Assembly (NCBI GenBank): GCA_017960905.1
Contig: JAGCYH010000002.1
Span: forward strand, 25,363-89,362
Origin: Bacteroidales bacterium
Lineage (GTDB): Bacteria; Bacteroidota; Bacteroidia; Bacteroidales; Marinilabiliaceae
Length of the DNA stretch: 64,000 bases
Direction of reading: 5' to 3'
Below, in pieces: positions 1 to 64,000 of the stretch. The translations under genes and the position numbers were made by a program. How positions within the stretch are numbered: the first letter of the stretch is position 1; each line of letters opens with the position of its first letter. Below the pieces are notes generated by a model that searched no databases, was not told the origin of the DNA, and saw nothing but the letters and a program-made list of their open reading frames with translations.

Positions 1-1
1 C

Positions 2-1015
2 TTGCGCCACACGGGCGATTATGTGGGCGACACTACAAAGGGTTTTACGGTGAGAATCAGTCAGTTGGCCTCGCCTCTGAAGTTTACCGAAGAGGATAAG
101 AGCAAATCGTTCTACAACAATCACGCAGTACGTGACACGCTCGAACTCGGGTCGTTCCGTTTCCGTCCGTACCCGCACTTGCGTCCGCGCGTGCGTTTCC
201 GCCTCGATGACAATTTTGGCCGTTCGCTGGCGCAATTTATCGAGAAACATCAGAACAAACCTGCCGACATAGCGCAAAACTACGAGCATTTCTTCGGCGG
301 CATAAAGATATCGGCCGACACGTCGGACGCGGCTGCACTGCTGTCGTTCCGTGCCGACTCGGTGCAGATAGAGCTGCACTCGCATGTGACGGGCATGAAA
401 CGCTTGGAGCGCATACGCCGCTTCTGGATTACGAACCTCGACTGCCAGTTCAACCACGTGTGGAACGACGGCGCGCCCGCACCATACAACAAGCTTGTGA
501 AACTGAGCGACAAGGTGAACGAGCGCGAAGGCAACCTGCACTCTGTAATGTTCGAAGGATTAGGCTATTACTCGCGCATCGACATATCGGCCATGGAGGA
601 TATATTGTCGAAGAAATACAAGTCGCACGTGATAAAGGCGACGCTCGTGCTGGCTGTAGAGCCAGCATCGTACGAGCGCCGTTTCCTGCCGACGTTTTTC
701 TCGCTCTATGAAGTGAACAAGTGGAACGTGCTCAACGGCATCATCACCGACCAGTTTGGCAAGTCGGTCTATGGCGTGCTGCTCGACAATATGTACGACG
801 AGAACTACGTCTATTACGAGGTTGATATTACGCACTACCTCAATACGTTGCTCTCGCGCGACTATGTGGAGCCTGGCTTGGGAATGGCTGTGGTGTGGGA
901 CGGCGTACTCAACTCGTCGAACTTCTACTATTTGCATTTCAGCGGGCACACCAAGCCGAAGTATAAATCGAATATTCAACTCTATTATTACGATTATGAC
1001 AAGGAAGATAGATAA
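2..1015 (+). CDS. DUF4270 family protein, 5' end cut by window edge
   Basis: The open frame runs in from the window edge, so the N-terminus (where a lipoprotein signal would be expected in this family) is not visible. The 337 visible residues resemble Bacteroidota DUF4270 proteins, which are predicted cell-envelope lipoproteins of unknown function; typical features are the segment around LLSFRADSVQIELHSH and the Tyr-rich C-terminus ending YYYDYDKEDR. Its stop codon overlaps the start of the next gene by 20 bp, so the two are probably co-translated. No catalytic motif was recognised. Family assignment is from memory of sequence style, not from a search. Confidence 0.7.
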   Translation: MRHTGDYVGDTTKGFTVRISQLASPLKFTEEDKSKSFYNNHAVRDTLELGSFRFRPYPHLRPRVRFRLDDNFGRSLAQFIEKHQNKPADIAQNYEHFFGGIKISADTSDAAALLSFRADSVQIELHSHVTGMKRLERIRRFWITNLDCQFNHVWNDGAPAPYNKLVKLSDKVNEREGNLHSVMFEGLGYYSRIDISAMEDILSKKYKSHVIKATLVLAVEPASYERRFLPTFFSLYEVNKWNVLNGIITDQFGKSVYGVLLDNMYDENYVYYEVDITHYLNTLLSRDYVEPGLGMAVVWDGVLNSSNFYYLHFSGHTKPKYKSNIQLYYYDYDKEDR

Positions 1016-2261
1016 AATATTAGCTATCATCATTATACTTATCGCGGGGATAGGCACCTCGGATGCGCAGAACAGTACGGCATCGCCGTACTCGATGTAC
1101 GGATTGGGCATACTCACACCGCGTTGCGACGCCACCTCGTCGGGCATGGGCCACGCTGGCGTAGCCCTTGCACCGAGCAAATGGGTCAACACCGCCAATC
1201 CGGCCGCCATCAACAACCTTGACAGCATCACGTTCTACTTCAACATGCAGTTTAAGGCGTTCTACACCAAGCTGCAGAACGGTCTGCACTCGCAGAGTTC
1301 GTATAGCGGCAACATCGACGGCCTGTCGATGGCGTTCCGCGCAAAACGCTGGTGGGGCGTGGCGTTGGGCTACAACCCGTATTCGGCTGTAGGCTACAAC
1401 ATTAGCGACCGCCAGTACATTATCGGGTCGCCTACGAAGTATCAGATAGTTTACACCGGCAGCGGCGGTCTGCAGCAGGCGTTTTTCACCAACGCCTTCA
1501 CGTTGTTCCGCCACTTCTCGATAGGTGCGAGCGTGTCGGCCATCTGGGGCTCGGTGACGAAGAAAGAGACGGCCAACTTCGCCGACGCCATTGGCGGCGA
1601 GAATATCTACAACGAGAAGAAATACACAATGAACAACCTGTACTTTGAGTACGGTTTCCAATACGACTTCAACATAGGCAAGACCAACTTCCGCGTGGGC
1701 GGTGTGTTCAACGAGCGCACTAACATGCGCTCGTCGTACGACCATATTGTGTCGAACGACGTGTCGTCGCAGCTCTTCTTCGACGATGTTACACCGCTCA
1801 AAGGCGAGTTCAGTGTGCCGCGCAGCTATGCTGCCGGCCTGTCGGTCACACGCCCGTTGCTCACTGCCACAGTCGATTGCCGCTACAACGAGTGGTCGAA
1901 TGTACAGAATGTGAAGTTCGGCGAGTCGGTGAAGTTCACCGACAACTGGACCATAGGCGGCGGTGTGGAGTACAGGATGAACAGCCCCCTCGATGCGCCA
2001 TTCTACAAGCGCATCAACTTCCGCCTGGGCTATTACTATGGCACCGACTACCTGAAGATACGCGGCATGAACCTCGACAACTACGGCGTGACGGCCGGTA
2101 TGACAGTGCCCATGGGGCGCTGGAGCAATGCCGTGGTGATAGCTTTTGAGCATCAGCGCCGCGGCAAAGAGAGCGGCGGCCTCGCCAAAGAGAAAGTCAA
2201 CAGCGTGAAGGTGGCCATCAACATACGCGAGACCTGGTTCCAGAAGGCTAAGTTTGAATAA
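996..2261 (+). CDS. Outer-membrane beta-barrel protein (FadL/OmpP1-like, hypothetical)
   Basis: The start is placed at the ATG at 996, because translation from there gives a clean signal peptide (MTRKIDKILAIIIILIAGI, then GTSDAQ as the likely cleavage region); the longer open frame upstream has no signal. The mature part begins SPYSMYGLGILTPR and continues with alternating aromatic, Gly-rich strands (e.g. RINFRLGYYYGTDYLKI), as in Bacteroidota barrel proteins loosely related to FadL/OmpP1 transporters. It should sit in the outer membrane; the substrate is unknown. It overlaps the DUF4270 gene by 20 bp and is followed by a strong terminator, so the pair form the end of one operon. Confidence 0.7.
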   Translation: MTRKIDKILAIIIILIAGIGTSDAQNSTASPYSMYGLGILTPRCDATSSGMGHAGVALAPSKWVNTANPAAINNLDSITFYFNMQFKAFYTKLQNGLHSQSSYSGNIDGLSMAFRAKRWWGVALGYNPYSAVGYNISDRQYIIGSPTKYQIVYTGSGGLQQAFFTNAFTLFRHFSIGASVSAIWGSVTKKETANFADAIGGENIYNEKKYTMNNLYFEYGFQYDFNIGKTNFRVGGVFNERTNMRSSYDHIVSNDVSSQLFFDDVTPLKGEFSVPRSYAAGLSVTRPLLTATVDCRYNEWSNVQNVKFGESVKFTDNWTIGGGVEYRMNSPLDAPFYKRINFRLGYYYGTDYLKIRGMNLDNYGVTAGMTVPMGRWSNAVVIAFEHQRRGKESGGLAKEKVNSVKVAINIRETWFQKAKFE

Positions 2262-2336
2262 TGCAGATAGTGCGGCGCGCTCTCCCGGAACACAGATAAC
2301 GCAGATTCGACAGATTTTCAATGCATTATAATTTGG

Positions 2337-2363
2337 GACGTTGCACATGCAACGTCTTTTTTT
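2337..2363 (+). terminator. Intrinsic terminator of the DUF4270/barrel operon
   Basis: Perfect 8-bp stem GACGTTGC (2337-2344) with GCAACGTC (2349-2356), tetraloop ACAT, followed by seven T. It lies 76 bp after the barrel gene stop. Confidence 0.9.
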
Positions 2364-2380
2364 GCGTGTCCGCGTTTGGC

Positions 2381-2427
2381 GTAGGCACTTGCCTACGTCG
2401 AAGCTAAAAGCAAGGCTCCTGCCTTGC
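2381..2427. repeat. Two adjacent small palindromes in an otherwise empty intergenic gap
   Basis: Within the 352-bp gap 2262-2613, two further hairpins follow the terminator: GTAGGCA/TGCCTAC (2381-2387 with 2390-2396) and GCAAGGC/GCCTTGC (2410-2416 with 2421-2427). Neither has a T tract. They look like interspersed palindromic repeats. The rest of the gap holds the promoter at 2540-2572 and no gene that I can see. Confidence 0.6.
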
Positions 2428-2539
2428 GACTACAGATTTGCGGTAGCGTGGCCGTGCCAGCCATTCTGGTGCCCGCTGTGTGTCTTTTGAGTCTGTTCCC
2501 CGAAAATGTTGTGTTTATTTTTTTGTTTTTTTACAATAT

Positions 2540-2572
2540 TTTGTCGCCGTTTATTAGAAACCACTATTTTTG
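2540..2572 (+). promoter_or_regulatory. Bacteroidales-type promoter for the 2614 gene
   Basis: A -33 box TTTG (2540-2543), a 21-nt spacer and a -7 box TATTTTTG (2565-2572) match the Bacteroidota consensus TTTG / TAnnTTTG. The start codon follows about 40 bp downstream. Confidence 0.7.
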
Positions 2573-2613
2573 CTTTTGAGAAGAAAGAGACGTAAAATAA
2601 AAAACATAACACT

Positions 2614-2973
2614 ATGGAGAACCGAGAAAAACTGATTCAGTGGGCTTCTGACTGGCTGAAGAACGGAGAGTCGCCTAAAAAACTGAAAAAAGACCTTATG
2701 GGAATGGACTTGACCGAAAGCGAGGCCAACGAGATACTGACCGAAGCTAAATTGATGAATAATGTCGAAGACCGTGGCGAGGAAGCCGAAAAAGCGCAAA
2801 ACTTCAAGAATCTTTTCAAAGGTATTCCGCTTTTTGTAATTGGCTTGATAATAGGTTATTATACATTCTTTTGTAGCGAATTCAGATGGCGTAATTTCAT
2901 TATAGCCTTTGGACTTATTGTATCAGGTACGTTGCTGATGTGTAATATCGACTTAAAGTCTGACAAAGATTAA
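2614..2973 (+). CDS. Small membrane protein, hypothetical
   Basis: Not recognised. A 119-residue protein with a charged, helical N-terminal half (EKLIQWASDWLKNGESPKK, then Glu/Lys-rich to about residue 68) and two predicted membrane segments near residues 70-87 and 94-112. The N-terminal half resembles a short helical bundle rather than an enzyme. It has its own promoter and precedes three tandem paralogues that also carry a small soluble head on a membrane tail, but it lacks their Cys motif. Real coding is supported by the promoter, the start spacing and the hydrophobic pattern. Confidence 0.6.
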   Translation: MENREKLIQWASDWLKNGESPKKLKKDLMGMDLTESEANEILTEAKLMNNVEDRGEEAEKAQNFKNLFKGIPLFVIGLIIGYYTFFCSEFRWRNFIIAFGLIVSGTLLMCNIDLKSDKD

Positions 2974-2997
2974 GTTTTCCCTTGGATTTTTTTATTC

Positions 2998-3005
2998 TAC
3001 ATTTG
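2998..3005 (+). promoter_or_regulatory. Possible -7 box TACATTTG
   Basis: TAnnTTTG match 25 bp upstream of the 3030 start codon. No TTTG at the right distance upstream, so only the -7 element is supported. Confidence 0.4.
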
Positions 3006-3029
3006 TAAAAAATATAATCTTAGGACATT

Positions 3030-3356
3030 ATGAATCGCGAGGAGCAAGTGAAGTGGTGCCAGATGTGCCAGAGGCGCAAGATGGACATGAGCCTGGGGTT
3101 GCTATGCTCGCTTACCGGTGTTAAGGCTGATTTCGAGGGCGAATGTGCTGATTATATTCTCGATGAGAAAGAGGTTGAGTTCAAGGTGGAACAGTATAAG
3201 AGGCATAAGAACGATGACGTCGGGTTTTCGTGGAAGCCTGTGTTTTTGTCGTTGACGGCTGGCTATGTCGTTGCTATACTGGTAGTTGCAGTGGTTGTTA
3301 CGGCAATGCTTATTTGGGGATTCTTTTGCCTTTTGTTGTATTTCGACGGCTTCTGA
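3030..3356 (+). CDS. Cys-motif membrane protein, short paralogue 1 of 3
   Basis: 108 residues. The N-terminal ~40 residues carry a conserved Cys pattern (CQMCQRRK, LLCSLTG, FEGEC; roughly C-x2-C-x14-C-x13-C), which looks like a small zinc-ribbon-type metal site. A charged linker follows, then one hydrophobic segment (about residues 72-103). The head is nearly identical to those of the next two genes, so the three are tandem duplicates. This copy lacks the multi-pass domain of its neighbours and ends after a single membrane helix, so it may be a shortened derivative. Function unknown; a membrane-anchored metal-binding domain is the most that can be said. Confidence 0.65.
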   Translation: MNREEQVKWCQMCQRRKMDMSLGLLCSLTGVKADFEGECADYILDEKEVEFKVEQYKRHKNDDVGFSWKPVFLSLTAGYVVAILVVAVVVTAMLIWGFFCLLLYFDGF

Positions 3357-3398
3357 TGCAAAATATTGATACAGAAATATTTACTTAAAACTAAGAAT

Positions 3399-4496
3399 AT
3401 GAATCGCGAGGAACAACTTAAGTGGTGCCAATTGTGCCAACGGCGCAAGATGGACATGAGCCAGGGCTTGCTCTGTTCGCTAACGGGTGCGAAGGCCGAT
3501 TTTGAGGGCGAATGCCCGAATTTTGAAGCCGATATGCCAGTTGTGAAAGAGAGACAAGAGGAGGCTAAGGAGGAAGGCAGAAAATCGACTATAGGAGGAT
3601 GGCTGGCGTTTTTCCTGTATTTTGTTATTGGTTTAGGTTGCTTAGCATCGATATTCAAAGGAGTACTGGAGCTAAAAAGTGGCGACATGTCGATATACGG
3701 TATGCCAATGAAATTGGTGTATGTAATGTATATAGCGTCGGCTGTGATAGCGGCAATATCCACAATAGCAGCATTCCATAACCGTCGGACCAATGCGGTG
3801 TCGTGGGCGAGAACATATATGGTGATGATAATTATTGATGGTTTGGTGTTTGTTATCGGCAGTATATTAATTGACGAGCCGATGGGGCGAGGCGACGTAC
3901 GTTCTATAATTCGTTCATTCATTATGCCTATTGTCTGGCTGTCGTATCTGAGCCTGTCGGAGCGTGTTCAGAATGTCATTCCACCTGAAACGCGCACGTG
4001 GGGCCGATTAGAGAAAATAATATTTGGTGTGTACACAATAGCCGCATTATCAATTCTTTATATGTCGGTGTCGTTTGCGAATAACCCGCAGGACAATTTG
4101 CATTTGGTTGACAGCGACGCTTTTGTCAGAGAGTATGTACGTGATATGAACGCCGAGATGGATGGAGGGAACACTTGCTATATCGAAGGGAAAAAAATAT
4201 ACATGAACTACGTGATGACAGAAACAGAAAGAGACACGCTGTCTTTTTTAGAAAAGCTTCTTATCAAATCTTCGTTTGAAGAGTCGCCGGAATATATGGA
4301 AGAGGTTAGAAAGTTTAACAGTCTGGGGTATTCTCTTTGTACGCGGTATATCAACCAAGACGGCGACGTGATGTGCGAAATAGAGTTTACCGAGGCGGAG
4401 CTGAAAGGCGAAGATGCCGACACGGAAGAATACACTGATATAGAAGAAGACGCTGATACGGAAGAAGATACCGATGTGGAATTATTGATTGAATAA
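3399..4496 (+). CDS. Cys-motif multi-pass membrane protein, paralogue 2 of 3 (DUF2569-like)
   Basis: I use the ATG at 3399 rather than the upstream 3366, because MNREEQLKWCQLC aligns exactly with the start of paralogue 1. Head: CQLCQRRK, LLCSLTGAKADFEGEC. It is followed by IGGWLAFFLYFVIGLG and about four membrane segments (residues ~55-200), which resembles the DUF2569 family, then a fifth hydrophobic stretch and a soluble tail. The C-terminus is a low-complexity acidic repeat of Glu/Asp/Thr (TEEYTDIEEDADTEED), probably the product of short-repeat expansion. Function unknown. It lies 42 bp after paralogue 1 and 18 bp before paralogue 3, so they are likely co-transcribed. Confidence 0.65.
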   Translation: MNREEQLKWCQLCQRRKMDMSQGLLCSLTGAKADFEGECPNFEADMPVVKERQEEAKEEGRKSTIGGWLAFFLYFVIGLGCLASIFKGVLELKSGDMSIYGMPMKLVYVMYIASAVIAAISTIAAFHNRRTNAVSWARTYMVMIIIDGLVFVIGSILIDEPMGRGDVRSIIRSFIMPIVWLSYLSLSERVQNVIPPETRTWGRLEKIIFGVYTIAALSILYMSVSFANNPQDNLHLVDSDAFVREYVRDMNAEMDGGNTCYIEGKKIYMNYVMTETERDTLSFLEKLLIKSSFEESPEYMEEVRKFNSLGYSLCTRYINQDGDVMCEIEFTEAELKGEDADTEEYTDIEEDADTEEDTDVELLIE

Positions 4497-4514
4497 CAAT
4501 AAAACACTGAAGAT

Positions 4515-5558
4515 ATGAACAATGAGGAGCATCTTAATATATGCCTGACTTGTCAGAATAGGCAGATAGACCTCGACCGAGGGTTGGTTTGCTCGCTGAC
4601 GAATGCTAAGCCCCACTTCGAAGGCGAGTGTATGGGTTATGCCGTCGATGAGCAGGTGATGAACGAGCCGGAGCCCGAAGATACCCCAAAACGCAAGGAC
4701 TCGGTATCGGGCTGGCTGGCGTTCTTTCTTTATGTGGCCGTTGGTTTGGCTACGGCGTATTCGGTGTACACGCTGTTGCGACTGAGTGCTTCGTGGAGCC
4801 GACTGAGCAGTAAGGTGATAGTGGTCATGTTGGTATTGGCTCTGTTGCAGTCGATTGTGGCGATAGCCACAATCCGTGCCTTCCATCGGCGGCTACCCGA
4901 CGCGGTGGCATGGGCGCGCACATACTTGTGGTGTCTGCTAATTGGTTGTATTTTAGATTTTTGTGTGGTAAAAATGACAGAACAATGGCTGTTTATTAGT
5001 GACTATCTGATTACTCTCGGCCCTGTTCTTGGCCCTATAATATGGCTTTTGTATCTCAAATACTCGCGGCGCGTGCGTACTGTAATCCCGCCCGAAATGC
5101 GCACTTGGCGTCCGATACAGAAACAAGTCATGGTTCTGTGGATTGCAGCGTTGTTTCAGTTCGCCTACATACGTGTGAACCAGCTTACATACAGCGATCC
5201 GTATGCGCGATACCGCGACATGCCTGTTGAGGAAGCCTTGCTTGAGATAGAGGAAGAAGTGGAGGCGAATGGCGGAATATGCAAAAGGGGGCGCGATATT
5301 GTCAGTGTGGAGTTTCTGCTCGACCGTCTGGCTCCTGACGACTCTGTAAAGCAGCGGATTGATTATATGCTATCTTTGCAAATACAGACGAATACGCCAG
5401 AAATCGAAGCACTGGCCAATGTGATAACGAAGTCGGGTTACCGGCTCAAGGTAAAATATGTAAACCATCAGGGAGAGGTTCTGGGTGAATATGAATATGG
5501 CGATTACGATGGTCGTCCGCCTATGCAGAGTCCGACCGATGAGGATTCGGGGAAATAA
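4515..5558 (+). CDS. Cys-motif multi-pass membrane protein, paralogue 3 of 3 (DUF2569-like)
   Basis: 347 residues with the same plan as paralogue 2: Cys head (CLTCQNRQ, LVCSLTNAK, FEGEC), linker, GWLAFFLYVAVGLATAYSVY and further membrane segments to about residue 180, with the shared segment RRVRTVIPPEMRTW (VIPPETRTW in paralogue 2). The soluble tail is about 140 residues. The shared VIPPE-RTW segment just after the membrane region is a second family signature besides the Cys head. Start chosen by alignment of the heads. Function unknown; the conserved Cys residues suggest metal binding on one face of the membrane. Confidence 0.65.
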   Translation: MNNEEHLNICLTCQNRQIDLDRGLVCSLTNAKPHFEGECMGYAVDEQVMNEPEPEDTPKRKDSVSGWLAFFLYVAVGLATAYSVYTLLRLSASWSRLSSKVIVVMLVLALLQSIVAIATIRAFHRRLPDAVAWARTYLWCLLIGCILDFCVVKMTEQWLFISDYLITLGPVLGPIIWLLYLKYSRRVRTVIPPEMRTWRPIQKQVMVLWIAALFQFAYIRVNQLTYSDPYARYRDMPVEEALLEIEEEVEANGGICKRGRDIVSVEFLLDRLAPDDSVKQRIDYMLSLQIQTNTPEIEALANVITKSGYRLKVKYVNHQGEVLGEYEYGDYDGRPPMQSPTDEDSGK

Positions 5559-5615
5559 TAAACAGGCAAGTGTCAGATGAGGATAATTGATTGATTATTA
5601 TTGTTTTAAAACTAT

Positions 5616-6872
5616 ATGAATAATACTATTCTGATAAAAAATGTCAGTCTGGACGGCAAACCGACCGACATATACATAGAGGGAAACCGATTCAAGAAGA
5701 TAGGCGGAGCGGCCTCGCAGCAGGCGGCCGATACCGTCATCGACGGTAGCGGCATGGCCATCGTGCCGCCGTACTACAACGCCCACACGCACGCTTCGAT
5801 GACGCTCATGCGCGGCTACGCCGACGACATTGAGCTCTTCCGCTGGCTCAATGAGTATATTTGGCCGTTTGAGGCCAAAATAACCGAACGCGATATTTAC
5901 ATCGGGGCGAAACTGGCTTGCCTTGAGATGATTAAGTCGGGCACGGTGTTTTTCAACGACATGTACTGGCATTGCGACAATGTGTGGCGCGCCGTAGATG
6001 AGATGGGCATGAGGGCCTGTCTGGGCATGACGTTCGTCGATTCGCTCGACGAGAAGGATATTGCCTACAATTTTGATTTGCTGCAGAAGAACGGCACGTC
6101 GGACAGGATAGAATACAGTGTGGCGCCGCACGCCATATACACGGTGAGCGAGCAGTTGTGGCACCGCTGCGCCGAGCAAGCTCGGCGCGTCGGCGCACGG
6201 CTGCACTTCCACCTGTCGGAGACTCGCAAAGAGGTCGACGACTGCATGGCGGCGCACGGCACTACGCCCGTGCGCTGGCTCGACAAGCTGGGCATTCTCG
6301 GTCCCGACTGTATCGCGGCACATGTGGTTCACGTCGACGACGAGGAACTTGCGTTGCTGCGCGAGCGAGGTGTGACTATTGTGCACAATCCTATTTCGAA
6401 CATGAAACTTGCGTCGGGATATTTCCCGACGAAACGCGTGATACGGTCGCACTGCCTCGTAACACTCGGCACCGACGGCTGCTCGTCGAACAACAACCTC
6501 GACATGCGCGAGGAGGCCAAGGTGGCGGCACTGATGGCCAAGTGCAACTACGGGCCGCAGACGCTGCCCGTAGACATGGTGTTCGACTGGGCCACACGCA
6601 ACGGCGCCCGTGCCTTCGGTATCGATGCTGGCGAGATTGCCGAAGGCAAACTTGCCGACGCTATGCTCATACGTCTCGACAACGAACGCATGGTGCCTTG
6701 CCACAACCTCATTTCGAACCTCATATATTCGGTTAGTAATGAGGCTGTTGATACTGTTATCTGCAACGGACGGATACTTATGCAGGGTCGCCGTGTGGCA
6801 GGCGAAGCCGACATCGTGGCCGAAGCCAGAGAATGCTGCGAACGGATTGAGAGAGTAAAGAGTAAAGAGTAA
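5616..6872 (+). CDS. mtaD: MtaD/SsnA-type amidohydrolase (5-methylthioadenosine/S-adenosylhomocysteine deaminase)
   Basis: 418 residues, typical for this cytosolic amidohydrolase-superfamily branch, which deaminates 5'-methylthioadenosine, S-adenosylhomocysteine or related adenosines. Visible metal and active-site motifs in order: NAHTHASM (HxH, about residue 55), HFHLSET (about 200), AAHVVHVDDEEL (about 230) and LGTDGCSSNNNLDM (the late Asp, about 290). The last residues (VKSKE, stop) are encoded by a tandem heptamer AGAGTAA that runs on past the stop, so the native C-terminus may have been altered by repeat invasion. Exact substrate cannot be read from the sequence. Confidence 0.85.
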   Translation: MNNTILIKNVSLDGKPTDIYIEGNRFKKIGGAASQQAADTVIDGSGMAIVPPYYNAHTHASMTLMRGYADDIELFRWLNEYIWPFEAKITERDIYIGAKLACLEMIKSGTVFFNDMYWHCDNVWRAVDEMGMRACLGMTFVDSLDEKDIAYNFDLLQKNGTSDRIEYSVAPHAIYTVSEQLWHRCAEQARRVGARLHFHLSETRKEVDDCMAAHGTTPVRWLDKLGILGPDCIAAHVVHVDDEELALLRERGVTIVHNPISNMKLASGYFPTKRVIRSHCLVTLGTDGCSSNNNLDMREEAKVAALMAKCNYGPQTLPVDMVFDWATRNGARAFGIDAGEIAEGKLADAMLIRLDNERMVPCHNLISNLIYSVSNEAVDTVICNGRILMQGRRVAGEADIVAEARECCERIERVKSKE

Positions 6873-6947
6873 AGTGTAAAGAGTAAAGAGTAATGTAGAG
6901 ACGCACGGCCGTGCGTCTGAATAAAAAAATACGGCCGTGCGTCTGTA
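6850..6947 (+). repeat. Composite repeat: AGAGTAA heptamers plus 20-bp palindrome and partial second copy
   Basis: Tandem AGAGTAA-like heptamers (about 6850-6893) begin inside the 3' end of mtaD. They are followed by the perfect palindrome AGACGCACGGCCGTGCGTCT (6899-6918) and a partial copy ACGGCCGTGCGTCT (6931-6944). Related copies lie at 7571-7629 and 23121-23174. Confidence 0.8.
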
Positions 6948-7010
6948 TATAGAGTAAAGATGAAAATGCTAAAAACAAATCATTTCCGTTGTATCGGGCG
7001 TAAAATGATA

Positions 7011-7018
7011 TATATTTG
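7011..7018 (+). promoter_or_regulatory. -7 box TATATTTG of the toxin-antitoxin operon
   Basis: TAnnTTTG match 13 bp before the antitoxin ATG; a canonical -33 TTTG is not present at the expected position. Very short leader. Confidence 0.5.
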
Positions 7019-7030
7019 CAGAAAAAAAAT

Positions 7031-7240
7031 ATGAAAACAACAGTAACCATAGATTTGGACACAAGAAATGCTGATGCTATGAGTTTTCTCAACTATATGA
7101 AAACCCTTAGTTTCGTCACTGTGCGCGAAAACGATGCAATCATTGAAGATATGAAGCGTTCGCGGGTTGAGGCAGAGAACCTTATGAACGACAAAAATGC
7201 CAAAGGATGTACAGCTGACGAGATAATAAGCATGATATGA
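7031..7240 (+). CDS. Antitoxin-like protein of a type II toxin-antitoxin pair
   Basis: The ATG at 7031 gives MKTTVTIDLDTRNADAMSF, a typical short antitoxin beginning (a beta strand that could form a ribbon-helix-helix or RelB-like head); the frame could start 15 bp earlier, but 7031 fits best. About 69 residues, charged, with a helical C-terminal half (EDMKRSRVEAENLM) suited to wrapping a toxin. The stop overlaps the toxin start by 4 bp (ATGA). Assigned mainly from size, order and the toxin next door; the exact family is not certain. Confidence 0.65.
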   Translation: MKTTVTIDLDTRNADAMSFLNYMKTLSFVTVRENDAIIEDMKRSRVEAENLMNDKNAKGCTADEIISMI

Positions 7241-7569
7241 TAGCGTTTGTCGCCACACCAACGTTTCTTAAGAACGCAAAGGTTCTTTCGAAGAGATATC
7301 CATCTTTTAAAAAAGACCTGAAGGAATTGCTTGATTCTTTGTCGGAGAATCCAGAGCAGGGCGTGTCATTGGCCGGAAAATTCAGAAAAATAAGGTTGGC
7401 AATATCATCTAAGGGCAAAGGAAAACGAGGCGGAGCAAGGGTAATTACAACAGATTGTGTGATTGTACAAGGGGCCGGCCGTATTGTGCTCGTGTCGGTT
7501 TATGACAAAAGTGATATAGATAGTATGTCGGTTGAAGAGATAAAAAAGGCCTATTCATCGTTGAGTTGA
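7237..7569 (+). CDS. RelE/ParE-superfamily toxin-like protein
   Basis: 110 residues. FVATPTFLKNAKVLSKRYPSF followed by a helix rich in Lys/Leu, then GKFRKIRLAISSKGKGKRGGARV and ITTDCVIV, VLVSVYDKSD match the strand-helix-strand layout and basic surface of RelE/ParE/HigB toxins, which act on ribosome-bound mRNA (RelE type) or on gyrase (ParE type). Which target applies cannot be told. Starts within the antitoxin stop codon (translational coupling). The cassette is bordered on both sides by the AGACGCACGG palindrome, suggesting insertion as a unit or between repeats. Confidence 0.75.
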   Translation: MIAFVATPTFLKNAKVLSKRYPSFKKDLKELLDSLSENPEQGVSLAGKFRKIRLAISSKGKGKRGGARVITTDCVIVQGAGRIVLVSVYDKSDIDSMSVEEIKKAYSSLS

Positions 7570-7570
7570 T

Positions 7571-7629
7571 GTAGAGACGCACGGTCGTGCGTCTGTAGAG
7601 AGTAAAGTGTAAAGAGTAGAGAGTAAAGT
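7571..7629 (+). repeat. Second copy of the palindrome/heptamer composite repeat
   Basis: AGACGCACGGTCGTGCGTCT (7575-7594, one central change from the copy at 6899) followed by AGAGTAA/GTGTAAA heptamers (7596-7629); the order is reversed relative to the mtaD copy (palindrome first, heptamers second). The remaining gap to gltB (7630-8212) is occupied by the regulatory module described below. Confidence 0.8.
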
Positions 7630-7654
7630 CTGTAAAAAAAACACTTACACAGAC

Positions 7655-7679
7655 ATAAGTAAAACGCGTAAATGCATGG
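7655..7679 (+). promoter_or_regulatory. Candidate operator/activator site upstream of the gltB promoter
   Basis: A 25-bp segment (core CGTAAATGCATGG at 7667-7679) is 20/25 identical to 24089-24113 upstream of glnK. In both places it ends exactly 27 bp before the -33 TTTG. Fixed spacing plus conservation suggests binding of a transcription factor common to both operons. The protein is not known. Confidence 0.6.
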
Positions 7680-7706
7680 CTGTGTGGCTAAAAAGTCGGA
7701 AAAATA

Positions 7707-7739
7707 TTTGGTGATGGGAAAATGCCCTCATTATATTTG
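7707..7739 (+). promoter_or_regulatory. gltB operon promoter
   Basis: -33 TTTG (7707-7710), 21-nt spacer, -7 TATATTTG (7732-7739). Matches the Bacteroidota consensus; transcription would start near 7746, about 16 nt before the first leader ORF. Confidence 0.8.
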
Positions 7740-7761
7740 CACTCGATAAAAAGATAAATAA

Positions 7762-7890
7762 ATGACAGTTGGATTTACATACAACGTTTCAGTTCTGAAT
7801 AATAAACAGAATAATAATTGGAATCGAAATAATTATAAATCGGTTCTGAATAATCGTTGTTTGTATCTTCCAGCCGGATGCAGCAAATAA
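7762..7890 (+). CDS. Asn-rich leader peptide 1 of the gltB operon (attenuator unit 1)
   Basis: A 42-codon ORF starting MTVGFTYN, preceded by an A-rich Bacteroidota-type start context. Eleven codons are Asn, in clusters (NNKQNNNWNRNN), nearly all AAT. The mRNA can fold: ACAACG (7781-7786) pairs with CGTTGT (7855-7860) and GAATCG (7821-7826) with CGGTTC (7841-7846, one G-U), enclosing the Asn codons. Near the end, CCAGCC (7870-7875) is complementary to GGCTGG (7920-7925), the 5' arm of the following terminator, and would be covered by a ribosome at the stop codon. This is the layout of a leader-peptide attenuator. Expression of the peptide itself is inferred. Confidence 0.75.
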   Translation: MTVGFTYNVSVLNNKQNNNWNRNNYKSVLNNRCLYLPAGCSK

Positions 7891-7917
7891 TAAATGAAAT
7901 AGAAGATTTAAAAATAT

Positions 7918-7949
7918 AAGGCTGGTTCTTTTGAGAATCAGCCTTTTTT
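7918..7949 (+). terminator. Attenuator terminator 1 (gltB operon)
   Basis: GGCTGGTTC (7920-7928) pairs with GAATCAGCC (7935-7943) with one G-U pair, then six T. It sits between the two leader ORFs, so transcription must pass it to reach gltB. Its 5' arm can instead pair with CCAGCC at 7870-7875. Confidence 0.9.
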
Positions 7950-7972
7950 ATTGAACAAAAAAAGATAAGAAG

Positions 7973-8128
7973 ATGAAGAGTTTTGAATTGCCAGTCAGAA
8001 TGACTGTATCGGAGGGTGCGAATAGCAATTGTAATAATAATCTGAACCGAAATAATAATAATCCGGTTCAGATACGACGTTGCTTGCATCTACCAGTCGG
8101 ATGCGGCGAAAGAGAAACGGAGAGATAA
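7973..8128 (+). CDS. Asn-rich leader peptide 2 of the gltB operon (attenuator unit 2)
   Basis: A 51-codon ORF starting MKSFELPVRM with ten Asn codons (NSNCNNNLNRNNNN). The clustered codons lie in and around a perfect 8-bp hairpin, CTGAACCG (8042-8049) with CGGTTCAG (8064-8071), whose loop is AAT-rich. CCAGTC (8093-8098) can pair with GGCTGG (8141-8146) of the second terminator through one G-U. Its C-terminal part RCLHLPVGC matches RCLYLPAGC of leader 1, yet the same nucleotides in the glnK leader 3 are read in another frame, so the RNA rather than the peptide is conserved. Confidence 0.75.
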   Translation: MKSFELPVRMTVSEGANSNCNNNLNRNNNNPVQIRRCLHLPVGCGERETER

Positions 8129-8139
8129 AAAACACAAAA

Positions 8140-8167
8140 GGGCTGGCTTGGAAAACCAGCCCTTTTT
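8140..8167 (+). terminator. Attenuator terminator 2 (gltB operon)
   Basis: GGGCTGG (8140-8146) pairs with CCAGCCC (8156-8162), followed by five T. Lies 45 bp before the gltB start codon. Confidence 0.9.
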
Positions 8168-8212
8168 AATTAATGAAGAAAAAATAAGTAAAAACATATA
8201 AATGAACGGTTT

Positions 8213-11200
8213 ATGGTAACATTGTATGACAAAGAGAACGAGCACGATGCCTGTGGCATCGGTTTGTTGGCGGACTTGAAGAGCAACAAGACGCATCAGT
8301 TGGTTGACAACGCCCTGACGGTGCTTGAGAACCTCAAGCACCGTGGCGCGGAGTCGGAGACATCAATGCTCAAAGGCGGGAAAGCATCGGGCGACGGTGC
8401 TGGCATTATGGTGCAGATACCGCACGAATTCATTCTGCTTCAGGGTATCCCGGTGCCCGAACGCGGAAAATACGGCACTGGCCTTGTCTTTCTGCCGAAA
8501 GACAAGAACCTGCACGACGCATATCTCGACTTGATACACCGCGAGGTAGAGTCGGCGGGTTTCACGCTGTCGCACGTCAGAACGGTGCCAGTCAACTCCG
8601 ACATTCTGGGTGAGGAGTCGGCGGCTTCGGAGCCCGACATAATTCAGATTTTCATCACCGGCGTGAAAGATGTGGCGCGCTTCGAGACCGACCTTTATCT
8701 GCTTCGCAAGCATATAGAGCAGAAGGTTCAGGACAAGGATTTCTACATCGTGTCGCTCTCGAGCCGTCTGATAATATACAAGGGAATGCTTACCTCGACA
8801 CAGCTGCGCGAGTATTACCCCGACCTGAGCAGTCCGTTCTTCACGAGCGGCATGGCGGTGGTTCACTCGCGTTTCAGCACCAACACGTTCCCGACGTGGT
8901 CGTTGGCGCAGCCGTTCCGTATGCTGGCGCACAACGGCGAGATAAACACCATACGCGGCAACCGCAACTGGATGGCGGCGCGCGAGAGCGTGCTCTCGTC
9001 GCCCGCGCTGGGTGATGTGAAGGGCATTCACCCTATCATTCAGCCCGATATGAGCGACAGCGCCTCGTTCGACAATGCGCTTGAGTTCTTCGTCCGTTCG
9101 GGCATGAGCCTGCCTCATGCCATCTCGATGATGGTGCCCGAGTCGTTCAACGACCGCAACCCTATAAGCGACGAGCTGAAGGCTTATTATGAGTATCATT
9201 CGATACTCATGGAGCCGTGGGACGGTCCGGCAGCGCTGCTCTTTTCCGACGGCCGCTATGCCGGCGGAATGCTCGACCGCAACGGTCTGCGCCCATGCCG
9301 TTACCTTGTTACCGAAGACGGTACGCTCATGGTGGCATCGGAGGCTGGCTGCCTGAAGGTCGACCCGCAGCTCATAAAGGAGAAAGGCAAGCTGCAGCCC
9401 GGCAAGATACTTCTGGTAGATACCGAAACCGGAACGATATACACCAACGACGAGATAAAACTTCAGCTTACAAAACAATGTGAGTACAGCAAGTGGCTGC
9501 ATACCAACAGAATAGAGCTTGCAAAACTGCACAGCGGCCGTAAGGTCGACAACGCAGTTGCCGACTATCAGCGCAAGTTGAGAGTGTTCGATTTCACTCG
9601 CGAAGATGTTGATAAAGTGATAGTTCCGATGTGTGTCAACGGACAGGAACCGCTTACGTCGATGGGCAACGACACGCAGCTGGCGGTCCTTTCGGACCGT
9701 CCGCAGCTGCTCTTCAGCTATTTCCGTCAGCAGTTTGCGCAGGTTACCAACCCACCTATCGACCCGATACGCGAGGAGTTGGTGATGTCGCTTACTGAAT
9801 ACATTGGCGCAGTGGGCATGAACATTCTCACTCCCAACGAGTCGCACTGCAAGATGGTGCGTCTGCCGCAGCCGGTGCTCACCAACACCGAGCTCGACAT
9901 GCTCTGCCACATACGCTACAAAGGTTTCAACACCGAAAAGCTGTCGATACTGTTTGAGAAAGACAAAGGCGAGGCCGGCATGGCGGCTCGCATCGATGAG
10001 TTGTGCCGCGAGGCCGAGAAGTCGGTCGATGAGGGCATCAACTACATAATACTGAGCGACCGCGACATGGACAGCGCCCATGCCGCTGTGCCGTCGTTGC
10101 TGGCTGTGAGCGCCATACACCATCATCTGATTTCGGTGCAGAAACGTGTGCAGACGGCATTGATAGTAGAAAGCGGCGAGATACGCGAAGTGATGCACGC
10201 CGCTCTGCTGCTCGGTTATGGCGCTAGCGCCATAAACCCGTATATGGCCTTCGCTGTCATCGACGACCTTGTGAAACGCGGCGAAGTGCAGCTCGACTAT
10301 GCTACCGCCGAGCACAACTACATAAAAGCTGTCGACAAAGGTCTGCTCAAGATTATGAGTAAGATGGGTATCAGCACGATACGTTCGTATCGTGGTGCGA
10401 AGATATTCGAGTCGATAGGTCTGGGCGAGGAGTTGCTCAAGAAGTACTTCGGCACGCCGTCGTCGACCATTGGCGGTGTGGGGCTTAAGAGCGTAGCCGA
10501 CGATGCCGTTCGTCGGCATTGTCAGGGTTACGCCGAGGAACCGGGTGATGTGCTGCCGTTCGTTGGTCAGTATTCGTACCGCAAAGACGGCATACGCCAC
10601 GCATGGACGCCCGATGCCATTGCAACGCTGCAATTGGCCACACGATTGGGCAGTTATAAGAAATTCAAGGAGTTCACGCACATCATCGACAGTGTCGAAG
10701 AGCCGTTGTTCCTGCGTCAGTACTTCAAGTTCAAGCAGAACCCGATACCTGTCGAAGAGGTTGAACCCGAAGAGCAGATAATGAAACGTTTCATTGGCGC
10801 GGCCATGTCGTTCGGTGCCATAAGCAAAGAGGCTCACGAAGCTATTGCGCTTGCGCTCAATAAGATAGGTAGCCGAAGCAACACTGGCGAAGGCGGTGAG
10901 GACGAGGCTCGTTTCAAGGCAGAGCAGGACGGTGTTTCGCTGTCGAGTGCAGTGAAACAGGTTGCATCGGGACGTTTTGGTGTAACGACCGAATACCTCG
11001 TCAACGCTCAGGAGATACAGATAAAAGTGGCGCAGGGCGCAAAGCCCGGTGAGGGTGGTCAGTTGCCTGGTTTTAAGGTAAATGAGATCATCGCCAAGAC
11101 GCGTCACTCTATACCGGGCATCTCGCTCATCTCGCCGCCACCTCACCACGATATTTACAGCATCGAGGACCTTGCGCAGCTCATTTTTGACCTGAAGAAT

Positions 11201-12691
11201 GTGAACCCGAGCGCGCAGATAAGCGTGAAGCTTGTTGCCGAGAGCGGTGTGGGCACCATTGCCGCCGGCGTAGCCAAGGCAAAAGCCGACATAGTAGTCA
11301 TCTCGGGTGCTGAAGGCGGCACGGGTGCATCGCCGGCATCGTCGGTGCGATATGCAGGCATATCGCCCGAGATAGGTCTGGCCGAAACACAGCAGACGCT
11401 GGTACTCAACGGTTTGCGCGATAAGATAGAGATTCAGACCGACGGCCAGTTGAAAACCGGCCGCGACATAGTAAGCATGGCGCTTCTGGGTGCCGGACAG
11501 TTCGGTTTCGGAACAATACAGCTGATAGTTTTGGGTTGCGTGCTGATGCGCAAATGCCATACCAACAGCTGTCCGGTAGGCGTGGCAACGCAAGACCCGC
11601 AACTGAGGGCTAAGTTCCTCGGACGCTCGGAGTACCTTGTCAACTACTACACCTTCCTCGCGCGCGAAGTGCGCGAGTACATGGCCGAGATGGGCTTCCG
11701 CAAATTCGACGACATGATAGGCCGCACCGATATGATAACTATCGATGAGTCGCGTTTTACAGATAAGACTAAAACGCTAGACTTCAGTCGTTTGCTGGCC
11801 AAAATCGACAACGGACATCCTATTCATGCAGTGTCGCATCCTATTCACAAGATATACGACGTACTCGACCGCGACATGATAATGTCGTCGGCCGATCAGA
11901 TAAAAGCCGGACAGAACGTCTCGCTCTCGTACGACATCATCAACACCAATCGCGCCGTAGGCGCGATGTTGTCGGGCGAGATAGCCAAGCAGTACGGCGG
12001 TCAGGGTTTGCCCGACGGCACTATCAACGTGCGATTCAAAGGTTCGGCAGGCCAGAGTTTTGGCGCCTTCCTCATGCGTGGTGTTTCGTTCACGCTCGAA
12101 GGCGAGACCAACGACTACATGGGCAAAGGCCTTTCGGGTGGCTGCATAAGTCTTTATCCGCCAAAACATTCGAAATTCAACGCCGAGGATAACATCATAG
12201 CCGGCAACACCTTGCTCTATGGTGCCACGAGCGGTGAGGTTTACATCAACGGACGTGTTGGTGAGCGTTTTGCAGTCAGAAACTCAGGTGCGACGGCCGT
12301 CGTCGAAGGCGCCGGCGACCACTGCTGCGAGTATATGACGGGCGGCCGCGTAGTTGTGTTGGGCAAGACAGGCCGCAACTTCGCCGCCGGTATGTCGGGC
12401 GGCTTGGCCTACGTGTGGGACAAAGACCACAACTTCGACTATTTCTGCAATATGGATATGATAGAATTGAGCCTTATTGAAGAAAAAAGCCGCCGCGAGG
12501 AACTTCACGAACTGATACGCCGCCATTACCTGCGCACAGGTTCGGAGCTTGCCAAACGCATGCTCGACGACTGGGCTCATTATGTAGATGAGTTTATTCA
12601 GGTAACTCCTATTGAGTACAAGAAAGTGCTTCACGAAGAGGCACTTAAGGGTCTTGAACAAAGAATTAACAAAGTTGAACGAGAGTATTAA
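8213..12691 (+). CDS. gltB: Glutamate synthase (GOGAT), large subunit
   Basis: 1492 residues, full length. Transfers the glutamine amide to 2-oxoglutarate, giving two glutamates; with glutamine synthetase this is the main high-affinity ammonium route. Start: an upstream ATG at 8202 hits a stop at once, so 8213 is used; this puts the catalytic N-terminal nucleophile at Cys14 (HDACGIG) after a short propeptide. Order: class II glutaminase (14 to ~430, with RGNRNWM), central domain, FMN/(alpha/beta)8 synthase domain, 3Fe-4S cysteines Cys1109, Cys1115 and Cys1120 (CVLMRKCHTNSC), and a C-terminal GXGXG beta-helix. First gene of a long operon, preceded by two attenuators. gltD follows 12 bp later. 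Confidence 0.97.
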   Translation: MVTLYDKENEHDACGIGLLADLKSNKTHQLVDNALTVLENLKHRGAESETSMLKGGKASGDGAGIMVQIPHEFILLQGIPVPERGKYGTGLVFLPKDKNLHDAYLDLIHREVESAGFTLSHVRTVPVNSDILGEESAASEPDIIQIFITGVKDVARFETDLYLLRKHIEQKVQDKDFYIVSLSSRLIIYKGMLTSTQLREYYPDLSSPFFTSGMAVVHSRFSTNTFPTWSLAQPFRMLAHNGEINTIRGNRNWMAARESVLSSPALGDVKGIHPIIQPDMSDSASFDNALEFFVRSGMSLPHAISMMVPESFNDRNPISDELKAYYEYHSILMEPWDGPAALLFSDGRYAGGMLDRNGLRPCRYLVTEDGTLMVASEAGCLKVDPQLIKEKGKLQPGKILLVDTETGTIYTNDEIKLQLTKQCEYSKWLHTNRIELAKLHSGRKVDNAVADYQRKLRVFDFTREDVDKVIVPMCVNGQEPLTSMGNDTQLAVLSDRPQLLFSYFRQQFAQVTNPPIDPIREELVMSLTEYIGAVGMNILTPNESHCKMVRLPQPVLTNTELDMLCHIRYKGFNTEKLSILFEKDKGEAGMAARIDELCREAEKSVDEGINYIILSDRDMDSAHAAVPSLLAVSAIHHHLISVQKRVQTALIVESGEIREVMHAALLLGYGASAINPYMAFAVIDDLVKRGEVQLDYATAEHNYIKAVDKGLLKIMSKMGISTIRSYRGAKIFESIGLGEELLKKYFGTPSSTIGGVGLKSVADDAVRRHCQGYAEEPGDVLPFVGQYSYRKDGIRHAWTPDAIATLQLATRLGSYKKFKEFTHIIDSVEEPLFLRQYFKFKQNPIPVEEVEPEEQIMKRFIGAAMSFGAISKEAHEAIALALNKIGSRSNTGEGGEDEARFKAEQDGVSLSSAVKQVASGRFGVTTEYLVNAQEIQIKVAQGAKPGEGGQLPGFKVNEIIAKTRHSIPGISLISPPPHHDIYSIEDLAQLIFDLKNVNPSAQISVKLVAESGVGTIAAGVAKAKADIVVISGAEGGTGASPASSVRYAGISPEIGLAETQQTLVLNGLRDKIEIQTDGQLKTGRDIVSMALLGAGQFGFGTIQLIVLGCVLMRKCHTNSCPVGVATQDPQLRAKFLGRSEYLVNYYTFLAREVREYMAEMGFRKFDDMIGRTDMITIDESRFTDKTKTLDFSRLLAKIDNGHPIHAVSHPIHKIYDVLDRDMIMSSADQIKAGQNVSLSYDIINTNRAVGAMLSGEIAKQYGGQGLPDGTINVRFKGSAGQSFGAFLMRGVSFTLEGETNDYMGKGLSGGCISLYPPKHSKFNAEDNIIAGNTLLYGATSGEVYINGRVGERFAVRNSGATAVVEGAGDHCCEYMTGGRVVVLGKTGRNFAAGMSGGLAYVWDKDHNFDYFCNMDMIELSLIEEKSRREELHELIRRHYLRTGSELAKRMLDDWAHYVDEFIQVTPIEYKKVLHEEALKGLEQRINKVEREY

Positions 12692-12703
12692 AAAGAAATA
12701 GCC

Positions 12704-14050
12704 ATGGGAAATCCAAAAGCATTTTTAACTGTGCCGCGCAAGGAAGCCGGTCACAGACCAGTATGTGAGAGAATCAAAGACTTCGCTGAGGTGGAGCAGA
12801 CTCTCAACGAGAACGACCGCAGGATGCAGGCATCGCGGTGTATGGATTGCGGCGTGCCGTTCTGTCATTGGGCATGCCCGCTCGGAAACAAGCAGCCCGA
12901 ATGGCAAGACGCTGTGTACAAGGGCAAATGGGAGCTTGCTTACAAGCTGCTCGCCGCCACAAACGACTTCCCCGAGTTCACGGGCCGCATCTGTCCGGCG
13001 CTGTGCGAGAAGGGTTGCGTGCTCAACCATTGCATCGACGAACCGGTTACCGTGCGCGAAAACGAATGCTCTATCATCGAGATGGCGTTCCGCGAAGGCT
13101 ATGTGAAGCCGGCGCAGTATCAGCGCAACGGCAAGAAAGTGGCTGTTATAGGCGCCGGACCCGCCGGCATGTCGGCGGCCGTGTGCCTCAACCGCAAAGG
13201 CTATTCCGTTACTCTCATCGACAAGCACAACGCCGTGGGCGGCTTGCTGCGCTATGGCATTCCGAACTTCAAACTGAGCAAATACGTTATCAACCGCCGT
13301 GTTGAACTGATGCAGGCCGAAGGTATTGAAATAAAGATGAATACAGAGGTCGACTCGAAGAAGTTGCCCAAAGGCTACGACGCTTACGTCATTGCGACAG
13401 GCACGCCTGTCGCACGCGACCTCACAGTGCCGGGCCGCGAACTGAAAGGCGTCTATTTTGCCCTGCAAATACTCGGTCAGCAGAACCAAGTGCTTATGGG
13501 CGAGGATATTAGCGGTCAGGAACGCATTAGTGCCAAAGACAAGACGGTGCTTGTGATAGGCGGTGGCGATACTGGCAGCGACTGCATCGGCACATGTCAC
13601 CGACAAGGAGCCAAGAAAGTGATGCAGATAGAGATAATGCCGCAACCGCCTGTAGGTCAGAACCCTGCAACGCCGTGGCCGTGGTGGCCTGTGGTGCTCA
13701 AGACCACCACAAGCCACGAAGAGGGCTGCGAACGTCGCTGGTGCCTCACTACCAATAAGTTCGTTGGAGATAAGAATGGCAATCTGAAAGGTGCCGAAGT
13801 AGAGGAAGTTGAGTGGCTTCCGGCGCCCGATGGCGGCCGCCCTCAGATGAAACTGACAGGCAAAAAAGAGGTGATAAAATGCGACATGGTACTCTTGGCA
13901 ATGGGTTTCCTTCGCCCCGAGCATCCGCAATTTGCCGATAATGTGTTCGTTGCCGGTGATGCAAAGTCGGGAGCGAGCTTAGTGGTGAAGGCCATTGCAA
14001 GCGGTCGTCAGGTGGCCGACGAGGTGGACGCGAAGTTGAGTAAAAAGTAA
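12704..14050 (+). CDS. gltD: Glutamate synthase, small subunit
   Basis: 448 residues. Supplies electrons from NAD(P)H through FAD and Fe-S clusters to GltB. Visible: N-terminal 4Fe-4S cysteines Cys46, 49, 54, 58 (CMDCGVPFCHWACP) and 97, 101, 105, 110 (CPALCEKGCVLNHC), the FAD-binding GAGPAG motif (150-155) and the NAD(P)H-binding GGGDTG around residue 288. The 12-bp gap to gltB indicates co-translation and a stoichiometric complex in the cytosol. All expected motifs present. Confidence 0.96.
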   Translation: MGNPKAFLTVPRKEAGHRPVCERIKDFAEVEQTLNENDRRMQASRCMDCGVPFCHWACPLGNKQPEWQDAVYKGKWELAYKLLAATNDFPEFTGRICPALCEKGCVLNHCIDEPVTVRENECSIIEMAFREGYVKPAQYQRNGKKVAVIGAGPAGMSAAVCLNRKGYSVTLIDKHNAVGGLLRYGIPNFKLSKYVINRRVELMQAEGIEIKMNTEVDSKKLPKGYDAYVIATGTPVARDLTVPGRELKGVYFALQILGQQNQVLMGEDISGQERISAKDKTVLVIGGGDTGSDCIGTCHRQGAKKVMQIEIMPQPPVGQNPATPWPWWPVVLKTTTSHEEGCERRWCLTTNKFVGDKNGNLKGAEVEEVEWLPAPDGGRPQMKLTGKKEVIKCDMVLLAMGFLRPEHPQFADNVFVAGDAKSGASLVVKAIASGRQVADEVDAKLSKK

Positions 14051-14093
14051 AGGGTGAAGTAGTGTAAGTTGTTAATTAGCAAATGATAGAACG

Positions 14094-15272
14094 ATGAAGA
14101 TAAATAGTAATTTCCAGCGGTTGTCGCAGCGGTATTTGTTTGCCGAGATAGCGCAGCGTGTAGCGGCTTACAAGGCACAGAACCCCAATGCGCCAATAAT
14201 AAGGCTTGGCATTGGCGACGTTACACGCCCGCTGCCGCAGGCGTCGATAGAGGCCATGCACCGCGCTGTCGATGAGTGCGCCGACGGAAAGACTTTCCGC
14301 GGCTACGGCCCTGAGCATGGCTACGACTTCCTTATTGATGCCATCATTGCGCACGACTTCAGTCCGCGCGGTGTTGCGCTCACACGCAAAGAGGTCTTCA
14401 TTAGCGATGGCGCCAAGAGCGACACCGGCAACATAGGCGACTTGTTCGCCGTCGATAATATCGTCGGCGTTACCGACCCTGTGTATCCGGTCTATGTAGA
14501 TACCAACCTGATGACGGGGCGCCAGATACGGTTTATACCTTGCAACGCCTTTAACGGCTTCACTGGCGACATACCCACAGAGCACTTCGACATAGTGTAC
14601 CTCTGCTACCCAAACAACCCGACGGGTGCGGTCATTACGAAGGAAAAACTCAGTCAGTGGATCGATTATGCGCGTCGCAACGACGCCATAATCCTATACG
14701 ACTCGGCCTATGAGGCTTTTATACAAGACGATACGCTGCCGCACTCGATATACGAGATAGAAGGTGCCAAAGAGTGCGCCATAGAATTCCGAAGTTTCTC
14801 AAAGACAGCAGGTTTCACTGGTGTGCGATGCGGATATACGGTGGTGCCCGAGGAGTTGAAAGTCGATGGCGTGTCGCTCAATGCGTTGTGGGAGCGTCGT
14901 CAGTGCTGCAAGTTCAATGGCGCCTCGTACATCTCACAGCGTGGCGCTGAGGCTGTGTTTTCGCCCGAAGGGCAAAAACAAATTCGCGACACCATCGACT
15001 ATTACATGGACAATGCGCGCCTCATTCGTAGCCGGCTTGCCGGCTACGGTCTGACGGTGTACGGCGGCGAACACTCGCCATACATCTGGGTGTCGACACC
15101 GAAGGGCGAAGACTCGTGGTCGTTTTTCACCCGACTGCTCACTCAGGCCAATGTCGTTGTGACGCCGGGCGAAGGCTTTGGTGTGAACGGCGAGGGCTTT
15201 GTGCGCATCACTGCTTTTGGCACAAAAGAAGACAGTTTGGTGGCCGCCGAACGTATTGGAAGGATTTTGTAA
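14094..15272 (+). CDS. dapL: LL-diaminopimelate aminotransferase
   Basis: 392 residues, class I/II PLP aminotransferase of the DapL type: makes LL-diaminopimelate directly from tetrahydrodipicolinate using glutamate as amino donor, for lysine and peptidoglycan. The N-terminus FAEIAQRVAAYKAQNP, the RLGIGDVTRPLP segment and the PLP lysine Lys237 (SFSKTAGFTGVRCG) are family-typical. Its place behind gltBD makes sense because it consumes glutamate, and dapF, the next enzyme of the same pathway, closes the gene string. 43 bp after gltD. Confidence 0.92.
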   Translation: MKINSNFQRLSQRYLFAEIAQRVAAYKAQNPNAPIIRLGIGDVTRPLPQASIEAMHRAVDECADGKTFRGYGPEHGYDFLIDAIIAHDFSPRGVALTRKEVFISDGAKSDTGNIGDLFAVDNIVGVTDPVYPVYVDTNLMTGRQIRFIPCNAFNGFTGDIPTEHFDIVYLCYPNNPTGAVITKEKLSQWIDYARRNDAIILYDSAYEAFIQDDTLPHSIYEIEGAKECAIEFRSFSKTAGFTGVRCGYTVVPEELKVDGVSLNALWERRQCCKFNGASYISQRGAEAVFSPEGQKQIRDTIDYYMDNARLIRSRLAGYGLTVYGGEHSPYIWVSTPKGEDSWSFFTRLLTQANVVVTPGEGFGVNGEGFVRITAFGTKEDSLVAAERIGRIL

Positions 15273-15301
15273 AAAAAATAATATTCAAACAATTAAGTAT
15301 T

Positions 15302-17143
15302 ATGTCAGAACCTTTGAAACATGAGTGTGGCGTGGCGATGATAAGGCTGTTGAAGCCTCTCGACTACTACAGGCATAAGTACGGCTCCGACATGTACGGC
15401 CTCAACAAGCTCTATCTGCTGATGGAGAAACAGCACAACCGTGGCCAGGAAGGCGCGGGCATAGCGTGCGTGAATTTCGACGCGCAGCCGGGCGAGGAGT
15501 ATATGTTTCGCGAGCGTGCCTTGGGCAGCGGGGCCATACAAGAGCTTTTTCAGAAAGTGCAGGAGTCGCATTTGCCGTTTCTGGGCGAGATTTACATGGG
15601 TCATCTGCGCTATTCGACAACGGGAAAACATGGCTTGGCCTACGTACATCCGTTCATGCGGCGCAGCAACTGGCGCGCGCGCAACTTGTGCCTGTGCGGC
15701 AATTTCAACCTGACGAATGTCGATGAGGTGTTTGGCGAGATAACCGCCATGGGGCAGCACCCGCGCATCTTCAACGACACCTACATCATGCTTGAGCTCA
15801 TGGGGCACCGCCTCGATCGCGAGAGCGAGCGAGTGTACGAGCTGTCGCGGCAGCACAACCTGCAAGGCACCGAGATAACCTCATTCATCGAAGATAACAT
15901 CGACATTACCAACGTGTTGCGCACTTCGACGCCGTCGTTCGACGGCGGCTATGTCTTGTGCGGCTTCACGGGCAGCGGCGAGATGTTCTCTATGCGCGAC
16001 CCGTGGGGTATTCGCCCCGCGTTCTGGTATGCCGACGACGAGATTCTGGTGCTGGCGTCAGAGCGCCCGGTGATTCAGACGACGTTCGGTCTGGAGACCG
16101 AACTCATCAACGAACTGCAGCCAGGTCAGGCACTTACAGTTCGCCGCAACGGCGAACTGAAGCTCTCGCAGATAATTGAGCCAAAGGAGAAGCACGCCTG
16201 CTCGTTCGAGCGCATTTACTTCAGCCGAGGTTCCGACTATGATATTTACAAAGAGCGAAAAGCACTAGGCGAGCAGCTCACGCCCAAAATCAATGAGGCC
16301 ATCGGTGGCGACCTCGAGAATACTGTGTTTAGCTATGTGCCTAATACTGCGGAAGTTGCATTCTATGGCATGTTGGACGGATTCAAGAAAATCCTCAACG
16401 AGCAGAAGGTCGAACAATTGTTCGACCTCACTCAGGACCATCTGCCCACGAAGGCCGAGATACGCGACATACTGCACAACTACGTGCGCAGCGAGAAGGT
16501 GGCCATCAAGGATATCAAGTTGCGCACCTTCATCACCGAAGGCACCATGCGCAACGACCTTGCCGCTCACGTGTACGACATCACTTACGGCTCGCTGAAG
16601 CCCGGTGTCGACAACCTTGTCATCATCGACGACTCTATAGTGCGCGGCACAACGCTCAAAGAGAGCATCATACGCATTCTCGACCGATTGCATCCGAAGA
16701 AAATGGTCATCGTAAGTTCTTGTCCGCAAGTGCGTTATCCCGACTACTACGGCATAGATATGTCGAGCATGGGCGAGCTCATAGCTTTCCGTGCAGCCAT
16801 AGAGCTGCACGTAGAGCGCGGCAGTTGGCAGACGGTGTGCGACATTTATTATAAATGTCTGGCACAGAAGGATTTGCCAGTCGATCAGATGCACAATTAC
16901 GTTAAAGATATATATGCACCCTTCAGTGCCGATGAGATTTCGGACAAAATGCTCGAGATGCTTCGGCCCGAAGGCATCGACACGCCTATCCAGCTGGTTT
17001 TCCAGTCGTTGGAAGGGCTTCGCACAGCTTGCCCTAACCATACGGGCGACTGGTATTTCAGTGGCGATTACCCCACACATGGTGGGGTAAAATTAGTTAA
17101 CTTAGCTTTTATCAATTATTATGAGTCATCTATCAGAAACTAA
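15302..17143 (+). CDS. purF: Amidophosphoribosyltransferase-like glutamine amidotransferase
   Basis: Start taken at 15302, because it places the class II glutaminase nucleophile near the N-terminus (Cys9, HECGVAM); the longer upstream frame overlaps dapL and adds nothing. 613 residues, about 100 longer than classical PurF. Glutaminase domain to ~250 (HLRYSTTGKHG), then a phosphoribosyltransferase domain with the PRPP loop VIIDDSIVRGTT at ~440-451. Likely reaction: PRPP + glutamine to 5-phosphoribosylamine, first step of purine synthesis. The extra length leaves room for a divergent role, so the symbol is tentative. Ends 23 bp inside pyrG. Confidence 0.82.
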   Translation: MSEPLKHECGVAMIRLLKPLDYYRHKYGSDMYGLNKLYLLMEKQHNRGQEGAGIACVNFDAQPGEEYMFRERALGSGAIQELFQKVQESHLPFLGEIYMGHLRYSTTGKHGLAYVHPFMRRSNWRARNLCLCGNFNLTNVDEVFGEITAMGQHPRIFNDTYIMLELMGHRLDRESERVYELSRQHNLQGTEITSFIEDNIDITNVLRTSTPSFDGGYVLCGFTGSGEMFSMRDPWGIRPAFWYADDEILVLASERPVIQTTFGLETELINELQPGQALTVRRNGELKLSQIIEPKEKHACSFERIYFSRGSDYDIYKERKALGEQLTPKINEAIGGDLENTVFSYVPNTAEVAFYGMLDGFKKILNEQKVEQLFDLTQDHLPTKAEIRDILHNYVRSEKVAIKDIKLRTFITEGTMRNDLAAHVYDITYGSLKPGVDNLVIIDDSIVRGTTLKESIIRILDRLHPKKMVIVSSCPQVRYPDYYGIDMSSMGELIAFRAAIELHVERGSWQTVCDIYYKCLAQKDLPVDQMHNYVKDIYAPFSADEISDKMLEMLRPEGIDTPIQLVFQSLEGLRTACPNHTGDWYFSGDYPTHGGVKLVNLAFINYYESSIRN

Positions 17144-18734
17144 ATACATTTTCGTTACCGGCGGTGTTGTTTCGTCGCTTGGCAAGGGAATTATTTCGGC
17201 CAGCATAGGGCAGTTGCTTCAGGCGCGCGGCTACAAAATCACTATCCAGAAGTTCGACCCCTACATCAACATCGACCCGGGCACTCTCAACCCCTACGAG
17301 CACGGCGAGTGCTACGTAACCGTCGATGGTATGGAAACTGACCTCGATTTGGGTCATTATGAGCGTTTTACAGGTATAAAAACCACCTGCAACAACTCTA
17401 TCACCACAGGCCGAATCTATCAGGCCGTAATCGACCAGGAGCGCCACGGCGACTATCTGGGACGCACCATTCAGGTTGTCCCGCACATCACCGACGAGAT
17501 AAAGCGCCGCATTCGTGCCAATGCCGAGAGCGAGCATTTCGACTTTGTCATTTCGGAGATTGGCGGCACGATAGGCGACATCGAGAGTGCGCCATTCATG
17601 GAGGCCATACGCCAGTTGCGATGGGAGCTTGGGCGCAACGCTATCAACATACACCTCACCTACGTGCCTTACCTGAGGGCGGCTGGCGAGTTTAAGACAA
17701 AACCTACGCAACACTCTGTAAAAGAGCTGCAAAGCATGGGTATTCAGCCCGACATACTTATTCTGCGCACCGAGTATCATCTCGAGCAGGGCATACTCAA
17801 CAAGGTGGCTTCGTTCTGCAACGTTGAGCCGGCGTGTGTGGTGCAAAGCGAGGATTTGCCGAGCATCTACGAAGTGCCTGTGAATATGCAGCGACAGGGA
17901 CTCGACAGCTCAATACTGACCAAGTTCGGCGTTGTGGCAGGCAGCGAGCATCAGGCCGACATGCAGTCGTGGAATCATTTTCTGCAATTGCAGAAAATGG
18001 CCACCGAAGAGGTGCGCATAGGTCTGGTGGGCAAATACGACCTGCAGGACGCTTACAAAAGCATACGCGAGAGCTTGCATCTGGCGGCCATTTACAATGG
18101 CCGCAAAGCAAAACTGCAATTTATTAACAGTGAGCTTATTACGCCCGAAAATGTAGCCGAGAAACTGGCCGGACTGGCTGGCATTGTCGTTTGCCCGGGT
18201 TTCGGTCAGCGCGGAATTGAAGGAAAGATAACAGCCATAAATTACACTCGTACGCATAATATTCCTACCTTTGGCATCTGTTTGGGTATGCAGATGATGG
18301 TAATCGAATTTGCACGTTATGTGCTTGGATATCAGGATGCTGACAGCATGGAGATGAATCCGTCGACAGCTCACAGCGTCATAGATATCATGGAGGAGCA
18401 GAAGCAGATTACCGACAAGGGCGGCACAATGCGCCTTGGAGCTTACGACTGCGAGCTTCTCGAGGACAGCCGTGTGCGCGCCATTTATGGCAGCGCACAC
18501 ATCAGCGAACGCCATCGCCACCGATACGAGTTTAACAACAAGTATCTGGCTGAATATGAGCAAAATGGCATGAAATGCGTCGGACACAACCCACGGTCGG
18601 GATTGGTTGAAATAGTCGAGATACCAGAGCATCGCTGGTTTATCGGCACTCAGTTCCACCCCGAATATGTCAGTACAGTATTGAATCCGCATCCGTTGTT
18701 TGTTGATTTTATAAAAAACGCAATGGAGGGATAA
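17121..18734 (+). CDS. pyrG: CTP synthase
   Basis: 537 residues, standard length. Converts UTP to CTP using ATP and glutamine. N-terminal synthetase domain with GGVVSSLGKGI (14-24) and KFDPYINIDPGTLNP; C-terminal class I glutaminase with nucleophile Cys387 (FGICLGMQ) and His/Glu in TQFHPEY (~513-515). The start codon lies inside the end of the purF-like gene (23-bp overlap), supporting a single transcript and translational coupling. One of several glutamine-consuming enzymes in this operon. Confidence 0.97.
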   Translation: MSHLSETKYIFVTGGVVSSLGKGIISASIGQLLQARGYKITIQKFDPYINIDPGTLNPYEHGECYVTVDGMETDLDLGHYERFTGIKTTCNNSITTGRIYQAVIDQERHGDYLGRTIQVVPHITDEIKRRIRANAESEHFDFVISEIGGTIGDIESAPFMEAIRQLRWELGRNAINIHLTYVPYLRAAGEFKTKPTQHSVKELQSMGIQPDILILRTEYHLEQGILNKVASFCNVEPACVVQSEDLPSIYEVPVNMQRQGLDSSILTKFGVVAGSEHQADMQSWNHFLQLQKMATEEVRIGLVGKYDLQDAYKSIRESLHLAAIYNGRKAKLQFINSELITPENVAEKLAGLAGIVVCPGFGQRGIEGKITAINYTRTHNIPTFGICLGMQMMVIEFARYVLGYQDADSMEMNPSTAHSVIDIMEEQKQITDKGGTMRLGAYDCELLEDSRVRAIYGSAHISERHRHRYEFNNKYLAEYEQNGMKCVGHNPRSGLVEIVEIPEHRWFIGTQFHPEYVSTVLNPHPLFVDFIKNAMEG

Positions 18735-18756
18735 CCAAATAATTAGAACAAAGAAA

Positions 18757-19857
18757 ATGAAAACTGCGATTGAAAACGAAAAGCCGAAAAAGACACTTCT
18801 AAAGCTCGAGGACGGCTCTGTGTTCGAGGGCACATCGTTCGGCTACGAGAAATCCGTAGCCGGCGAATTGTGTTTCTACACCGCCATGACGGGCTACCCC
18901 GAAAGTCTTACCGACCCCTCGTACCGTGGCCAGATTCTCGTGCCCACATATCCGATGATTGGCAACTACGGCGTGCCGTCCGACGAATACGACGCCAACG
19001 GCGTCTCGCGTTTTTTCGAATCCGACAAGATACAATGTCAGGCTCTGATTATTCAGAATTATTCGGAGCAATACAGCCACTGGGATTCCGACCGTAGCCT
19101 GTCGGCGTGGCTCAAGCAGCACAAGGTGCCGGCTTTGTGCGACATCGACACACGCGCGCTCACTCAGAAGCTGCGCGACAAAGGCGCCATGCTCGGCAAG
19201 ATTATCTTCGACGATGCCGATGTGGAAATGTCGGACCCGAACAAGCGCAATCTGGTTGCCGAAGTGTCGGCAACCGAAGTCAGAACCTACGGCAACGGCA
19301 GCAAAAAAGTGCTCATGATCGACTGCGGAATGAAAAACAACATTCTCCGCTGCCTGCTCCGCTTCGACGTGCAGGTGAAGCGCGTGCCTTGGGACTACGA
19401 CTTCCGCGGCGAAGAGTACGACGGCCTTTTCGTGTCGAACGGTCCGGGCGACCCAGCGCAGTGCAAAGCCACTATCGAACATCTGTCTTGGGCCATTGCC
19501 CAAGACAAACCTATAATGGGCATTTGCCTTGGCAATCAGCTACTTGCACTTGCCGCTGGCGCTAAAACGTACAAACTCAAATACGGCCATCGCGGGCACA
19601 ACGTGCCCGTGAAGGAGGTTGGTACACATCATTGCCTCATCACATCGCAGAACCACGGCTTTGCCATCGACGACGCTACGCTGCCTGCCGATTGGCGGCC
19701 GCTCTACGTCAATCTCAACGACGGCACCAACGAAGGCATACAACACGCCACTAAGCCGTTTTTCTCTACGCAGTTCCACCCCGAAGCCTCGAGCGGACCG
19801 GTAGATTCTATGGAACTCTTCCAGCGTTTTGTTAATTATATGAATGTAAAAGCCTAA
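18757..19857 (+). CDS. carA: Carbamoyl-phosphate synthase, small (glutaminase) subunit
   Basis: 366 residues. Releases ammonia from glutamine and channels it to CarB for carbamoyl phosphate (arginine and pyrimidines). N-terminal CarA domain (LKLEDGSVFEGTSFG), then class I glutaminase with Cys257 (GICLGNQLLALAAG) and STQFHPEASSGP. It lies 22 bp after pyrG and 16 bp before carB. Confidence 0.97.
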   Translation: MKTAIENEKPKKTLLKLEDGSVFEGTSFGYEKSVAGELCFYTAMTGYPESLTDPSYRGQILVPTYPMIGNYGVPSDEYDANGVSRFFESDKIQCQALIIQNYSEQYSHWDSDRSLSAWLKQHKVPALCDIDTRALTQKLRDKGAMLGKIIFDDADVEMSDPNKRNLVAEVSATEVRTYGNGSKKVLMIDCGMKNNILRCLLRFDVQVKRVPWDYDFRGEEYDGLFVSNGPGDPAQCKATIEHLSWAIAQDKPIMGICLGNQLLALAAGAKTYKLKYGHRGHNVPVKEVGTHHCLITSQNHGFAIDDATLPADWRPLYVNLNDGTNEGIQHATKPFFSTQFHPEASSGPVDSMELFQRFVNYMNVKA

Positions 19858-19873
19858 TAATGAATTGAATACT

Positions 19874-22800
19874 ATGAGCGACGAAATAAAAAAAATATTG
19901 GTGTTGGGCAGCGGTGCCCTCAAAATTGGTGAATCGGGCGAGTTCGACTATTCGGGCTCGCAAGCGCTTAAGGCATTGCACGAAGAGGGCAAATTCACCA
20001 TTCTGGTCAACCCCAACATTGCCACAGTGCAGACTTCGGAAGGCGTTGCCGACCGTATCTACTATCTGCCTATCACGCCCGAATTTGTCGAGCGTGTCAT
20101 TCAGAAGGAAAAACCCGACGCCATAATGCTGTCGTTTGGTGGCCAAACTGCGCTCAACTGCGGCGTAAAACTCTATGAGAGTGGCGTTTTCGAACGTTAC
20201 GGAGTCAAAGTCATCGGTACGCCCGTCGATGCCATCATCAACACCGAAGACCGCGAGCTCTTTGCCGATATGATGCGAAGCATCAATGTGAAGACGGCTC
20301 ACAGCGTGGCTGTGAGCTCTATCGACGAGGCTATGGAGGTTGTACGCACCATCGGCTATCCGGTCATAGTGCGCGCTGCCTACACGCTCGGCGGCTTGGG
20401 CTCTGGCTTTTGCAACAACGACGACGAGCTTCGCAAACTCGCCGAACAGGCTTTCACATTCTCGCCGCAAATTCTTATCGAAGAATCGCTCAAAGGCTGG
20501 AAAGAAATTGAATATGAGGTAGTTCGCGACCAATACGACAACTGCATCACCGTCTGCAACATGGAGAACTTCGACCCGCTCGGCATTCACACCGGCGAGA
20601 GTGTCGTTGTGGCGCCTTCGCAGACGCTCAGCGACCACGAATATCACAAACTGCGCGAGATTGCCATTAAAATCGTGCGCCGCGTGGGCATCATAGGCGA
20701 GTGTAACGTTCAGTACGCCCTTGCGCCCGACAGCGAGGATTATCGCGTCATTGAGGTCAATGCGCGCCTGAGCCGCTCGTCGGCTCTGGCATCGAAAGCC
20801 ACCGGATATCCGCTGGCTTTCGTGGCCGCAAAATTAGGTCTCGGCTATGGCCTCGACGAAATCAAAAACTCTGTAACGCAGTGTACTTCAGCGTTTTTCG
20901 AGCCAGCTCTCGATTATGTTGTCTGCAAAATTCCGCGTTGGGATTTGGGCAAATTCGACGGCGTGTCGAAACTCATTGGCTCGTCGATGAAGTCGGTGGG
21001 CGAGGTGATGGCCATCGGCCGCACCTTCGAAGAGGCCATTCAGAAAGGCCTGCGCATGGTAGGGCAGGGCTTGCATGGTTTTGTGGCCAATACCGTTAAT
21101 ATCCCCGATGTCGACTACGAGCTGCGCAACCCGACCGACAAACGTCTGCCGGCTATCGCAATAGCTTTCGATATGGGCTATACCGTTGACCAACTGCACG
21201 ATATAACAAAAATCGACCGCTGGTTCCTCTACCGGTTGCACAATATTTACCGCATGAAATGCGAGCTTGAAGCTATTGCCGAGGCTCGTACGCCGCTCGC
21301 CGATTGCCGAGAGGCAATCGACAAGGCGAAACGTCTCGGTTTCTCCGACTATCAGATAGGCAAATTCATTATCAAAGACGCTTCGGTGTCGCCTCACGAC
21401 AAAGGCCTTCAGATACGCCAGCTGCGCAAGCAGTGGGGCATTGTGCCCGTTGTGAAGCAGATTGATACTACTGCAGGCGAATATCCTGCCCGCACCAACT
21501 ATATGTATCTCACCTACAACGGCAGTAAAAACGACCTTAGCATTGCTTCGCAAGAGCTCAGCAAGCACGAGTCGGTCATTGTGCTCGGCTCGGGCGCTTA
21601 CCGCATAGGCTCGTCGGTCGAATTCGACTGGTGCGGCGTCGCCGCTCTGAAGAAGATTCAGGAGATGGGCCTCAAAGCCATCATGATAAACTACAACCCC
21701 GAAACCGTCAGCACCGACTACGACGTGTGCGACCAGCTCTTCTTCGACGAGCTCACGCTTGAGCGTGTGCTCGACATCTGCGACATAGAGCAGCCCAAGG
21801 GCGTGATAGTGTCGACGGGCGGACAGATTCCGAACAACCTTGCCTTGCTGCTTGCCGACCAAGGTGTCAGAATTCTCGGCACTTCGGCCGAGTCGATTGA
21901 TATTGCCGAGGACCGTCAGAAATTCTCGCAAATGTGCGACCGCCTCGGCATCGACCAGCCACGATGGAAAGAGCTTACCAAGATGGACGAAATCTACGAT
22001 TTCGTCGATGAGGTCGGACTGCCTGTTATGATACGCCCGTCGTACGTCCTCTCGGGCGCTGCCATGCGCGTTGTCAGCAACAAGGAAGAGCTTGCCGACG
22101 CTTTGCAGAATGCTGCCGTAGTGAGCCAGGAGCATCCGGTTGTCGTTACCGAATTCCTGCAGCGCGCCAAAGAGGTTGAGATTGACGCCGTGGCGCAAAA
22201 CGGCGAGATAAAGTGCTACGCCATAAGCGAGCACATCGAGTACGCCGGCGTGCACTCGGGCGACGCTACAGTTGTCTTTCCGGCGCAAAAACTTTATTAT
22301 GAGACTATTAGACGCATCAAGCGCACGGCAAAGCAGATTGCTAAAGAACTCAATATCAGCGGCCCGTTCAACATTCAGTTTTTGGCCAAAGACAATAAAT
22401 TGCGAGTTATAGAATGCAACTTGCGTGCAAGCCGCAGCTTCCCGTTTGTGTCGAAAATAACGAAGTTCAACTTCATCGGCATGGCTACCGAAATTATGCT
22501 TGGCAAAGAGGTTGAGCCGTTCGGCAAAAACTTTGCCGACATAGACTATGTCGGCATCAAGTCGTCGCAGTTCTCGTTTGCCCGCTTGCTCAAGGCCGAC
22601 CCGATTCTCGGTGTCGACATGGCCTCTACAGGCGAGGTGGCCTGCATTGGCGACAACTACTACGAGGCGCTGCTCAAGAGTATGCTCTCGGTGGGTTTCC
22701 ACATTCCCGACAAGCAGAAAGGCATTCTCATGTCGTCGGGTGAGGCACGCTCGAAAGTTGAGCTGCTCGAGGCTGCCCGCCTCTTGCACGACGACGGATA

Positions 22801-23116
22801 CACCATCTACGCCACTTCGGGTACGTCCAAGTTCCTCGCCCAGTCGGGCATCGAAACCGAAGAGGTCCATTGGCCCGATTCTGCCGAAAAACCCAACGTG
22901 CTCGACATCATACGCGACCACAAAATCGACTTGGTTGTCAACATACCGAAAAACCACACCGAACGAGAGTTGCAAAACGGTTATCTCATTCGCCGTGCCG
23001 CTGTCGACCACAATATCCCGCTCATCACCAACGCCCGCTTGGCGTCGGCTTTCATCCGAGCCTTCTCGGAGTACGGCTCCGACAAACTGGAGATAAAACA
23101 CTGGGCGGAGTATTAG
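19874..23116 (+). CDS. carB: Carbamoyl-phosphate synthase, large subunit
   Basis: 1080 residues. I start at the ATG at 19874 (MSDEIKKILVLGSG) rather than the in-frame TTG nine bases earlier. Two duplicated ATP-grasp halves are visible, each starting with a VLGSGA-RIG or -KIG type motif (residues ~10 and ~570), and a C-terminal allosteric MGS-like domain (~940-1080, TSGTSKFLAQSG). Makes carbamoyl phosphate from bicarbonate, ATP and ammonia supplied by CarA. Last gene before a repeat-containing break in the operon. Confidence 0.97.
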   Translation: MSDEIKKILVLGSGALKIGESGEFDYSGSQALKALHEEGKFTILVNPNIATVQTSEGVADRIYYLPITPEFVERVIQKEKPDAIMLSFGGQTALNCGVKLYESGVFERYGVKVIGTPVDAIINTEDRELFADMMRSINVKTAHSVAVSSIDEAMEVVRTIGYPVIVRAAYTLGGLGSGFCNNDDELRKLAEQAFTFSPQILIEESLKGWKEIEYEVVRDQYDNCITVCNMENFDPLGIHTGESVVVAPSQTLSDHEYHKLREIAIKIVRRVGIIGECNVQYALAPDSEDYRVIEVNARLSRSSALASKATGYPLAFVAAKLGLGYGLDEIKNSVTQCTSAFFEPALDYVVCKIPRWDLGKFDGVSKLIGSSMKSVGEVMAIGRTFEEAIQKGLRMVGQGLHGFVANTVNIPDVDYELRNPTDKRLPAIAIAFDMGYTVDQLHDITKIDRWFLYRLHNIYRMKCELEAIAEARTPLADCREAIDKAKRLGFSDYQIGKFIIKDASVSPHDKGLQIRQLRKQWGIVPVVKQIDTTAGEYPARTNYMYLTYNGSKNDLSIASQELSKHESVIVLGSGAYRIGSSVEFDWCGVAALKKIQEMGLKAIMINYNPETVSTDYDVCDQLFFDELTLERVLDICDIEQPKGVIVSTGGQIPNNLALLLADQGVRILGTSAESIDIAEDRQKFSQMCDRLGIDQPRWKELTKMDEIYDFVDEVGLPVMIRPSYVLSGAAMRVVSNKEELADALQNAAVVSQEHPVVVTEFLQRAKEVEIDAVAQNGEIKCYAISEHIEYAGVHSGDATVVFPAQKLYYETIRRIKRTAKQIAKELNISGPFNIQFLAKDNKLRVIECNLRASRSFPFVSKITKFNFIGMATEIMLGKEVEPFGKNFADIDYVGIKSSQFSFARLLKADPILGVDMASTGEVACIGDNYYEALLKSMLSVGFHIPDKQKGILMSSGEARSKVELLEAARLLHDDGYTIYATSGTSKFLAQSGIETEEVHWPDSAEKPNVLDIIRDHKIDLVVNIPKNHTERELQNGYLIRRAAVDHNIPLITNARLASAFIRAFSEYGSDKLEIKHWAEY

Positions 23117-23120
23117 GGTA

Positions 23121-23174
23121 GCGAGTAATGTGTAAAGAGTAAAGATTAAAGTAGAGACGTACAGTAGTGCGTCT
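23121..23174 (+). repeat. Third copy of heptamer plus palindrome repeat, diverged
   Basis: GAGTAAT/GTGTAAA/GAGTAAA heptamers (23122-23150), then AGACGTACAGTAGTGCGTCT (23155-23174), a decayed version of the palindrome at 6899-6918. It fills the only sizeable gap (84 bp) inside the gltB-dapF gene string. Confidence 0.7.
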
Positions 23175-23200
23175 CAACAAGATAAATTATTAATTTAAAA

Positions 23201-24043
23201 ATGAAGGTTCAGTTTACAAAAATGCACGGTGCCGGCAACGATTATATTTACGTCAACACCATGCAATACGACATACAGAATCCGTCGGCAGTGTCGGTGG
23301 AGTGGAGCAAACCTCACTTTGGTATCGGTAGCGATGGGCTGATACTGATAGGTAAGCCGACATTGCCTACGGCGGATTTCTCAATGCGCATTTTCAACAA
23401 CGACGGTTCGGAGGCAATGATGTGCGGCAATGGAGCACGTTGCGTAGCCAAATATTTGTACGACAAGCATTTGACTCGCAGAAATCCTATTCGTCTCGAA
23501 ACACTGTCGGGCATCAAGGTACTCTCGCTCAGCATTGGCGCCGACGATACCGTACAGTCGGTGACCGTCGATATGGGCGAACCTTCGTTCGACAATGCTG
23601 CGCAATGCTGTCTGCCGCCTTCGGCTTTGCCGAAAGGCGAGTTCGAAGTGGGCGGTTTCCGAGGTACGTTCGTCTCGATGGGCAATCCGCACTTTGTCAT
23701 CTTCACCGACGACGATGTGGAGCAAATGCCCATTGATACTTATGGTCCTCAACTTGAGCACAGTACAGTCTTTCCGCAGCGATGCAACATCGAGTTTGCC
23801 CAGCTTCGCCCCGACGGCACTATACGCATGCGGGTATGGGAGCGCGGTTCGGGCATCACGCTCGCCTGTGGCACCGGCGCGTGCGCTACGGCGGTCGCCG
23901 CAGCGCTCACAGGCCGCACCGGCCGCCAATCTGCCATACAGATGGACGGCGGCCGCCTCAACATCGAATGGAACGAGGCCACTAACCACGTCATGATGAT
24001 GGGCGAAGCCGTCATCGTTTTCGAAGGAGAAATCGATCTGTAA
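23201..24043 (+). CDS. dapF: Diaminopimelate epimerase
   Basis: 280 residues. Converts LL- to meso-diaminopimelate for peptidoglycan and lysine. Both catalytic cysteines are present: Cys75 ([15 protein letters not shown]) and Cys223 ([13 protein letters not shown]); the N-terminus [12 protein letters not shown] is diagnostic. Acts directly after DapL, encoded earlier in the same string, so this operon holds the last two steps to meso-DAP. Separated from carB by the repeat at 23121-23174, so it may partly rely on a separate promoter, but none is evident. Confidence 0.96.
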
Positions 24044-24088
24044 CCTCTATGTTTTGCCGCAAGGCTTAAGTGATACAACGCTGACAAT

Positions 24089-24113
24089 GTAAGTGAATCA
24101 CGTAAATACATGG
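24089..24113 (+). promoter_or_regulatory. Candidate operator/activator site upstream of the glnK promoter
   Basis: Counterpart of the 7655-7679 element (20/25 identical; core CGTAAATACATGG at 24101-24113), again exactly 27 bp before the -33 box. Confidence 0.6.
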
Positions 24114-24140
24114 TTTACAGGTAAAAAAAACATGAAAATA

Positions 24141-24172
24141 TTTGGAGGCAGATTGACGGCAATGTATTTTTG
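24141..24172 (+). promoter_or_regulatory. glnK-amtB operon promoter
   Basis: -33 TTTG (24141-24144), 20-nt spacer, -7 TATTTTTG (24165-24172). The -33 context AAAATATTTGG is the same as in the gltB promoter. The gap 24044-24633 (590 bp) has no conventional gene; it holds this promoter and two attenuator units. Confidence 0.8.
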
Positions 24173-24196
24173 CAATGAATAAAAAAAGCAGACAAG

Positions 24197-24313
24197 ATGA
24201 CTGTTAAATTTACATACAACGATTTTCTGAATAATAATCAGAATAATAATCAGAACCAGAATAATAATCAGGTTCTGAATTGCTCGTTGTTTGCATTTAC
24301 CAGTCGAATGTAA
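24197..24313 (+). CDS. Asn/Gln-rich leader peptide 1 of the glnK-amtB operon (attenuator unit 3)
   Basis: A 38-codon ORF starting MTVKFTYN, clearly related to gltB leader 1 (MTVGFTYN). Twelve Asn and four Gln codons form NNNQNNNQNQNNNQ, built from AAT AAT AAT CAG. Folding: ACAACGA (24216-24222) with TCGTTGT (24284-24290) outside, and CAGAACC (24251-24257) with GGTTCTG (24271-24277) inside. CCAGTC (24300-24305) is complementary (one G-U) to GGCTGG at 24347-24352. The segment from CGTTG to CCAG resembles that of gltB leader 2 at nucleotide level but is read in a different frame here. Confidence 0.78.
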   Translation: MTVKFTYNDFLNNNQNNNQNQNNNQVLNCSLFAFTSRM

Positions 24314-24344
24314 CAGAAAACGACAGAACGATATAAAGAAAACG

Positions 24345-24374
24345 AAGGCTGGTTCGAAAGAATCAGCCTTTTTT
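24345..24374 (+). terminator. Attenuator terminator 3 (glnK operon)
   Basis: AAGGCTGGTTC (24345-24355), GAAA tetraloop, GAATCAGCCTT (24360-24370), with the T run continuing to 24374. One G-U pair. Very stable intrinsic terminator before any protein gene of the operon. Confidence 0.93.
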
Positions 24375-24402
24375 AATTTAGTAAAAACAAAAAAAAGAAA
24401 TT

Positions 24403-24543
24403 ATGGAAAGTTTTAGCAAGGGCTTCGGCTACAGAATGGCAGACATGGTTAATAATAACCAGAATAATAATCAGAACCAGAATAATAATCAGGTTCTCAA
24501 TTGTTCATGCGCATTTACCAGCCTGATGCGACAGAAAAAATAA
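24403..24543 (+). CDS. Asn/Gln-rich leader peptide 2 of the glnK-amtB operon (attenuator unit 4)
   Basis: A 46-codon ORF starting MESFSKGFGYRM, related at its start to gltB leader 2 (MKSF). Eleven Asn and five Gln codons; the central NNNQNNNQNQNNNQ is the same as in leader 3. AGAACC (24473-24478) pairs with GGTTCT (24492-24497), and TGGTT/AACCA forms another small hairpin. CCAGCC (24518-24523) is complementary to GGCTGG (24571-24576). The ORF stops 18 nt after CCAGCC, so a ribosome finishing the peptide could mask that segment. Confidence 0.78.
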   Translation: MESFSKGFGYRMADMVNNNQNNNQNQNNNQVLNCSCAFTSLMRQKK

Positions 24544-24570
24544 GGGACAATAAACAATAGATAGACGAAA

Positions 24571-24598
24571 GGCTGGTTCGAAAGAATCGGCCTTTTTT
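24571..24598 (+). terminator. Attenuator terminator 4 (glnK operon)
   Basis: GGCTGGTTC (24571-24579), GAAA loop, GAATCGGCC (24584-24592), six T. Relative to terminator 3 the 3' arm carries an A-to-G change that turns a U-A pair into U-G, so pairing is kept. 35 bp before glnK. Confidence 0.92.
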
Positions 24599-24633
24599 AA
24601 TTTTTAAGTATTAACAATTAAAACAGTAACAAA

Positions 24634-24981
24634 ATGAAAAAGATTGAAGCAATCATCCGCAAGACGAAGTTCGAGGATGTGAAAGAGGCGCTTTTGCAAT
24701 CAGACATCAACTGGTTCGAATACCACAACGTTCACGGCATTGGCCAGAGCCGTGAGGAGCGCATCTACCGCGGAGTGCAGTATTCAACCGATGTGATTGA
24801 GCGTGTGGCACTTACAATTGTTTGCCGCGACCAGTTCGTCGAACCTACTGTGAAAGTCATCTTGCAGGTTGCCCACACCGGCGAAATCGGCGACGGACGC
24901 ATCTTTGTAAGCGACGTACTCGACACGTGGAGCATTCGCACCGGTGAAAACGGCGACACAGTGCTGAGAGACAAAAAGTAA
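24634..24981 (+). CDS. glnK: PII nitrogen regulatory protein
   Basis: 115 residues. Trimeric cytosolic signal protein that binds ATP/ADP and 2-oxoglutarate and, in the GlnK branch, plugs AmtB. N-terminus KKIEAIIRKTKFEDVKEAL, T-loop ending IYRGVQY (Tyr50 at the position of the uridylylated Tyr51 of enteric PII), B-loop TGEIGDGRIFV and C-loop IRTGE are all present. Located 46 bp before amtB, the usual glnK-amtB arrangement. Whether the Tyr is modified in this lineage is not known. Controlled by the two upstream attenuators. Confidence 0.95.
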   Translation: MKKIEAIIRKTKFEDVKEALLQSDINWFEYHNVHGIGQSREERIYRGVQYSTDVIERVALTIVCRDQFVEPTVKVILQVAHTGEIGDGRIFVSDVLDTWSIRTGENGDTVLRDKK

Positions 24982-25027
24982 TTAATTAACATTTAAGACA
25001 ACAACAACATTTTTAAATTTTTGAATT

Positions 25028-26281
25028 ATGGAAGAAATTGGTATTTCACTCGATACAGTCTGGATGCTTTTGGCAGCCATGTTGGTTTTCTGGATGCAAC
25101 CGGGCTTCGCACTTTGCGAAGCGGGTTTCACGCGTGGCAAGAACGCCGCTAACATCCTGATGAAGAACTTTGTAGATTTCATGTTCGGCTCGCTGCTCTT
25201 CTTCTTTATAGGCTTCGGCTTTATGTTCGGCAGCGATGGCGCTGGCTTCATCGGAGCGCCCAACTGGGGCGACCTCTCGTTCTACGGCGGTGACCTGCCT
25301 GTCGAAGGTTTCCTTATTTTCGAAACGGTGTTCTGCGCCACTGCCGCCACTATCGTGAGCGGTGCAATGGCCGAACGTACTAAGTTCTCTATGTATTTGG
25401 TTTACAGCGCTGTAATTTCGCTCATCATCTATCCTATCGAAGGTCACTGGACATGGGGCGGCGGCTGGCTCTGCGACGACTCGGCCGATGGCTTTATGAT
25501 GAGTACTTTCGGCGGTGTGTTCCACGATTTTGCTGGTTCGGCTATCGTGCACAGCGTAGGTGGTGTGCTGGCTCTCGTGGGCGCCATTGCTCTCGGTCCG
25601 CGCATTGGCAAGTACAGCAAAGAGGGCAAGAGCAAAGCTATTCCGGGCCACAACCTCGCTATGGCGGCTCTGGGCGTATTTATCCTGTGGTTGGGCTGGT
25701 TCGGGTTCAACCCTGGCAGTCAGCTGGCTGCCAGCGGCGAAGTGAACCGAGTTGCCATCTCGCATGTGTTCCTCACTACTAACCTTGCCGCTGTGGCAGG
25801 TGGCGTGGCAACCATGTTCGTAACGTGGCTCAAATACGGCAAACCGTCGCTCTCACTTACGCTCAACGGCGTGTTGGCCGGCCTCGTTGGTATCACTGCC
25901 GGTTGCGACATGGTGTCGCCTGTCGGCGCTGTAATCATCGGACTGCTCTGTGGCATAGTGCTCGTCTTCGCTATCGACTTCATCGACCATAAGCTGCACA
26001 TCGACGACCCCGTCGGCGCATCTTCGGTACATGGCGTGTGCGGCATTCTCGGTACTATTATGACAGGCCTTCTGTCAACTTCCGACGGTGCTTTCTACGG
26101 CCACGGCTGGGGTTTCTTCGGGGCTCAATGTTTCGGTGTTCTCATCATCGACCTCTGGGCTGCTGCTTGCGGCGTGATACTCTTCTTCGGTATTAAGAAA
26201 CTGCACGGACTGCGTGTCGACAAACGAATTGAAGAGGAAGGTCTCGATATTTACGAACACGGCGAAAGCTGCTACAACTAA
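25028..26281 (+). CDS. amtB: Ammonium transporter
   Basis: 417 residues with about eleven membrane segments, standard for the Amt/Mep/Rh family. Family hallmarks: CEAGFTRGKNAANI near the start, and the twin-histidine pore residues in AIVHSVGG and SVHGVCG. No cleavable signal is apparent, in contrast to enteric AmtB. Inner membrane; imports ammonium when it is scarce and is likely gated by the GlnK encoded just upstream. Followed by a TCAATT-rich spacer (26284-26308) and an outer-membrane protein gene. Confidence 0.96.
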   Translation: MEEIGISLDTVWMLLAAMLVFWMQPGFALCEAGFTRGKNAANILMKNFVDFMFGSLLFFFIGFGFMFGSDGAGFIGAPNWGDLSFYGGDLPVEGFLIFETVFCATAATIVSGAMAERTKFSMYLVYSAVISLIIYPIEGHWTWGGGWLCDDSADGFMMSTFGGVFHDFAGSAIVHSVGGVLALVGAIALGPRIGKYSKEGKSKAIPGHNLAMAALGVFILWLGWFGFNPGSQLAASGEVNRVAISHVFLTTNLAAVAGGVATMFVTWLKYGKPSLSLTLNGVLAGLVGITAGCDMVSPVGAVIIGLLCGIVLVFAIDFIDHKLHIDDPVGASSVHGVCGILGTIMTGLLSTSDGAFYGHGWGFFGAQCFGVLIIDLWAAACGVILFFGIKKLHGLRVDKRIEEEGLDIYEHGESCYN

Positions 26282-26320
26282 TCTTTCAATTTTCAATTAT
26301 CAATTTTAAAAATAAGAATT

Positions 26321-27037
26321 ATGAAGACATTAAATATACTGACAATGAGCCTGTTGTTGCTCGTAGGAGCAACAACGGCGAAGGCAGAGGATGGTGGCGT
26401 AGAGACTACAGTCTCGGCCGACATAGTAAGCAGTTACATCTGGCGTGGCTACGACTTCGGTAGCGTGTCGTTCCAACCTACGCTCGGCATCGGCAGCGAG
26501 AATCTTTCGCTATCGGCTTGGGGCAACACCGGCATCACCGACCCCTCTGATACCAAAGAGTTCGACCTTACGCTCGCATATACCATTGGAGGATTCAACA
26601 TCGGTATTACCGATTATTGGTTCAGCACCGGTCTCGACCCCGAAGGTCGTTACTTCAAGTACAGCGCTCACTCTACCAACCATGTGTTCGAGGCCAACGT
26701 AGGCTACGACTTCGGTCCAGTCGCCATTCAATGGTTCACCAACATCGGCGGCAACGACGGTGTCAACAAAGACGGCAAGCGCGCCTACAGCTCTTATGTC
26801 GAGCTCTCGGCACCTTTCAAACTTGCCACTTGCGATTGGACGGCTGCCGTAGGCGCCGTGCCCCACGCAACTGATTTTTATGGCACTACAGGATTCTCTG
26901 TAGTCAACATATCGGTTCAAGCCACTAAGGAAATCAAAATCACCGATTCGTTCAGCATTCCGGTATTCGGCCAACTGACGGCTAACCCGCGAACCGAAAA
27001 GGCTTATTTGGTTTTCGGACTGACACTACAACCATAG
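26321..27037 (+). CDS. Outer-membrane protein, TorF/TIGR02001-like
   Basis: 238 residues with a clear signal peptide (MKTLNILTMSLLLLVGATT, AKAED). The rest is beta-barrel-like: SSYIWRGYDFG near the start is typical of the TorF-like OM family, with alternating strands to a C-terminal aromatic-containing strand (KAYLVFGLTLQP). Sitting between amtB and asnB, it could be the outer-membrane pore that lets ammonium or another small nitrogen compound reach AmtB; that is inference from position only. Confidence 0.7.
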   Translation: MKTLNILTMSLLLLVGATTAKAEDGGVETTVSADIVSSYIWRGYDFGSVSFQPTLGIGSENLSLSAWGNTGITDPSDTKEFDLTLAYTIGGFNIGITDYWFSTGLDPEGRYFKYSAHSTNHVFEANVGYDFGPVAIQWFTNIGGNDGVNKDGKRAYSSYVELSAPFKLATCDWTAAVGAVPHATDFYGTTGFSVVNISVQATKEIKITDSFSIPVFGQLTANPRTEKAYLVFGLTLQP

Positions 27038-27050
27038 CTACATTCCCGCT

Positions 27051-27076
27051 CTCTCTTGCACCAAGGTGCAAGAGAG
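27051..27076. repeat. Perfect inverted repeat in the asnB 5' region
   Basis: CTCTCTTGCAC (27051-27061) with GTGCAAGAGAG (27066-27076), loop CAAG. No T tract on the + strand, so it is not a plain terminator there. It lies 40 bp before the asnB ATG and could be an operator, an mRNA stability hairpin or part of a processing site. Confidence 0.7.
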
Positions 27077-27116
27077 GCGGACTAAAAAAGTAATTGATTA
27101 TAAAAAATATACAACT

Positions 27117-28802
27117 ATGTGTGGATTTGTAGGAATTCTGAAAATTACGGGCGACGCTCTGAAAAAGCGTGAACAGACCCTTAAAATGTCGGCGAAGATT
27201 CGTCACCGCGGTCCCGATTGGAGCGGTGTGTATAGTAGCCAGAAAGCCGTTCTGGCGCACGAACGTCTGGCTATTGTCGACCCTATCTCGGGTGAGCAGC
27301 CGCTCTATTCGCCCGACGGGAAAAAGGTACTGGCTGTCAATGGCGAAATTTACAACCATCAGCAGTTGCGCAAGCTCACTGCCGACAAGTTCCAGTACAA
27401 GACCGGCTCCGACTGCGAGGTCATTCTCGCCCTCTATGAGCAGTACGGCGTCGATTTCATCGACAAACTCAACGGTATTTTCGCCTTCGTGCTCTACGAT
27501 GCTGCTACCGACAACTATCTCATCGCACGCGACCCAATTGGCGTCATTCCGCTCTACATAGGGCACGACAAAGACGGCACGGTATATGTTGCCAGCGAGC
27601 TCAAAGCTCTCGAAGGACAGTGCGACCAGTATGAGGTGTTCCCTCCCGGACATTACTGCACAAGCCTTCACGGTGGCAAAATCGAACGCTGGTATCAGCG
27701 TGAGTGGTTCAGCTACGACAAGATGCAGTGGTCAACTTCCGACCGCCGTACGGCAGTCGGCCTGATACGCGAAGGCCTCAAAGCCTCTGTCAAGCGCCAG
27801 CTTATGAGCGATGTGCCCTACGGTGTGCTTCTCTCTGGCGGCCTCGACAGCTCGGTCATTTCAGCTATCGCTAAGCTCTACGCCGCAAAACGTATCGAAA
27901 CCGACGACCAGCACGATGCCTGGTGGCCACGGCTTCACTCGTTCGCCGTTGGTCTCAAAGGCGCACCCGACTTGGCCAAAGCACGCGAAGTGGCCGACCA
28001 CATCGGTACCGTGCACCACGAAATCAACTATACCATTCAGGAAGGTCTCGACGCTATTCGCGACGTTATCTATTATATTGAAACATACGACGTTACAACA
28101 GTGCGCGCGTCAACACCTATGTACATGCTTGCCCGCGTCATTCGCAGCATGGGCATCAAGATGGTCCTCAGCGGCGAAGGTGCCGACGAGATTTTCGGAG
28201 GTTACCTCTACTTCCACAAAGCACCCGACGCTCGCGCTTTTCACGAAGAAACTGTACGCAAAATCAACAAACTCTATATGTACGACTGCTTGCGCGCCAA
28301 CAAGTCACTCATGGCGTGGGGCATCGAAGGCCGTGTGCCGTTCCTCGACAAGGAATTCCTCGATATCGCCATGAGCATCGATCCGGCTCTTAAAATGTGT
28401 CCGGGTAAAACTATGGAGAAAGGCATTGTGCGTGAGGCTTTTGCCGATATGCTGCCCGACGATGTCGCTTGGCGTCAGAAAGAACAATTCAGCGATGGCG
28501 TCGGCTACTCTTGGATCGACACGCTGAAACAGATCACTTCCGAACTTGTTACCGACGAGCAGATGGCGCATGCGGCGGAGCGCTTCCCGATTAACCCGCC
28601 GATGAACAAAGAAGAGTATTACTACCGCAGCATCTTCGAGGAGCATTTCCCGAGCGAGTCGGCAGCGCGTAGCGTGCCGAGCGTGCCAAGTGTGGCTTGC
28701 TCTACTGCCGAAGCCTTGGCTTGGGACAAGGCTTTCCAAAACCTTAACGACCCCAGTGGACGCGCCGTGAAAGATGTTCACGAATGTGCATTAGTTGGTT
28801 GA
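27117..28802 (+). CDS. asnB: Asparagine synthetase B (glutamine-hydrolysing)
   Basis: 561 residues. Start at 27117 gives MCGFVGIL, putting the glutaminase nucleophile at Cys2 as required; the longer frame upstream would bury it. Class II glutaminase (2 to ~190, with RHRGPDWSG) and ATP-PPi synthetase domain with SGGLDSSV (~238-245). Makes asparagine from aspartate, glutamine and ATP. Its presence downstream of Asn-rich attenuators that may sense Asn-tRNA is notable: the product could feed back on the operon that encodes its own synthesis. It lies 79 bp after the porin gene. Confidence 0.96.
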   Translation: MCGFVGILKITGDALKKREQTLKMSAKIRHRGPDWSGVYSSQKAVLAHERLAIVDPISGEQPLYSPDGKKVLAVNGEIYNHQQLRKLTADKFQYKTGSDCEVILALYEQYGVDFIDKLNGIFAFVLYDAATDNYLIARDPIGVIPLYIGHDKDGTVYVASELKALEGQCDQYEVFPPGHYCTSLHGGKIERWYQREWFSYDKMQWSTSDRRTAVGLIREGLKASVKRQLMSDVPYGVLLSGGLDSSVISAIAKLYAAKRIETDDQHDAWWPRLHSFAVGLKGAPDLAKAREVADHIGTVHHEINYTIQEGLDAIRDVIYYIETYDVTTVRASTPMYMLARVIRSMGIKMVLSGEGADEIFGGYLYFHKAPDARAFHEETVRKINKLYMYDCLRANKSLMAWGIEGRVPFLDKEFLDIAMSIDPALKMCPGKTMEKGIVREAFADMLPDDVAWRQKEQFSDGVGYSWIDTLKQITSELVTDEQMAHAAERFPINPPMNKEEYYYRSIFEEHFPSESAARSVPSVPSVACSTAEALAWDKAFQNLNDPSGRAVKDVHECALVG

Positions 28803-28867
28803 AAAACAGAAATTTATATATAAAAATCAATAAAGAAATTATTTAACAACAGCAAAATTTTAGTATT

Positions 28868-31054
28868 ATGAGCAAACTGAGATTTGATGTAGTGCAAGAC
28901 GCTTTCAAGAAGAAAGCTGTACCTGCCGAAAGTCTTACCGAAAGGACTTCGAAGTATTTCGGTGAATTGGTGTTCGACCGCGACAAGATGCGCAAATACC
29001 TGAGCGCCTCAACCTATGATGCCCTTGTCGATTGCATCGACAACGGTCATCATCTCGATCGCAGCATTGCCGACGAAGTGGCCGAAGGCATGAAAACATG
29101 GGCCATGGAGCACGGCGTTACTCACATTACGCACTGGTTCCAGCCACTTACCGAAGGTACTGCCGAAAAACATGACTCACTCATGGAGTATGATGGCAAA
29201 GGCAGTATGATTGAGGAGTTTGGCGGTAAATCGCTCATACAGCAGGAGCCCGACGCCAGCTCGTTCCCGAGCGGCGGTATTCGTGCCACTTTCGAGGCTC
29301 GCGGCTACACTGCCTGGGACCCTACCTCGCCTGTTTTCATTCAGGATGATACGCTCTGTATCCCTACCATCTTCGTATCTTACACTGGAGAGGCTCTCGA
29401 CTACAAGACTCCGCTCAAGAAGTCGCTCAAAGCTGTCAGCGACGCTGCCACGCCCATCTGCCAGATGTTCGACCCGAAAGTGAAAAAGGTATTCTCTTAC
29501 CTCGGCTGGGAACAGGAGTATTTCCTTGTCGATGAGGACCTTTACGCTGCTCGCCCCGACCTGATGCTTACCGGACGTACGCTTATGGGACACGAGTCGT
29601 CGAAAAACCAGCAGCTCGACGACCACTATTTCGGCGCTATTCCGTCGCGCGTGATGGAGTTCATGAAAGACGTCGAAATAGCCGGCTATCGTCATGGTAT
29701 TCCTTTGAAAACACGCCACAACGAGGTTGCGCCCAACCAGTTTGAGCTCGCGCCTATCTTCGGCGAGACAAACCTCTCGAACGACCAGAACCAAATGATA
29801 ATGAACCTCATGAACAACATCGCCCGCAAACACGGTTTCGTGCTTCTGTTGCACGAAAAACCATTCGCCGGCATCAACGGTTCGGGTAAACACAACAACT
29901 GGTCGCTTGGCACCGATACGGGCACGCTGCTGCTCGCACCTGGCAAAGACGCTATGGGCAACTTGCAGTTCGTCACTTTCTTTGTCAATGTGCTCGTGGC
30001 CGTGCAGAAACACAACGCTCTGCTCAAAGCCTCTATCGCTACCGCTACCAACGCACACCGTTTGGGAGCCAACGAGGCGCCGCCCGCTATCATCTCGTCG
30101 TTCCTTGGTCATACCATGACCAAGGTGCTGCGCAAACTCCTCGAAGTGCCTTCTGATACGCCTATCGAAATCGCTGGAAAGAAAGGTAAGTCGGTTGGTT
30201 TGGTCGAAATCCCTGAAATTTTCATCGACAACACCGACCGCAACCGTACTTCGCCATTTGCCTTCACTGGCAACCGCTTCGAGTTCCGCGCCGTAGGTTC
30301 CAGCGCAAACTGCGCTGGCGCTATGACTACGCTCAACGCCGCTGTAGCCGATCAGCTCAACGACTTCAAAGCTCTGGTCGACAAAGAGATGGCAGCTGGC
30401 AAACCTATGAACATTGCCTTCATGGACGTGCTCAAACCTATGATTGCGAGCATCATCGACACCGTTTGCTTCGATGGCAACGGCTACACCGACGAATGGA
30501 AAGCTGAGGCTAAACGCCGCGGTCTCGATGTTGAGACTTGCGTGCCTAAGATGTTCGAAGAGTTCACCAAACCAGCTTCGGTCGAAATGTTCACTCGCAC
30601 AGGCGTTTACACCGAGGCCGAACTCAAAGCACGCAACGAGGTTAAGTGGGAGATTTATACTAAGAAAGTGCAGATTGAGGCCCGTGTTCTCGGCCGAATG
30701 GCCGAGAACCACATCATCCCGGCTGCTCTCGCCTACAAGACTCGCCTGCTCAACATCCTCTCGCAGCTCAAAAACCTCTATCCTGAGGATTTCGATACTA
30801 TGGCTAAAACCGAAGTGGCTATACTTCAGAAAGTTACAAAACTTATCGATGAGGTCAGCACCAAGTGCGCCGCTATGGTCGAAGCTCGTAAGGCTGCCAA
30901 CAAGATTGAAGATGAGCGCGAAAAGGCTCTCGCTTACCACGACATCGCCGAGTCGCTCTTCGCTATCCGCCGGCCTATCGACAAGCTCGAAGAGGTCGTC
31001 GACAACGACTTGTGGCCTCTGCCTAAATATCGCGAATTACTCTTTATCAACTAA
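28868..31054 (+). CDS. glnN: Glutamine synthetase, type III
   Basis: 728 residues, the length of the GSIII family typical of Bacteroidota. Forms glutamine from glutamate, ammonia and ATP. Visible: an N-terminal GSIII-specific region with a WFQPLTEGTAEKHDS segment, PSRVMEFMKDVEIAGYRHGI, the INGSGKHNNWSLGT active-site loop (~337-350) and TEFRAVG-like SNRFEFRAVGSSAN. Together with GltBD it completes the GS-GOGAT cycle in this window. Last gene of the + strand nitrogen block, with a terminator directly downstream. Confidence 0.96.
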   Translation: MSKLRFDVVQDAFKKKAVPAESLTERTSKYFGELVFDRDKMRKYLSASTYDALVDCIDNGHHLDRSIADEVAEGMKTWAMEHGVTHITHWFQPLTEGTAEKHDSLMEYDGKGSMIEEFGGKSLIQQEPDASSFPSGGIRATFEARGYTAWDPTSPVFIQDDTLCIPTIFVSYTGEALDYKTPLKKSLKAVSDAATPICQMFDPKVKKVFSYLGWEQEYFLVDEDLYAARPDLMLTGRTLMGHESSKNQQLDDHYFGAIPSRVMEFMKDVEIAGYRHGIPLKTRHNEVAPNQFELAPIFGETNLSNDQNQMIMNLMNNIARKHGFVLLLHEKPFAGINGSGKHNNWSLGTDTGTLLLAPGKDAMGNLQFVTFFVNVLVAVQKHNALLKASIATATNAHRLGANEAPPAIISSFLGHTMTKVLRKLLEVPSDTPIEIAGKKGKSVGLVEIPEIFIDNTDRNRTSPFAFTGNRFEFRAVGSSANCAGAMTTLNAAVADQLNDFKALVDKEMAAGKPMNIAFMDVLKPMIASIIDTVCFDGNGYTDEWKAEAKRRGLDVETCVPKMFEEFTKPASVEMFTRTGVYTEAELKARNEVKWEIYTKKVQIEARVLGRMAENHIIPAALAYKTRLLNILSQLKNLYPEDFDTMAKTEVAILQKVTKLIDEVSTKCAAMVEARKAANKIEDEREKALAYHDIAESLFAIRRPIDKLEEVVDNDLWPLPKYRELLFIN

Positions 31055-31108
31055 TTATATATAGATTTTGTCTTTTTATCAGAAAAAACTTTTTTCTAAC
31101 GATGAACA

Positions 31109-31152
31109 CCAAAGTGCCGAAGCCGTGATGGCTCCAGCACTTTGGCTTTTTT
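31109..31152 (+). terminator. Terminator after glnN
   Basis: CCAAAGTGC (31109-31117) pairs with GCACTTTGG (31137-31145), with a smaller AGCC/GGCT helix in the loop, followed by a run of T. It separates the nitrogen block from the convergent cluster on the - strand. Confidence 0.9.
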
Positions 31153-31163
31153 TGTCATAATTT

Positions 31164-32018
31164 TCATTCCGCACGGCCTTCTATCCGCATTGTAATAGGC
31201 TCGCTATCATGCAAATATACATAAACCTCGCGCATAAAATCGCCAGCCTGCTCGGCTTTGTAGGTAATAGTTATCACAGAGCTATCGCCTTCGGCGATAG
31301 CGGTTTTGCTTGCCACGGCAGTTGTGCATTCGCACGATGTGCGAATGCTGTCTATCTCGATGCTTTCTGATTCGGTATTGCGTAGAATAAAATGAGCTTT
31401 TGGCGATTCTCGCCATGGAAATGTGCCCATATTTGTATGATACTCAGCTTGTTGCACTTCTGTGTCGTTTGGACGTTCCACGCCCAAACGCTCACTTATG
31501 GTTTTGATGTATAGCTCGCGTATTTTAGGATTCTGCACCGGATTACCTATAAGAACAACACGATTTTCAGAATCAAGTAGGAAACATCGGAAGTGCTCGT
31601 TTTTAGGAAAATGGTTAAGCCGATTAAACTCATCCTCCATATCAATACAAACAGGGTATTGGTAATAGTCGCGCCGGATAAATGTCAATGCGTCGGAATA
31701 TTTCTGCGGATGGACAAACACAAATATATTTAATTTGATAGAGTCAAGTTTTATCTCGTCTGCAAAATCTTGCCAATCCTTGAGCTTTAAGTTACACCCT
31801 ACACATTGTGAAGAATCGACATATAGATAAATATTCAACTTTGACTCTTTTGTAATCATCAATGTGTCTGACATATAGTTGCAATACTTGGCATTAGACG
31901 GAATTTGCACCTGTTTATTCATCCATTTACTATATTCCATTTCAATGGCATAGTTGTTAGTGCAGGCGTAAAAGCAAAGCACACCCATAAAGTGTGCAAC
32001 ATATATCATATTTTTCAT
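31164..32018 (-). CDS. Thioredoxin-like/DUF1573 envelope protein
   Basis: 284 residues. Hydrophobic N-terminus ending in Cys (GVLCFYAC), a possible but not ideal lipobox. The middle has a thioredoxin/AhpC-TSA-like part with a CxxC pair (SSQCVGCNLK) and strands as in peroxiredoxin-like TlpA relatives; the last ~80 residues (SIEIDSIRTSCECTTA, ITYKAEQAGDF) match DUF1573, an Ig-like fold common in Bacteroidota envelope proteins. Likely exported redox or folding factor. 2 bp after the propeller gene, so co-transcribed, with the NVEALA gene at the head of the cluster. Confidence 0.7.
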   Translation of the reverse strand: MKNMIYVAHFMGVLCFYACTNNYAIEMEYSKWMNKQVQIPSNAKYCNYMSDTLMITKESKLNIYLYVDSSQCVGCNLKLKDWQDFADEIKLDSIKLNIFVFVHPQKYSDALTFIRRDYYQYPVCIDMEDEFNRLNHFPKNEHFRCFLLDSENRVVLIGNPVQNPKIRELYIKTISERLGVERPNDTEVQQAEYHTNMGTFPWRESPKAHFILRNTESESIEIDSIRTSCECTTAVASKTAIAEGDSSVITITYKAEQAGDFMREVYVYLHDSEPITMRIEGRAE

Positions 32019-32020
32019 AA

Positions 32021-33055
32021 TTACGGAATGATGTCCGATAAATCATACTTAACTACAACCGCTTCTGGGTTGAATGAAATTGCGTACAAAGCATTGTATT
32101 TCGAACAGTACATTATATGAATAACATCTCTGTCTAATTGAAGACGAGCATAAGGTTGACCGTCCCATTTGTAAAGCAAAATATCATTTGCGAGATTGGT
32201 TACCTTACCGGATTCGCGAGTACGTCCTGAATATAAAAATGCCACACAATCTTTCATAGAAGCCACACTAAGTACGCGAGCTTCGTTGTCGTCGCCATAA
32301 ATAATTCGTCCATACGATTCTATCTGCCGGACCTTGGCTTTGCCATAAAAGCTCTGACGGCAGACAACAAGTTCGTCATCAACTATATCACCAAAAACCA
32401 TATGTCCTTCGTTGCAAACACCATACGCGAATTTAGTGCCATCATTGTTTGCGGCAAATTTATTTATGCACCACAAATACGATTGAACATTATATGGTTG
32501 ATCAGAGACGCAGCTCTCTTGGGGAATAGGAATTCGGGATATTTTGTTTCCAAGAGTATCGCCCATATACATCATGCACGAATCGTTGAAGGCCGACGTA
32601 AGGAATCTATTATCCGACACATAGTCAATATTAAGATATACTTGGTGAGGAAAACTGCACATCCAGTGCGGTACTTGGTCGCTCGAATCAGTTGTAATTT
32701 CATAAATACACTCAGAGCCGCGGTCAAAAAGACACACTTTACCTCCTAAATTATAAAGTAAACAACCATCTGTCAGTTCATTAGGACCTTGCCCTTGATG
32801 TATTTTTCGGAATGTTTTTTCAGGTGCTAGTAACGGCACAAAAGCAAGTAAATAGTCATCATCTCGAGTACCTATTACGAGCATATCATCTGTCACAATC
32901 GCGCCATTGGCGCTCAAAATGCCATAATTCTCTAATACGATCGAATCTGCTGTTGTAATTTCAATAGTTTTTGAGAACTCATCTAATGGCGATTGCTTAA
33001 CCTGACAACTGCATGCGATTATCAGTAAGCTAATAAAAAAAAGTGTTTTCTTCAT
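32021..33055 (-). CDS. 6-bladed beta-propeller lipoprotein (BF3164/TolB-like family)
   Basis: 344 residues. Signal with lipobox (LLIIACSC) and strand-rich body; the GQGPNEL segment near residue 90 is typical of the Bacteroidota propeller family often encoded beside NVEALA peptides. Predicted lipoprotein on the periplasmic or outer face. No enzyme motif seen. Sits between the peptide gene at 33126 and the thioredoxin-like gene at 31164, 2 bp from the latter. Confidence 0.7.
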   Translation of the reverse strand: MKKTLFFISLLIIACSCQVKQSPLDEFSKTIEITTADSIVLENYGILSANGAIVTDDMLVIGTRDDDYLLAFVPLLAPEKTFRKIHQGQGPNELTDGCLLYNLGGKVCLFDRGSECIYEITTDSSDQVPHWMCSFPHQVYLNIDYVSDNRFLTSAFNDSCMMYMGDTLGNKISRIPIPQESCVSDQPYNVQSYLWCINKFAANNDGTKFAYGVCNEGHMVFGDIVDDELVVCRQSFYGKAKVRQIESYGRIIYGDDNEARVLSVASMKDCVAFLYSGRTRESGKVTNLANDILLYKWDGQPYARLQLDRDVIHIMYCSKYNALYAISFNPEAVVVKYDLSDIIP

Positions 33056-33125
33056 AATTCATAATATTAGGTATCAGTTTTATTAGGAAACGCATAATAC
33101 TATTATGCGTTTCCAATAGGAATAA

Positions 33126-33386
33126 TCACCAAAGAGGAGTACCATTAGGCCAACAACCATTGTCATTAAAATGACCGTACAAACGTCCTTTGTCAGCCCA
33201 ACACGGACAACCTGATTTATCAGGGCAACCAGTATCACTACTTACACGTTCACATTTATTACACCCAAGAGCGCAGATGTTTTCCATCTGAAGTTCATTG
33301 AAAGTATAATCATTTGTAGATGTCGCTTTTAATACACCGATAGCAGCCATAGCCAAAACAGCTGCTGAGAAAATTATTTTTTTCAT
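33126..33386 (-). CDS. NVEALA-family secreted peptide
   Basis: 86 residues. N-terminal leader (MKKIIFSAAVLAMAAIGVLK), then NELQMENICAL at the position of the family's NVEALA signature, and a Cys-rich C-terminal part (eight Cys within about 43 residues, e.g. CNKCERVSSDTGCP, GCPCW). NVEALA proteins are short precursor-like Bacteroidota peptides of unknown role. Here the signature is imperfect (ENICAL). A -7-like box TATGTTTG on this strand (complement of 33429-33436) precedes it. The Cys content suggests disulfides or metal binding, in line with the CxxC protein of the same cluster. Confidence 0.65.
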   Translation of the reverse strand: MKKIIFSAAVLAMAAIGVLKATSTNDYTFNELQMENICALGCNKCERVSSDTGCPDKSGCPCWADKGRLYGHFNDNGCWPNGTPLW

Positions 33387-33993
33387 TTTAATAAAATAAC
33401 ATTACAGAGACACTTACGCAAGAGCGCACAAACATAATGCCTCAATGGCTGCACAATTTAATCTAAAATTCTAAACACTTGCCCATGTCATTCGCTGATA
33501 GAATGGCACTTAACAGGGTTGTATATTGTGGGATTTTCCGCTTGCACAGCTACGCCGGAAAACACCTCGCAAATACGGCCACGCGTACGCGCAACAAAAG
33601 CGCAGCCAATGCGTATCATACCATAAGTTGGCTCCTTTCTTTTTGGGAGTTAATACTAAGGCGCGGCCTTATCTTAAAAGTTTGCTGACCGTCAAGAGTC
33701 GGTCGCGCCCATTAATTTATCACTCTTCGTTCATAAAATATGAACAAGGCAAATATATTATATCTTTATCGCTTTCACAAATATTTTTTTAATTTTCTTT
33801 GCGAAAAAATAATGTTTTTTTTGGTATTATTTGACATAGTGTATGTCGTGGGGGGGGGGTAATGTGCTAATATACAATACTTTATAAAAACAAGGCAAAA
33901 AATGATAGCATTGCTAGGCAAAAATATCGTGTTGCTGCTTTCTGTTAAATATTGTTTTTTTGTTTTTCATAGTAAATGCTATCCGTGTCGCTG
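33387..33993. other. 607-bp gap without a recognisable gene
   Basis: Between the NVEALA gene and the helicase 3' end. It contains a possible - strand -7 box (33429-33436), a small hairpin TAAGGC/GCCTTA (about 33658-33672), a very AT-rich stretch (33720-33840) and a G10 run (33850-33859). Short open frames here show no protein-like features. No RNA gene recognised. Confidence 0.5.
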
Positions 33994-35991
33994 TTATTCC
34001 AATCCTTCTGCAATGTCGAGGTATTGGTCGGCATCTTCGTCGTTGCCCATGCGGCGGCAGACATCGGCTAGCATGTAGTATGTCTCGCGCTCGGTGCTGT
34101 TGATGAGCAAGGCTTTCTGAAGGTCGTTGTATGCGTTGCCGTAATTGCGCATCTTCAGATGCGCCTTGGCCCGAAGCCGAAGGGCTTCGGTAAGTTTTCT
34201 GTCGGTTTCGAACGCTGTCGTAGCGTCTTCCACTACCGAGTCGTAATCGCCTGTCTCTAAGTTTATTTCGCCACGCAATATCAGCGCACCGACGTAGTCG
34301 GGCGCAAGTCTGATGGCTTTGTTGAGGTTGCCTATGGCGGCGCGGTTGTCGGAGTATTTGTGCTTGCACTCAACGGCCATCAGGTAGTATTCGTGGGCGA
34401 AGTCGAACATCTCCTCCGTTATTCTCTTCTTGTCGGCTATAAGTTGCTCTATTTCAGCGTCAAGACGGCTTATTACATTGAGCTTTCGCGAAATGAGCCG
34501 GCGCACCACGGGCGATTTCAAATCGTCGGTGCGTATTGCAAGGGCGTCTAACAAGTGATTTATCGCATTCTGTAAGTCGTTGTTTCTGAATGCTTTGCTT
34601 GCTGCACTATATAGTTGGTATGCCTCTGCGTCGCGCAGTTGTTTTTGTATAAGTTGCTTGTTATTAGCCGTTTGCGAAAAACTCACCACAAAGCGGTTCG
34701 TCATTATGTCGCGCGCGGCAATTGGCGAGTTGAGCACAAGGCCGTTGAGGGTGCGGCAGCGGCTCAGAGCCACGTACACCTGTCCGCAAGCGAAAGCGCC
34801 GCGGCCTATGTCGATTATGGCACGGTCAAAAGTCAGTCCCTGACTTTTGTGAATGGTTATCGCCCACGCAAGTTTTATAGGCAGTTGGCGGAATACGCCA
34901 AGTGTCTCCTCCACCACTTTGTGTTGCTCCTCGTCGTAACGGTAGCGCACGTTGTCCCATTCTTCCTGCTCTACAAAGTATTTGTCAAGCTCTTCGGTTT
35001 CCACCCACACGCCGTCGTCTTCTATGTCGACCACGCGCGCCAGTGTGCCGTTGCACCAGCGGTGGTCTTTGTCGTTTTTCACAAAGACTATTTGCGCCCC
35101 GCGTTTCACTGTCAGCTGCATGTTGGTAGGCAGCGAGGTTTCGGGAAAGTCGCCGCTTATGAGGCCGACGAATGTCGTCGGCGGTTCGTCAATCTCCTCT
35201 AAATGAGCGTCGTTGATGCTGTCGGCTGTTGCTCTGAGAGTGGTGAGCGTTATGTACAGTTCGTCGTCCGAAGGTCTGAAGTCGGGCACCACGCGGCTGT
35301 TTATCATGTTCAGGTCGCTCTGGTTCGACTGGCTCACACGCACTCGGTCGAGCAGCGACAGAAAGTCGCTCTCGCGCTGGCGGTATACTTTTTTCAGCTC
35401 TATCTGCACGAGGTCTATTTTGTCGAACGCTCTGGCACAGAAGAAGTAAGGCGTGTTGTAATAGCGTCGCAGAATGTCCCAGTCGCTGTTTTTCACCACG
35501 GGCTCGAGCTGGAATGCATCGCCCACGAGCAGCAGCTGTTTGCCACCGAACGGCTGTTTCTTGCGTGTGTATGTGCGCAGCACAACGTCAACAAAATCAA
35601 GCACATCGGCCCTCACCATCGACACTTCGTCGATTATTATCAGCTCTATCTCGTTTATCAGTTTTATCTTGTCGGTGTTGTATTTCAGCCGTTCTTTGAG
35701 AGCGCGCGGACTGTTGAAGTTCACGTCGTCGGGTACGAAGGGGTGAAGCGGTATGCGGAAAAACGAGTGCAGCGTTACGCCGCCGGCATTCACGGCGGCG
35801 ATGCCCGTCGGAGCCAGCACCACGGTCTTCTTCTTCACGTTTTTCACAATGTACTTCAGAAACGTCGATTTGCCAGTGCCGGCGCGCCCTGTCAGATACA
35901 CCGACGAGTTGGTGTTGCATACCAGCTGGTATGCAACTTGAAATTCGGCATTGTTAAGTTCCAGATTATCAGGTAAATCTATCTTATTCAT
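33994..35991 (-). CDS. PIF1/RecD-like DNA helicase with C-terminal TPR region
   Basis: 665 residues. Superfamily 1 helicase core: Walker A LTGRAGTGKSTF (~35), Walker B IIIDEVSMVR (~115), GDAFQLEP, and late motifs AWAITIHKSQGLTFDRAIIDIG and YVALSRCRTLNGL (~375-420). The last ~190 residues are helical repeats of TPR type (AIGNLNKAIRLAPDYVGAL, YNDLQKALLINSTE). PIF1-like helicases resolve stalled forks and G-quadruplexes; the TPR tail suggests a protein partner. The first 8 bases overlap the end of the TPR gene, so translation is coupled to it. Confidence 0.85.
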   Translation of the reverse strand: MNKIDLPDNLELNNAEFQVAYQLVCNTNSSVYLTGRAGTGKSTFLKYIVKNVKKKTVVLAPTGIAAVNAGGVTLHSFFRIPLHPFVPDDVNFNSPRALKERLKYNTDKIKLINEIELIIIDEVSMVRADVLDFVDVVLRTYTRKKQPFGGKQLLLVGDAFQLEPVVKNSDWDILRRYYNTPYFFCARAFDKIDLVQIELKKVYRQRESDFLSLLDRVRVSQSNQSDLNMINSRVVPDFRPSDDELYITLTTLRATADSINDAHLEEIDEPPTTFVGLISGDFPETSLPTNMQLTVKRGAQIVFVKNDKDHRWCNGTLARVVDIEDDGVWVETEELDKYFVEQEEWDNVRYRYDEEQHKVVEETLGVFRQLPIKLAWAITIHKSQGLTFDRAIIDIGRGAFACGQVYVALSRCRTLNGLVLNSPIAARDIMTNRFVVSFSQTANNKQLIQKQLRDAEAYQLYSAASKAFRNNDLQNAINHLLDALAIRTDDLKSPVVRRLISRKLNVISRLDAEIEQLIADKKRITEEMFDFAHEYYLMAVECKHKYSDNRAAIGNLNKAIRLAPDYVGALILRGEINLETGDYDSVVEDATTAFETDRKLTEALRLRAKAHLKMRNYGNAYNDLQKALLINSTERETYYMLADVCRRMGNDEDADQYLDIAEGLE

Positions 35992-38059
35992 CGCCGTCTT
36001 TTTTACCAGTATAGCGTTTCAGCACATTGTACGCTTTGAAAATGCCCAGTTCGCCCGCCTTGCTTAGGTCGCTCGTGCCTTCCGCCTCTTTGCCCACGAA
36101 GATGTTTATTATACCGCGGTTGAAATATGCCTCGGCAAAGTTCGGATTTATGGCTATGGCTTTGTCGAGCGATTTAAGTGCCTCTGTATGTTGCTTTTTC
36201 AGACATTGCACCAGACTCATGTTATAGTGCGCGAACTCGAAATCGGGGTTTATTTCGAGTATCTGGCGCAAGTCGGCTATTATCAGGTCGTAGTCGATGA
36301 TTGTTATCGTGCTCGACACGCTTTGCGTACTGCCGCTTATCTCGCCGCCTTGGTTGTCGCTGTCCATCGAACGTATCAGCTCCACCATCTTGAAGCGCGT
36401 CGCGGCGCGGTTGAACAGTGCGTTCACGTCTGTCGGGTTTTTCAGCAGACAGACGTTGAAGTCGTTTATCGCGTTGTTGTAGTTCATCACAAGGTTGTAA
36501 AGCGTGCCGCGTATCAGGTATAAGTCGTAGTTATTCGGCTCTGCTTCAATACGTTGTGTGTATTCGTTTATCTTGTTCAGATACAGCAGCGAGCTGCTGT
36601 TGTCGAGCGTGTATTCGCGGTTGGTGACTATGAGCGGCGTCTCGAAGAGTTTCTTGCTGTTGAAGTCCTCCACGCATTGCTCGTAGTATCTGACTTTGGG
36701 CAGCACTGTGTCCGACGAGATGAAGTTGAGCTCGAAGATTGGCTCGAGGTCTATAGCTATGTCGCGGTCCTGCACACGGCCGCGAATTGTCTCCTTGTCG
36801 TTTTGCTTCAGTTTGTCGTCGTTGTCGCCGAAGTCGGCAACGACGACCATCTGGTTGTATTTCTTTATGTCGTTGTCGTTTTTGCTGCGCGAACCTTTCT
36901 TCTTGTCTTTGTCTTTCTGCTCATTTTCAGACAGTTCCGATTGGTTGTCGCCGGCTTTGAGTCCGCGTTTTATCTGTTCCTGTTCAAATGTGTATGCCGT
37001 CATGTAGTCGAGTTCCGAGCCTCTCAGGTCGTTAAGCTGACGCTTAACGATGGCTCGCTGATAGTATGCCGGACCAAATTCGGGGTGCTTGGCTATTATG
37101 ATGTTGAGGTCGCTCAAAGCGTTGTTGAGCTTGCCCAACTGACAGTAAATCAGCGCTCTGTTGAAGAGTGTTATGTCATCCGACGGGTCAATGGCGAGCG
37201 ACTTCGAGAAGTCCTCGGCGGCCTGTTCGTAGCGGCCCACTTCGGCGCAGAGCATGCCTCGGTTGGTGTAGGCAAGGCCTTTTTTCGGGTCGAGGCGTAT
37301 AGCCTCGTCAAGGTCATCGAAGCAACCTTGATAATCGTCTAAGTTATAGCGTGTTATCGCGCGGTTGATGTATAGAGTTGCGTCCTTCGGGCGCAACTTC
37401 GCCAAGCGGTTGTAGTCGTCGAGTGCCGCCTTGTAGTCTTTCAGCTGAAAATGCAGTATGCCGCTGTATGTCAGCGCGTCGGCCGAGAATGTGTTGATCT
37501 TCGTGGCGCGCGTGAACTCGTTGAGCGCGGCCAGAGTGTCGCCTTTCTCCACCATGGCTATGCCGCGGTATAAGATGGCGCTCACGTTGTTCTTGTCCTT
37601 TTTGAGCAGATTGTCGTATACCTCTATCGACTGGTCGTACTCCTTAAGCAGAATGTGCGCCAAACCGCGGTTCATCAGCAAGTTGAGGTTGTCGGGCTCG
37701 TACTCCAGACCTTTTTTGAAGTCGGCTAACGCCTCGGCCGACTTGTTCAGGCGCATCTTTATTACGCCGCGCAAGTGGTACGCGTCGATGTAGAACGGAT
37801 TGATGTCGATGGTGATGTCGCAGTCTTTGCAGGCGCCGTTGAGGTCGTCGAGGTAAAACTTTGCCATCGCCCTATAGTAGTATGGCTCAGCCAGATACGG
37901 CTTCACACTGATAACGCGGTTGAAGTATTGTATCGACAGCACATAGTCGTCGAAGTAGAGCGCGTTGCGCCCTATCTGCAGCATACGGTTGGTGTTGAAC
38001 TGCGCCGATGCTTGCATCGGCAGCAGCAATATGCATAGTATCAATAATTTACGTATCAT
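35984..38059 (-). CDS. Exported tetratricopeptide-repeat protein
   Basis: 691 residues. Signal peptide (MIRKLLILCILLLPMQASAQ), followed by at least nine TPR units (examples: AEPYYYRAMAKFYLDDLNGA, KGLAYTNRGMLCAEVGRYEQ), a Lys/Asp-rich disordered linker (~375-410, NEQKDKDKKKGSRSKND) and three to four more TPRs at the C-terminus. Likely a periplasmic or envelope scaffold. Lies 24 bp after the alpha-2-macroglobulin gene and overlaps the helicase by 8 bp. Why an exported protein is coupled to a helicase is unclear. Confidence 0.8.
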   Translation of the reverse strand: MIRKLLILCILLLPMQASAQFNTNRMLQIGRNALYFDDYVLSIQYFNRVISVKPYLAEPYYYRAMAKFYLDDLNGACKDCDITIDINPFYIDAYHLRGVIKMRLNKSAEALADFKKGLEYEPDNLNLLMNRGLAHILLKEYDQSIEVYDNLLKKDKNNVSAILYRGIAMVEKGDTLAALNEFTRATKINTFSADALTYSGILHFQLKDYKAALDDYNRLAKLRPKDATLYINRAITRYNLDDYQGCFDDLDEAIRLDPKKGLAYTNRGMLCAEVGRYEQAAEDFSKSLAIDPSDDITLFNRALIYCQLGKLNNALSDLNIIIAKHPEFGPAYYQRAIVKRQLNDLRGSELDYMTAYTFEQEQIKRGLKAGDNQSELSENEQKDKDKKKGSRSKNDNDIKKYNQMVVVADFGDNDDKLKQNDKETIRGRVQDRDIAIDLEPIFELNFISSDTVLPKVRYYEQCVEDFNSKKLFETPLIVTNREYTLDNSSSLLYLNKINEYTQRIEAEPNNYDLYLIRGTLYNLVMNYNNAINDFNVCLLKNPTDVNALFNRAATRFKMVELIRSMDSDNQGGEISGSTQSVSSTITIIDYDLIIADLRQILEINPDFEFAHYNMSLVQCLKKQHTEALKSLDKAIAINPNFAEAYFNRGIINIFVGKEAEGTSDLSKAGELGIFKAYNVLKRYTGKKDGDE

Positions 38060-38083
38060 CTGTTGTCCCAGTTTTTGTCGGTG

Positions 38084-41000
38084 CTATTTAGTAAATCTTA
38101 TTCGTCGCCCGTCGGAATGTGCCTTAATATCAGGGCAATACATACATTCTATTTCAGAGTAACCGCCAGCCATGTTGCCCACCACGTTCACTCTCGTCTC
38201 GTAATAGAATGTGTAGTTTTGGCCTCGTTTCAATTCGCTTATGAAGAAATCGACGCTTTTGTCGCCCGGACTGAAGTAGTGAGATGGGAAAAGCCTTGCT
38301 GTAATCTTATGCTGGTCAGAATAAAGTACATATGTTCGCAAGCGGTAGCCCGACAACTTGTCGAGCGGTTCGAGGCCAGCTGCGCGGCGGTCGCTTATGT
38401 GTACGAAGTCGATGTCGATGTTGCATTTCACTTCGATAGTGATTTTTACCACGTCGCCAATGCGTATTTCGCATTTGTCGGCGGGCACATATTTGCCGTC
38501 TCTCTCGACCTCTACAACGCGCTCCATAGTGAGGTTCTCGTCGCTGTGCGCCTTCAAGTCGTCGATGGGCTGGCCGGCTATGCGTTGCCATGCGCCCCAC
38601 GACGGACGGTTGTCGCTCTTCGATATTATGGCGGCGGTGTTCGTGGCGTCGGGTGCTATGCTGGCTTTCATAACAGGCTGACGCACAGTGCATATCCATT
38701 GGCGTTCGCCAATGGACACTTTGTCGGTGGCGCTCATGTCGGCTGCCGACGTGAGCAACGCCATCACCGCACGCGATGTCGATTGCGTGTCGGGCCACCA
38801 CTGACTGCGTTTCTGCATTATCAGCCAGTTGACAAGGCGGTCGGTCATCGGGTCATCGGGACGTAACTCTCTGAGCATCAGTATCAGCATGGCCTGCGTC
38901 TGTATCGTGTTCTCGTACCAGTGATACCCGCGCACACTTATGTGCGCGAGGTGTTCGCTCTCTTCCACCAAGTTCTCCGACAGCGACTTAGCTATTATGT
39001 CGGCCGTCTTTTTATCACCGCTGCGCAGAATGATGTGCGCAGCCATTATGCGCCCTGTGGGTGAAAGCTGTGTCCACGTCTCTTTGAGCATTTCTATTAT
39101 CTTCGTGCAATCGTCAGAGTATGAGTTTGTTATGCTCGTGTAGGCATACAACTCGTAGAGCGCGTCGTTGGCTGTCGCGCGTTTTGTGGTGTCTATTATG
39201 TCGGCGTAGTCTTTTTTAATCTCTCTCTCCAGATATTTCTGGCCATTGCGGCACATTTCCACAATCTTCTTGTCGGCCGGATTCACCATGTTGTATTTAA
39301 TCAACCAGCCAAATGTCGATAAAATACTGCTTGTCAGGTATTTAGAACCGTCCATGTCTTTGAACCATGGGAACGAGCCATCGTCGTTCTGCATCTCGTA
39401 TAGTTTGCCAAGTGCTTTGTTATAAGTCTTTTGCGAATAATTGCCTTTGAGCATTTTCACAATCTCGTGGTTGTGTTTCTCCATTTGCAATGCCCGATAG
39501 AGCCAAGGTGTCTGCGATGCGTTGTCGCTCAGCGCGTTATGCAGCAACGAGTCGTTGCTGCTGAACGCCTTGACGGCGTTCTTCACATCGGTTTTCTTGC
39601 CAATGAACATCGCTATGGCCGACGACTCTATCTGGCCCAAATACGTGTCGGACGATGGGAAGTAGTCGTTGCTCAAATGCGGAAGTGCTTTAAGCACTTC
39701 CATAAACGCGTTCGAGGTGTAATTGAACGACAGCGAGAGTGTCCGCCCGTCGTTGAACGGATTCGCTATGGTGTGCTCACCGCTCGTCATCAGTACAAAC
39801 GACTCACTTTCAGCCACTTCTATGTCGCGCGGTTCTATCGGAATAGTGTTTTCCTCAGCATCGGCGGCTTTGTCGGCTGTGGCTGTCAGTTTGAATTTCA
39901 GTGCCGCGCATGGCTGCGGCACTACTACTCGCCACACTACTTGCTGACTGCGGCTGCTCTGGAAACTTACGTTTTGCCGCTTGAATGTCTCAATGGCTTT
40001 ATGTGTCAGAGTGTCAGTTACTTCGAGTGTGCAAACAGCTTTGCTGATTGCCTTGTCGTTCGAGGTTATTGTGCCCCATATCTCAAGTGTGTCGCCTTCG
40101 GTGGCAAAGCGCGGCAGTCCCAACGACGCGGTGATCAACTTGCTCACCGACAGCGAGTTGCTGATGTATCCTGAGCGGAAACTCTTGTCGTGTGCCAATG
40201 CGCGGAAGTTGTACGTCGTGATGTTGTCGGGCAGAGTGAACGAGAATGTGCATTTGCCTTTGGCGTCGGGGTACAGGGTGGGGAAGAAGAACGCCGTCTC
40301 GCGGAAGTCGGTGCGCGGCATCGGTAATGCCGCGCCAGTTTCTGCAGCATTGGTACTTATGTCGCTCTTTTTCTGTACGCCATAGCCTACTACAACCGAT
40401 TCTCTTATATCGTAGCTTGCATCTTCACTCACCATGTCATAAAGTATCATATCTTCCTCTTCCGCCACTGCTGCGCCTGAAGCCACAGCGCCCATCAGCG
40501 CCATTTTGTTGTAGTGTTGGGGCGCTCTGTTGAAGCTGGTGTTGCGCCCGTTTCTCAGAAGGTCGAAAATTGTATTATAGCTTATATGGCTATAGTTATG
40601 TGCCGCCACCTCGCTTCGGATGTTGCTTATATTGCGTTGCGGGTTGTTTAGCCGTTGTTTGCTGACACTAAGCGACGAATAAATACTGTTTTTAGCAAAT
40701 TTAGTCTCCCAGTACAACGGCCGTATCTTGTCCAGTCGTGCATCGTACATCGTTGCAGCAATCTCGGTTCGGGCCGTGTCGAGCACGGTTATTGTCCATG
40801 TCTCTTTCGCGCCCGTGGTCGATTTGTCGCGCCAAGTGCTGAGTTTGAAGTTGATGGGTTTCTCTTTTTCAATGAGTTGTATTTGAGCTTCCTCGCGGTA
40901 CGACCTGTTTGCCATAACACATTGCGCTACAATGTGCAAGTCGCTGTATTTCATCGTTTTAGGCATTTCGGGTATTTGCAGCGTTATGGTTTTCGTCTCT

Positions 41001-43642
41001 TGTGAGCAAGTATGGATTTCCTTGTAAATCAATTTGTTGGCATATTCGGCCACTACAAGTATCTGAGCGTTTTCGAGGCCCGAACCTATTGTGCAGTCAA
41101 CCTTCTGCCCAAAAGTTGCTTTCTCGGGCACGTTCAGATAAACTTCAGGCATGTCGGTGTTGCGACCGTTGATCGCAACGATGGTGAACTTGCACGAATC
41201 GGCCATCTCGCTGCCATTGGCAGCGAGCGCCGTGACGCGTATCTTGTAAGCGCCTGATGGATAGTTCTTTGTCGGTAGCGTTATTACAGTCGAGCTGTCA
41301 ATGTCGAGTTCTTTCTCATAAATAGTGCGGTCGAATGTGTAGCCCGAGTAGCGATTGTCGATGTTAATCGACGCTCTGCCGTTTATAATGGTGTCAGTAT
41401 CATAGTAATGCACACTGATAGCCTCTGGTGTTTTACCATATTTCGGTATCAGATGGTCGATTCTCACTTTGCCTTTCGTGGCGAATGGCATTCCGTTGCT
41501 GTTGAGCGAGGCGAGGGTGATGCGTGCGTCGGTGGTGTCGCCCACTGTCTCATTGCATCTGACAGAAACGCTGCTGCCTTTTGGTGTAAAACTGCAGGTT
41601 GTTGTCGCTGTTGTTGTTTCGCCAGAGAGGTCGGTTACGTCGACACTGATTTTGTTGAATCTGTCGCATCTGAATCGTATGATACATTTGCCGTTGTTGT
41701 CGGTAGTTGCCATTCCAGATTTGTCGTAAATCCAATTCGTAACTTCATATTTCACCGATGCACCGCTCAGCGGATGTCCGTCGGCCGATTTGCACACGCA
41801 CTCCACATCGACGCTGTCGTACGGCAGATACGCTTTGCGTATCGGACTGAATGTCACGGTGTTGTTAGTGCGTTTGTACTCCTCTATTCTCACACTTTCC
41901 GAAGTTAAGTAGTTGTTGTTTATTTTCAATGTCAGATCCGCAAATCCTTTGTAGGCGTCGTCGGGTATTGCTATCTTCCCGCTCACGGTGCCGAATTCGT
42001 TGGTCGTCAGGGTTTGGGAGCCAAGCTCCAAACCATTTGCCGCCGTGAGTACTATCTGGCAGCGTGTCCCGACTTTTATTGGCCATTTGATGTCGCTCGT
42101 CGAGTTGTATATATATGCCTTGTATTCAATGCTTTGCCCAGGCCGATAGACGGCTCTGTCGGTTATTATCTGTCCGCGCTTGCTGGTTTCGTCCCTCTGG
42201 TTGTATCTGCCGTAAAACCATTTGCTGAAAACGACTTTGTCGTTTTGATTCTTCACAGTAGTCTGCTCGCGCGTATTCTTTTCGCTGCATTCTATCATGC
42301 CTAAGTTGTCGGCTTTCTTAGCACCGATAGTCGCCGTGACGACAGGCTTGCCTGTCGTCGCGCTTGTTATGCTGTACCAGTTCTCCTTTTCTGTTTCAAT
42401 GTTCGTTACGGCCAAGTCGGTAACCTGAAACGCGCATCTCGTATCTGGTGTCTCGCTGTCGCCCACGTAGGCGAAGGCTATGTAATGACCGAATGGCAGT
42501 CCGTCCATCTCGAAGTAGGCTAGTGTTGATTTGAGGCGGGAGTGGCAAGCGGGAATCTGTGCGGTTGCCGTGGCCGCAAGCTCAAGTTCAGGGAGCAACT
42601 CATTGTATTTCTTGCTCGTTTTCTGTGTGGGGTTTGGGTCTTTGTAAATGCGTACGGTAACCTCGTCGACGTTTCTAACTTCAAGAAATACAGGTATATA
42701 TGAGTATGGCGCCACATGGCTCTCGATGCTTATCCCGACATCCATGCGCGTAATGTCGCCGATGTTCGCATCGGCGCGTTTGTGCAGGTATTCCGATTTC
42801 GAAAGCCGCTTTGCCTCGTTGAATTTCATTATCGCCGTGTCGGCCACTGCGTTGGCATTCGCTATGGTTTTAGCGTTTTTGTAGTCTTGATAACTGGCGC
42901 TGTATGCTTTGTTTGCATACTTTATTCCTTCGTAGAAGTAGCACAACGCTTTGCTCTCGTCGCTCTTGGCGGCTTGCCAGGCGCGGGCTGCGAAATCTTC
43001 TCTATCAACTCCATAACCTAGGTTGTCGTCGCATGCTTGTATCATGTAGGCTAGTACGATTGAGCGCTCGTTGCCTGTCTCTTTGGCCTTGTCAGTCCAC
43101 CTTTGGTACACCTCTTTTTTAAGTTCGCGGTTGTAAGACTCTTTTACCAGAGCTGTCGCAATGAAATCGAGTGCGGTCATTTCGCACATAAGTTCCGAAG
43201 GATCAACTATTTCGTACGCACTTGCCCGTGCTAGGCCGTCGATGTCCGAAAGGCAGCGACGCATTTTGTCAATATCATCAGTCTTGTGGTCGAACACATT
43301 GAGTATCATGTTCATAGCCTGTTTGAGTGGCGTGCCGGCACCTAAGGTGTCGGCTGCCGCCACCTCGTATATTTTCTCGTCGGTCTCGTAGCGCCATTGG
43401 TTGAGCGATATCTGTTTCGCAAAAAGTTCGAGATATTTTCGCGAGTCTTTTTTCGTCTTCGCGCGTTTTTTTGCTTCCGCAAAATATGGTTCAGCCGTTA
43501 CGGGCTGCGATATCTTCATCAATGAATCGATGGTGCTAATCAGCTCTTTGTCAGATATTTTCGACAGCTTGTTGTCTTTCGTTACTGCAATCAGAATCGC
43601 CGAAAAACAAAGAACGATTATTGTCGTGAGTATTTTTTTCAT
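38084..43642 (-). CDS. Alpha-2-macroglobulin family protein, thioester motif absent
   Basis: Start moved to 43642, where MKKILTTIIVLCFSAILIAV forms a signal peptide; 1852 residues. MG2-type beta domains are visible (ITDRAVYRPGQSIEYKAYIYN, KIAIPDDAYKGFADLTLKI), then an A2M domain (TLYPDAKGKCTFSFTLPDNITTYN split across strands) and a helical thioester-like domain (~1360-1650). The expected CLEQ/CGEQ is replaced by SSDTYLGQIESS, so no thioester can form. Before the A2M domain, in the bait-like segment, is ESVVVGYGVQKKSD, which looks like the TonB-plug motif of SusC proteins. Bacterial A2Ms are thought to trap proteases in the envelope. First gene of a three-gene operon. Confidence 0.85.
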   Translation of the reverse strand: MKKILTTIIVLCFSAILIAVTKDNKLSKISDKELISTIDSLMKISQPVTAEPYFAEAKKRAKTKKDSRKYLELFAKQISLNQWRYETDEKIYEVAAADTLGAGTPLKQAMNMILNVFDHKTDDIDKMRRCLSDIDGLARASAYEIVDPSELMCEMTALDFIATALVKESYNRELKKEVYQRWTDKAKETGNERSIVLAYMIQACDDNLGYGVDREDFAARAWQAAKSDESKALCYFYEGIKYANKAYSASYQDYKNAKTIANANAVADTAIMKFNEAKRLSKSEYLHKRADANIGDITRMDVGISIESHVAPYSYIPVFLEVRNVDEVTVRIYKDPNPTQKTSKKYNELLPELELAATATAQIPACHSRLKSTLAYFEMDGLPFGHYIAFAYVGDSETPDTRCAFQVTDLAVTNIETEKENWYSITSATTGKPVVTATIGAKKADNLGMIECSEKNTREQTTVKNQNDKVVFSKWFYGRYNQRDETSKRGQIITDRAVYRPGQSIEYKAYIYNSTSDIKWPIKVGTRCQIVLTAANGLELGSQTLTTNEFGTVSGKIAIPDDAYKGFADLTLKINNNYLTSESVRIEEYKRTNNTVTFSPIRKAYLPYDSVDVECVCKSADGHPLSGASVKYEVTNWIYDKSGMATTDNNGKCIIRFRCDRFNKISVDVTDLSGETTTATTTCSFTPKGSSVSVRCNETVGDTTDARITLASLNSNGMPFATKGKVRIDHLIPKYGKTPEAISVHYYDTDTIINGRASINIDNRYSGYTFDRTIYEKELDIDSSTVITLPTKNYPSGAYKIRVTALAANGSEMADSCKFTIVAINGRNTDMPEVYLNVPEKATFGQKVDCTIGSGLENAQILVVAEYANKLIYKEIHTCSQETKTITLQIPEMPKTMKYSDLHIVAQCVMANRSYREEAQIQLIEKEKPINFKLSTWRDKSTTGAKETWTITVLDTARTEIAATMYDARLDKIRPLYWETKFAKNSIYSSLSVSKQRLNNPQRNISNIRSEVAAHNYSHISYNTIFDLLRNGRNTSFNRAPQHYNKMALMGAVASGAAVAEEEDMILYDMVSEDASYDIRESVVVGYGVQKKSDISTNAAETGAALPMPRTDFRETAFFFPTLYPDAKGKCTFSFTLPDNITTYNFRALAHDKSFRSGYISNSLSVSKLITASLGLPRFATEGDTLEIWGTITSNDKAISKAVCTLEVTDTLTHKAIETFKRQNVSFQSSRSQQVVWRVVVPQPCAALKFKLTATADKAADAEENTIPIEPRDIEVAESESFVLMTSGEHTIANPFNDGRTLSLSFNYTSNAFMEVLKALPHLSNDYFPSSDTYLGQIESSAIAMFIGKKTDVKNAVKAFSSNDSLLHNALSDNASQTPWLYRALQMEKHNHEIVKMLKGNYSQKTYNKALGKLYEMQNDDGSFPWFKDMDGSKYLTSSILSTFGWLIKYNMVNPADKKIVEMCRNGQKYLEREIKKDYADIIDTTKRATANDALYELYAYTSITNSYSDDCTKIIEMLKETWTQLSPTGRIMAAHIILRSGDKKTADIIAKSLSENLVEESEHLAHISVRGYHWYENTIQTQAMLILMLRELRPDDPMTDRLVNWLIMQKRSQWWPDTQSTSRAVMALLTSAADMSATDKVSIGERQWICTVRQPVMKASIAPDATNTAAIISKSDNRPSWGAWQRIAGQPIDDLKAHSDENLTMERVVEVERDGKYVPADKCEIRIGDVVKITIEVKCNIDIDFVHISDRRAAGLEPLDKLSGYRLRTYVLYSDQHKITARLFPSHYFSPGDKSVDFFISELKRGQNYTFYYETRVNVVGNMAGGYSEIECMYCPDIKAHSDGRRIRFTK

Positions 43643-43721
43643 GCTGCAAATTTTAAAAGTAGTAATGTCAAATTGCGTACCAAATATAGACATTTGTTGT
43701 CACATTGCAACTATCGGACAC

Positions 43722-43750
43722 GAAAAAGTCCGCACCGAATAGGTGCGGAC
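43722..43750 (-). terminator. Terminator of the ATPase gene (- strand)
   Basis: GTCCGCACC (43728-43736) pairs with GGTGCGGAC (43742-43750), loop GAATA; on the - strand the stem is followed by TTTTT. It lies beyond the left palindrome array, so that array is transcribed with the ATPase gene. Confidence 0.8.
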
Positions 43751-43786
43751 CATAGTAATATGCGCCCGCTGTCGATTACTTTTTCC

Positions 43787-43907
43787 CAGATTTGGCGTGA
43801 AATACATATCAAAATCCGCCAAATCTGCATTTTTTTCTCAGATTTGGCGGAAAATACATATCAAAATCCGCCAAATCTGCAATTTTTTGTCAGATTTGGC
43901 GGAAAAT
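43787..43907. repeat. Left array of 52-bp-period palindromes (2.5 units)
   Basis: Units at 43787-43827, 43839-43879 and a half unit 43891-43907. Each full unit has a 13-bp inverted repeat (CAGATTTGGCGGA ... TCCGCCAAATCTG) around an A-rich loop of about 15 nt. Units are joined by 11-nt T-rich linkers (CATTTTTTTCT, CAATTTTTTGT). Period is exactly 52 bp. The first unit has a decayed left arm. Confidence 0.9.
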
Positions 43908-43919
43908 GAGTGTTATTTA

Positions 43920-45341
43920 TCAAAACAGATCCTCGGCCGTAAGTTGGTTTTGCACTACCCCCGCGTATTGGTTTTCCACTATGCCATAGGTAGTTATCAT
44001 TGTAACGAAGATAGTTTTCTTTGTGCCGGTCTCCTGGCGGAAGATGGCCACTTTGTTACGTATTTTGTCGGCATAGTCGGCGGTGATGACAAATTTCTCT
44101 GTCGAGAATTTTATCTCGCAGATGTTGACCACATTGTCGGCGCGGTCTATCACCATGTCTATCTGTGCGCCGCCAAGGTTTTTACGGCTTCGCCATTGGT
44201 ATATGTTGGTTTCGATGCCGGCAATTTTCATTTTTTCCAGTATTTGTGCGCTGTTGTGTATGCACACCTGTTCGAAGGCCAGCCCGGCCCACGTGTTGAG
44301 TTTTGGCGTTTTTGCCATTTTGCTCCACGCGCCGCTGCCCGCGGCGCCTTTGTCGTGCAAGAAACGGAGATAAAACAACGTGTAAAAATCATCAAGTTTG
44401 TAGAGCGCGTTTTTTACCGACGAATGTGGCGGAATAGTTTTCCCCACTAATCCGCAGAGCTGCAAGTTGTTAAGTATTTCTGTCAGTGCGCCGCCGCTGT
44501 TCTGCTTGGTAGCTCCTATTATCTCTTGGCGTGTAAGCCCTTTCGACTTTGAGCCAAGTACTTCCACCATTTTGATATATTTCTGATGGTTTGAAAACAG
44601 CGACGAATACATCAGGTGAAACTCGTCTTTGAGTGGCGAGACTTCGTTAAAAAACAGATAGTCAATATTTTGGCTTACGCTCAGACCTTTCTTCAGCAGA
44701 GTCCAGTAAAACGGAACCCCACCCAACGCCATATAATACGATATGATGTCGTACTTTTCGCACGTGATGCCTTTTTGCACCAGAATCTGTCCGCAGTCGG
44801 CAACCGACAGCGGCATTACCCTTATGCGGCGTGTAACGCGGTTGTGAAGTCCGCCCTTGTTGTTAATCAACTTGCTTACTATCCACGATGTGGCTGAGCC
44901 GCAGGCTATTAGCATTATGTCGTTGCGTTTCGATGCCCATCCGTTCCAAAAATGCTCAAACGACGACAGAAAATCCGATTTTGGCGTGTCCATCCACGGC
45001 ATCTCGTCAATGAATATTACTTTCTTCTGTACATCGTCCATCGTCTCCAGCTGCCCGATAAGTTGGTTGAGGGCAGTCAGCCAGTTGTCGGCCAATGGAA
45101 AGTCGCGCATGAACTGACGCGACATCTCTATGTTGAAATTCAGAAGTTGGTTTTTGGTAGGCGCGTTTGCCAGCGCAGTAATCGAAAACGTCATTCTTCC
45201 GCCAAAAACGCGGTCGATAAGGAACGTTTTGCCAATGCGACGCCTTCCGTAGACTGCCACAAACTCCGATTTGTCGGAGCTGTAAATGTCCTCCAACTCC
45301 TCTACATACTCATTTCTGCCTATCAATTGGTTCATAATCAT
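43920..45341 (-). CDS. ATPase with C-terminal PD-(D/E)XK-like domain, flanked by palindrome arrays
   Basis: 473 residues (MNQLIGRNEYVEEL; the ATG two codons into the ORF is an equally good start). AAA/STAND-like ATPase of the DUF234-containing type: Walker A YGRRRIGKTFL (~33), Walker B VIFIDEMPWMD (~105), sensor-like IACGSATSW. A winged-helix part follows (~265-320), then a C-terminal nuclease-like domain with QIDMVIDRAD and NICEIKFS, giving the D...E-x-K pattern of the PD-(D/E)XK fold. Function unknown in general for this family. Both ends of the gene abut arrays of the same 52-bp palindrome, which suggests a repeat-associated or mobile unit. Confidence 0.8.
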   Translation of the reverse strand: MIMNQLIGRNEYVEELEDIYSSDKSEFVAVYGRRRIGKTFLIDRVFGGRMTFSITALANAPTKNQLLNFNIEMSRQFMRDFPLADNWLTALNQLIGQLETMDDVQKKVIFIDEMPWMDTPKSDFLSSFEHFWNGWASKRNDIMLIACGSATSWIVSKLINNKGGLHNRVTRRIRVMPLSVADCGQILVQKGITCEKYDIISYYMALGGVPFYWTLLKKGLSVSQNIDYLFFNEVSPLKDEFHLMYSSLFSNHQKYIKMVEVLGSKSKGLTRQEIIGATKQNSGGALTEILNNLQLCGLVGKTIPPHSSVKNALYKLDDFYTLFYLRFLHDKGAAGSGAWSKMAKTPKLNTWAGLAFEQVCIHNSAQILEKMKIAGIETNIYQWRSRKNLGGAQIDMVIDRADNVVNICEIKFSTEKFVITADYADKIRNKVAIFRQETGTKKTIFVTMITTYGIVENQYAGVVQNQLTAEDLF

Positions 45342-45355
45342 AATGTTTTATGCCG

Positions 45356-45363
45356 CAAATATA
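45356..45363 (-). promoter_or_regulatory. -7 box TATATTTG of the ATPase gene
   Basis: TAnnTTTG on the - strand, 14 bp before the start codon. The -33 position falls inside the first unit of the right array, which has no TTTG at the normal distance; the array may therefore affect transcription of the gene. Confidence 0.5.
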
Positions 45364-45375
45364 ACATTGTTTTTT

Positions 45376-45548
45376 CATATTTGGCGGAAAATATCCATCA
45401 AAATCCGCCAAATCTGCATTTTTTTCTCAGATTTGGCGGAAAATGCATATTAAAATCCGCCAAATCTGTATTTTTTTATCAGATTTGGCGGAAAACGTAT
45501 ATCAAAATCCGCCAAATCTGCAATTTTTTGTCAGATTTGGCGGAAAAT
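45376..45548. repeat. Right array of 52-bp-period palindromes (3.5 units)
   Basis: Units at 45376-45416, 45428-45468, 45480-45520 and a half unit 45532-45548, in the same orientation and with the same 52-bp period as the left array. Variation sits mainly in the loop (ATCCAT, GCATAT, CGTATA) while stem arms stay intact. The gap 45342-45719 contains no gene. Confidence 0.9.
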
Positions 45549-45571
45549 AGTCAGTCATGATGTGAATATAC

Positions 45572-45606
45572 CCAACATTCGCTGCAAATTTTGCAGCGAA
45601 TGTTGG
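45572..45606. repeat. Long perfect inverted repeat
   Basis: CCAACATTCGCTGCAA (45572-45587) with its exact complement ending at 45606, only three bases between arms. No T tract on either side. Located just after the right array. Confidence 0.8.
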
Positions 45607-45685
45607 CATAATTCACTTCATTTGTGTATTTCTTCAAAAGGAATCTGGGGGAAATAGATGTTTTTTTGCGGTTCCGCCCAGTTTA

Positions 45686-45710
45686 ATTGCGAACGCACTG
45701 CGTTCGCAAT
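45686..45710. repeat. Perfect palindrome near the 3' end of the 45720 gene
   Basis: ATTGCGAACGCA (45686-45697), one central C, TGCGTTCGCAAT (45699-45710). It lies 9 bp beyond the stop of the - strand gene; no T run follows, so a classical terminator is not supported. Confidence 0.75.
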
Positions 45711-45719
45711 ACCCTCTTC

Positions 45720-47129
45720 CTACCTTATTTCCAGCTTGCCGCCTTTGATAACTATGCCTTTGTAGTCGGGGCCGACTTTCTGGCCTTGCAGGTTGTACAG
45801 AATGTCGTCGGTAGGGGTGCCGGCTTTAAGTGTGCCGACGCCTGTTGGCTGCGTGCTCTCTTGTATGTCGGTCAGAACCATGTAGATGTTGGTACCGCTC
45901 TGAACGTAAACCAGAAAAGCATTTATACTCACATATTTATCTATGTAATTATTTAGTATGGTTGCCGATTTCGGTTGCAGAATAATACATTTTGCGCTTT
46001 CCAAACCAGTTACCTCCAATACATTTTTCGAATCCTCTTTCTTTAGTTTGCCTTCTGTTGTAATATATTTAATATCAGTCTGTTGTAGCCAGTCGGTCAT
46101 ATATTGCTTGTCGGCGGTTTCAGGCGAGAGAGGGTCGAGGTCGTCAAGAGTTATCTCATTGTATGTGGCTTTTTTGTCGAATGTCTTTTTCCCGTTGCTC
46201 TGTTTAAGATAGCCAAAGATGCTTAGTTGTGTGCCAACCGAATATCCGTGCGACGCCTTGGTGCAATACACGAAGCTGGTGTTGTCGCGCACTACAAACG
46301 CATCGCTTGTTATGGCTGCCACTTCGCCTTCTACTAGGCATGGTACATCGGTGCTATGCGACTGGATTCCCGACAGCGGAGTCGGTTCTGCGCGTGTAAC
46401 CGTCAAAGCAGCTATGCTGCTTTGCACTTCGCCGTTTATCGCAATAGCCTTTATCACAGTAGTTTGGGTAAGATTGATGGACCCTTGGTAAAGCGTCGAT
46501 TCGGCTGTCGGGTCCGAACCGTCGATAGTATATTTTATTTCCCATCCTTCGATGGCAGACATCTCTACTTCAATGCTGTACGCATATATGGTGTCTGGGA
46601 TGTTGAATGTCGGCGCGAAGGCGTCGCACTTTTTGAAAAGTGATACACTGCCGCTTGCGTAGCATGAAAAACCGACCTCTTTATTCCTTCTCAATATACT
46701 ATTATTTCCTGCCTCTTTATTGTGCTTACTTGTAAATATGTAAGTATCAGATACTTCCCATTTTGATTTTTCGGTCACTGTTTCCGAAAAGGTATTCATG
46801 TTACTAGTTTTGTTACCTGTGACGGCTGCATATTTCTTTACGTCGTCGTTGTAGATGGTCCAGTCGCCGTCGCTCTGAGCTATGTGCCATATTATTGAGC
46901 CGTCGCTGGTTGTAATGATGTTGTTGGCGACTGCCACATCGGCCATGTCGAACCGTCCATTTGTAACTGACGCCATCATGGCTTTTGCATCGTTATCAAC
47001 AATAAGGTAATCGCCCTCGACGAGTGCGCCGGTGTATTTTTCGAATTGAATGTTATCTTCGGCTTGAATATTGCTCGCCATGGCGAGTAAACAAGCTGAA
47101 ATGCAGGTAGTTAATGTAGTCTTGTTCAT
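45720..47129 (-). CDS. Secreted protein with chitobiase-like repeat and C-terminal sorting-like tail
   Basis: 469 residues. Signal peptide (MNKTTLTTCISACLLAMASNIQAED). Segments: an N-terminal region with no clear family (~30-165), a chitobiase/FN3-like strand block (WEIKYTIDGSDPTAESTLYQG, ~200-235), an OB-fold-like region (VEGEVAAITSDAFVVRDNTS, ~270-410), and a tail DDILYNLQGQKVGPDYKGI ending in GGKLEIR. That tail resembles the short C-terminal cassette found on many secreted Bacteroidales proteins (YNLNGQRV ... KGIYI). Likely exported to the cell surface; no catalytic residues seen. Confidence 0.7.
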   Translation of the reverse strand: MNKTTLTTCISACLLAMASNIQAEDNIQFEKYTGALVEGDYLIVDNDAKAMMASVTNGRFDMADVAVANNIITTSDGSIIWHIAQSDGDWTIYNDDVKKYAAVTGNKTSNMNTFSETVTEKSKWEVSDTYIFTSKHNKEAGNNSILRRNKEVGFSCYASGSVSLFKKCDAFAPTFNIPDTIYAYSIEVEMSAIEGWEIKYTIDGSDPTAESTLYQGSINLTQTTVIKAIAINGEVQSSIAALTVTRAEPTPLSGIQSHSTDVPCLVEGEVAAITSDAFVVRDNTSFVYCTKASHGYSVGTQLSIFGYLKQSNGKKTFDKKATYNEITLDDLDPLSPETADKQYMTDWLQQTDIKYITTEGKLKKEDSKNVLEVTGLESAKCIILQPKSATILNNYIDKYVSINAFLVYVQSGTNIYMVLTDIQESTQPTGVGTLKAGTPTDDILYNLQGQKVGPDYKGIVIKGGKLEIR

Positions 47130-47182
47130 AATGTTTTGTTTTTCGTAAAGATAGTCTGTTTTTTTTCAACTTCCAAAATAAA

Positions 47183-47219
47183 ACGGCGGAATCGATGAAT
47201 TTTGCGTCGATTCCGCCGT
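47183..47219 (-). terminator. Terminator after the 47243 gene (- strand)
   Basis: ACGGCGGAATCGA (47183-47195) pairs with TCGATTCCGCCGT (47207-47219); on the - strand a T-rich run (TTTATTTT) follows. It closes the MurU/M23/membrane-protein operon. Confidence 0.8.
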
Positions 47220-47242
47220 CATATTTTGTTTGTCTGCTATGG

Positions 47243-47743
47243 TTATTCGTTGCCTTTGTGTCTGTTTTCCAATGCTTTAATGTACTTCAGGCACAGCAGA
47301 AGCGGTATTGCGCCTATGATGCCGAACGAACAGTCGATAAGGCGCCAGTAGGGTGGTATCTGCCTGATTATGCCGCAGATAAGTGCCAGCGGCAGAATTG
47401 CCGCGCACGCTATCAGACCCCATTGTATTACCCATTTGTTGCCTATCGGGTCGCGGTACGGGCCTATGAAAAGCAGCGCAATGACTATGTGTGCAAAGGC
47501 CAGCCAGTCGTAGCCGTAGGCTATTTGCGGTGCCTTTTGGTTCATCTCGGTGAAACTCTCTTTTGTCGATTGCAGAAAATGCGCTATCGATGTGTTTTCG
47601 GCATCGGAATCGATGCCGAAGACGGAGCAGAGCGTTGTCAGCTCAGTCTCGATGGCGAATGCCGTCGCGCCCGAGATTACCAGTGCCGCCATGAAAATGG
47701 CGAGCAGGCAGCGTATCTTCCGCAATTCGTCGAACCGGCTCAT
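47243..47743 (-). CDS. Four-helix membrane protein, hypothetical
   Basis: The start at 47743 (MSRFDELRKIRCLLAIF) leaves a 10-bp gap after the upstream gene; the longer frame would overlap it by 38 bp. 166 residues with four membrane helices (LLAIFMAALVISGATAFAI; WLAFAHIVIALLFIG; WGLIACAAILPLALICGII; IGAIPLLLCLKYI). No known domain recognised. A charged loop between helices 1 and 2 probably faces the periplasm. Encoded directly behind an M23-like peptidase and a MurU-like gene, so a role near the envelope is possible but not shown. Confidence 0.65.
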   Translation of the reverse strand: MSRFDELRKIRCLLAIFMAALVISGATAFAIETELTTLCSVFGIDSDAENTSIAHFLQSTKESFTEMNQKAPQIAYGYDWLAFAHIVIALLFIGPYRDPIGNKWVIQWGLIACAAILPLALICGIIRQIPPYWRLIDCSFGIIGAIPLLLCLKYIKALENRHKGNE

Positions 47744-47753
47744 ATACAGATGG

Positions 47754-49436
47754 TTACTTCGTCGTAAAATCCCATTCGAAAACTGTCTCATTGCCGCACG
47801 TGTCCTCTACCACGGCCTTCAGCTTGTGCTTGCCGGCCTTCAGGTTGAGCTTGTCGACGCGCGAGATGAGGCGCGTGTTTTTGTAGTCGTACTGGAAGAG
47901 TTTCCACTCGTCGTTGATGTAGCAGTTGTATTTGTCGATGCCGCTCATGTCGTCGGCAAGGCCCACCATGACGCTGTTTTTGCCCACAAGGTCGGTGCGT
48001 GTGTTCTTCGAGAACACCTTGGGTGCTATGGTGTCGACGGCTATTACGTAGTCGCCAAGCGACTGCGTCTTGAGCGTTACGTTTCCGCCCTCGTAAGTGC
48101 CGCCTGCGTACGATATTTTGTTTTTGCTATTCAGCTGAGCAGCAAATACTTGCTGCGGCTTCACGGTGCGCCCGATAAGTTTTTTAATCGTTGGCGGTAC
48201 CGGAATGGTTATAGTGGCTTTCTTCTGTAGCGGAATGCGCTCACTGCCAACAGAATACACAGGTTGCGAGTATGTCTTTGAGTTCGATGTCGAAATGCTT
48301 ATGTACTCGTCGCGATAGAGCGACGAGGATGGTATCAGCACGCTGGCGTTGAGTGTGTCGATGGCCCACGTCTTGTCCCAACTGACCTTATAACCAGCGT
48401 GTTGGCGCGTCTTGGCGTTTGCGTTTTTCTTGCCCGCAACCGTGAAACGCACTTCGGTTTTGTTGCCGGCAAAGTCTTTCAGTACGTAACGCATTTTGCG
48501 TTCTTCGCCTGCCGAAATGTTGAAATCGTTTTGCGCATTGTAAATGCGCAAACGATTGTTAGGTTCGACGAAACTCTTCTGAATGTATCGTTTGTTTGTC
48601 TGATATTCAGCATAATCAATAAAGCTGTTTATGTATCGTGTCTCGTCGAAGTGAAATCTGTCGAGTCTCGACTGAAACAGCAGGTCGTCGCCGTCGTAGA
48701 GCGACACTTCGACAACACCGCACGGACGGCGGCCGCCGGTGAAGAAGTCGTTGGCGTGAATGCCGAATCCGATACGGCCGCAGGCCTGTATCGTCTTGTC
48801 GGCTATCTCGTTGAGCTTGAAGTATTTATCTGCGCATTCGCCCGATACTTGCGAGTTGTCGTCTATGGCATAAATCTTTATGCCATAGACAGTTGGCGCA
48901 ACGTTGTCGGTTATTTTCGGCAGATATGCCAGCGGATTGAGAGGCTCTTCGCTCTCGGTGTCGCGCACCTCGAACTGCAGGTGCGGACCGCCCGAGCCGC
49001 CTGTGTTGCCCGAGTAGGCCACCACTTCGCCGCGCTTCACGGTGATGAGGTCTTTGGGCAGGTTCTCGTAATCGACGGTGAACGACTTGCGGCGGTACTG
49101 CTCGGCGGTTATCACCGAGTCGATTTTCGGGGCGTACGAGTTCAAGTGCGCATACACCGTCGTATTGCCGTCATAATGAGTGATATAGAGCGCATGGCCG
49201 TAACCGTAGGCCGACACGTTGATGCGCGACACGTAGCCGTCGGCTACGGCGCGCACTGCAATGCCTGTGGCACCGCTCGTGGTGATGTCGATGCCCGAGT
49301 GAAAGTGGTTGGCGCGCAGCTCGGCGTACGACGCGCTCAAAAGCGGCTGTATGTCCATCGGCTGCTGATATTTTGTTTGTGCGCGTAATACGCTTATTGA
49401 TAGTAAAATAGCAATTGTCAGTGCAATTCTTTTCAT
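47754..49436 (-). CDS. M23-family (LytM-like) peptidase homologue with altered zinc ligand
   Basis: 560 residues. Signal peptide (MKRIALTIAILLSISVLRAQ), then the LytM domain: HFHSGID gives the first zinc ligands His46 and Asp50, VYAHL gives His97, but the late HxH motif reads GPHLQFE (His152, Gln154), so the last zinc ligand is Gln. The remaining ~390 residues are strand-rich, Ig-like regions. M23 enzymes cut peptidoglycan cross-bridges in the periplasm; the Gln could mean a regulatory, non-catalytic LytM protein. 16 bp after the MurU-like gene. Confidence 0.82.
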   Translation of the reverse strand: MKRIALTIAILLSISVLRAQTKYQQPMDIQPLLSASYAELRANHFHSGIDITTSGATGIAVRAVADGYVSRINVSAYGYGHALYITHYDGNTTVYAHLNSYAPKIDSVITAEQYRRKSFTVDYENLPKDLITVKRGEVVAYSGNTGGSGGPHLQFEVRDTESEEPLNPLAYLPKITDNVAPTVYGIKIYAIDDNSQVSGECADKYFKLNEIADKTIQACGRIGFGIHANDFFTGGRRPCGVVEVSLYDGDDLLFQSRLDRFHFDETRYINSFIDYAEYQTNKRYIQKSFVEPNNRLRIYNAQNDFNISAGEERKMRYVLKDFAGNKTEVRFTVAGKKNANAKTRQHAGYKVSWDKTWAIDTLNASVLIPSSSLYRDEYISISTSNSKTYSQPVYSVGSERIPLQKKATITIPVPPTIKKLIGRTVKPQQVFAAQLNSKNKISYAGGTYEGGNVTLKTQSLGDYVIAVDTIAPKVFSKNTRTDLVGKNSVMVGLADDMSGIDKYNCYINDEWKLFQYDYKNTRLISRVDKLNLKAGKHKLKAVVEDTCGNETVFEWDFTTK

Positions 49437-49452
49437 CTTTTCTGAAGGTATA

Positions 49453-50187
49453 TTATTGTTGTCTGTTTTTCAAAAAATCTTCTGCCGTGCGCAGTTTTTC
49501 CACCGTGCCCACATCGAACCAGTAGCATTCGTCGGGAATCGTCGTTTCGCCTATGTTGTGTTCGGCTGCGCGTTGCAGATATGCGTCGATAATCGGAAAT
49601 TTGCTTACAGGAAGCATAGTTTTAAGCAGCTCAGTTTCAATTACATGAAAACCGCAAAATGCCGACTCGTGCAAGTTGTCGGCAGGGCGTGGCATCTTCA
49701 CTTCGCCCGATGTTTTGTTGGTCCACCCCGACAGGCGTCCGTCAGCATCGAAGAGCAACTGGCGTGTCGAAGGGCGTTGCTTGGTCAGCAGAGTGGCCTC
49801 TCGGCCACTCGCCTTGTGCTGCACTATAAGCCACTGCAGCGGCACGTCGCACAGCACATCGGCATTGCCCACCACTACAGCGTCGGAGTTGAACAGCGGC
49901 AGAGCCTTGGCGAGGCCGCCGCCAGTGTCGAGCAACTGGTCACTCTCGTCCGATATAATCAGTTCTGTATCAGGCCAATGCGAAGCGTTGGCTGATATGT
50001 AGTCTTTTATCTGTTGTGCGAAATGATGCACATTAATCACAATGCGTCGGATTTCCGCCTGGCGGAAATGCTCTATGGCGTGCGCCAGCAGAGGCCGCCC
50101 GCCCACTTCCACGAGCGCCTTCGGACGGTTGTCGGTAAGCGGTGCCAGCCGCGTGCCCAACCCTGCTGCGAATATCATTCCATTCAT
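49453..50187 (-). CDS. murU: MurU-like sugar-1-phosphate nucleotidyltransferase
   Basis: 244 residues. Nucleotidyltransferase signature GMIFAAGLGTRLAPLTDNRPKA (split here at the Pro: GLGTRLAP, then LTDNRPKALVEVGG), LDTGGGLAKAL and the VVGNADVLCD metal-binding Asp. The closest known type is MurU, which joins MurNAc-1-phosphate to UTP in peptidoglycan recycling; other sugar-nucleotide enzymes share these motifs, so the substrate is inferred. Fits its neighbour, a peptidoglycan peptidase homologue. No AmgK-like kinase is present in the window. Confidence 0.75.
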   Translation of the reverse strand: MNGMIFAAGLGTRLAPLTDNRPKALVEVGGRPLLAHAIEHFRQAEIRRIVINVHHFAQQIKDYISANASHWPDTELIISDESDQLLDTGGGLAKALPLFNSDAVVVGNADVLCDVPLQWLIVQHKASGREATLLTKQRPSTRQLLFDADGRLSGWTNKTSGEVKMPRPADNLHESAFCGFHVIETELLKTMLPVSKFPIIDAYLQRAAEHNIGETTIPDECYWFDVGTVEKLRTAEDFLKNRQQ

Positions 50188-50351
50188 TTGTCAGAGTGTT
50201 TGATTTCTCGCCGCAAAAGTAGCTATTTTTTGCCTAATAACGACCTTGCGGCAGATTAGTAAATCACCGAATAATAACAAATGCGCGTGTCATTTTAAAA
50301 AAATCACTGAAAAAATGCCGTTCACAACGATTGTTTTTTTGCGATATTTGG

Positions 50352-50359
50352 TACATTTG
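50352..50359 (+). promoter_or_regulatory. -7 box TACATTTG before the DUF1848 gene
   Basis: TAnnTTTG only 4 bp upstream of the chosen ATG at 50364, so the transcript would be nearly leaderless or start within the gene; weak support. Confidence 0.3.
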
Positions 50360-50363
50360 TAGC

Positions 50364-51428
50364 ATGGCACAGTGGAGAAAGGACAGAATACAGCTCGACA
50401 ACGGCGAATGGGCCGAAGTCCAGTTCCCCGTTATTGTTTCGGCAAGCCGAAGCACCGATATACCTGCGTTTTATGCCGATTGGTTTTTCAGCCGGCTCGC
50501 CAAAGGTTATTCGGCGTGGACTAACCCTTTCAATGGTGTGAAGAGTTACGTTGCTTACGCCGATACGCGTTTTATTGTCTTTTGGTCGAAAAACCCCGAG
50601 CCGCTGCTGCAACATCTTGATTATCTGAAAGAAAGAGGCATCAACTGCTATGTTCAGTTTACACTGAACGATTATGTCGCCGAGGGGCTTGAAAAACGAG
50701 TTCCAAGTCTCGACTTTCGTATAGCGACGTTCAAAAAACTGGTTGCCGCGCTTGGTCCAGGGCGCGTCATTTGGCGCTTCGACCCTCTTATTCTGACCGA
50801 TAAGATAACTGCCGACCACTTGCTGCGGAAAATCGAAAACATTGGCGACCAATTGTTCGGTTACACCGAAAAACTAGTCTTCAGCTTTGCCGACATCAAA
50901 GCATACAAAAAAGTGAAGGCAAACCTTGATAAGAACCACGTGGTGTATGCGGAATGGACTGAAAACCAGATGATTGATTTCGCTCGGCGGCTTGTGGCGC
51001 TCAACAAAGCCAAAGGCTGGAACTACGCCCTCGCCACTTGTGGCGAGGCGGCCAACCTCGACGGCGTAGAGCACAACCGCTGCGTCGACGACGACCTTAT
51101 GATACGTTTCGCGCACGACGACGCGAAACTTATGAAATTCCTTGGCGTAGAGATACATGACGTGGAAAACTCACTCTTCGGTGCCACTCAGTTGCCAGCA
51201 AACGCCATAATGATAAGCGACAGCAAATATGCGCTGAAGAACAAAAACAACCGCGACCATGGACAGCGCGCGGCTTGCGGTTGCATGGTGAGTAAAGACA
51301 TTGGCGAGTACAACACCTGCCCGCACCAGTGCGAGTATTGCTACGCCAACACGAGCAAAGAGATTGCGCTAGCGAACTGGAAAAACCATAATAACAACAA
51401 ATCCGCTGAAACTATTACAGGACAATGA
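50364..51428 (+). CDS. DUF1848 family protein, possible Fe-S protein
   Basis: 354 residues from the ATG at 50364 (MAQWRKDRIQL). Matches the DUF1848 layout: VIVSASRSTDIPAFYADWF near the start, FIVFWSKNPEPLL, VIWRFDPL, and a Cys-rich end (CGCMVSKDIGEYNTCPHQCEYCYAN) with the CxxxCxxC-like spacing expected for a 4Fe-4S cluster, as in photolyase-like/SplB relatives. The TIM-barrel-like pattern suggests a radical or repair-type enzyme, but no reaction is established to my knowledge. Upstream hairpins are absent; the gene stands alone before the LRR gene. Confidence 0.75.
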   Translation: MAQWRKDRIQLDNGEWAEVQFPVIVSASRSTDIPAFYADWFFSRLAKGYSAWTNPFNGVKSYVAYADTRFIVFWSKNPEPLLQHLDYLKERGINCYVQFTLNDYVAEGLEKRVPSLDFRIATFKKLVAALGPGRVIWRFDPLILTDKITADHLLRKIENIGDQLFGYTEKLVFSFADIKAYKKVKANLDKNHVVYAEWTENQMIDFARRLVALNKAKGWNYALATCGEAANLDGVEHNRCVDDDLMIRFAHDDAKLMKFLGVEIHDVENSLFGATQLPANAIMISDSKYALKNKNNRDHGQRAACGCMVSKDIGEYNTCPHQCEYCYANTSKEIALANWKNHNNNKSAETITGQ

Positions 51429-51489
51429 TTATAGAAGATACCACTACATACGCTTATAAACTTTGTGTATTGCAAAAATGACTTTTATT

Positions 51490-52617
51490 ATGGAGAATAA
51501 ACAAAAAACAAATGAATCAGTTAATTCCTCGAACGTGGAGTTAAAACTATCTACTGAGGTAACCGATGAAGATATTGTAAATGGCATAGAAGATGAGTTT
51601 GGCGTGGTTTACAGCGCTGATGGTCTGCGATTGCTTGGATGTGAAAACGAATGCATAACAGAATATAAAATCAATGAAGGGACAAAAGTTATTTGTGATG
51701 GAGCATTTAAGTGGTGCAAATCATTAAAATATATTTCACTTCCTGAAACGATTTTATTAATTGGTAATGTTTCTTTTATATGGTGCTTATCCTTACAAGA
51801 AATAACAATTCCGAAATCTGTTATCACTATTGGAAGTGGAGCATTTGCACAGTGTAACTCATTGCAACATATAAAGATAATAGATAATTTGCGGTTTGTT
51901 GTTGAGAATGATATGCTAATAGACGTCAAACGGCAAAAACTATTAGCATATTGGGGCAAGAAAAGTGACATTATTATCCCTGATACAATTAAAGAAATTG
52001 AAGAATCTGCATTTTGCAGAAGCAAATCGATGCATAAAATTACTATTCCCAATTCTGTTAAATCCATTAATGGTTGGGCATTTGAAGAATGTGAATCTTT
52101 GCAGCATATAATAATCCCTGACACAGTTACAACAATTGGTGTCGGTGCCTTTGACAAGTGCAAATCATTGAATCAAATCACAATTCCTAATAGTGTTACA
52201 TTTATAGATTATCTTGCATTTTGCTGTTGTGAATCGTTGAAGCAAATTAAACTTTCCGAAAGTATCACAAAAATCAGCAACCAATCATTCTCTTATTGCA
52301 AATCATTGGAAAATATTGTTATACCTAATTCGGTTACTGCAATTGATTATATGGCTTTTCATTATTGTGAATCACTACAGCAAATCACAATTCCTGAATC
52401 AGTCGTCAGTATAGGGAAATGGGCCTTCTTTGGTTGTAAATCCTTGCAGAAAATAACAATTCCCGATTCAGTAACAGAATTTGGGGAGGATGTTTTTTTT
52501 GCTTGTGAATCTTTACAACAAATCATAATTCCCAAAGGCACCACCGACAAATTCAAGAAAAGGCTGCCAAAGAAACTGTGGGATAAACTTTACTATCTGA
52601 AAAAAGCTGTGGAATAG
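51490..52617 (+). CDS. BspA-like leucine-rich repeat protein without signal peptide
   Basis: Start taken at 51490 (MENKQKTNESVN); two other in-frame ATGs lie up to 27 bp upstream. 375 residues. About twelve LRR_5/BspA-type repeats of ~23 residues with the pattern AFxxCxSLxxIxIPxSVxxI (e.g. AFEECESLQHIIIPDTV). BspA-like LRR proteins are usually surface adhesins, but no signal, lipobox or sorting tail is seen, so this one may be cytosolic. The gene is much more AT-rich than its neighbours, consistent with acquisition or repeat expansion. A 12-bp hairpin (52627-52653) follows the stop. Confidence 0.8.
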   Translation: MENKQKTNESVNSSNVELKLSTEVTDEDIVNGIEDEFGVVYSADGLRLLGCENECITEYKINEGTKVICDGAFKWCKSLKYISLPETILLIGNVSFIWCLSLQEITIPKSVITIGSGAFAQCNSLQHIKIIDNLRFVVENDMLIDVKRQKLLAYWGKKSDIIIPDTIKEIEESAFCRSKSMHKITIPNSVKSINGWAFEECESLQHIIIPDTVTTIGVGAFDKCKSLNQITIPNSVTFIDYLAFCCCESLKQIKLSESITKISNQSFSYCKSLENIVIPNSVTAIDYMAFHYCESLQQITIPESVVSIGKWAFFGCKSLQKITIPDSVTEFGEDVFFACESLQQIIIPKGTTDKFKKRLPKKLWDKLYYLKKAVE

Positions 52618-52626
52618 GAACACTAT

Positions 52627-52653
52627 AAATCGGTCGCCATTGGCGGTCGATTT
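52627..52653 (+). terminator. Possible hairpin terminator of the LRR gene
   Basis: AAATCGGTCGCC (52627-52638), loop ATT, GGCGGTCGATTT (52642-52653), pairing with two G-U. The following TTTC run is short, so termination is uncertain. Confidence 0.5.
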
Positions 52654-52758
52654 CAATTTCGATGAAATCACGTTGTTTTTCCGCCCCCCGAAATGCCAAA
52701 TTTTCATAAAATATCGCTTTAATGTTGATATAAATGATGTAGTGATAAAAAAAACATG

Positions 52759-52766
52759 TACTTTTG
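52759..52766 (+). promoter_or_regulatory. -7 box TACTTTTG of the kelch lipoprotein gene
   Basis: TAnnTTTG 60 bp before the start codon; no clear -33 TTTG. An A/T-rich leader follows. Confidence 0.45.
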
Positions 52767-52826
52767 TTGAAAATTTTTGAGGGTAAAATTTTTCAAAAGT
52801 AATTTTGAGCGATTAAAACAAGAACT

Positions 52827-54074
52827 ATGATAGGAAAAATAAAGTATCATTCTCTTTTGATGTCGATGCTTGCGGCATCTGCTGTATGTTTCACAAGTTG
52901 TGAAGATGAAGATAACGAAGTAAAACTCGGCAACTGGGTCGATTCGCGTAAGGAGTTCCCTGGCGTGGCTCGCGGCAGTGCCGTTTGTTTCACCATTGAT
53001 AATGTGGCTTATGTGGGCACAGGCGCCAACACCGACAAAACCGAGGAGCGCCAGCGTCACCGCGACTTCTACAGCTGCCACGTGACAGTGTCGGAGAGCG
53101 ACTGGCTGCAGCAGCGCCAGCAATATGCCGACTATGGCAAGGTGCAAGTGCCTATGGCATGGTCGGCTAAGTGGGAGCGCACCGCCAACGGCGTTTCGTC
53201 GATGCCCGATGAGGCACCGGCACGCAACGGCGCTGTGGCCTTTGCCATTAATGGCAAAGGCTATGTGGGCTTAGGTTACGACGGTACCAACTACCTCAAA
53301 GACTTCTGGGAATTCACACCGGGCGAAGACCCCGACCCAAGCCAATATCCTTCGTTGCCCGATACGCTGAAAAGCAAATTCCCGGGCTCGAAAACCGGCC
53401 GCTGGCGCCGTGTAGCCGACTATCCCGGCGACTCGTGCCGCTACGCTGTGGCTTTCGTAATCGACAATATTGCCTACGTGGGCACTGGCCAAGACTACGA
53501 CGACAACATCTTGAGCGACTTCTATAAATTCGACGGCAAATCGTGGTCGGTTATCAACAGTATAGGTGTGGGCCGTTCGCAAGCTACGGCCTTCAGCTAC
53601 AACGGCTACGGCTATGTCTTCGGCGGCGTCAGCAGCGACGTGGTCGATGCCTTCTCGCGCTACGATCCGAAGAAAGACCTCTGGGAAGACCTTCACTCAA
53701 CGAGCAACCGCACCGACTTCGAGTTCGACGATGAATATGTCGATGGTTGCCTTACAACCTACGGCTGCACATCGTTTGTGGTTCAAAACTACGGAATTAC
53801 AAAAGCTTACGTGGCTACAGGCAATAAGTACAACACCGGCGGCCGTTACTGCTGGGAGTACGATTTCGATGGCGACTACTGGATTCAGAAAACCAACTTC
53901 GAAGGCATGCAGCGCAAGCTCGCTGTGTCGTTCGTGCTCAACTTCGGTGACCTGCAGATTCCGTTTGTCACCACTGGTTGCGCCAACGAAATATCTGTTG
54001 CCGCTTCGGGCGGTTTGTGCTACAAAGACACATGGTTGCTCAACCCTTACGAATATCCCGAAGAGAAAGACTGA
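52827..54074 (+). CDS. Kelch-repeat lipoprotein
   Basis: 415 residues. Lipoprotein signal (MLAASAVCFTSC) followed by an acidic stretch EDEDNE that in Bacteroidota favours surface exposure. At least five kelch blades are visible by repeated AFxIxxxxYVGTGxD/YN and W-containing strands (GKGYVGLGYDGTNYLKDFWE, IAYVGTGQDYDDNILSDFYK). A beta-propeller on the outer surface, possibly binding a ligand or protein. No enzyme residues identified. It stands alone between an AT-rich region and a good terminator. Confidence 0.8.
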   Translation: MIGKIKYHSLLMSMLAASAVCFTSCEDEDNEVKLGNWVDSRKEFPGVARGSAVCFTIDNVAYVGTGANTDKTEERQRHRDFYSCHVTVSESDWLQQRQQYADYGKVQVPMAWSAKWERTANGVSSMPDEAPARNGAVAFAINGKGYVGLGYDGTNYLKDFWEFTPGEDPDPSQYPSLPDTLKSKFPGSKTGRWRRVADYPGDSCRYAVAFVIDNIAYVGTGQDYDDNILSDFYKFDGKSWSVINSIGVGRSQATAFSYNGYGYVFGGVSSDVVDAFSRYDPKKDLWEDLHSTSNRTDFEFDDEYVDGCLTTYGCTSFVVQNYGITKAYVATGNKYNTGGRYCWEYDFDGDYWIQKTNFEGMQRKLAVSFVLNFGDLQIPFVTTGCANEISVAASGGLCYKDTWLLNPYEYPEEKD

Positions 54075-54098
54075 TTTATACGTGTAAATAATGATACA

Positions 54099-54155
54099 AA
54101 ACCTCCGTTCCTTATCGAAAGCAGTCTGCCGACGAAAAAGTGCCGGAGGTTTTTC
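54099..54155 (+). terminator. Terminator after the kelch gene
   Basis: ACCTCCG (54101-54107) pairs with CGGAGGT (54144-54150) across a long loop, followed by TTTTT. Flanked by AAAA on the left, so it may work on both strands. Confidence 0.75.
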
Positions 54156-54199
54156 TTTGCCGTGCTGCAATATGCATGAGATGATGTAAATGACTGACT

Positions 54200-55213
54200 A
54201 TGAGCCCAAAGACAATCAATACAACTCGAAAATCATCGCTTAAGCGCTTAGCGCTTAGCGCTGTGCTGTCGGTGGTGTTTTGTCTGCTCGCCCTGGCCGA
54301 CGATACGGCAGTACTGCTGCCTAATGTGCTGATAACCATTGTAGTATGCTTCGCTGTATTTTATGCGAACATATTCTTTGTCATGCCGCGGATTTTATTC
54401 CGCGGCAAGTTTGTGCTGTATGCCGTCGTTGGGGTGGGGCTGGCTGTTGCTATTGGGCTGATAATGTGGGCGTTGGCCGCCTTACTGACAGTCGGCGGCG
54501 CTACGGTGCAGTATTTCTGCCGCTGGGAGCTCGCTGTGGTCGTCTCGCTGCTCACAAGCACTGTGTATGGCTACTCGAGCCTCGACCGTCTTTCGCGCAA
54601 GCGCGAAATAGACCTCACGCATCAGAACATCGAGTTCGAGATGAAGTTTCTCAAGTCGCAAATCAACCCGCATTTCTTGTTCAACGCTTTGAACAACATC
54701 TACGCGCTCTCGGTCATCAAGTCGGACCGTACGCCCGATATGATTCTGAAACTATCTGATATGCTGCGTTTTACGCTTTACGACAGCGAAAGCAAAAAGG
54801 TGAAAATAGGCCGCGAGATAGATTATATCGAGAATTACATCGAGTTTCAGAAACTCAAGATGGACAGCGAGCCCAACATACACGTCGATACGGCAAACTG
54901 CAACAAAGAGATGCTCATAGAGCCGATGCTTATGATTCCGTTTATCGAAAACAGTTTCAAGCATGGCAACATCGACAACTCGAAGAAAGGCTGGTTGCAA
55001 GTGGAAGTCAAGACGTTAGGACCTATTCTGGTGTTCAAGGCCAAAAACTCGCTTCCGGCCATCGCCATCAATAAAGATGTCGTGGGCGGAATAGGCGTTG
55101 AGAACGTCCGCAAACGCCTCGATATCCTTTATCCCGACCGCTACGAACTGAATATTGAAACAACCGACAGCGCATTCAGTATCTACATGAAAATAGATAC
55201 TTTTGCGGGTTAA
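54200..55213 (+). CDS. LytS-type sensor histidine kinase
   Basis: 337 residues. Four predicted membrane helices in the first ~135 residues, then a His_kinase domain with the phospho-acceptor motif INPHFLFNALNNIYAL (~155-170) and an ATPase part with IPFIENSFKHG (N-box) and GGIGVENVRKRLDILY (G-box). This class pairs with LytTR response regulators; the partner is encoded 11 bp downstream. The sensed signal is unknown because no extracellular domain is present. Confidence 0.92.
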   Translation: MSPKTINTTRKSSLKRLALSAVLSVVFCLLALADDTAVLLPNVLITIVVCFAVFYANIFFVMPRILFRGKFVLYAVVGVGLAVAIGLIMWALAALLTVGGATVQYFCRWELAVVVSLLTSTVYGYSSLDRLSRKREIDLTHQNIEFEMKFLKSQINPHFLFNALNNIYALSVIKSDRTPDMILKLSDMLRFTLYDSESKKVKIGREIDYIENYIEFQKLKMDSEPNIHVDTANCNKEMLIEPMLMIPFIENSFKHGNIDNSKKGWLQVEVKTLGPILVFKAKNSLPAIAINKDVVGGIGVENVRKRLDILYPDRYELNIETTDSAFSIYMKIDTFAG

Positions 55214-55224
55214 CGAGTTAAGAT

Positions 55225-55977
55225 ATGGAACAGGAAAAAATAAAATGCATAATTGTCGATGATGAGTTTCCGGCGCGCATTCTCCTGAAGGAGTTTGTTG
55301 AGAAAGTGCCTGTGCTCGAGCTCGTCGGCAGTTTCAAGTCGGGCTTGGAGGCCCTGCCCGTCATACAGACGGGAAACATCGATTTGATGTTTCTCGACAT
55401 TCAAATGCCTGATATTACGGGTGTTAACTTTTTGAAGATGATTACGAAAAAGCCGTTGGTGGTGTTCACCACGGCTTATTCGGAGTACGCCATAGAGAGC
55501 TACCAGCTCGATGTGCTCGACTATCTGCTCAAGCCGTTTTCGTTCGACAGGTTTATGCAGGCCGTGGGCAAAGCAATGGCGCGACTGTCGCAGCAGCCAG
55601 CTGCTGCGACCAATATCGCCGCCGATACTGACAACACTGCCGATGCCGCCTCGAAGGACATTATGCTCGTGAAAGCCGACCACAAAATACACCGCATAAA
55701 GTTCGACTCGATAATATACATCGAAGGCCTGCGCGAGTATGTAACCATCTTCTGCGAGAACAACGAGAAGGTCATCACGCTCGAGTCGCTAAAAAATTTG
55801 GAGAATACACTGCCGGCTTCGAAATTCATACGTATACACAAGTCGTACATTGTCCGCGTCGACAAGATTAAAGCGCTGTACGGCAATCAGTTGAAGGTCG
55901 AAGGCGTGAAAGATTATTTGCCGATAGGCAAATCGTATAAAGATATTGTTCAATCGTCGTTGTTCGGCAACGAATGA
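55225..55977 (+). CDS. LytTR-family response regulator
   Basis: 250 residues. Receiver domain (~1-125) with acidic pair VDDE, phospho-acceptor Asp in MFLDIQMPD (~56) and Lys in LLKPFSF; Ala/Thr-rich linker (~128-150); LytTR DNA-binding domain (~155-250) with YIEGLREYVTIF and RIHKSYIV. Cytosolic transcription regulator, partner of the upstream kinase. The target may include the transglycosylase operon that starts 31 bp downstream, but no LytTR binding site was identified. Confidence 0.93.
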   Translation: MEQEKIKCIIVDDEFPARILLKEFVEKVPVLELVGSFKSGLEALPVIQTGNIDLMFLDIQMPDITGVNFLKMITKKPLVVFTTAYSEYAIESYQLDVLDYLLKPFSFDRFMQAVGKAMARLSQQPAAATNIAADTDNTADAASKDIMLVKADHKIHRIKFDSIIYIEGLREYVTIFCENNEKVITLESLKNLENTLPASKFIRIHKSYIVRVDKIKALYGNQLKVEGVKDYLPIGKSYKDIVQSSLFGNE

Positions 55978-56007
55978 CGCTAAAACAGAATAAAACACAG
56001 ACGAAAA

Positions 56008-57336
56008 ATGAATAAGACAGCATTAGCATTTCTATCAGCAATATGCTTTGCAACAGCTAGTTATGCACAAGACGATTTTAATGAGGAAGAACTGATTGAG
56101 CCCGATTCGCTCGAAATATCCGACGTGCTTACACCGCAGGTCGACAGTCTCATAGCCGCGTGGTACAGCACTCGTACTGAGCAAGTTAACGAGTTTGTCC
56201 CCGATTCGCTGGCGGCCGCCGACAGCATCATTGGCGGTGTGTCCGACGAGGTTTACATCGAACGTCTTTCGTCGATAATGTCGCCAATACCAATGACTTA
56301 CAATAGTCAGGTGAAGCAGTTCATCGAACTTTATGTGGTGAAACGCCGCGAGCAGGTGCAGAAGATGCTCGGCACCGCCAAATACTATTTCCCGATTTTC
56401 GAAGAGGCTCTTGATGCCAATAGTATGCCCCTGGAACTCAAGTATTTACCTATAATCGAAAGTGCTCTTAATCCACGCGCGCTTTCGCGCGTGGGAGCTT
56501 CGGGCTTGTGGCAGTTTATGCTCTACACCGGCAAACGCTACGGCCTCGATGTCAATTCGTACGTCGATGAGCGCCGCGACCCCTATAAGGCGTCGTTTGC
56601 CGCCGCGCATTTCCTTCACGACCTCTATACTATGTACAACGACTGGCATCTGGCCATCGCGGCGTACAACTGCGGACCGGGAAATGTCAACCGAGCCATT
56701 GCACGTTCGGGTGGCGAACACAATTTCTGGAAGATTTATTATCACTTGCCGCGCGAAACGCGCGGCTACGTGCCGGCTTTCATAGCTGCCTGCTACGCAA
56801 TGACTTACGCTTCGGAACACAACATGTATCCGGCGTATACCAATCTGCCGCAGGCTGTTGATACAATTATGGTTGTGCAACCACTTCATTTAGAGCAGGT
56901 TTCAACAAAACTTGGTCTGCCTCTCGACCTCGTTCGCGAGCTCAACCCGCAGTATCGCTACGATGTGGTGCCGGCGCAGGCCAACCAGAATCTGCCGTTG
57001 CGTTTGCCAGTTGAGGTAACTTTCTCATTTGCAGCGCAAGAGGATTCAATCTACGCTTACAACCGCACTAAATATTTCCCCGACAACAAGGTTGTGCCTA
57101 TTGCCGAGGCAAAGTACGGCGCTTACACGCCGGCCAACAGTGCGAAACTCATTTACACCGTAAAAGCCGGTGACGTGCCTGGCACCATTGCCCACAAGTT
57201 CAACGTCAGAGTGTCTGACTTGAAGTATTGGAACGGCTTGCGCCGCAACATTATCCGCATCGGGCAGAAACTCGTTATCTACGTACCCAAGGGTAAAGTG
57301 AGCAAGTATAGTGGTATGGCTAAAATTGCTAAATGA
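56008..57336 (+). CDS. mltD: MltD-like lytic transglycosylase
   Basis: 442 residues. Signal peptide (MNKTALAFLSAICFATASYAQ); SLT domain (~110-270) with catalytic Glu in LPIIESALNPRALSRVGASG, LWQFM and AIAAYNCGPGNV; a C-terminal LysM-like repeat (YTVKAGDVPGTIAHKFN, IIRIGQKLVIYVPKG). Cleaves glycan strands of peptidoglycan with 1,6-anhydro product. It starts 31 bp after the LytTR regulator and overlaps the next gene by 4 bp. Confidence 0.9.
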   Translation: MNKTALAFLSAICFATASYAQDDFNEEELIEPDSLEISDVLTPQVDSLIAAWYSTRTEQVNEFVPDSLAAADSIIGGVSDEVYIERLSSIMSPIPMTYNSQVKQFIELYVVKRREQVQKMLGTAKYYFPIFEEALDANSMPLELKYLPIIESALNPRALSRVGASGLWQFMLYTGKRYGLDVNSYVDERRDPYKASFAAAHFLHDLYTMYNDWHLAIAAYNCGPGNVNRAIARSGGEHNFWKIYYHLPRETRGYVPAFIAACYAMTYASEHNMYPAYTNLPQAVDTIMVVQPLHLEQVSTKLGLPLDLVRELNPQYRYDVVPAQANQNLPLRLPVEVTFSFAAQEDSIYAYNRTKYFPDNKVVPIAEAKYGAYTPANSAKLIYTVKAGDVPGTIAHKFNVRVSDLKYWNGLRRNIIRIGQKLVIYVPKGKVSKYSGMAKIAK

Positions 57337-58280
57337 TGCAATGTGTTGTAAATAAAACGGTTGCAATCGCTTTGCTTTTATTGGCATTAATGCCAATAAA
57401 AGCTGAAGCCCAGTTCAACGAAGACCTCGATGCCAACTGGGGCAACGAAGAGAAGATGCTTCAACGCGACGACCAGATATGGTCGGAGGAGGCCGCCAAC
57501 ACCGTTTACACCAAGGCCGGCAACATTTGCCTGACGTCAGAAACGCGCATAGGCCTTTCGGATCAGTGGGAGATAAGTTCAAATTTGGGCGCAGATATTT
57601 TCGCGCCCAATTTTTTCCTGAAAAAACTCTTCAAAATAAGCAACAAACAGGAGTATTGGGCATTCAAAGTGGGCTTAATCACTGGCGCGCCAGGCTATCA
57701 TATCGCGCAGAACCACAAGTACGGCAAGATTATTTCGCCCGACGATGATGTGCCGTTTGTAATTGATACAAACGGCGAACTGATATACAGTTACGCCTTC
57801 CGCCACGACCCCAATTGCGCTAAGGACAATGCGTGGCTCATACTTTCAAACTCCATTGCAGCTCATGTGGGACTCAATGCCAATGGAAAGCACGTTTCGC
57901 AGGCCGGCTATCATTTTCTTGCCAACCGCGCCGAGACGCTTCGCGATTGGAGTGTTTACATAAGAGCCAAGGTATGGGTCGACTGGATGATAAACTCTTG
58001 GATTGTCCTGCGAGGCGGTATGAAATATTACTTCGGCAACTTCAAGAATCACCATGCTCTGGAAACTCAAGTTCAGGGCGAGTTTTTCCTTTTCCGCAGT
58101 TTGGGCATCAAGTTGGGCGGGCTGCTCAGCTACGCCCATTACACCACTGTCGATAAGAAATTTGCACTCTTCCCGTCGGCCGACCTGACCTATTATTTCG
58201 GAAAGAAAACCGACCGCGATAATAAACTCTTCGATACTAAGATGCGCAATAAAATGAAGAGTTTACGGACAGTAAAATAA
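57333..58280 (+). CDS. Secreted envelope protein, hypothetical
   Basis: 315 residues, starting in the stop codon of mltD (ATGA overlap). A signal peptide is likely (MALLLLALMPIKAEAQ region, after an MMQCVVNKTV start). The body is strand-rich and aromatic (WGNEEKMLQRDDQIW, GGMKYYFGNF, DLTYYFGKK), consistent with a small outer-membrane barrel. No recognised family. Translational coupling to MltD suggests a shared envelope process. Confidence 0.6.
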   Translation: MMQCVVNKTVAIALLLLALMPIKAEAQFNEDLDANWGNEEKMLQRDDQIWSEEAANTVYTKAGNICLTSETRIGLSDQWEISSNLGADIFAPNFFLKKLFKISNKQEYWAFKVGLITGAPGYHIAQNHKYGKIISPDDDVPFVIDTNGELIYSYAFRHDPNCAKDNAWLILSNSIAAHVGLNANGKHVSQAGYHFLANRAETLRDWSVYIRAKVWVDWMINSWIVLRGGMKYYFGNFKNHHALETQVQGEFFLFRSLGIKLGGLLSYAHYTTVDKKFALFPSADLTYYFGKKTDRDNKLFDTKMRNKMKSLRTVK

Positions 58281-58283
58281 AAA

Positions 58284-58317
58284 GGAAACCCCTATCAAGT
58301 CCATGATAGGGGTTTCC
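58284..58317 (-). terminator. Strong hairpin after the 57333 gene
   Basis: GGAAACCCCTATCA (58284-58297), loop AGTCCA, TGATAGGGGTTTCC (58304-58317): a perfect 14-bp stem. The T tract (TTTTTATTTT) lies on the - strand side, so as written it is a textbook terminator for - strand transcription, though it may also end the + strand operon. Confidence 0.75.
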
Positions 58318-58440
58318 ACACAACCAAATTATTACAAGTATGAGTTTTTTGAACACGACAACCATAATTACGCTTGTAACTTTTAAATGTTACCAGCAAT
58401 AGTGTTAAAAAATTAGATTTAACTTTTTGAAACAATATTT

Positions 58441-58448
58441 TATTTTTG
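58441..58448 (+). promoter_or_regulatory. -7 box TATTTTTG of the surface-antigen gene
   Basis: TAnnTTTG 10 bp before the ATG at 58459; the nearest TTTG (58426-58429) is too close to be the -33 box. Confidence 0.45.
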
Positions 58449-58458
58449 TAAAGTAAAA

Positions 58459-59601
58459 ATGATGCGTAGATTGTTGCTTGTTGTCGTATGTATATTATTG
58501 AGCGTCAGCTCAATAAGTGCGTCGTCTGTCGATACGGCGACAACTACGTTTCCCGACAAATTGGTTGGTTTGGCCGAGAGCATACTGAAAAAACTTACGT
58601 GGGAGCGCGATGGCATGTCGCTTGCTGTTTATCCCGCTGCGTCGTATTCGGCTCAGCAGGGCTTCGCCTTCGGCGTAATGCCAATGATGCAGTTCCGCTC
58701 GCCTCGCACCGCCGAACCCACTACCATAACACCATGCGTTCTCGTTTCGACGAAGAAAATGTTTGAAGCGCAATGCGAAGCCGATGTATATCTGCATCAG
58801 GGAGTTAGCATCCTGTCGAAATGCGAATTCTACTATTTGCCCGATAAGTATTACGGCATTGGCAATGCCGATAAGGATTCGGTACTTGCCGATTACGACG
58901 TGTATCGCTACAGTGCCCGGGCAAATGTTGCCAAACGCTTGGGCGAGAGCGGTTTCAAGGTAGGCGTTACCGCCTACCTGTCATATCTTAAGTTTAAAAA
59001 CGTTGATACAGAGCCGTTTATAGCTGATGAAATCAGCTATGCCTCAAAGTGGTCGAATGCCTTGGGTGCCACCGTCGCTTACGACAACCGCGACGATGTG
59101 GTCTTTCCGCGGCGTGGCTGGTATGTCGAGGCCGAATCGCTTGCCTTTGGACGGTACGTAGGCGGACGGCACAATTTCGGCTACTTCTCGTTCGATGCGC
59201 GCCGATATTTGCCTGTGGGCAAAGAGGCTGTTTTTGCCATGCAACTTTATTGGGCAGTGGCTGGCGACAAGGCTTCGTTTTACAATTTGCCGTCGTGCGG
59301 AGGCACGCGGCTTGGCCGCGCTATTCCGCACAGTCTCAAGTATATCGACCACAATGCGTGGCTCGCTCAAGGTGAGATGCGTATGCCGCTTTTCTGGCGT
59401 TTGGGCTGCACGGCGTTCGTAGCCGCTGGCAACGTAAGTAAAAATCCGAGGACGGATTTTTTCGATAATACCCATCTTATGGCGGGCGGCGGACTTCGGT
59501 TCAAGGTTTTCCCTTCGCAAGGGCTTAATCTGCGCTTAGACGCGGGCGTCAGCTCGCGTGGCGACCATGCCATCTATTTCAATATCCGCGAGGCGTTCTG
59601 A
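58459..59601 (+). CDS. Omp85/surface-antigen barrel protein without POTRA domains
   Basis: 380 residues. Signal peptide (MRRLLLVVVCILLSVSSISA), then strands typical of the bacterial surface antigen (D15/Omp85) barrel: GFAFGVMPMMQFRSP, YLPDKYYGIGN, VAYDNRDDVVFPRRGWYVE, GGTRLGRA (the RGF/R-G-like lid segment) and GGGLRFKVF with a C-terminal aromatic Phe. It lacks the POTRA repeats of BamA/TamA, so a transport or lipid-related role in the outer membrane is more likely than assembly. Own promoter; ends 6 bp before a convergent gene. Confidence 0.82.
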   Translation: MMRRLLLVVVCILLSVSSISASSVDTATTTFPDKLVGLAESILKKLTWERDGMSLAVYPAASYSAQQGFAFGVMPMMQFRSPRTAEPTTITPCVLVSTKKMFEAQCEADVYLHQGVSILSKCEFYYLPDKYYGIGNADKDSVLADYDVYRYSARANVAKRLGESGFKVGVTAYLSYLKFKNVDTEPFIADEISYASKWSNALGATVAYDNRDDVVFPRRGWYVEAESLAFGRYVGGRHNFGYFSFDARRYLPVGKEAVFAMQLYWAVAGDKASFYNLPSCGGTRLGRAIPHSLKYIDHNAWLAQGEMRMPLFWRLGCTAFVAAGNVSKNPRTDFFDNTHLMAGGGLRFKVFPSQGLNLRLDAGVSSRGDHAIYFNIREAF

Positions 59602-59607
59602 ATGCGG

Positions 59608-60774
59608 TTATTGGTTTGATACTATTTCGTTGTATAACATAACGCCCTTGGCTGTGAGCAAATATTTCTGCCGCGGATGGCGGGGCTTGTCGGGGTAGAG
59701 CATACTTACGAAGCCTTCGGCAATAGCGGGGTTAAGATATAGGTTCAGAAAATTATCCCTTCCTTTTAAATTCAGCCCCTCCATTATTCCCTTGATTGTC
59801 ATCTGTTGGTGTCCAAGGACTTTCAGAATTCTTAATATATCTTCGTCTTCTGTGTAGAACTTGTCCTGTGCTTGTCCTGTGCTTGTCCTGTTTTTGTCCG
59901 TTGCTTGTCCCGTTTCAGGCATCTTACACTCCTCGGGCGGGTTAATCATCATAAAGCGGTTTTTCAGCGCATTGTCTTCGCCAAGAAGTAGGTTGCGGAA
60001 AAAACGCACCAGAAAAAGCGGCTCATATTCAATACCTTTTGCCACGTTGCGGTAGTTGGCACGGACAAGCGCATTGCGAAAATACCAAGAATGCTGCTCA
60101 AACATATCATTGTTCACATCGAAGCCAAGCGAACGCAGATATTTAATGGTAAAGATGGCAGTGGCTCGAGTGTTCCCCTCGCCAAAAGGATGAATTTGCC
60201 ACAAGCCAGAAACAAACTTGGCAATATGCTCCACCATCTTGTCTCTGTCCAACAACTTATAGTTGAATTGCCGTTCTTGGTCCAAATCGTACTGAATGGT
60301 CATACTCAAATCTTCCCAATGGGCATACAGCACTGTGTCGCCGCGCAGCACCCATTCTTTTTTGGTGATATCGTAGTCCCTGAATTTGCCAGCATATTTG
60401 AAAACACCCTCGAAAATGGCTTTGTGGATTGCCGCGAAACCTGCCACACTATAAGTGAACGAGTCGGTTTGCAGCAATTTTGAAATATTTGTCGAGACTT
60501 TGTCGGCTTCTTCTTTGTTGGTGTCGCCTTCATCGTGTGCTGTCTTCTTAATATAGTATTGATTTACAAGTGCTTTCGCTTCATCAATCGTTATATCTCC
60601 CTCAATATTCCGGCGGGCTGTTTCCTGCAAATATGCCGATGTTTGCAGTCCGTCAACAGCTTGCAAGCCAATGGCAACTCGCCATGCATCCGCACGTTTG
60701 CGCTTGGCGGGCTCTCCTTGACGAATGTATTCGTCAAAGTTGATATACAGCTCGTTGCCGTTTTCTTCGTTCAT
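59608..60774 (-). CDS. Fic-domain protein (putative AMPylase) with N-terminal inhibitory motif
   Basis: 388 residues. Fic core with HPFGEGNTR, catalytic His195, which matches the active AMPylator consensus. Before the core, TAHDEG (Thr78 to Gly83) fits the [S/T]xxxE[G/N] inhibitory helix motif, so the enzyme is probably self-inhibited until relieved. A linker with short direct repeats (GQATDKNRTSTGQAQDK, ~300-317) leads to a winged-helix-like end (~325-388, MTIKGIMEGLNLKGRDNFL). Targets unknown. Convergent with the surface-antigen gene, 6 bp apart. Confidence 0.9.
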   Translation of the reverse strand: MNEENGNELYINFDEYIRQGEPAKRKRADAWRVAIGLQAVDGLQTSAYLQETARRNIEGDITIDEAKALVNQYYIKKTAHDEGDTNKEEADKVSTNISKLLQTDSFTYSVAGFAAIHKAIFEGVFKYAGKFRDYDITKKEWVLRGDTVLYAHWEDLSMTIQYDLDQERQFNYKLLDRDKMVEHIAKFVSGLWQIHPFGEGNTRATAIFTIKYLRSLGFDVNNDMFEQHSWYFRNALVRANYRNVAKGIEYEPLFLVRFFRNLLLGEDNALKNRFMMINPPEECKMPETGQATDKNRTSTGQAQDKFYTEDEDILRILKVLGHQQMTIKGIMEGLNLKGRDNFLNLYLNPAIAEGFVSMLYPDKPRHPRQKYLLTAKGVMLYNEIVSNQ

Positions 60775-60838
60775 AATTCTCTAATCTTCTTACAATACGA
60801 AGTTACAAAAAATTATCGAATTATCAATCAAAAATACT

Positions 60839-61516
60839 CTATTTTTTATCAATCCCCGTAACAGTGAGAACCTTGTCAATTACTTGAAAATGAATGTCAT
60901 ATTCGGCGAACCTCATGCCGTATGTTTTCGATGCGTCGTCGTGGTATGAAGGTCGGGGATCGTTCGACAGAATGTCGGTCAGAGTGCCGATGGTTTCCGG
61001 CGGAAGCATAGCTTTCAGGTCATCGGGAATGGTTACTTCAACTTTGCGGAATTCCACTTCGTCGGCGAAGCCCGACCGGGCTTCGCTAATGCAGTCGGCG
61101 TAGCGCAGGTATGGTTTTATGTCGAATATTGGCGTGCCGTCCAATAGGTCGGCACCGCCTACGTAAATCACTGGCCCTTCGGGCGTTGCGAGGTCGATGC
61201 CTGTTATCTCAACTGCCGACAGCCCGATAGAGTTTGGCCTGTAAGGCGAACGCGAGGCGAATACGCCTACGTGCGTATTTCCGCCTAAGCGCGGTGGCCG
61301 CACGAGCGGACTGTCGCTCTGGTGCTTGTTGGCCGAGAATTGCCAAATGAGCCACACGTGTGAGTATTGTTCCAAACCTCTGATGTAGTCGGCATTGCGA
61401 TAGGGTGGTTCGAAAACTATTCTGCCTCGCAGCGATGCCACAACGCCGCTTTGGCGCGGTATGCCGAATTTTGTCGGGAAGTCGGTGCGAATGTGGGCTA
61501 TCGGGTTCAGTATCAT
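60839..61516 (-). CDS. trmO: tRNA threonylcarbamoyladenosine methyltransferase TrmO-like
   Basis: 225 residues. TsaA/TrmO family: PIAHIRTDFPTKFGIPRQSG at the start, FASRSPYRPNSIGLSAVEI and GTPIFDIKPYL are diagnostic. Uses S-adenosylmethionine to methylate t6A37 of tRNA(Thr). It lies downstream of the EF-hand gene on the same strand and after that gene's terminator, so it probably has its own promoter. Confidence 0.92.
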   Translation of the reverse strand: MILNPIAHIRTDFPTKFGIPRQSGVVASLRGRIVFEPPYRNADYIRGLEQYSHVWLIWQFSANKHQSDSPLVRPPRLGGNTHVGVFASRSPYRPNSIGLSAVEITGIDLATPEGPVIYVGGADLLDGTPIFDIKPYLRYADCISEARSGFADEVEFRKVEVTIPDDLKAMLPPETIGTLTDILSNDPRPSYHDDASKTYGMRFAEYDIHFQVIDKVLTVTGIDKK

Positions 61517-61531
61517 TTGTTTGAAAAAAAA

Positions 61532-61561
61532 CGCAGAAAACGGACTTGTCCGTTTTCTGCG
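61532..61561 (-). terminator. Terminator after the EF-hand gene (- strand)
   Basis: CGCAGAAAACGGA (61532-61544), loop CTTG, TCCGTTTTCTGCG (61549-61561); on the - strand the stem is followed by eight T. 18 bp beyond the stop. Confidence 0.92.
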
Positions 61562-61578
61562 CGATATTGATATTCAGA

Positions 61579-63843
61579 TTATTCTGCTGGTGGCTCTGGT
61601 GTTACTGCTGCATCGGTTGTCGTTTCAACTGCCGATTCATCAACAACGCTGAAGTTCGAGAAAAAGTCATCGATGACCGAGCCTTTATAAGGCAATCCCC
61701 AGTGCGACAGACGGTTGGTGAAGAACAGTATAGCAAATATGATAATGAGCAGAATGAGTGCGTAAAGCACGAAGCGCCATTTCGATTTCTTCTTTGCGAA
61801 TGGATCCGCCACTTTAAGTGTCGGGAATTTCGCAATGCTTGTGAGCGTTGCGCCGAACAAGATGTTGATGTACGTCTGCGCGTTGACAGCCCAGCCGTTG
61901 GCGTTGAGGACGGGCGAGAGGTTGCGCTTGCGCAGCTTGAGCCAAGCAAGGAACATCGACGGACCCGAAATGATAAGCATAAAGCCGATTACGGCCAAGA
62001 TCATTCCCCACCATTTGAGGCTGAAGAAACCCTCGCACACGCTTGCTAAGAAGCCGCCAATGGCGCCTATTGCCAATCCTATTGCCGCAAAGATGCCGCA
62101 GAACTTGGCGATGTCGAACGCCTGTTTCTTGTCTTTCAGAAGCGGGTCTTTGGCTGCGGCGGGTGCTTCGGCTATGTTTGTGCCTGTTTCGCCTATTGTT
62201 GAGGTGGCTTGCTCTGTCACTTTGTTGTCTTTGCTTTCGGCGAATTTCTTAACCTGATCGCTTATGAATCTGCCGAATTTCTTGTAGGGCGACCAGAAAG
62301 CCTGACGTATACTTATCGGATTATCAACGATTTTCGTCACTGTAGCGTCCCAGTCGAGACCGTTACGGTCGTAGAAGATGGCGTTTTTGCCAACCATTAT
62401 GTTGTCCACGTCGCCATCGGTGATGGCGGCGGCTATGGTCATCGTCTCGTTTTTCACTTTCGAAGTGCAGTCGCAATAGACGAGGTAAATGCCGCTGAGG
62501 TTCGACATGGCATTGTGTTTCGGCATGTCCGAAACCTTGATACAAAGGTCGCAGCAGCGCTGGTCGATGTAGAGCGAACCGGCTTGGAATACGGCTTTGC
62601 GGTCTTCTTTGCGCGAGTAGAAGTCGGAGAATGTAACGAAGTTTTGCAAAAAACTGAACATATCACGGTAGAGGTGCATAAGTTTGTCAACCGACTCTAT
62701 TTCAGCGGCTTCAGTCTCAAGTTTGAGGTCTTCCTGTATCAATTCGAGCAAAGCGTCTTTGTTTTCGGCGGTTATGGCTTTGATATTGTCGTCGCCAATT
62801 GATTCAACCGCAACGCCGGCTTTTGCCGCTTTCCAAGCCTCGTATGGAGCGAATTTTGCCACAATGCCGAGCCATTCGCCCTCGGTGATAGATTTCTTCT
62901 TCGCAAAATCGACATCGAAAACAAGTGCTTTCAGCTTGCTGAAAGCAGCCTGCCATGCCGGATTGACGCTGCCGTCGAGTGGCAGTTCGCATTTCTCATC
63001 TATTTTAGCCAACGGATAGTTGGCTATTTCATCGATATAAGTGGCTAAATTCTTGTCGCTTATGGTGTTGAGACGTTCCACCGAAAGTTCGAGCGCGTCA
63101 TGTGTGCTTTTGTTGAAAGCCACCATTTTGCAACGTACGAAGTAGTCGGCAACCTTGTCTTTCAATGCCATAACGGTGTTGTAGGCTGCCTCTGTGTTGT
63201 CGCAGTACGGCAGTACGGCGTCTTTGTTGTTGTCGGCATCGGCAAGCCATGCCGAGTAGTCGGCGCAATTGGCGAAAAATGCCTCAATTTGTTCGGCATT
63301 TACGCCTGCATTGCCACTTCTGTCAGTCGACGAACCGATAGTCTCGATACACCAGCGTATTATCTGTTTCAGCTTCTCGTCGTCGGTGCTGTCTTCGGTA
63401 ATGATGCCGTCGCCGTTGAATTTTGTTTTGGCGAAAATTGCTGTGTTGTCCGACGTGTCGTCTATTGAAATGGAATCTTTCTCAAGTCCGAGATTCGACA
63501 GAATCTGACGCGCCGATTTGTATATAATTTTTCCCTCGTCGGTCGTTTGGTTTATTGCCGAGAGCTTCAGAACCGACTCTTTGCGTGTTAAATCGTTCAG
63601 GTCGTTGAGAACTTTTTTGAGCCATTCGATAGCGTCAACTACTTCATTTACACGTATTTTGCCATCGTTGTCCAAGTCCATGAGCGTAAGAGTGCGCTCG
63701 TCGAGTTCGAGCCCTTTTACCGGACAGCTAAGCACCGACCACATCTTCTGGTCGAGTTCTGCCAGGTGGGCTATATCTTCACCGGTCTCAATATTGACGC
63801 GCGTTACGCCGCCAATTCTTGAAAATTTCCATTTGTATGCCAT
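61579..63843 (-). CDS. EF-hand-containing membrane protein, hypothetical
   Basis: 754 residues. One canonical EF-hand loop DLDNDGKIRVNE (Asp56, Asp58, Asp60, Glu67) and two degenerate ones (KFNGDGIITED, DADNNKD). A long helical soluble part follows (to ~590). The C-terminus has three or four membrane segments (FAAIGLAIGAIGGFLASV; MILAVIGFMLIISGPSM; VLYALILLIIIFAILFF) and an acidic Thr/Pro tail. No known enzyme domain. The calcium-binding motif and tail anchor suggest a Ca-responsive envelope protein; this is inference. Its promoter is part of the large palindrome at the window end. Confidence 0.75.
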   Translation of the reverse strand: MAYKWKFSRIGGVTRVNIETGEDIAHLAELDQKMWSVLSCPVKGLELDERTLTLMDLDNDGKIRVNEVVDAIEWLKKVLNDLNDLTRKESVLKLSAINQTTDEGKIIYKSARQILSNLGLEKDSISIDDTSDNTAIFAKTKFNGDGIITEDSTDDEKLKQIIRWCIETIGSSTDRSGNAGVNAEQIEAFFANCADYSAWLADADNNKDAVLPYCDNTEAAYNTVMALKDKVADYFVRCKMVAFNKSTHDALELSVERLNTISDKNLATYIDEIANYPLAKIDEKCELPLDGSVNPAWQAAFSKLKALVFDVDFAKKKSITEGEWLGIVAKFAPYEAWKAAKAGVAVESIGDDNIKAITAENKDALLELIQEDLKLETEAAEIESVDKLMHLYRDMFSFLQNFVTFSDFYSRKEDRKAVFQAGSLYIDQRCCDLCIKVSDMPKHNAMSNLSGIYLVYCDCTSKVKNETMTIAAAITDGDVDNIMVGKNAIFYDRNGLDWDATVTKIVDNPISIRQAFWSPYKKFGRFISDQVKKFAESKDNKVTEQATSTIGETGTNIAEAPAAAKDPLLKDKKQAFDIAKFCGIFAAIGLAIGAIGGFLASVCEGFFSLKWWGMILAVIGFMLIISGPSMFLAWLKLRKRNLSPVLNANGWAVNAQTYINILFGATLTSIAKFPTLKVADPFAKKKSKWRFVLYALILLIIIFAILFFTNRLSHWGLPYKGSVIDDFFSNFSVVDESAVETTTDAAVTPEPPAE

Positions 63844-63858
63844 GATATTTTAGAGTTT

Positions 63859-64000
63859 TTGATTGTCAAAAATACAAAAAAGATGTTTTGTGTGTCAAAG
63901 TTTTTAATAAAAAACGCCAGCAAGAAATTAATTTCTTGCTGGCGTTTTTTATTAAAAACTTTGACACACAAAACATCTTTTTTGTATTTTTGACAATCAA
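63859..64000. repeat. Perfect inverted repeat, at least 71 bp per arm, reaching the window end
   Basis: The sequence from 63859 to 63929 is the exact reverse complement of 63930 to 64000 with no mismatch and no spacer. The inner part (AACGCCAGCAAGAAATT and its mirror, with T6 after it) looks like a terminator-type hairpin; the outer part is the promoter of the EF-hand gene. The right edge is set by the window, so the true length is unknown. Confidence 0.95.
63867..63899 (-). promoter_or_regulatory. Promoter of the EF-hand gene
   Basis: On the - strand: TTTG (complement of 63896-63899), 21-nt spacer, TATTTTTG (complement of 63867-63874), then the ATG 24 nt downstream. A mirror copy faces right at 63960-63992 because the region is a palindrome. 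Confidence 0.75.

What the first reader, a model, noticed from the sequence alone, without database searches (positions are those of the whole stretch)
7762..8167. Two consecutive Asn-codon leader-peptide attenuators in front of gltB
Seen: two short ORFs with 11 of 42 and 10 of 51 Asn codons, each with a hairpin around the Asn cluster, each followed by an intrinsic terminator (7918-7949, 8140-8167), and each with a CCAG(C/T)C segment complementary to the GGCTGG arm of its own terminator. Known: in leader-peptide attenuation, ribosome stalling at scarce codons frees an antiterminator segment. Inferred: stalling on AAT under low Asn-tRNA charging leaves CCAGYC free to pair with GGCTGG and lets transcription into GOGAT; completion of the peptide masks CCAGYC and termination occurs. 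Two units in series would act like an AND gate or sharpen the response. I do not know of a described system of this form for Bacteroidota nitrogen genes.
Basis: partly seen in the sequence, partly recalled or inferred. Interest (0 to 1): 0.93.

Follow-up and report, generated by a model that had tools for sequence, protein, structure and literature searches.

The report
Asparagine/glutamine-sensing switches before nitrogen genes
In front of its nitrogen-assimilation genes this bacterium carries short open reading frames packed with asparagine codons (with many glutamine codons too in relatives), each followed by a predicted stop signal for transcription; the same unit stands before nitrogen and glutamine-using genes in dozens of related genomes, and it is predicted to let these genes be read only when protein synthesis stalls for lack of those amino acids.

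Summary
The window holds four units: two in series before gltB (7762-8167) and two before glnK-amtB-x-asnB-GSIII (24197-24598). Each has an Asn-rich leader ORF, a hairpin over the last Asn codons (P1), a hairpin (P2) with CCAGYC in its loop, and a predicted terminator whose 5' arm GGCTGG is complementary to that loop. Covariance models of P1+P2, without the terminator, led to 94 units in 47 genomes. Of 92 units whose downstream gene could be named, 91 precede genes of nitrogen or glutamine metabolism (glnK, asnB, glmS, gltB, pyrG, GSIII, purF). Loop-to-terminator pairing of at least 6 bp holds in 91 of 91 scorable units. The terminator's 5' arm core is CTGG in 90 of 91 (the exception is matched by its loop), while its 3' partner drifts. 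In 82 of 90 units the stop codon lies where a terminating ribosome should cover the loop. This supports ribosome-mediated attenuation read by Asn/Gln-tRNA charging, with P2's loop as antiterminator, perhaps as an H-type pseudoknot. Nothing was tested experimentally. Two units in series were seen only in this genome, whose nitrogen cluster looks horizontally acquired. Verdict: new variant of a known kind.

The parts
7707..7739 (+). predicted promoter of the gltB leader, Bacteroidota type: TTTG (7707-7710) and TATATTTG (7732-7739)
   Evidence: TAnnTTTG lies upstream of 84 of 90 units against 3% of random 105-nt pieces of the window. The consensus itself is recalled, not from a call.
7762..7890 (+). 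unit 1 leader ORF, 42 aa, 11 Asn and 1 Gln codons
7818..7849 (+). unit 1 P1 hairpin over the Asn codons
   Evidence: P1 covariation
7862..7882 (+). unit 1 P2 hairpin with CCAGCC (7870-7875) in its loop
   Evidence: the plain minimum fold pairs part of CCAGCC within P2
7918..7949 (+). unit 1 predicted intrinsic terminator; GGCTGG at 7920-7925 complementary to the P2 loop
7973..8128 (+). unit 2 leader ORF, 51 aa, 10 Asn and 1 Gln codons; no TAnnTTTG of its own, so probably in series with unit 1
8040..8073 (+). unit 2 P1 hairpin
8085..8105 (+). unit 2 P2 hairpin with CCAGTC (8093-8098) in its loop
8136..8167 (+). unit 2 predicted intrinsic terminator; GGCTGG at 8141-8146
8213..12691 (+). gltB, glutamate synthase large subunit (followed by gltD 12704-14050, LL-DAP aminotransferase 14094-15272, pyrG 17121-18734, carA 18757-19857, carB 19865-23116)
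24141..24172 (+). predicted promoter of the glnK leader: TTTG 24141-24144, TATTTTTG 24165-24172
24197..24375 (+). unit 3: leader ORF 24197-24313 (12 Asn, 4 Gln), P1 24250-24278, P2 24292-24312 (CCAGTC 24300-24305), predicted terminator 24345-24375 (GGCTGG 24347-24352)
24403..24598 (+). unit 4: leader ORF 24403-24543 (11 Asn, 5 Gln), P1 24473-24497, P2 24510-24530 (CCAGCC 24518-24523), predicted terminator 24568-24598 (GGCTGG 24571-24576); no TAnnTTTG of its own
24634..31054 (+). genes after units 3 and 4: P-II glnK 24634-24981, amtB 25028-26281, 238-aa ORF 26321-27037, asnB 27066-28802, type III glutamine synthetase 28868-31054

Best explanation
Each unit is predicted to be a ribosome-controlled transcription attenuator, in which translation of an Asn/Gln-codon-rich leader ORF would decide whether the terminator in front of the nitrogen genes forms. 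Shown by sequence: the leader ORF, P1, P2 with CCAG in its loop, the terminator-like hairpin whose 5' arm is complementary to that loop, and the downstream genes. Inferred steps: (1) RNA polymerase starts at the TAnnTTTG promoter and a ribosome starts on the leader. (2) With charged Asn- and Gln-tRNA the ribosome runs to the stop codon and sits on or just past P2, so the CCAG loop cannot pair; the terminator folds and transcription stops. (3) When Asn or Gln is short the ribosome stalls on the Asn/Gln run within and before P1, short of P2; P2 stays free, its loop pairs with the emerging 5' arm of the terminator (6-9 bp), the terminator is pre-empted and the genes are read. The pairing would close an H-type pseudoknot where the P2 stem persists, or a plain antiterminator hairpin where it opens. 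(4) In this genome two such units in series would multiply, giving lower leak and a steeper response to one and the same signal.
For: Models R1 and R2 hold only P1 and P2, yet 91 of 91 scorable units have a terminator whose 5' arm pairs at least 6 contiguous bp with the P2 loop (6:11, 7:40, 8:36, 9:4). Swapping arms among 19 distinct loop/arm types gave pairing as stable in 94 and as long in 230 of 20000 shuffles. Both-sided changes occur in this pairing: C-G against U-A (gltB units) and A-U against G-C (purF unit L344). In 53 units (39 distinct terminators) the 5' arm CTGG never varies while its 3' partners vary A/G 30:9 and T/C 28:11. In four gltB units (L130, L131, L275, L276) the terminator has an A.C mismatch where the loop pairing keeps U-A. 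P1 and P2 covary: 100% of cells paired in 7 units, 4 pairs with double changes; in 25 units 22 double-change cells against 7.8 in shuffles. P2 stem score over 64 distinct regions is 12.2 against 8.4 in shuffles. The 83 distinct leaders average 9 Asn and 5.9 Gln; codons AAT 611, CAG 455, AAC 136, CAA 36. The stop codon ends -5 to +21 nt from the loop core in 82 of 90. Downstream genes fit. With the Asn region masked and the transcript cut before the 3' arm, loop/arm pairing is in the predicted minimum of 54 of 91 units.
Against: No RNA or protein data. The loop/arm pairing (-7.4 to -13.9 kcal/mol) is weaker than the terminators (-12.4 to -24.5 in 13 representatives), so it must win by timing. 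In 37 of 91 units, among them three of the four of the window, the non-pseudoknotted fold leaves it out. The loop core is nearly invariant, so covariation of that pairing is limited; with the first 53 units (16 types) the swap test was weak, 238 (energy) and 596 (length) of 5000. In 7 of 90 units, two of them in the window (units 2 and 4), the stop codon ends 26-38 nt past the core start, where a ribosome at the stop may not cover it. Four leaders lack the in-frame run or break off after it: L346, L350, L359, L360. P2 stems are short in some units, and 36% of shuffled ones reach 5 bp against 69% observed. In Prevotella ruminicola 23, where the unit was not looked for, the published direction is contradictory: one section says these genes are induced by limiting ammonium, but the abstract, a legend and the discussion say otherwise; if non-limiting ammonium induces them there, plain nitrogen-starvation logic does not hold for that species. 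The role of P1 is not explained.
Confidence: 0.75

Rival explanations
1. P2 is the binding site of a protein or small RNA (CCAG presented in a loop), and a trans-acting nitrogen regulator controls the terminator; the leader ORF only brings a ribosome or is incidental.
For: The loop core is almost invariant while the stem changes, as expected of a binding site.
Against: The loop is complementary to the terminator's 5' arm in 91 of 91 units, and in 53 units the arm is invariant on that side only. The Asn/Gln run is in frame with an ATG in all but four of the 94 units (listings), and its make-up shifts between Asn and Gln codons, which a binding site would not need.
Confidence: 0.1
2. A metabolite-binding riboswitch for glutamine or asparagine made of P1 and P2 controls the terminator without translation.
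For: P1 and P2 are conserved hairpins with covariation and most genes are those of glutamine metabolism.
Against: No Rfam family reaches its gathering score in the window or in nine related loci, so no described glutamine riboswitch or T-box at that threshold. P2 stem sequence, stem length and loop boundaries vary much for a ligand pocket. The coding frame would need another explanation.
Confidence: 0.04
3. Leader-peptide attenuation is right, but the antiterminator is a plain hairpin between the P2 loop strand and the terminator 5' arm, with P2 opened; no pseudoknot forms.
For: The nested fold gives this pairing in the minimum of 54 of 91 units with the Asn region masked. Many P2 stems are only 4-5 contiguous bp (33 of 64 distinct regions).
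Against: The P2 stem is maintained by compensatory changes with the core in its loop, which would be pointless or harmful if it had to open. In 37 of 91 units the P2 stem or other pairs win over this pairing in nested folds.
Confidence: 0.35
4. The short ORFs encode functional small proteins or release small regulatory RNAs, and the terminators end these independent genes.
For: Most units have their own promoter-like box (84 of 90), an ORF and a terminator.
Against: The C-terminal parts of the peptides are in different reading frames in different groups over the same RNA element, so the peptide is not conserved as such. The units stand upstream of a narrow set of genes in 91 of 92 named cases.
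Confidence: 0.04

Closest known systems
Amino-acid leader-peptide attenuators of proteobacteria (trp, his, leu, thr operons; recalled)
   Same: Short ORF with runs of the regulatory codon, alternative RNA pairing, intrinsic terminator before the genes of that amino acid.
   Different: Asn and Gln codons rather than the classical amino acids; one element before at least seven different genes; the competing strand is a hairpin loop rather than a nested arm; Bacteroidota.
Actinobacterial attenuators and the LEU element (PMC1262725; passages read)
   Same: Leader peptide combined with a predicted conserved pseudoknot; trp attenuators there have three mutually complementary segments, as CCAG-CTGG-CCRG here.
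   Different: [quoted passage not shown] no intrinsic terminator in the passages seen.
Tandem attenuators of Salmonella mgtCBR and tandem metE riboswitches of B. clausii (PMC3641672; passages read)
   Same: Two attenuators in one leader, one of them codon-based (mgtP, proline).
   Different: There the two sense different signals, and mgtCBR lacks recognisable intrinsic terminators; here both units would sense the same amino acids and each has its own predicted terminator.
uORFC-8-2 cysS attenuator motif of Rhodobacterales (PMC8632094; passages read)
   Same: Comparative discovery of a codon-based attenuator with conserved RNA structure.
   Different: Cys codons, one gene, alphaproteobacteria.
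Glutamine riboswitches (glnA and Downstream-peptide RNAs, recalled) and the gltD candidate motif (PMC8632094, passages)
   Same: RNA control of glutamine and glutamate synthase genes.
   Different: No match to any Rfam family at gathering score; a coding ORF is central. The gltD motif itself was not compared.

Membership tests
ribosome-mediated (leader-peptide) transcription attenuation | short ORF upstream with a run of codons for the regulatory amino acid | tested here: met
   83 distinct leaders, median Asn+Gln fraction 0.39; exceptions L346, L350, L359, L360
ribosome-mediated (leader-peptide) transcription attenuation | intrinsic terminator between leader ORF and structural genes | tested here: met
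   91 of 91 scored units of 94 (two cut by contig ends, L378 outside the script's range); predicted, not measured
ribosome-mediated (leader-peptide) transcription attenuation | alternative pairing that excludes the terminator and is placed so that ribosome position can govern it | tested here: met
   P2 loop pairs with terminator 5' arm, at least 6 bp in 91 of 91, stop codon geometry in 82 of 90; its effect is not shown
ribosome-mediated (leader-peptide) transcription attenuation | regulated genes make or spend the sensed amino acid | tested here: met
   asnB, GSIII, gltB, glnK-amtB and Gln-dependent glmS, pyrG, purF in 91 of 92 named cases (HMMs for representatives)
ribosome-mediated (leader-peptide) transcription attenuation | leader is translated and termination responds to charging of the cognate tRNA | not testable with these tools
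   needs experiments
T-box riboswitch | match to the T-box covariance model at gathering score | tested here: not met
   no Rfam match at gathering score in the window or nine related loci
glutamine riboswitch (glnA / Downstream-peptide) | match to the Rfam model at gathering score | tested here: not met
[quoted passage not shown]
   Asn/Gln codons; competing partner is a terminator arm; definition
H-type pseudoknot antiterminator | hairpin loop paired with a downstream strand, both helices kept by covariation | tested here: inconclusive
   stem: covariation clear; loop pairing: both-sided changes at two positions and swap test 94 of 20000, but core nearly invariant

The most novel reading that the evidence does not exclude
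A clade of Bacteroidales reads the charging of Asn- and Gln-tRNA as its amide-nitrogen gauge and runs a whole regulon with it: GOGAT, P-II/AmtB, asparagine synthetase, type III glutamine synthetase and the glutamine-spending enzymes GlmS, PyrG and PurF. Each carries a copy of one portable attenuator whose antiterminator is an H-type pseudoknot between a ribosome-guarded hairpin loop and the terminator. The unit travels with its operons across families and can be stacked in series to steepen the switch.
Probability: 0.48. Interest if true: 0.9.

Novelty: new variant of a known kind. Interest (0 to 1): 0.83.

Why it matters
How Bacteroidota control nitrogen assimilation is poorly explained. In Prevotella ruminicola 23 the clusters glnK-amtB-x-asnB and gltBD/GSIII change by tens of fold with nitrogen supply (amtB 69-fold, glnK 46-fold, asnB 38-fold between ammonium levels; amtB 47-fold higher on ammonium than on peptides). 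The paper contradicts itself on which ammonium level induces them, and the passages seen name no mechanism (PMC5552732; section 7 and passages). Repression by peptides, which supply amino acids ready-made, is what an amide-sensing attenuator would give; whether that species has the unit was not tested. The units found here stand before the same kinds of genes and offer a testable mechanism without a dedicated protein regulator. They would extend codon-based attenuation to the two amides that carry nitrogen, and to a regulon of many separate genes sharing one RNA element. The pseudoknot antiterminator and the serial arrangement are unusual design features if confirmed.

Tried and rejected
Strict DNA pattern of P2+terminator in the own family: 1 of 71 genomes, the own; too strict, replaced by a covariance model. 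A looser pattern in the genus gave scattered matches in 10 of 15 genomes; I did not examine those outside the own genome and took them for chance, since neither model confirmed any. A scan of viral contigs with a 14-mer brought 119 stretches, taken for chance and not used. A scan of the own genome for P2 with up to 3 mismatches gave 138 forward and 125 reverse matches (reversed-pattern control 55 and 55); in the listed part only the four units had 0-1 mismatch.

Considered and dropped, by eye: pairing of the P1 5' arm GAACCAG with CTGGTTC of the terminator (units 3 and 4, not the gltB or glmS units); pairing of the P1 3' arm with the terminator 3' arm (fails in unit 2). The leader as a conserved peptide (frames over P2 differ between groups). 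A mis-binned contig (a gene at 47754-49436 on the same contig has its best relatives in the own genus; one gene, 6 of 14 genus-mates searched).

Loop register: the first script took the wrong CC core in CCAGCCGG units (swap test 689 of 10000 by length); one search mended this for 53 units. In one search L372 and L366 were still out of register (79 and 177, then 87 and 226 of 20000 by energy and length); one search is the mended version and is the one cited. A first reading as 7 of 13 representatives was too high: partner by partner it is 6 of 13 and 54 of 91 over all.

Rows dropped before counts: 11 antisense matches that overlap true ones, and one duplicate. L316 and L359 (cut by contig ends) and L378 (core outside my script's range; by eye it fits) are not in the 91. 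L130, L276 and L347 have no ORF within the range of the geometry script and are not in the 90; wider listings give them one.

Papers: 9 library searches listed no paper on Asn- or Gln-codon attenuators of Bacteroidota nitrogen genes. PMC9723704 (passages) notes leader-peptide clues before amino-acid operons in Flavobacterium psychrophilum. PMC7366714 (passages) notes sORFs reminiscent of leader peptides in B. thetaiotaomicron. PMC2965389 (passages) has no word beginning with 'Bacteroid' in its main text. Supplementary tables were not read.

Full report
WHAT IS THERE. The window carries four copies of one unit. Units 1 and 2 lie in series before gltB (7762-7949, 7973-8167), units 3 and 4 before glnK (24197-24375, 24403-24598). 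Each has a leader ORF rich in Asn codons (11 of 42, 10 of 51, 12 of 38 and 11 of 46 residues), a hairpin P1 over the last Asn codons, a hairpin P2 with CCAGYC in its loop, and a predicted terminator with GGCTGG in its 5' arm. The folds are far more stable than shuffles (z -4.1 to -5.8). No Rfam family is matched at gathering score. The genes that follow are gltB-gltD-LL-DAP aminotransferase-(ORF with weak amidotransferase matches)-pyrG-carA-carB, and glnK-amtB-238 aa ORF-asnB-type III glutamine synthetase. Units 1 and 3 have a TAnnTTTG promoter box; units 2 and 4 have none in the stretch searched, so they probably lie in series on one transcript.

RELATIVES. Among 80 named loci with a related gltB, 3 carry the unit (L021, L022, L039); one of the 80, L029, has only 154 nt upstream. 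Two of the three titles name sheep reticulum and water-buffalo rumen. Model R1 was built from P1 and P2 of seven units without the terminator. In the genomes of L021, L022 and L039 it found a second copy each, and in that of L023, which has none before gltB, one copy; all four stand before P-II glnK, directly or with one ORF between (L134). In a sample of 399 genomes of that family R1 found 29. A second model R2, from 25 units, found 45 of 399, with 89 matches. With four units in the window genome and one in G461 this makes 94 units in 47 genomes. Elsewhere: 1 of 71 genomes of the window's own family, the own. In the order samples only genomes already known were hit: 1 of 393 with R1 (own) and 1 of 393 with R2 (G458). 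In the genus of G458, 6 of 17. The unit is thus a feature of part of one family; absence elsewhere means absence for these models under strict filters. From the match coordinates no other genome has two units in series, though a weak second unit could be missed.

THE GENES. Nearest recognised downstream gene of the 94 units: glnK 45, asnB 20, glmS 12, gltB 7, pyrG 5, type III glutamine synthetase 1, purF 1, circularly permuted ATP-grasp gene 1, none within reach 2 (L316, L359, cut by contig ends). Representatives were confirmed with HMMs (the purF gene by amidotransferase and phosphoribosyltransferase domains). Every class except the ATP-grasp gene makes, takes up or spends amide nitrogen or governs it (P-II).

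CODONS. The 83 distinct leaders average 9 Asn and 5.9 Gln, median Asn+Gln fraction 0.39; codons AAT 611, CAG 455, AAC 136, CAA 36. In 11 of 83 Gln outnumbers Asn, several glnK leaders among them. The part of the peptide read over P2 is in different frames in different groups, so selection there acts on RNA, while upstream it acts on amide codons. Exceptions: L346 (frameshift after the run), L350 (run out of frame), L359 and L360 (no run).

STRUCTURE. P1 and P2: in 7 units 100% of cells are paired, 4 pairs have double changes, and cells with double changes number 7 against 2.7 shuffled. In 25 units double-change cells are 22 against 7.8 shuffled (0 of 500 reach it), although the P2 register of some groups is misaligned there and only 79% of P2 cells pair. 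Over 64 distinct P2 regions the stem score is 12.2 against 8.4 in shuffles (largest 9.4 of 300), 69% against 36% reach 5 bp, and 2 have fewer than 4 contiguous pairs. P2 loop with terminator 5' arm: at least 6 contiguous pairs in 91 of 91 (6:11, 7:40, 8:36, 9:4). Helices differ by group: ACCAGTC:GGCTGGT, CCAGCC:GGCTGG, ACCAGTCC:GGACTGGT, GACCAG:CTGGTC, GACCGGTC:GGCTGGTC, and TTGGCCGG:CCGGTCAA in the purF unit. Swapping arms among 19 types gives equal or better energy in 94 and length in 230 of 20000; with the first 16 types it was weaker, 238 and 596 of 5000. The sharper sign is asymmetry. In 53 units (39 distinct terminators) the 5' arm core CTGG is fixed while its partners in the terminator's own 3' arm vary by wobble, as if the 5' arm had a second partner; in all 91 units the core is CTGG in 90 and CCGG in one. 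In four gltB units a base of the 5' arm is mispaired in the terminator but paired with the loop.

RIBOSOME GEOMETRY. The stop codon ends -5 to +21 nt from the start of the loop core in 82 of 90 units; one is at -27 and seven are at +26 to +38, two of them in the window. With a usual footprint (recalled, about 15 nt to either side of the P site) a ribosome at the stop would cover the core in most units, and a ribosome stalled on the last Asn/Gln codons would not reach it. With the Asn region masked and the transcript cut before the terminator's 3' arm, loop/arm pairing is in the nested minimum of 54 of 91 units, of the window's four only unit 4. In the others the P2 stem or other pairs win, which a pseudoknot could reconcile.

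ORIGIN. The window's GltB is 88-90% identical to that of G458-G461 but 57-78% to that of its 14 genus-mates. A gene 17 kb beyond the second operon (47754-49436) has its best relatives (45-54%, in 5 of 6 genus-mates searched) in the own genus and only fragments in G458-G461. The nitrogen cluster with its attenuators was therefore probably acquired from another family; a chimeric assembly is not excluded.

LIMITS. All of this is comparative sequence analysis. Translation, termination and response to amide supply are inferred. The terminator is stronger than the antiterminator, so timing must decide. The published expression data for P. ruminicola 23 are contradictory about ammonium (section 7 says induced when limiting; abstract, legend and discussion differ), so the direction of control is my inference. 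On checking this, and the fold count, I lowered confidence from 0.78 to 0.75 and the novel case from 0.5 to 0.48.

Noticed in passing
L360:2058-2132 (-) and L359:251-325: Units that keep P1, P2 and (L360) the terminator, but whose leader has no Asn/Gln run; L360 precedes a circularly permuted ATP-grasp gene (PF14403). Possibly a codon switch to another signal, or a decaying copy.
   Followed up: partly
window:8213-31054: The nitrogen cluster looks horizontally acquired across families together with its attenuators.
   Followed up: partly
window:7032-7569: Small ORF followed by a RelE-like ORF (weak, E 6e-4, below the Pfam cut-off) just upstream of the gltB leader: possible toxin-antitoxin pair.
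   Followed up: no
window:26321-27037: 238-aa ORF between amtB and asnB without a Pfam match; several relatives have a 242-aa ORF between the attenuator and glnK, two of which were scanned, also without a match. P. ruminicola has a protein of unknown function between amtB and asnB (PRU_1977).
   Followed up: no
window:24250-24278 and 24473-24497: The 5' arm of P1 (GAACCAG) in units 3 and 4 is complementary to CTGGTTC of their own terminators; not kept in gltB or glmS units (by eye).
   Followed up: partly
window:15116-17143: Long ORF in the gltB operon with only weak glutamine amidotransferase matches; a diverged member or wrong start.
   Followed up: no
window:59608-60774: Fic-family ORF on the minus strand.
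   Followed up: no
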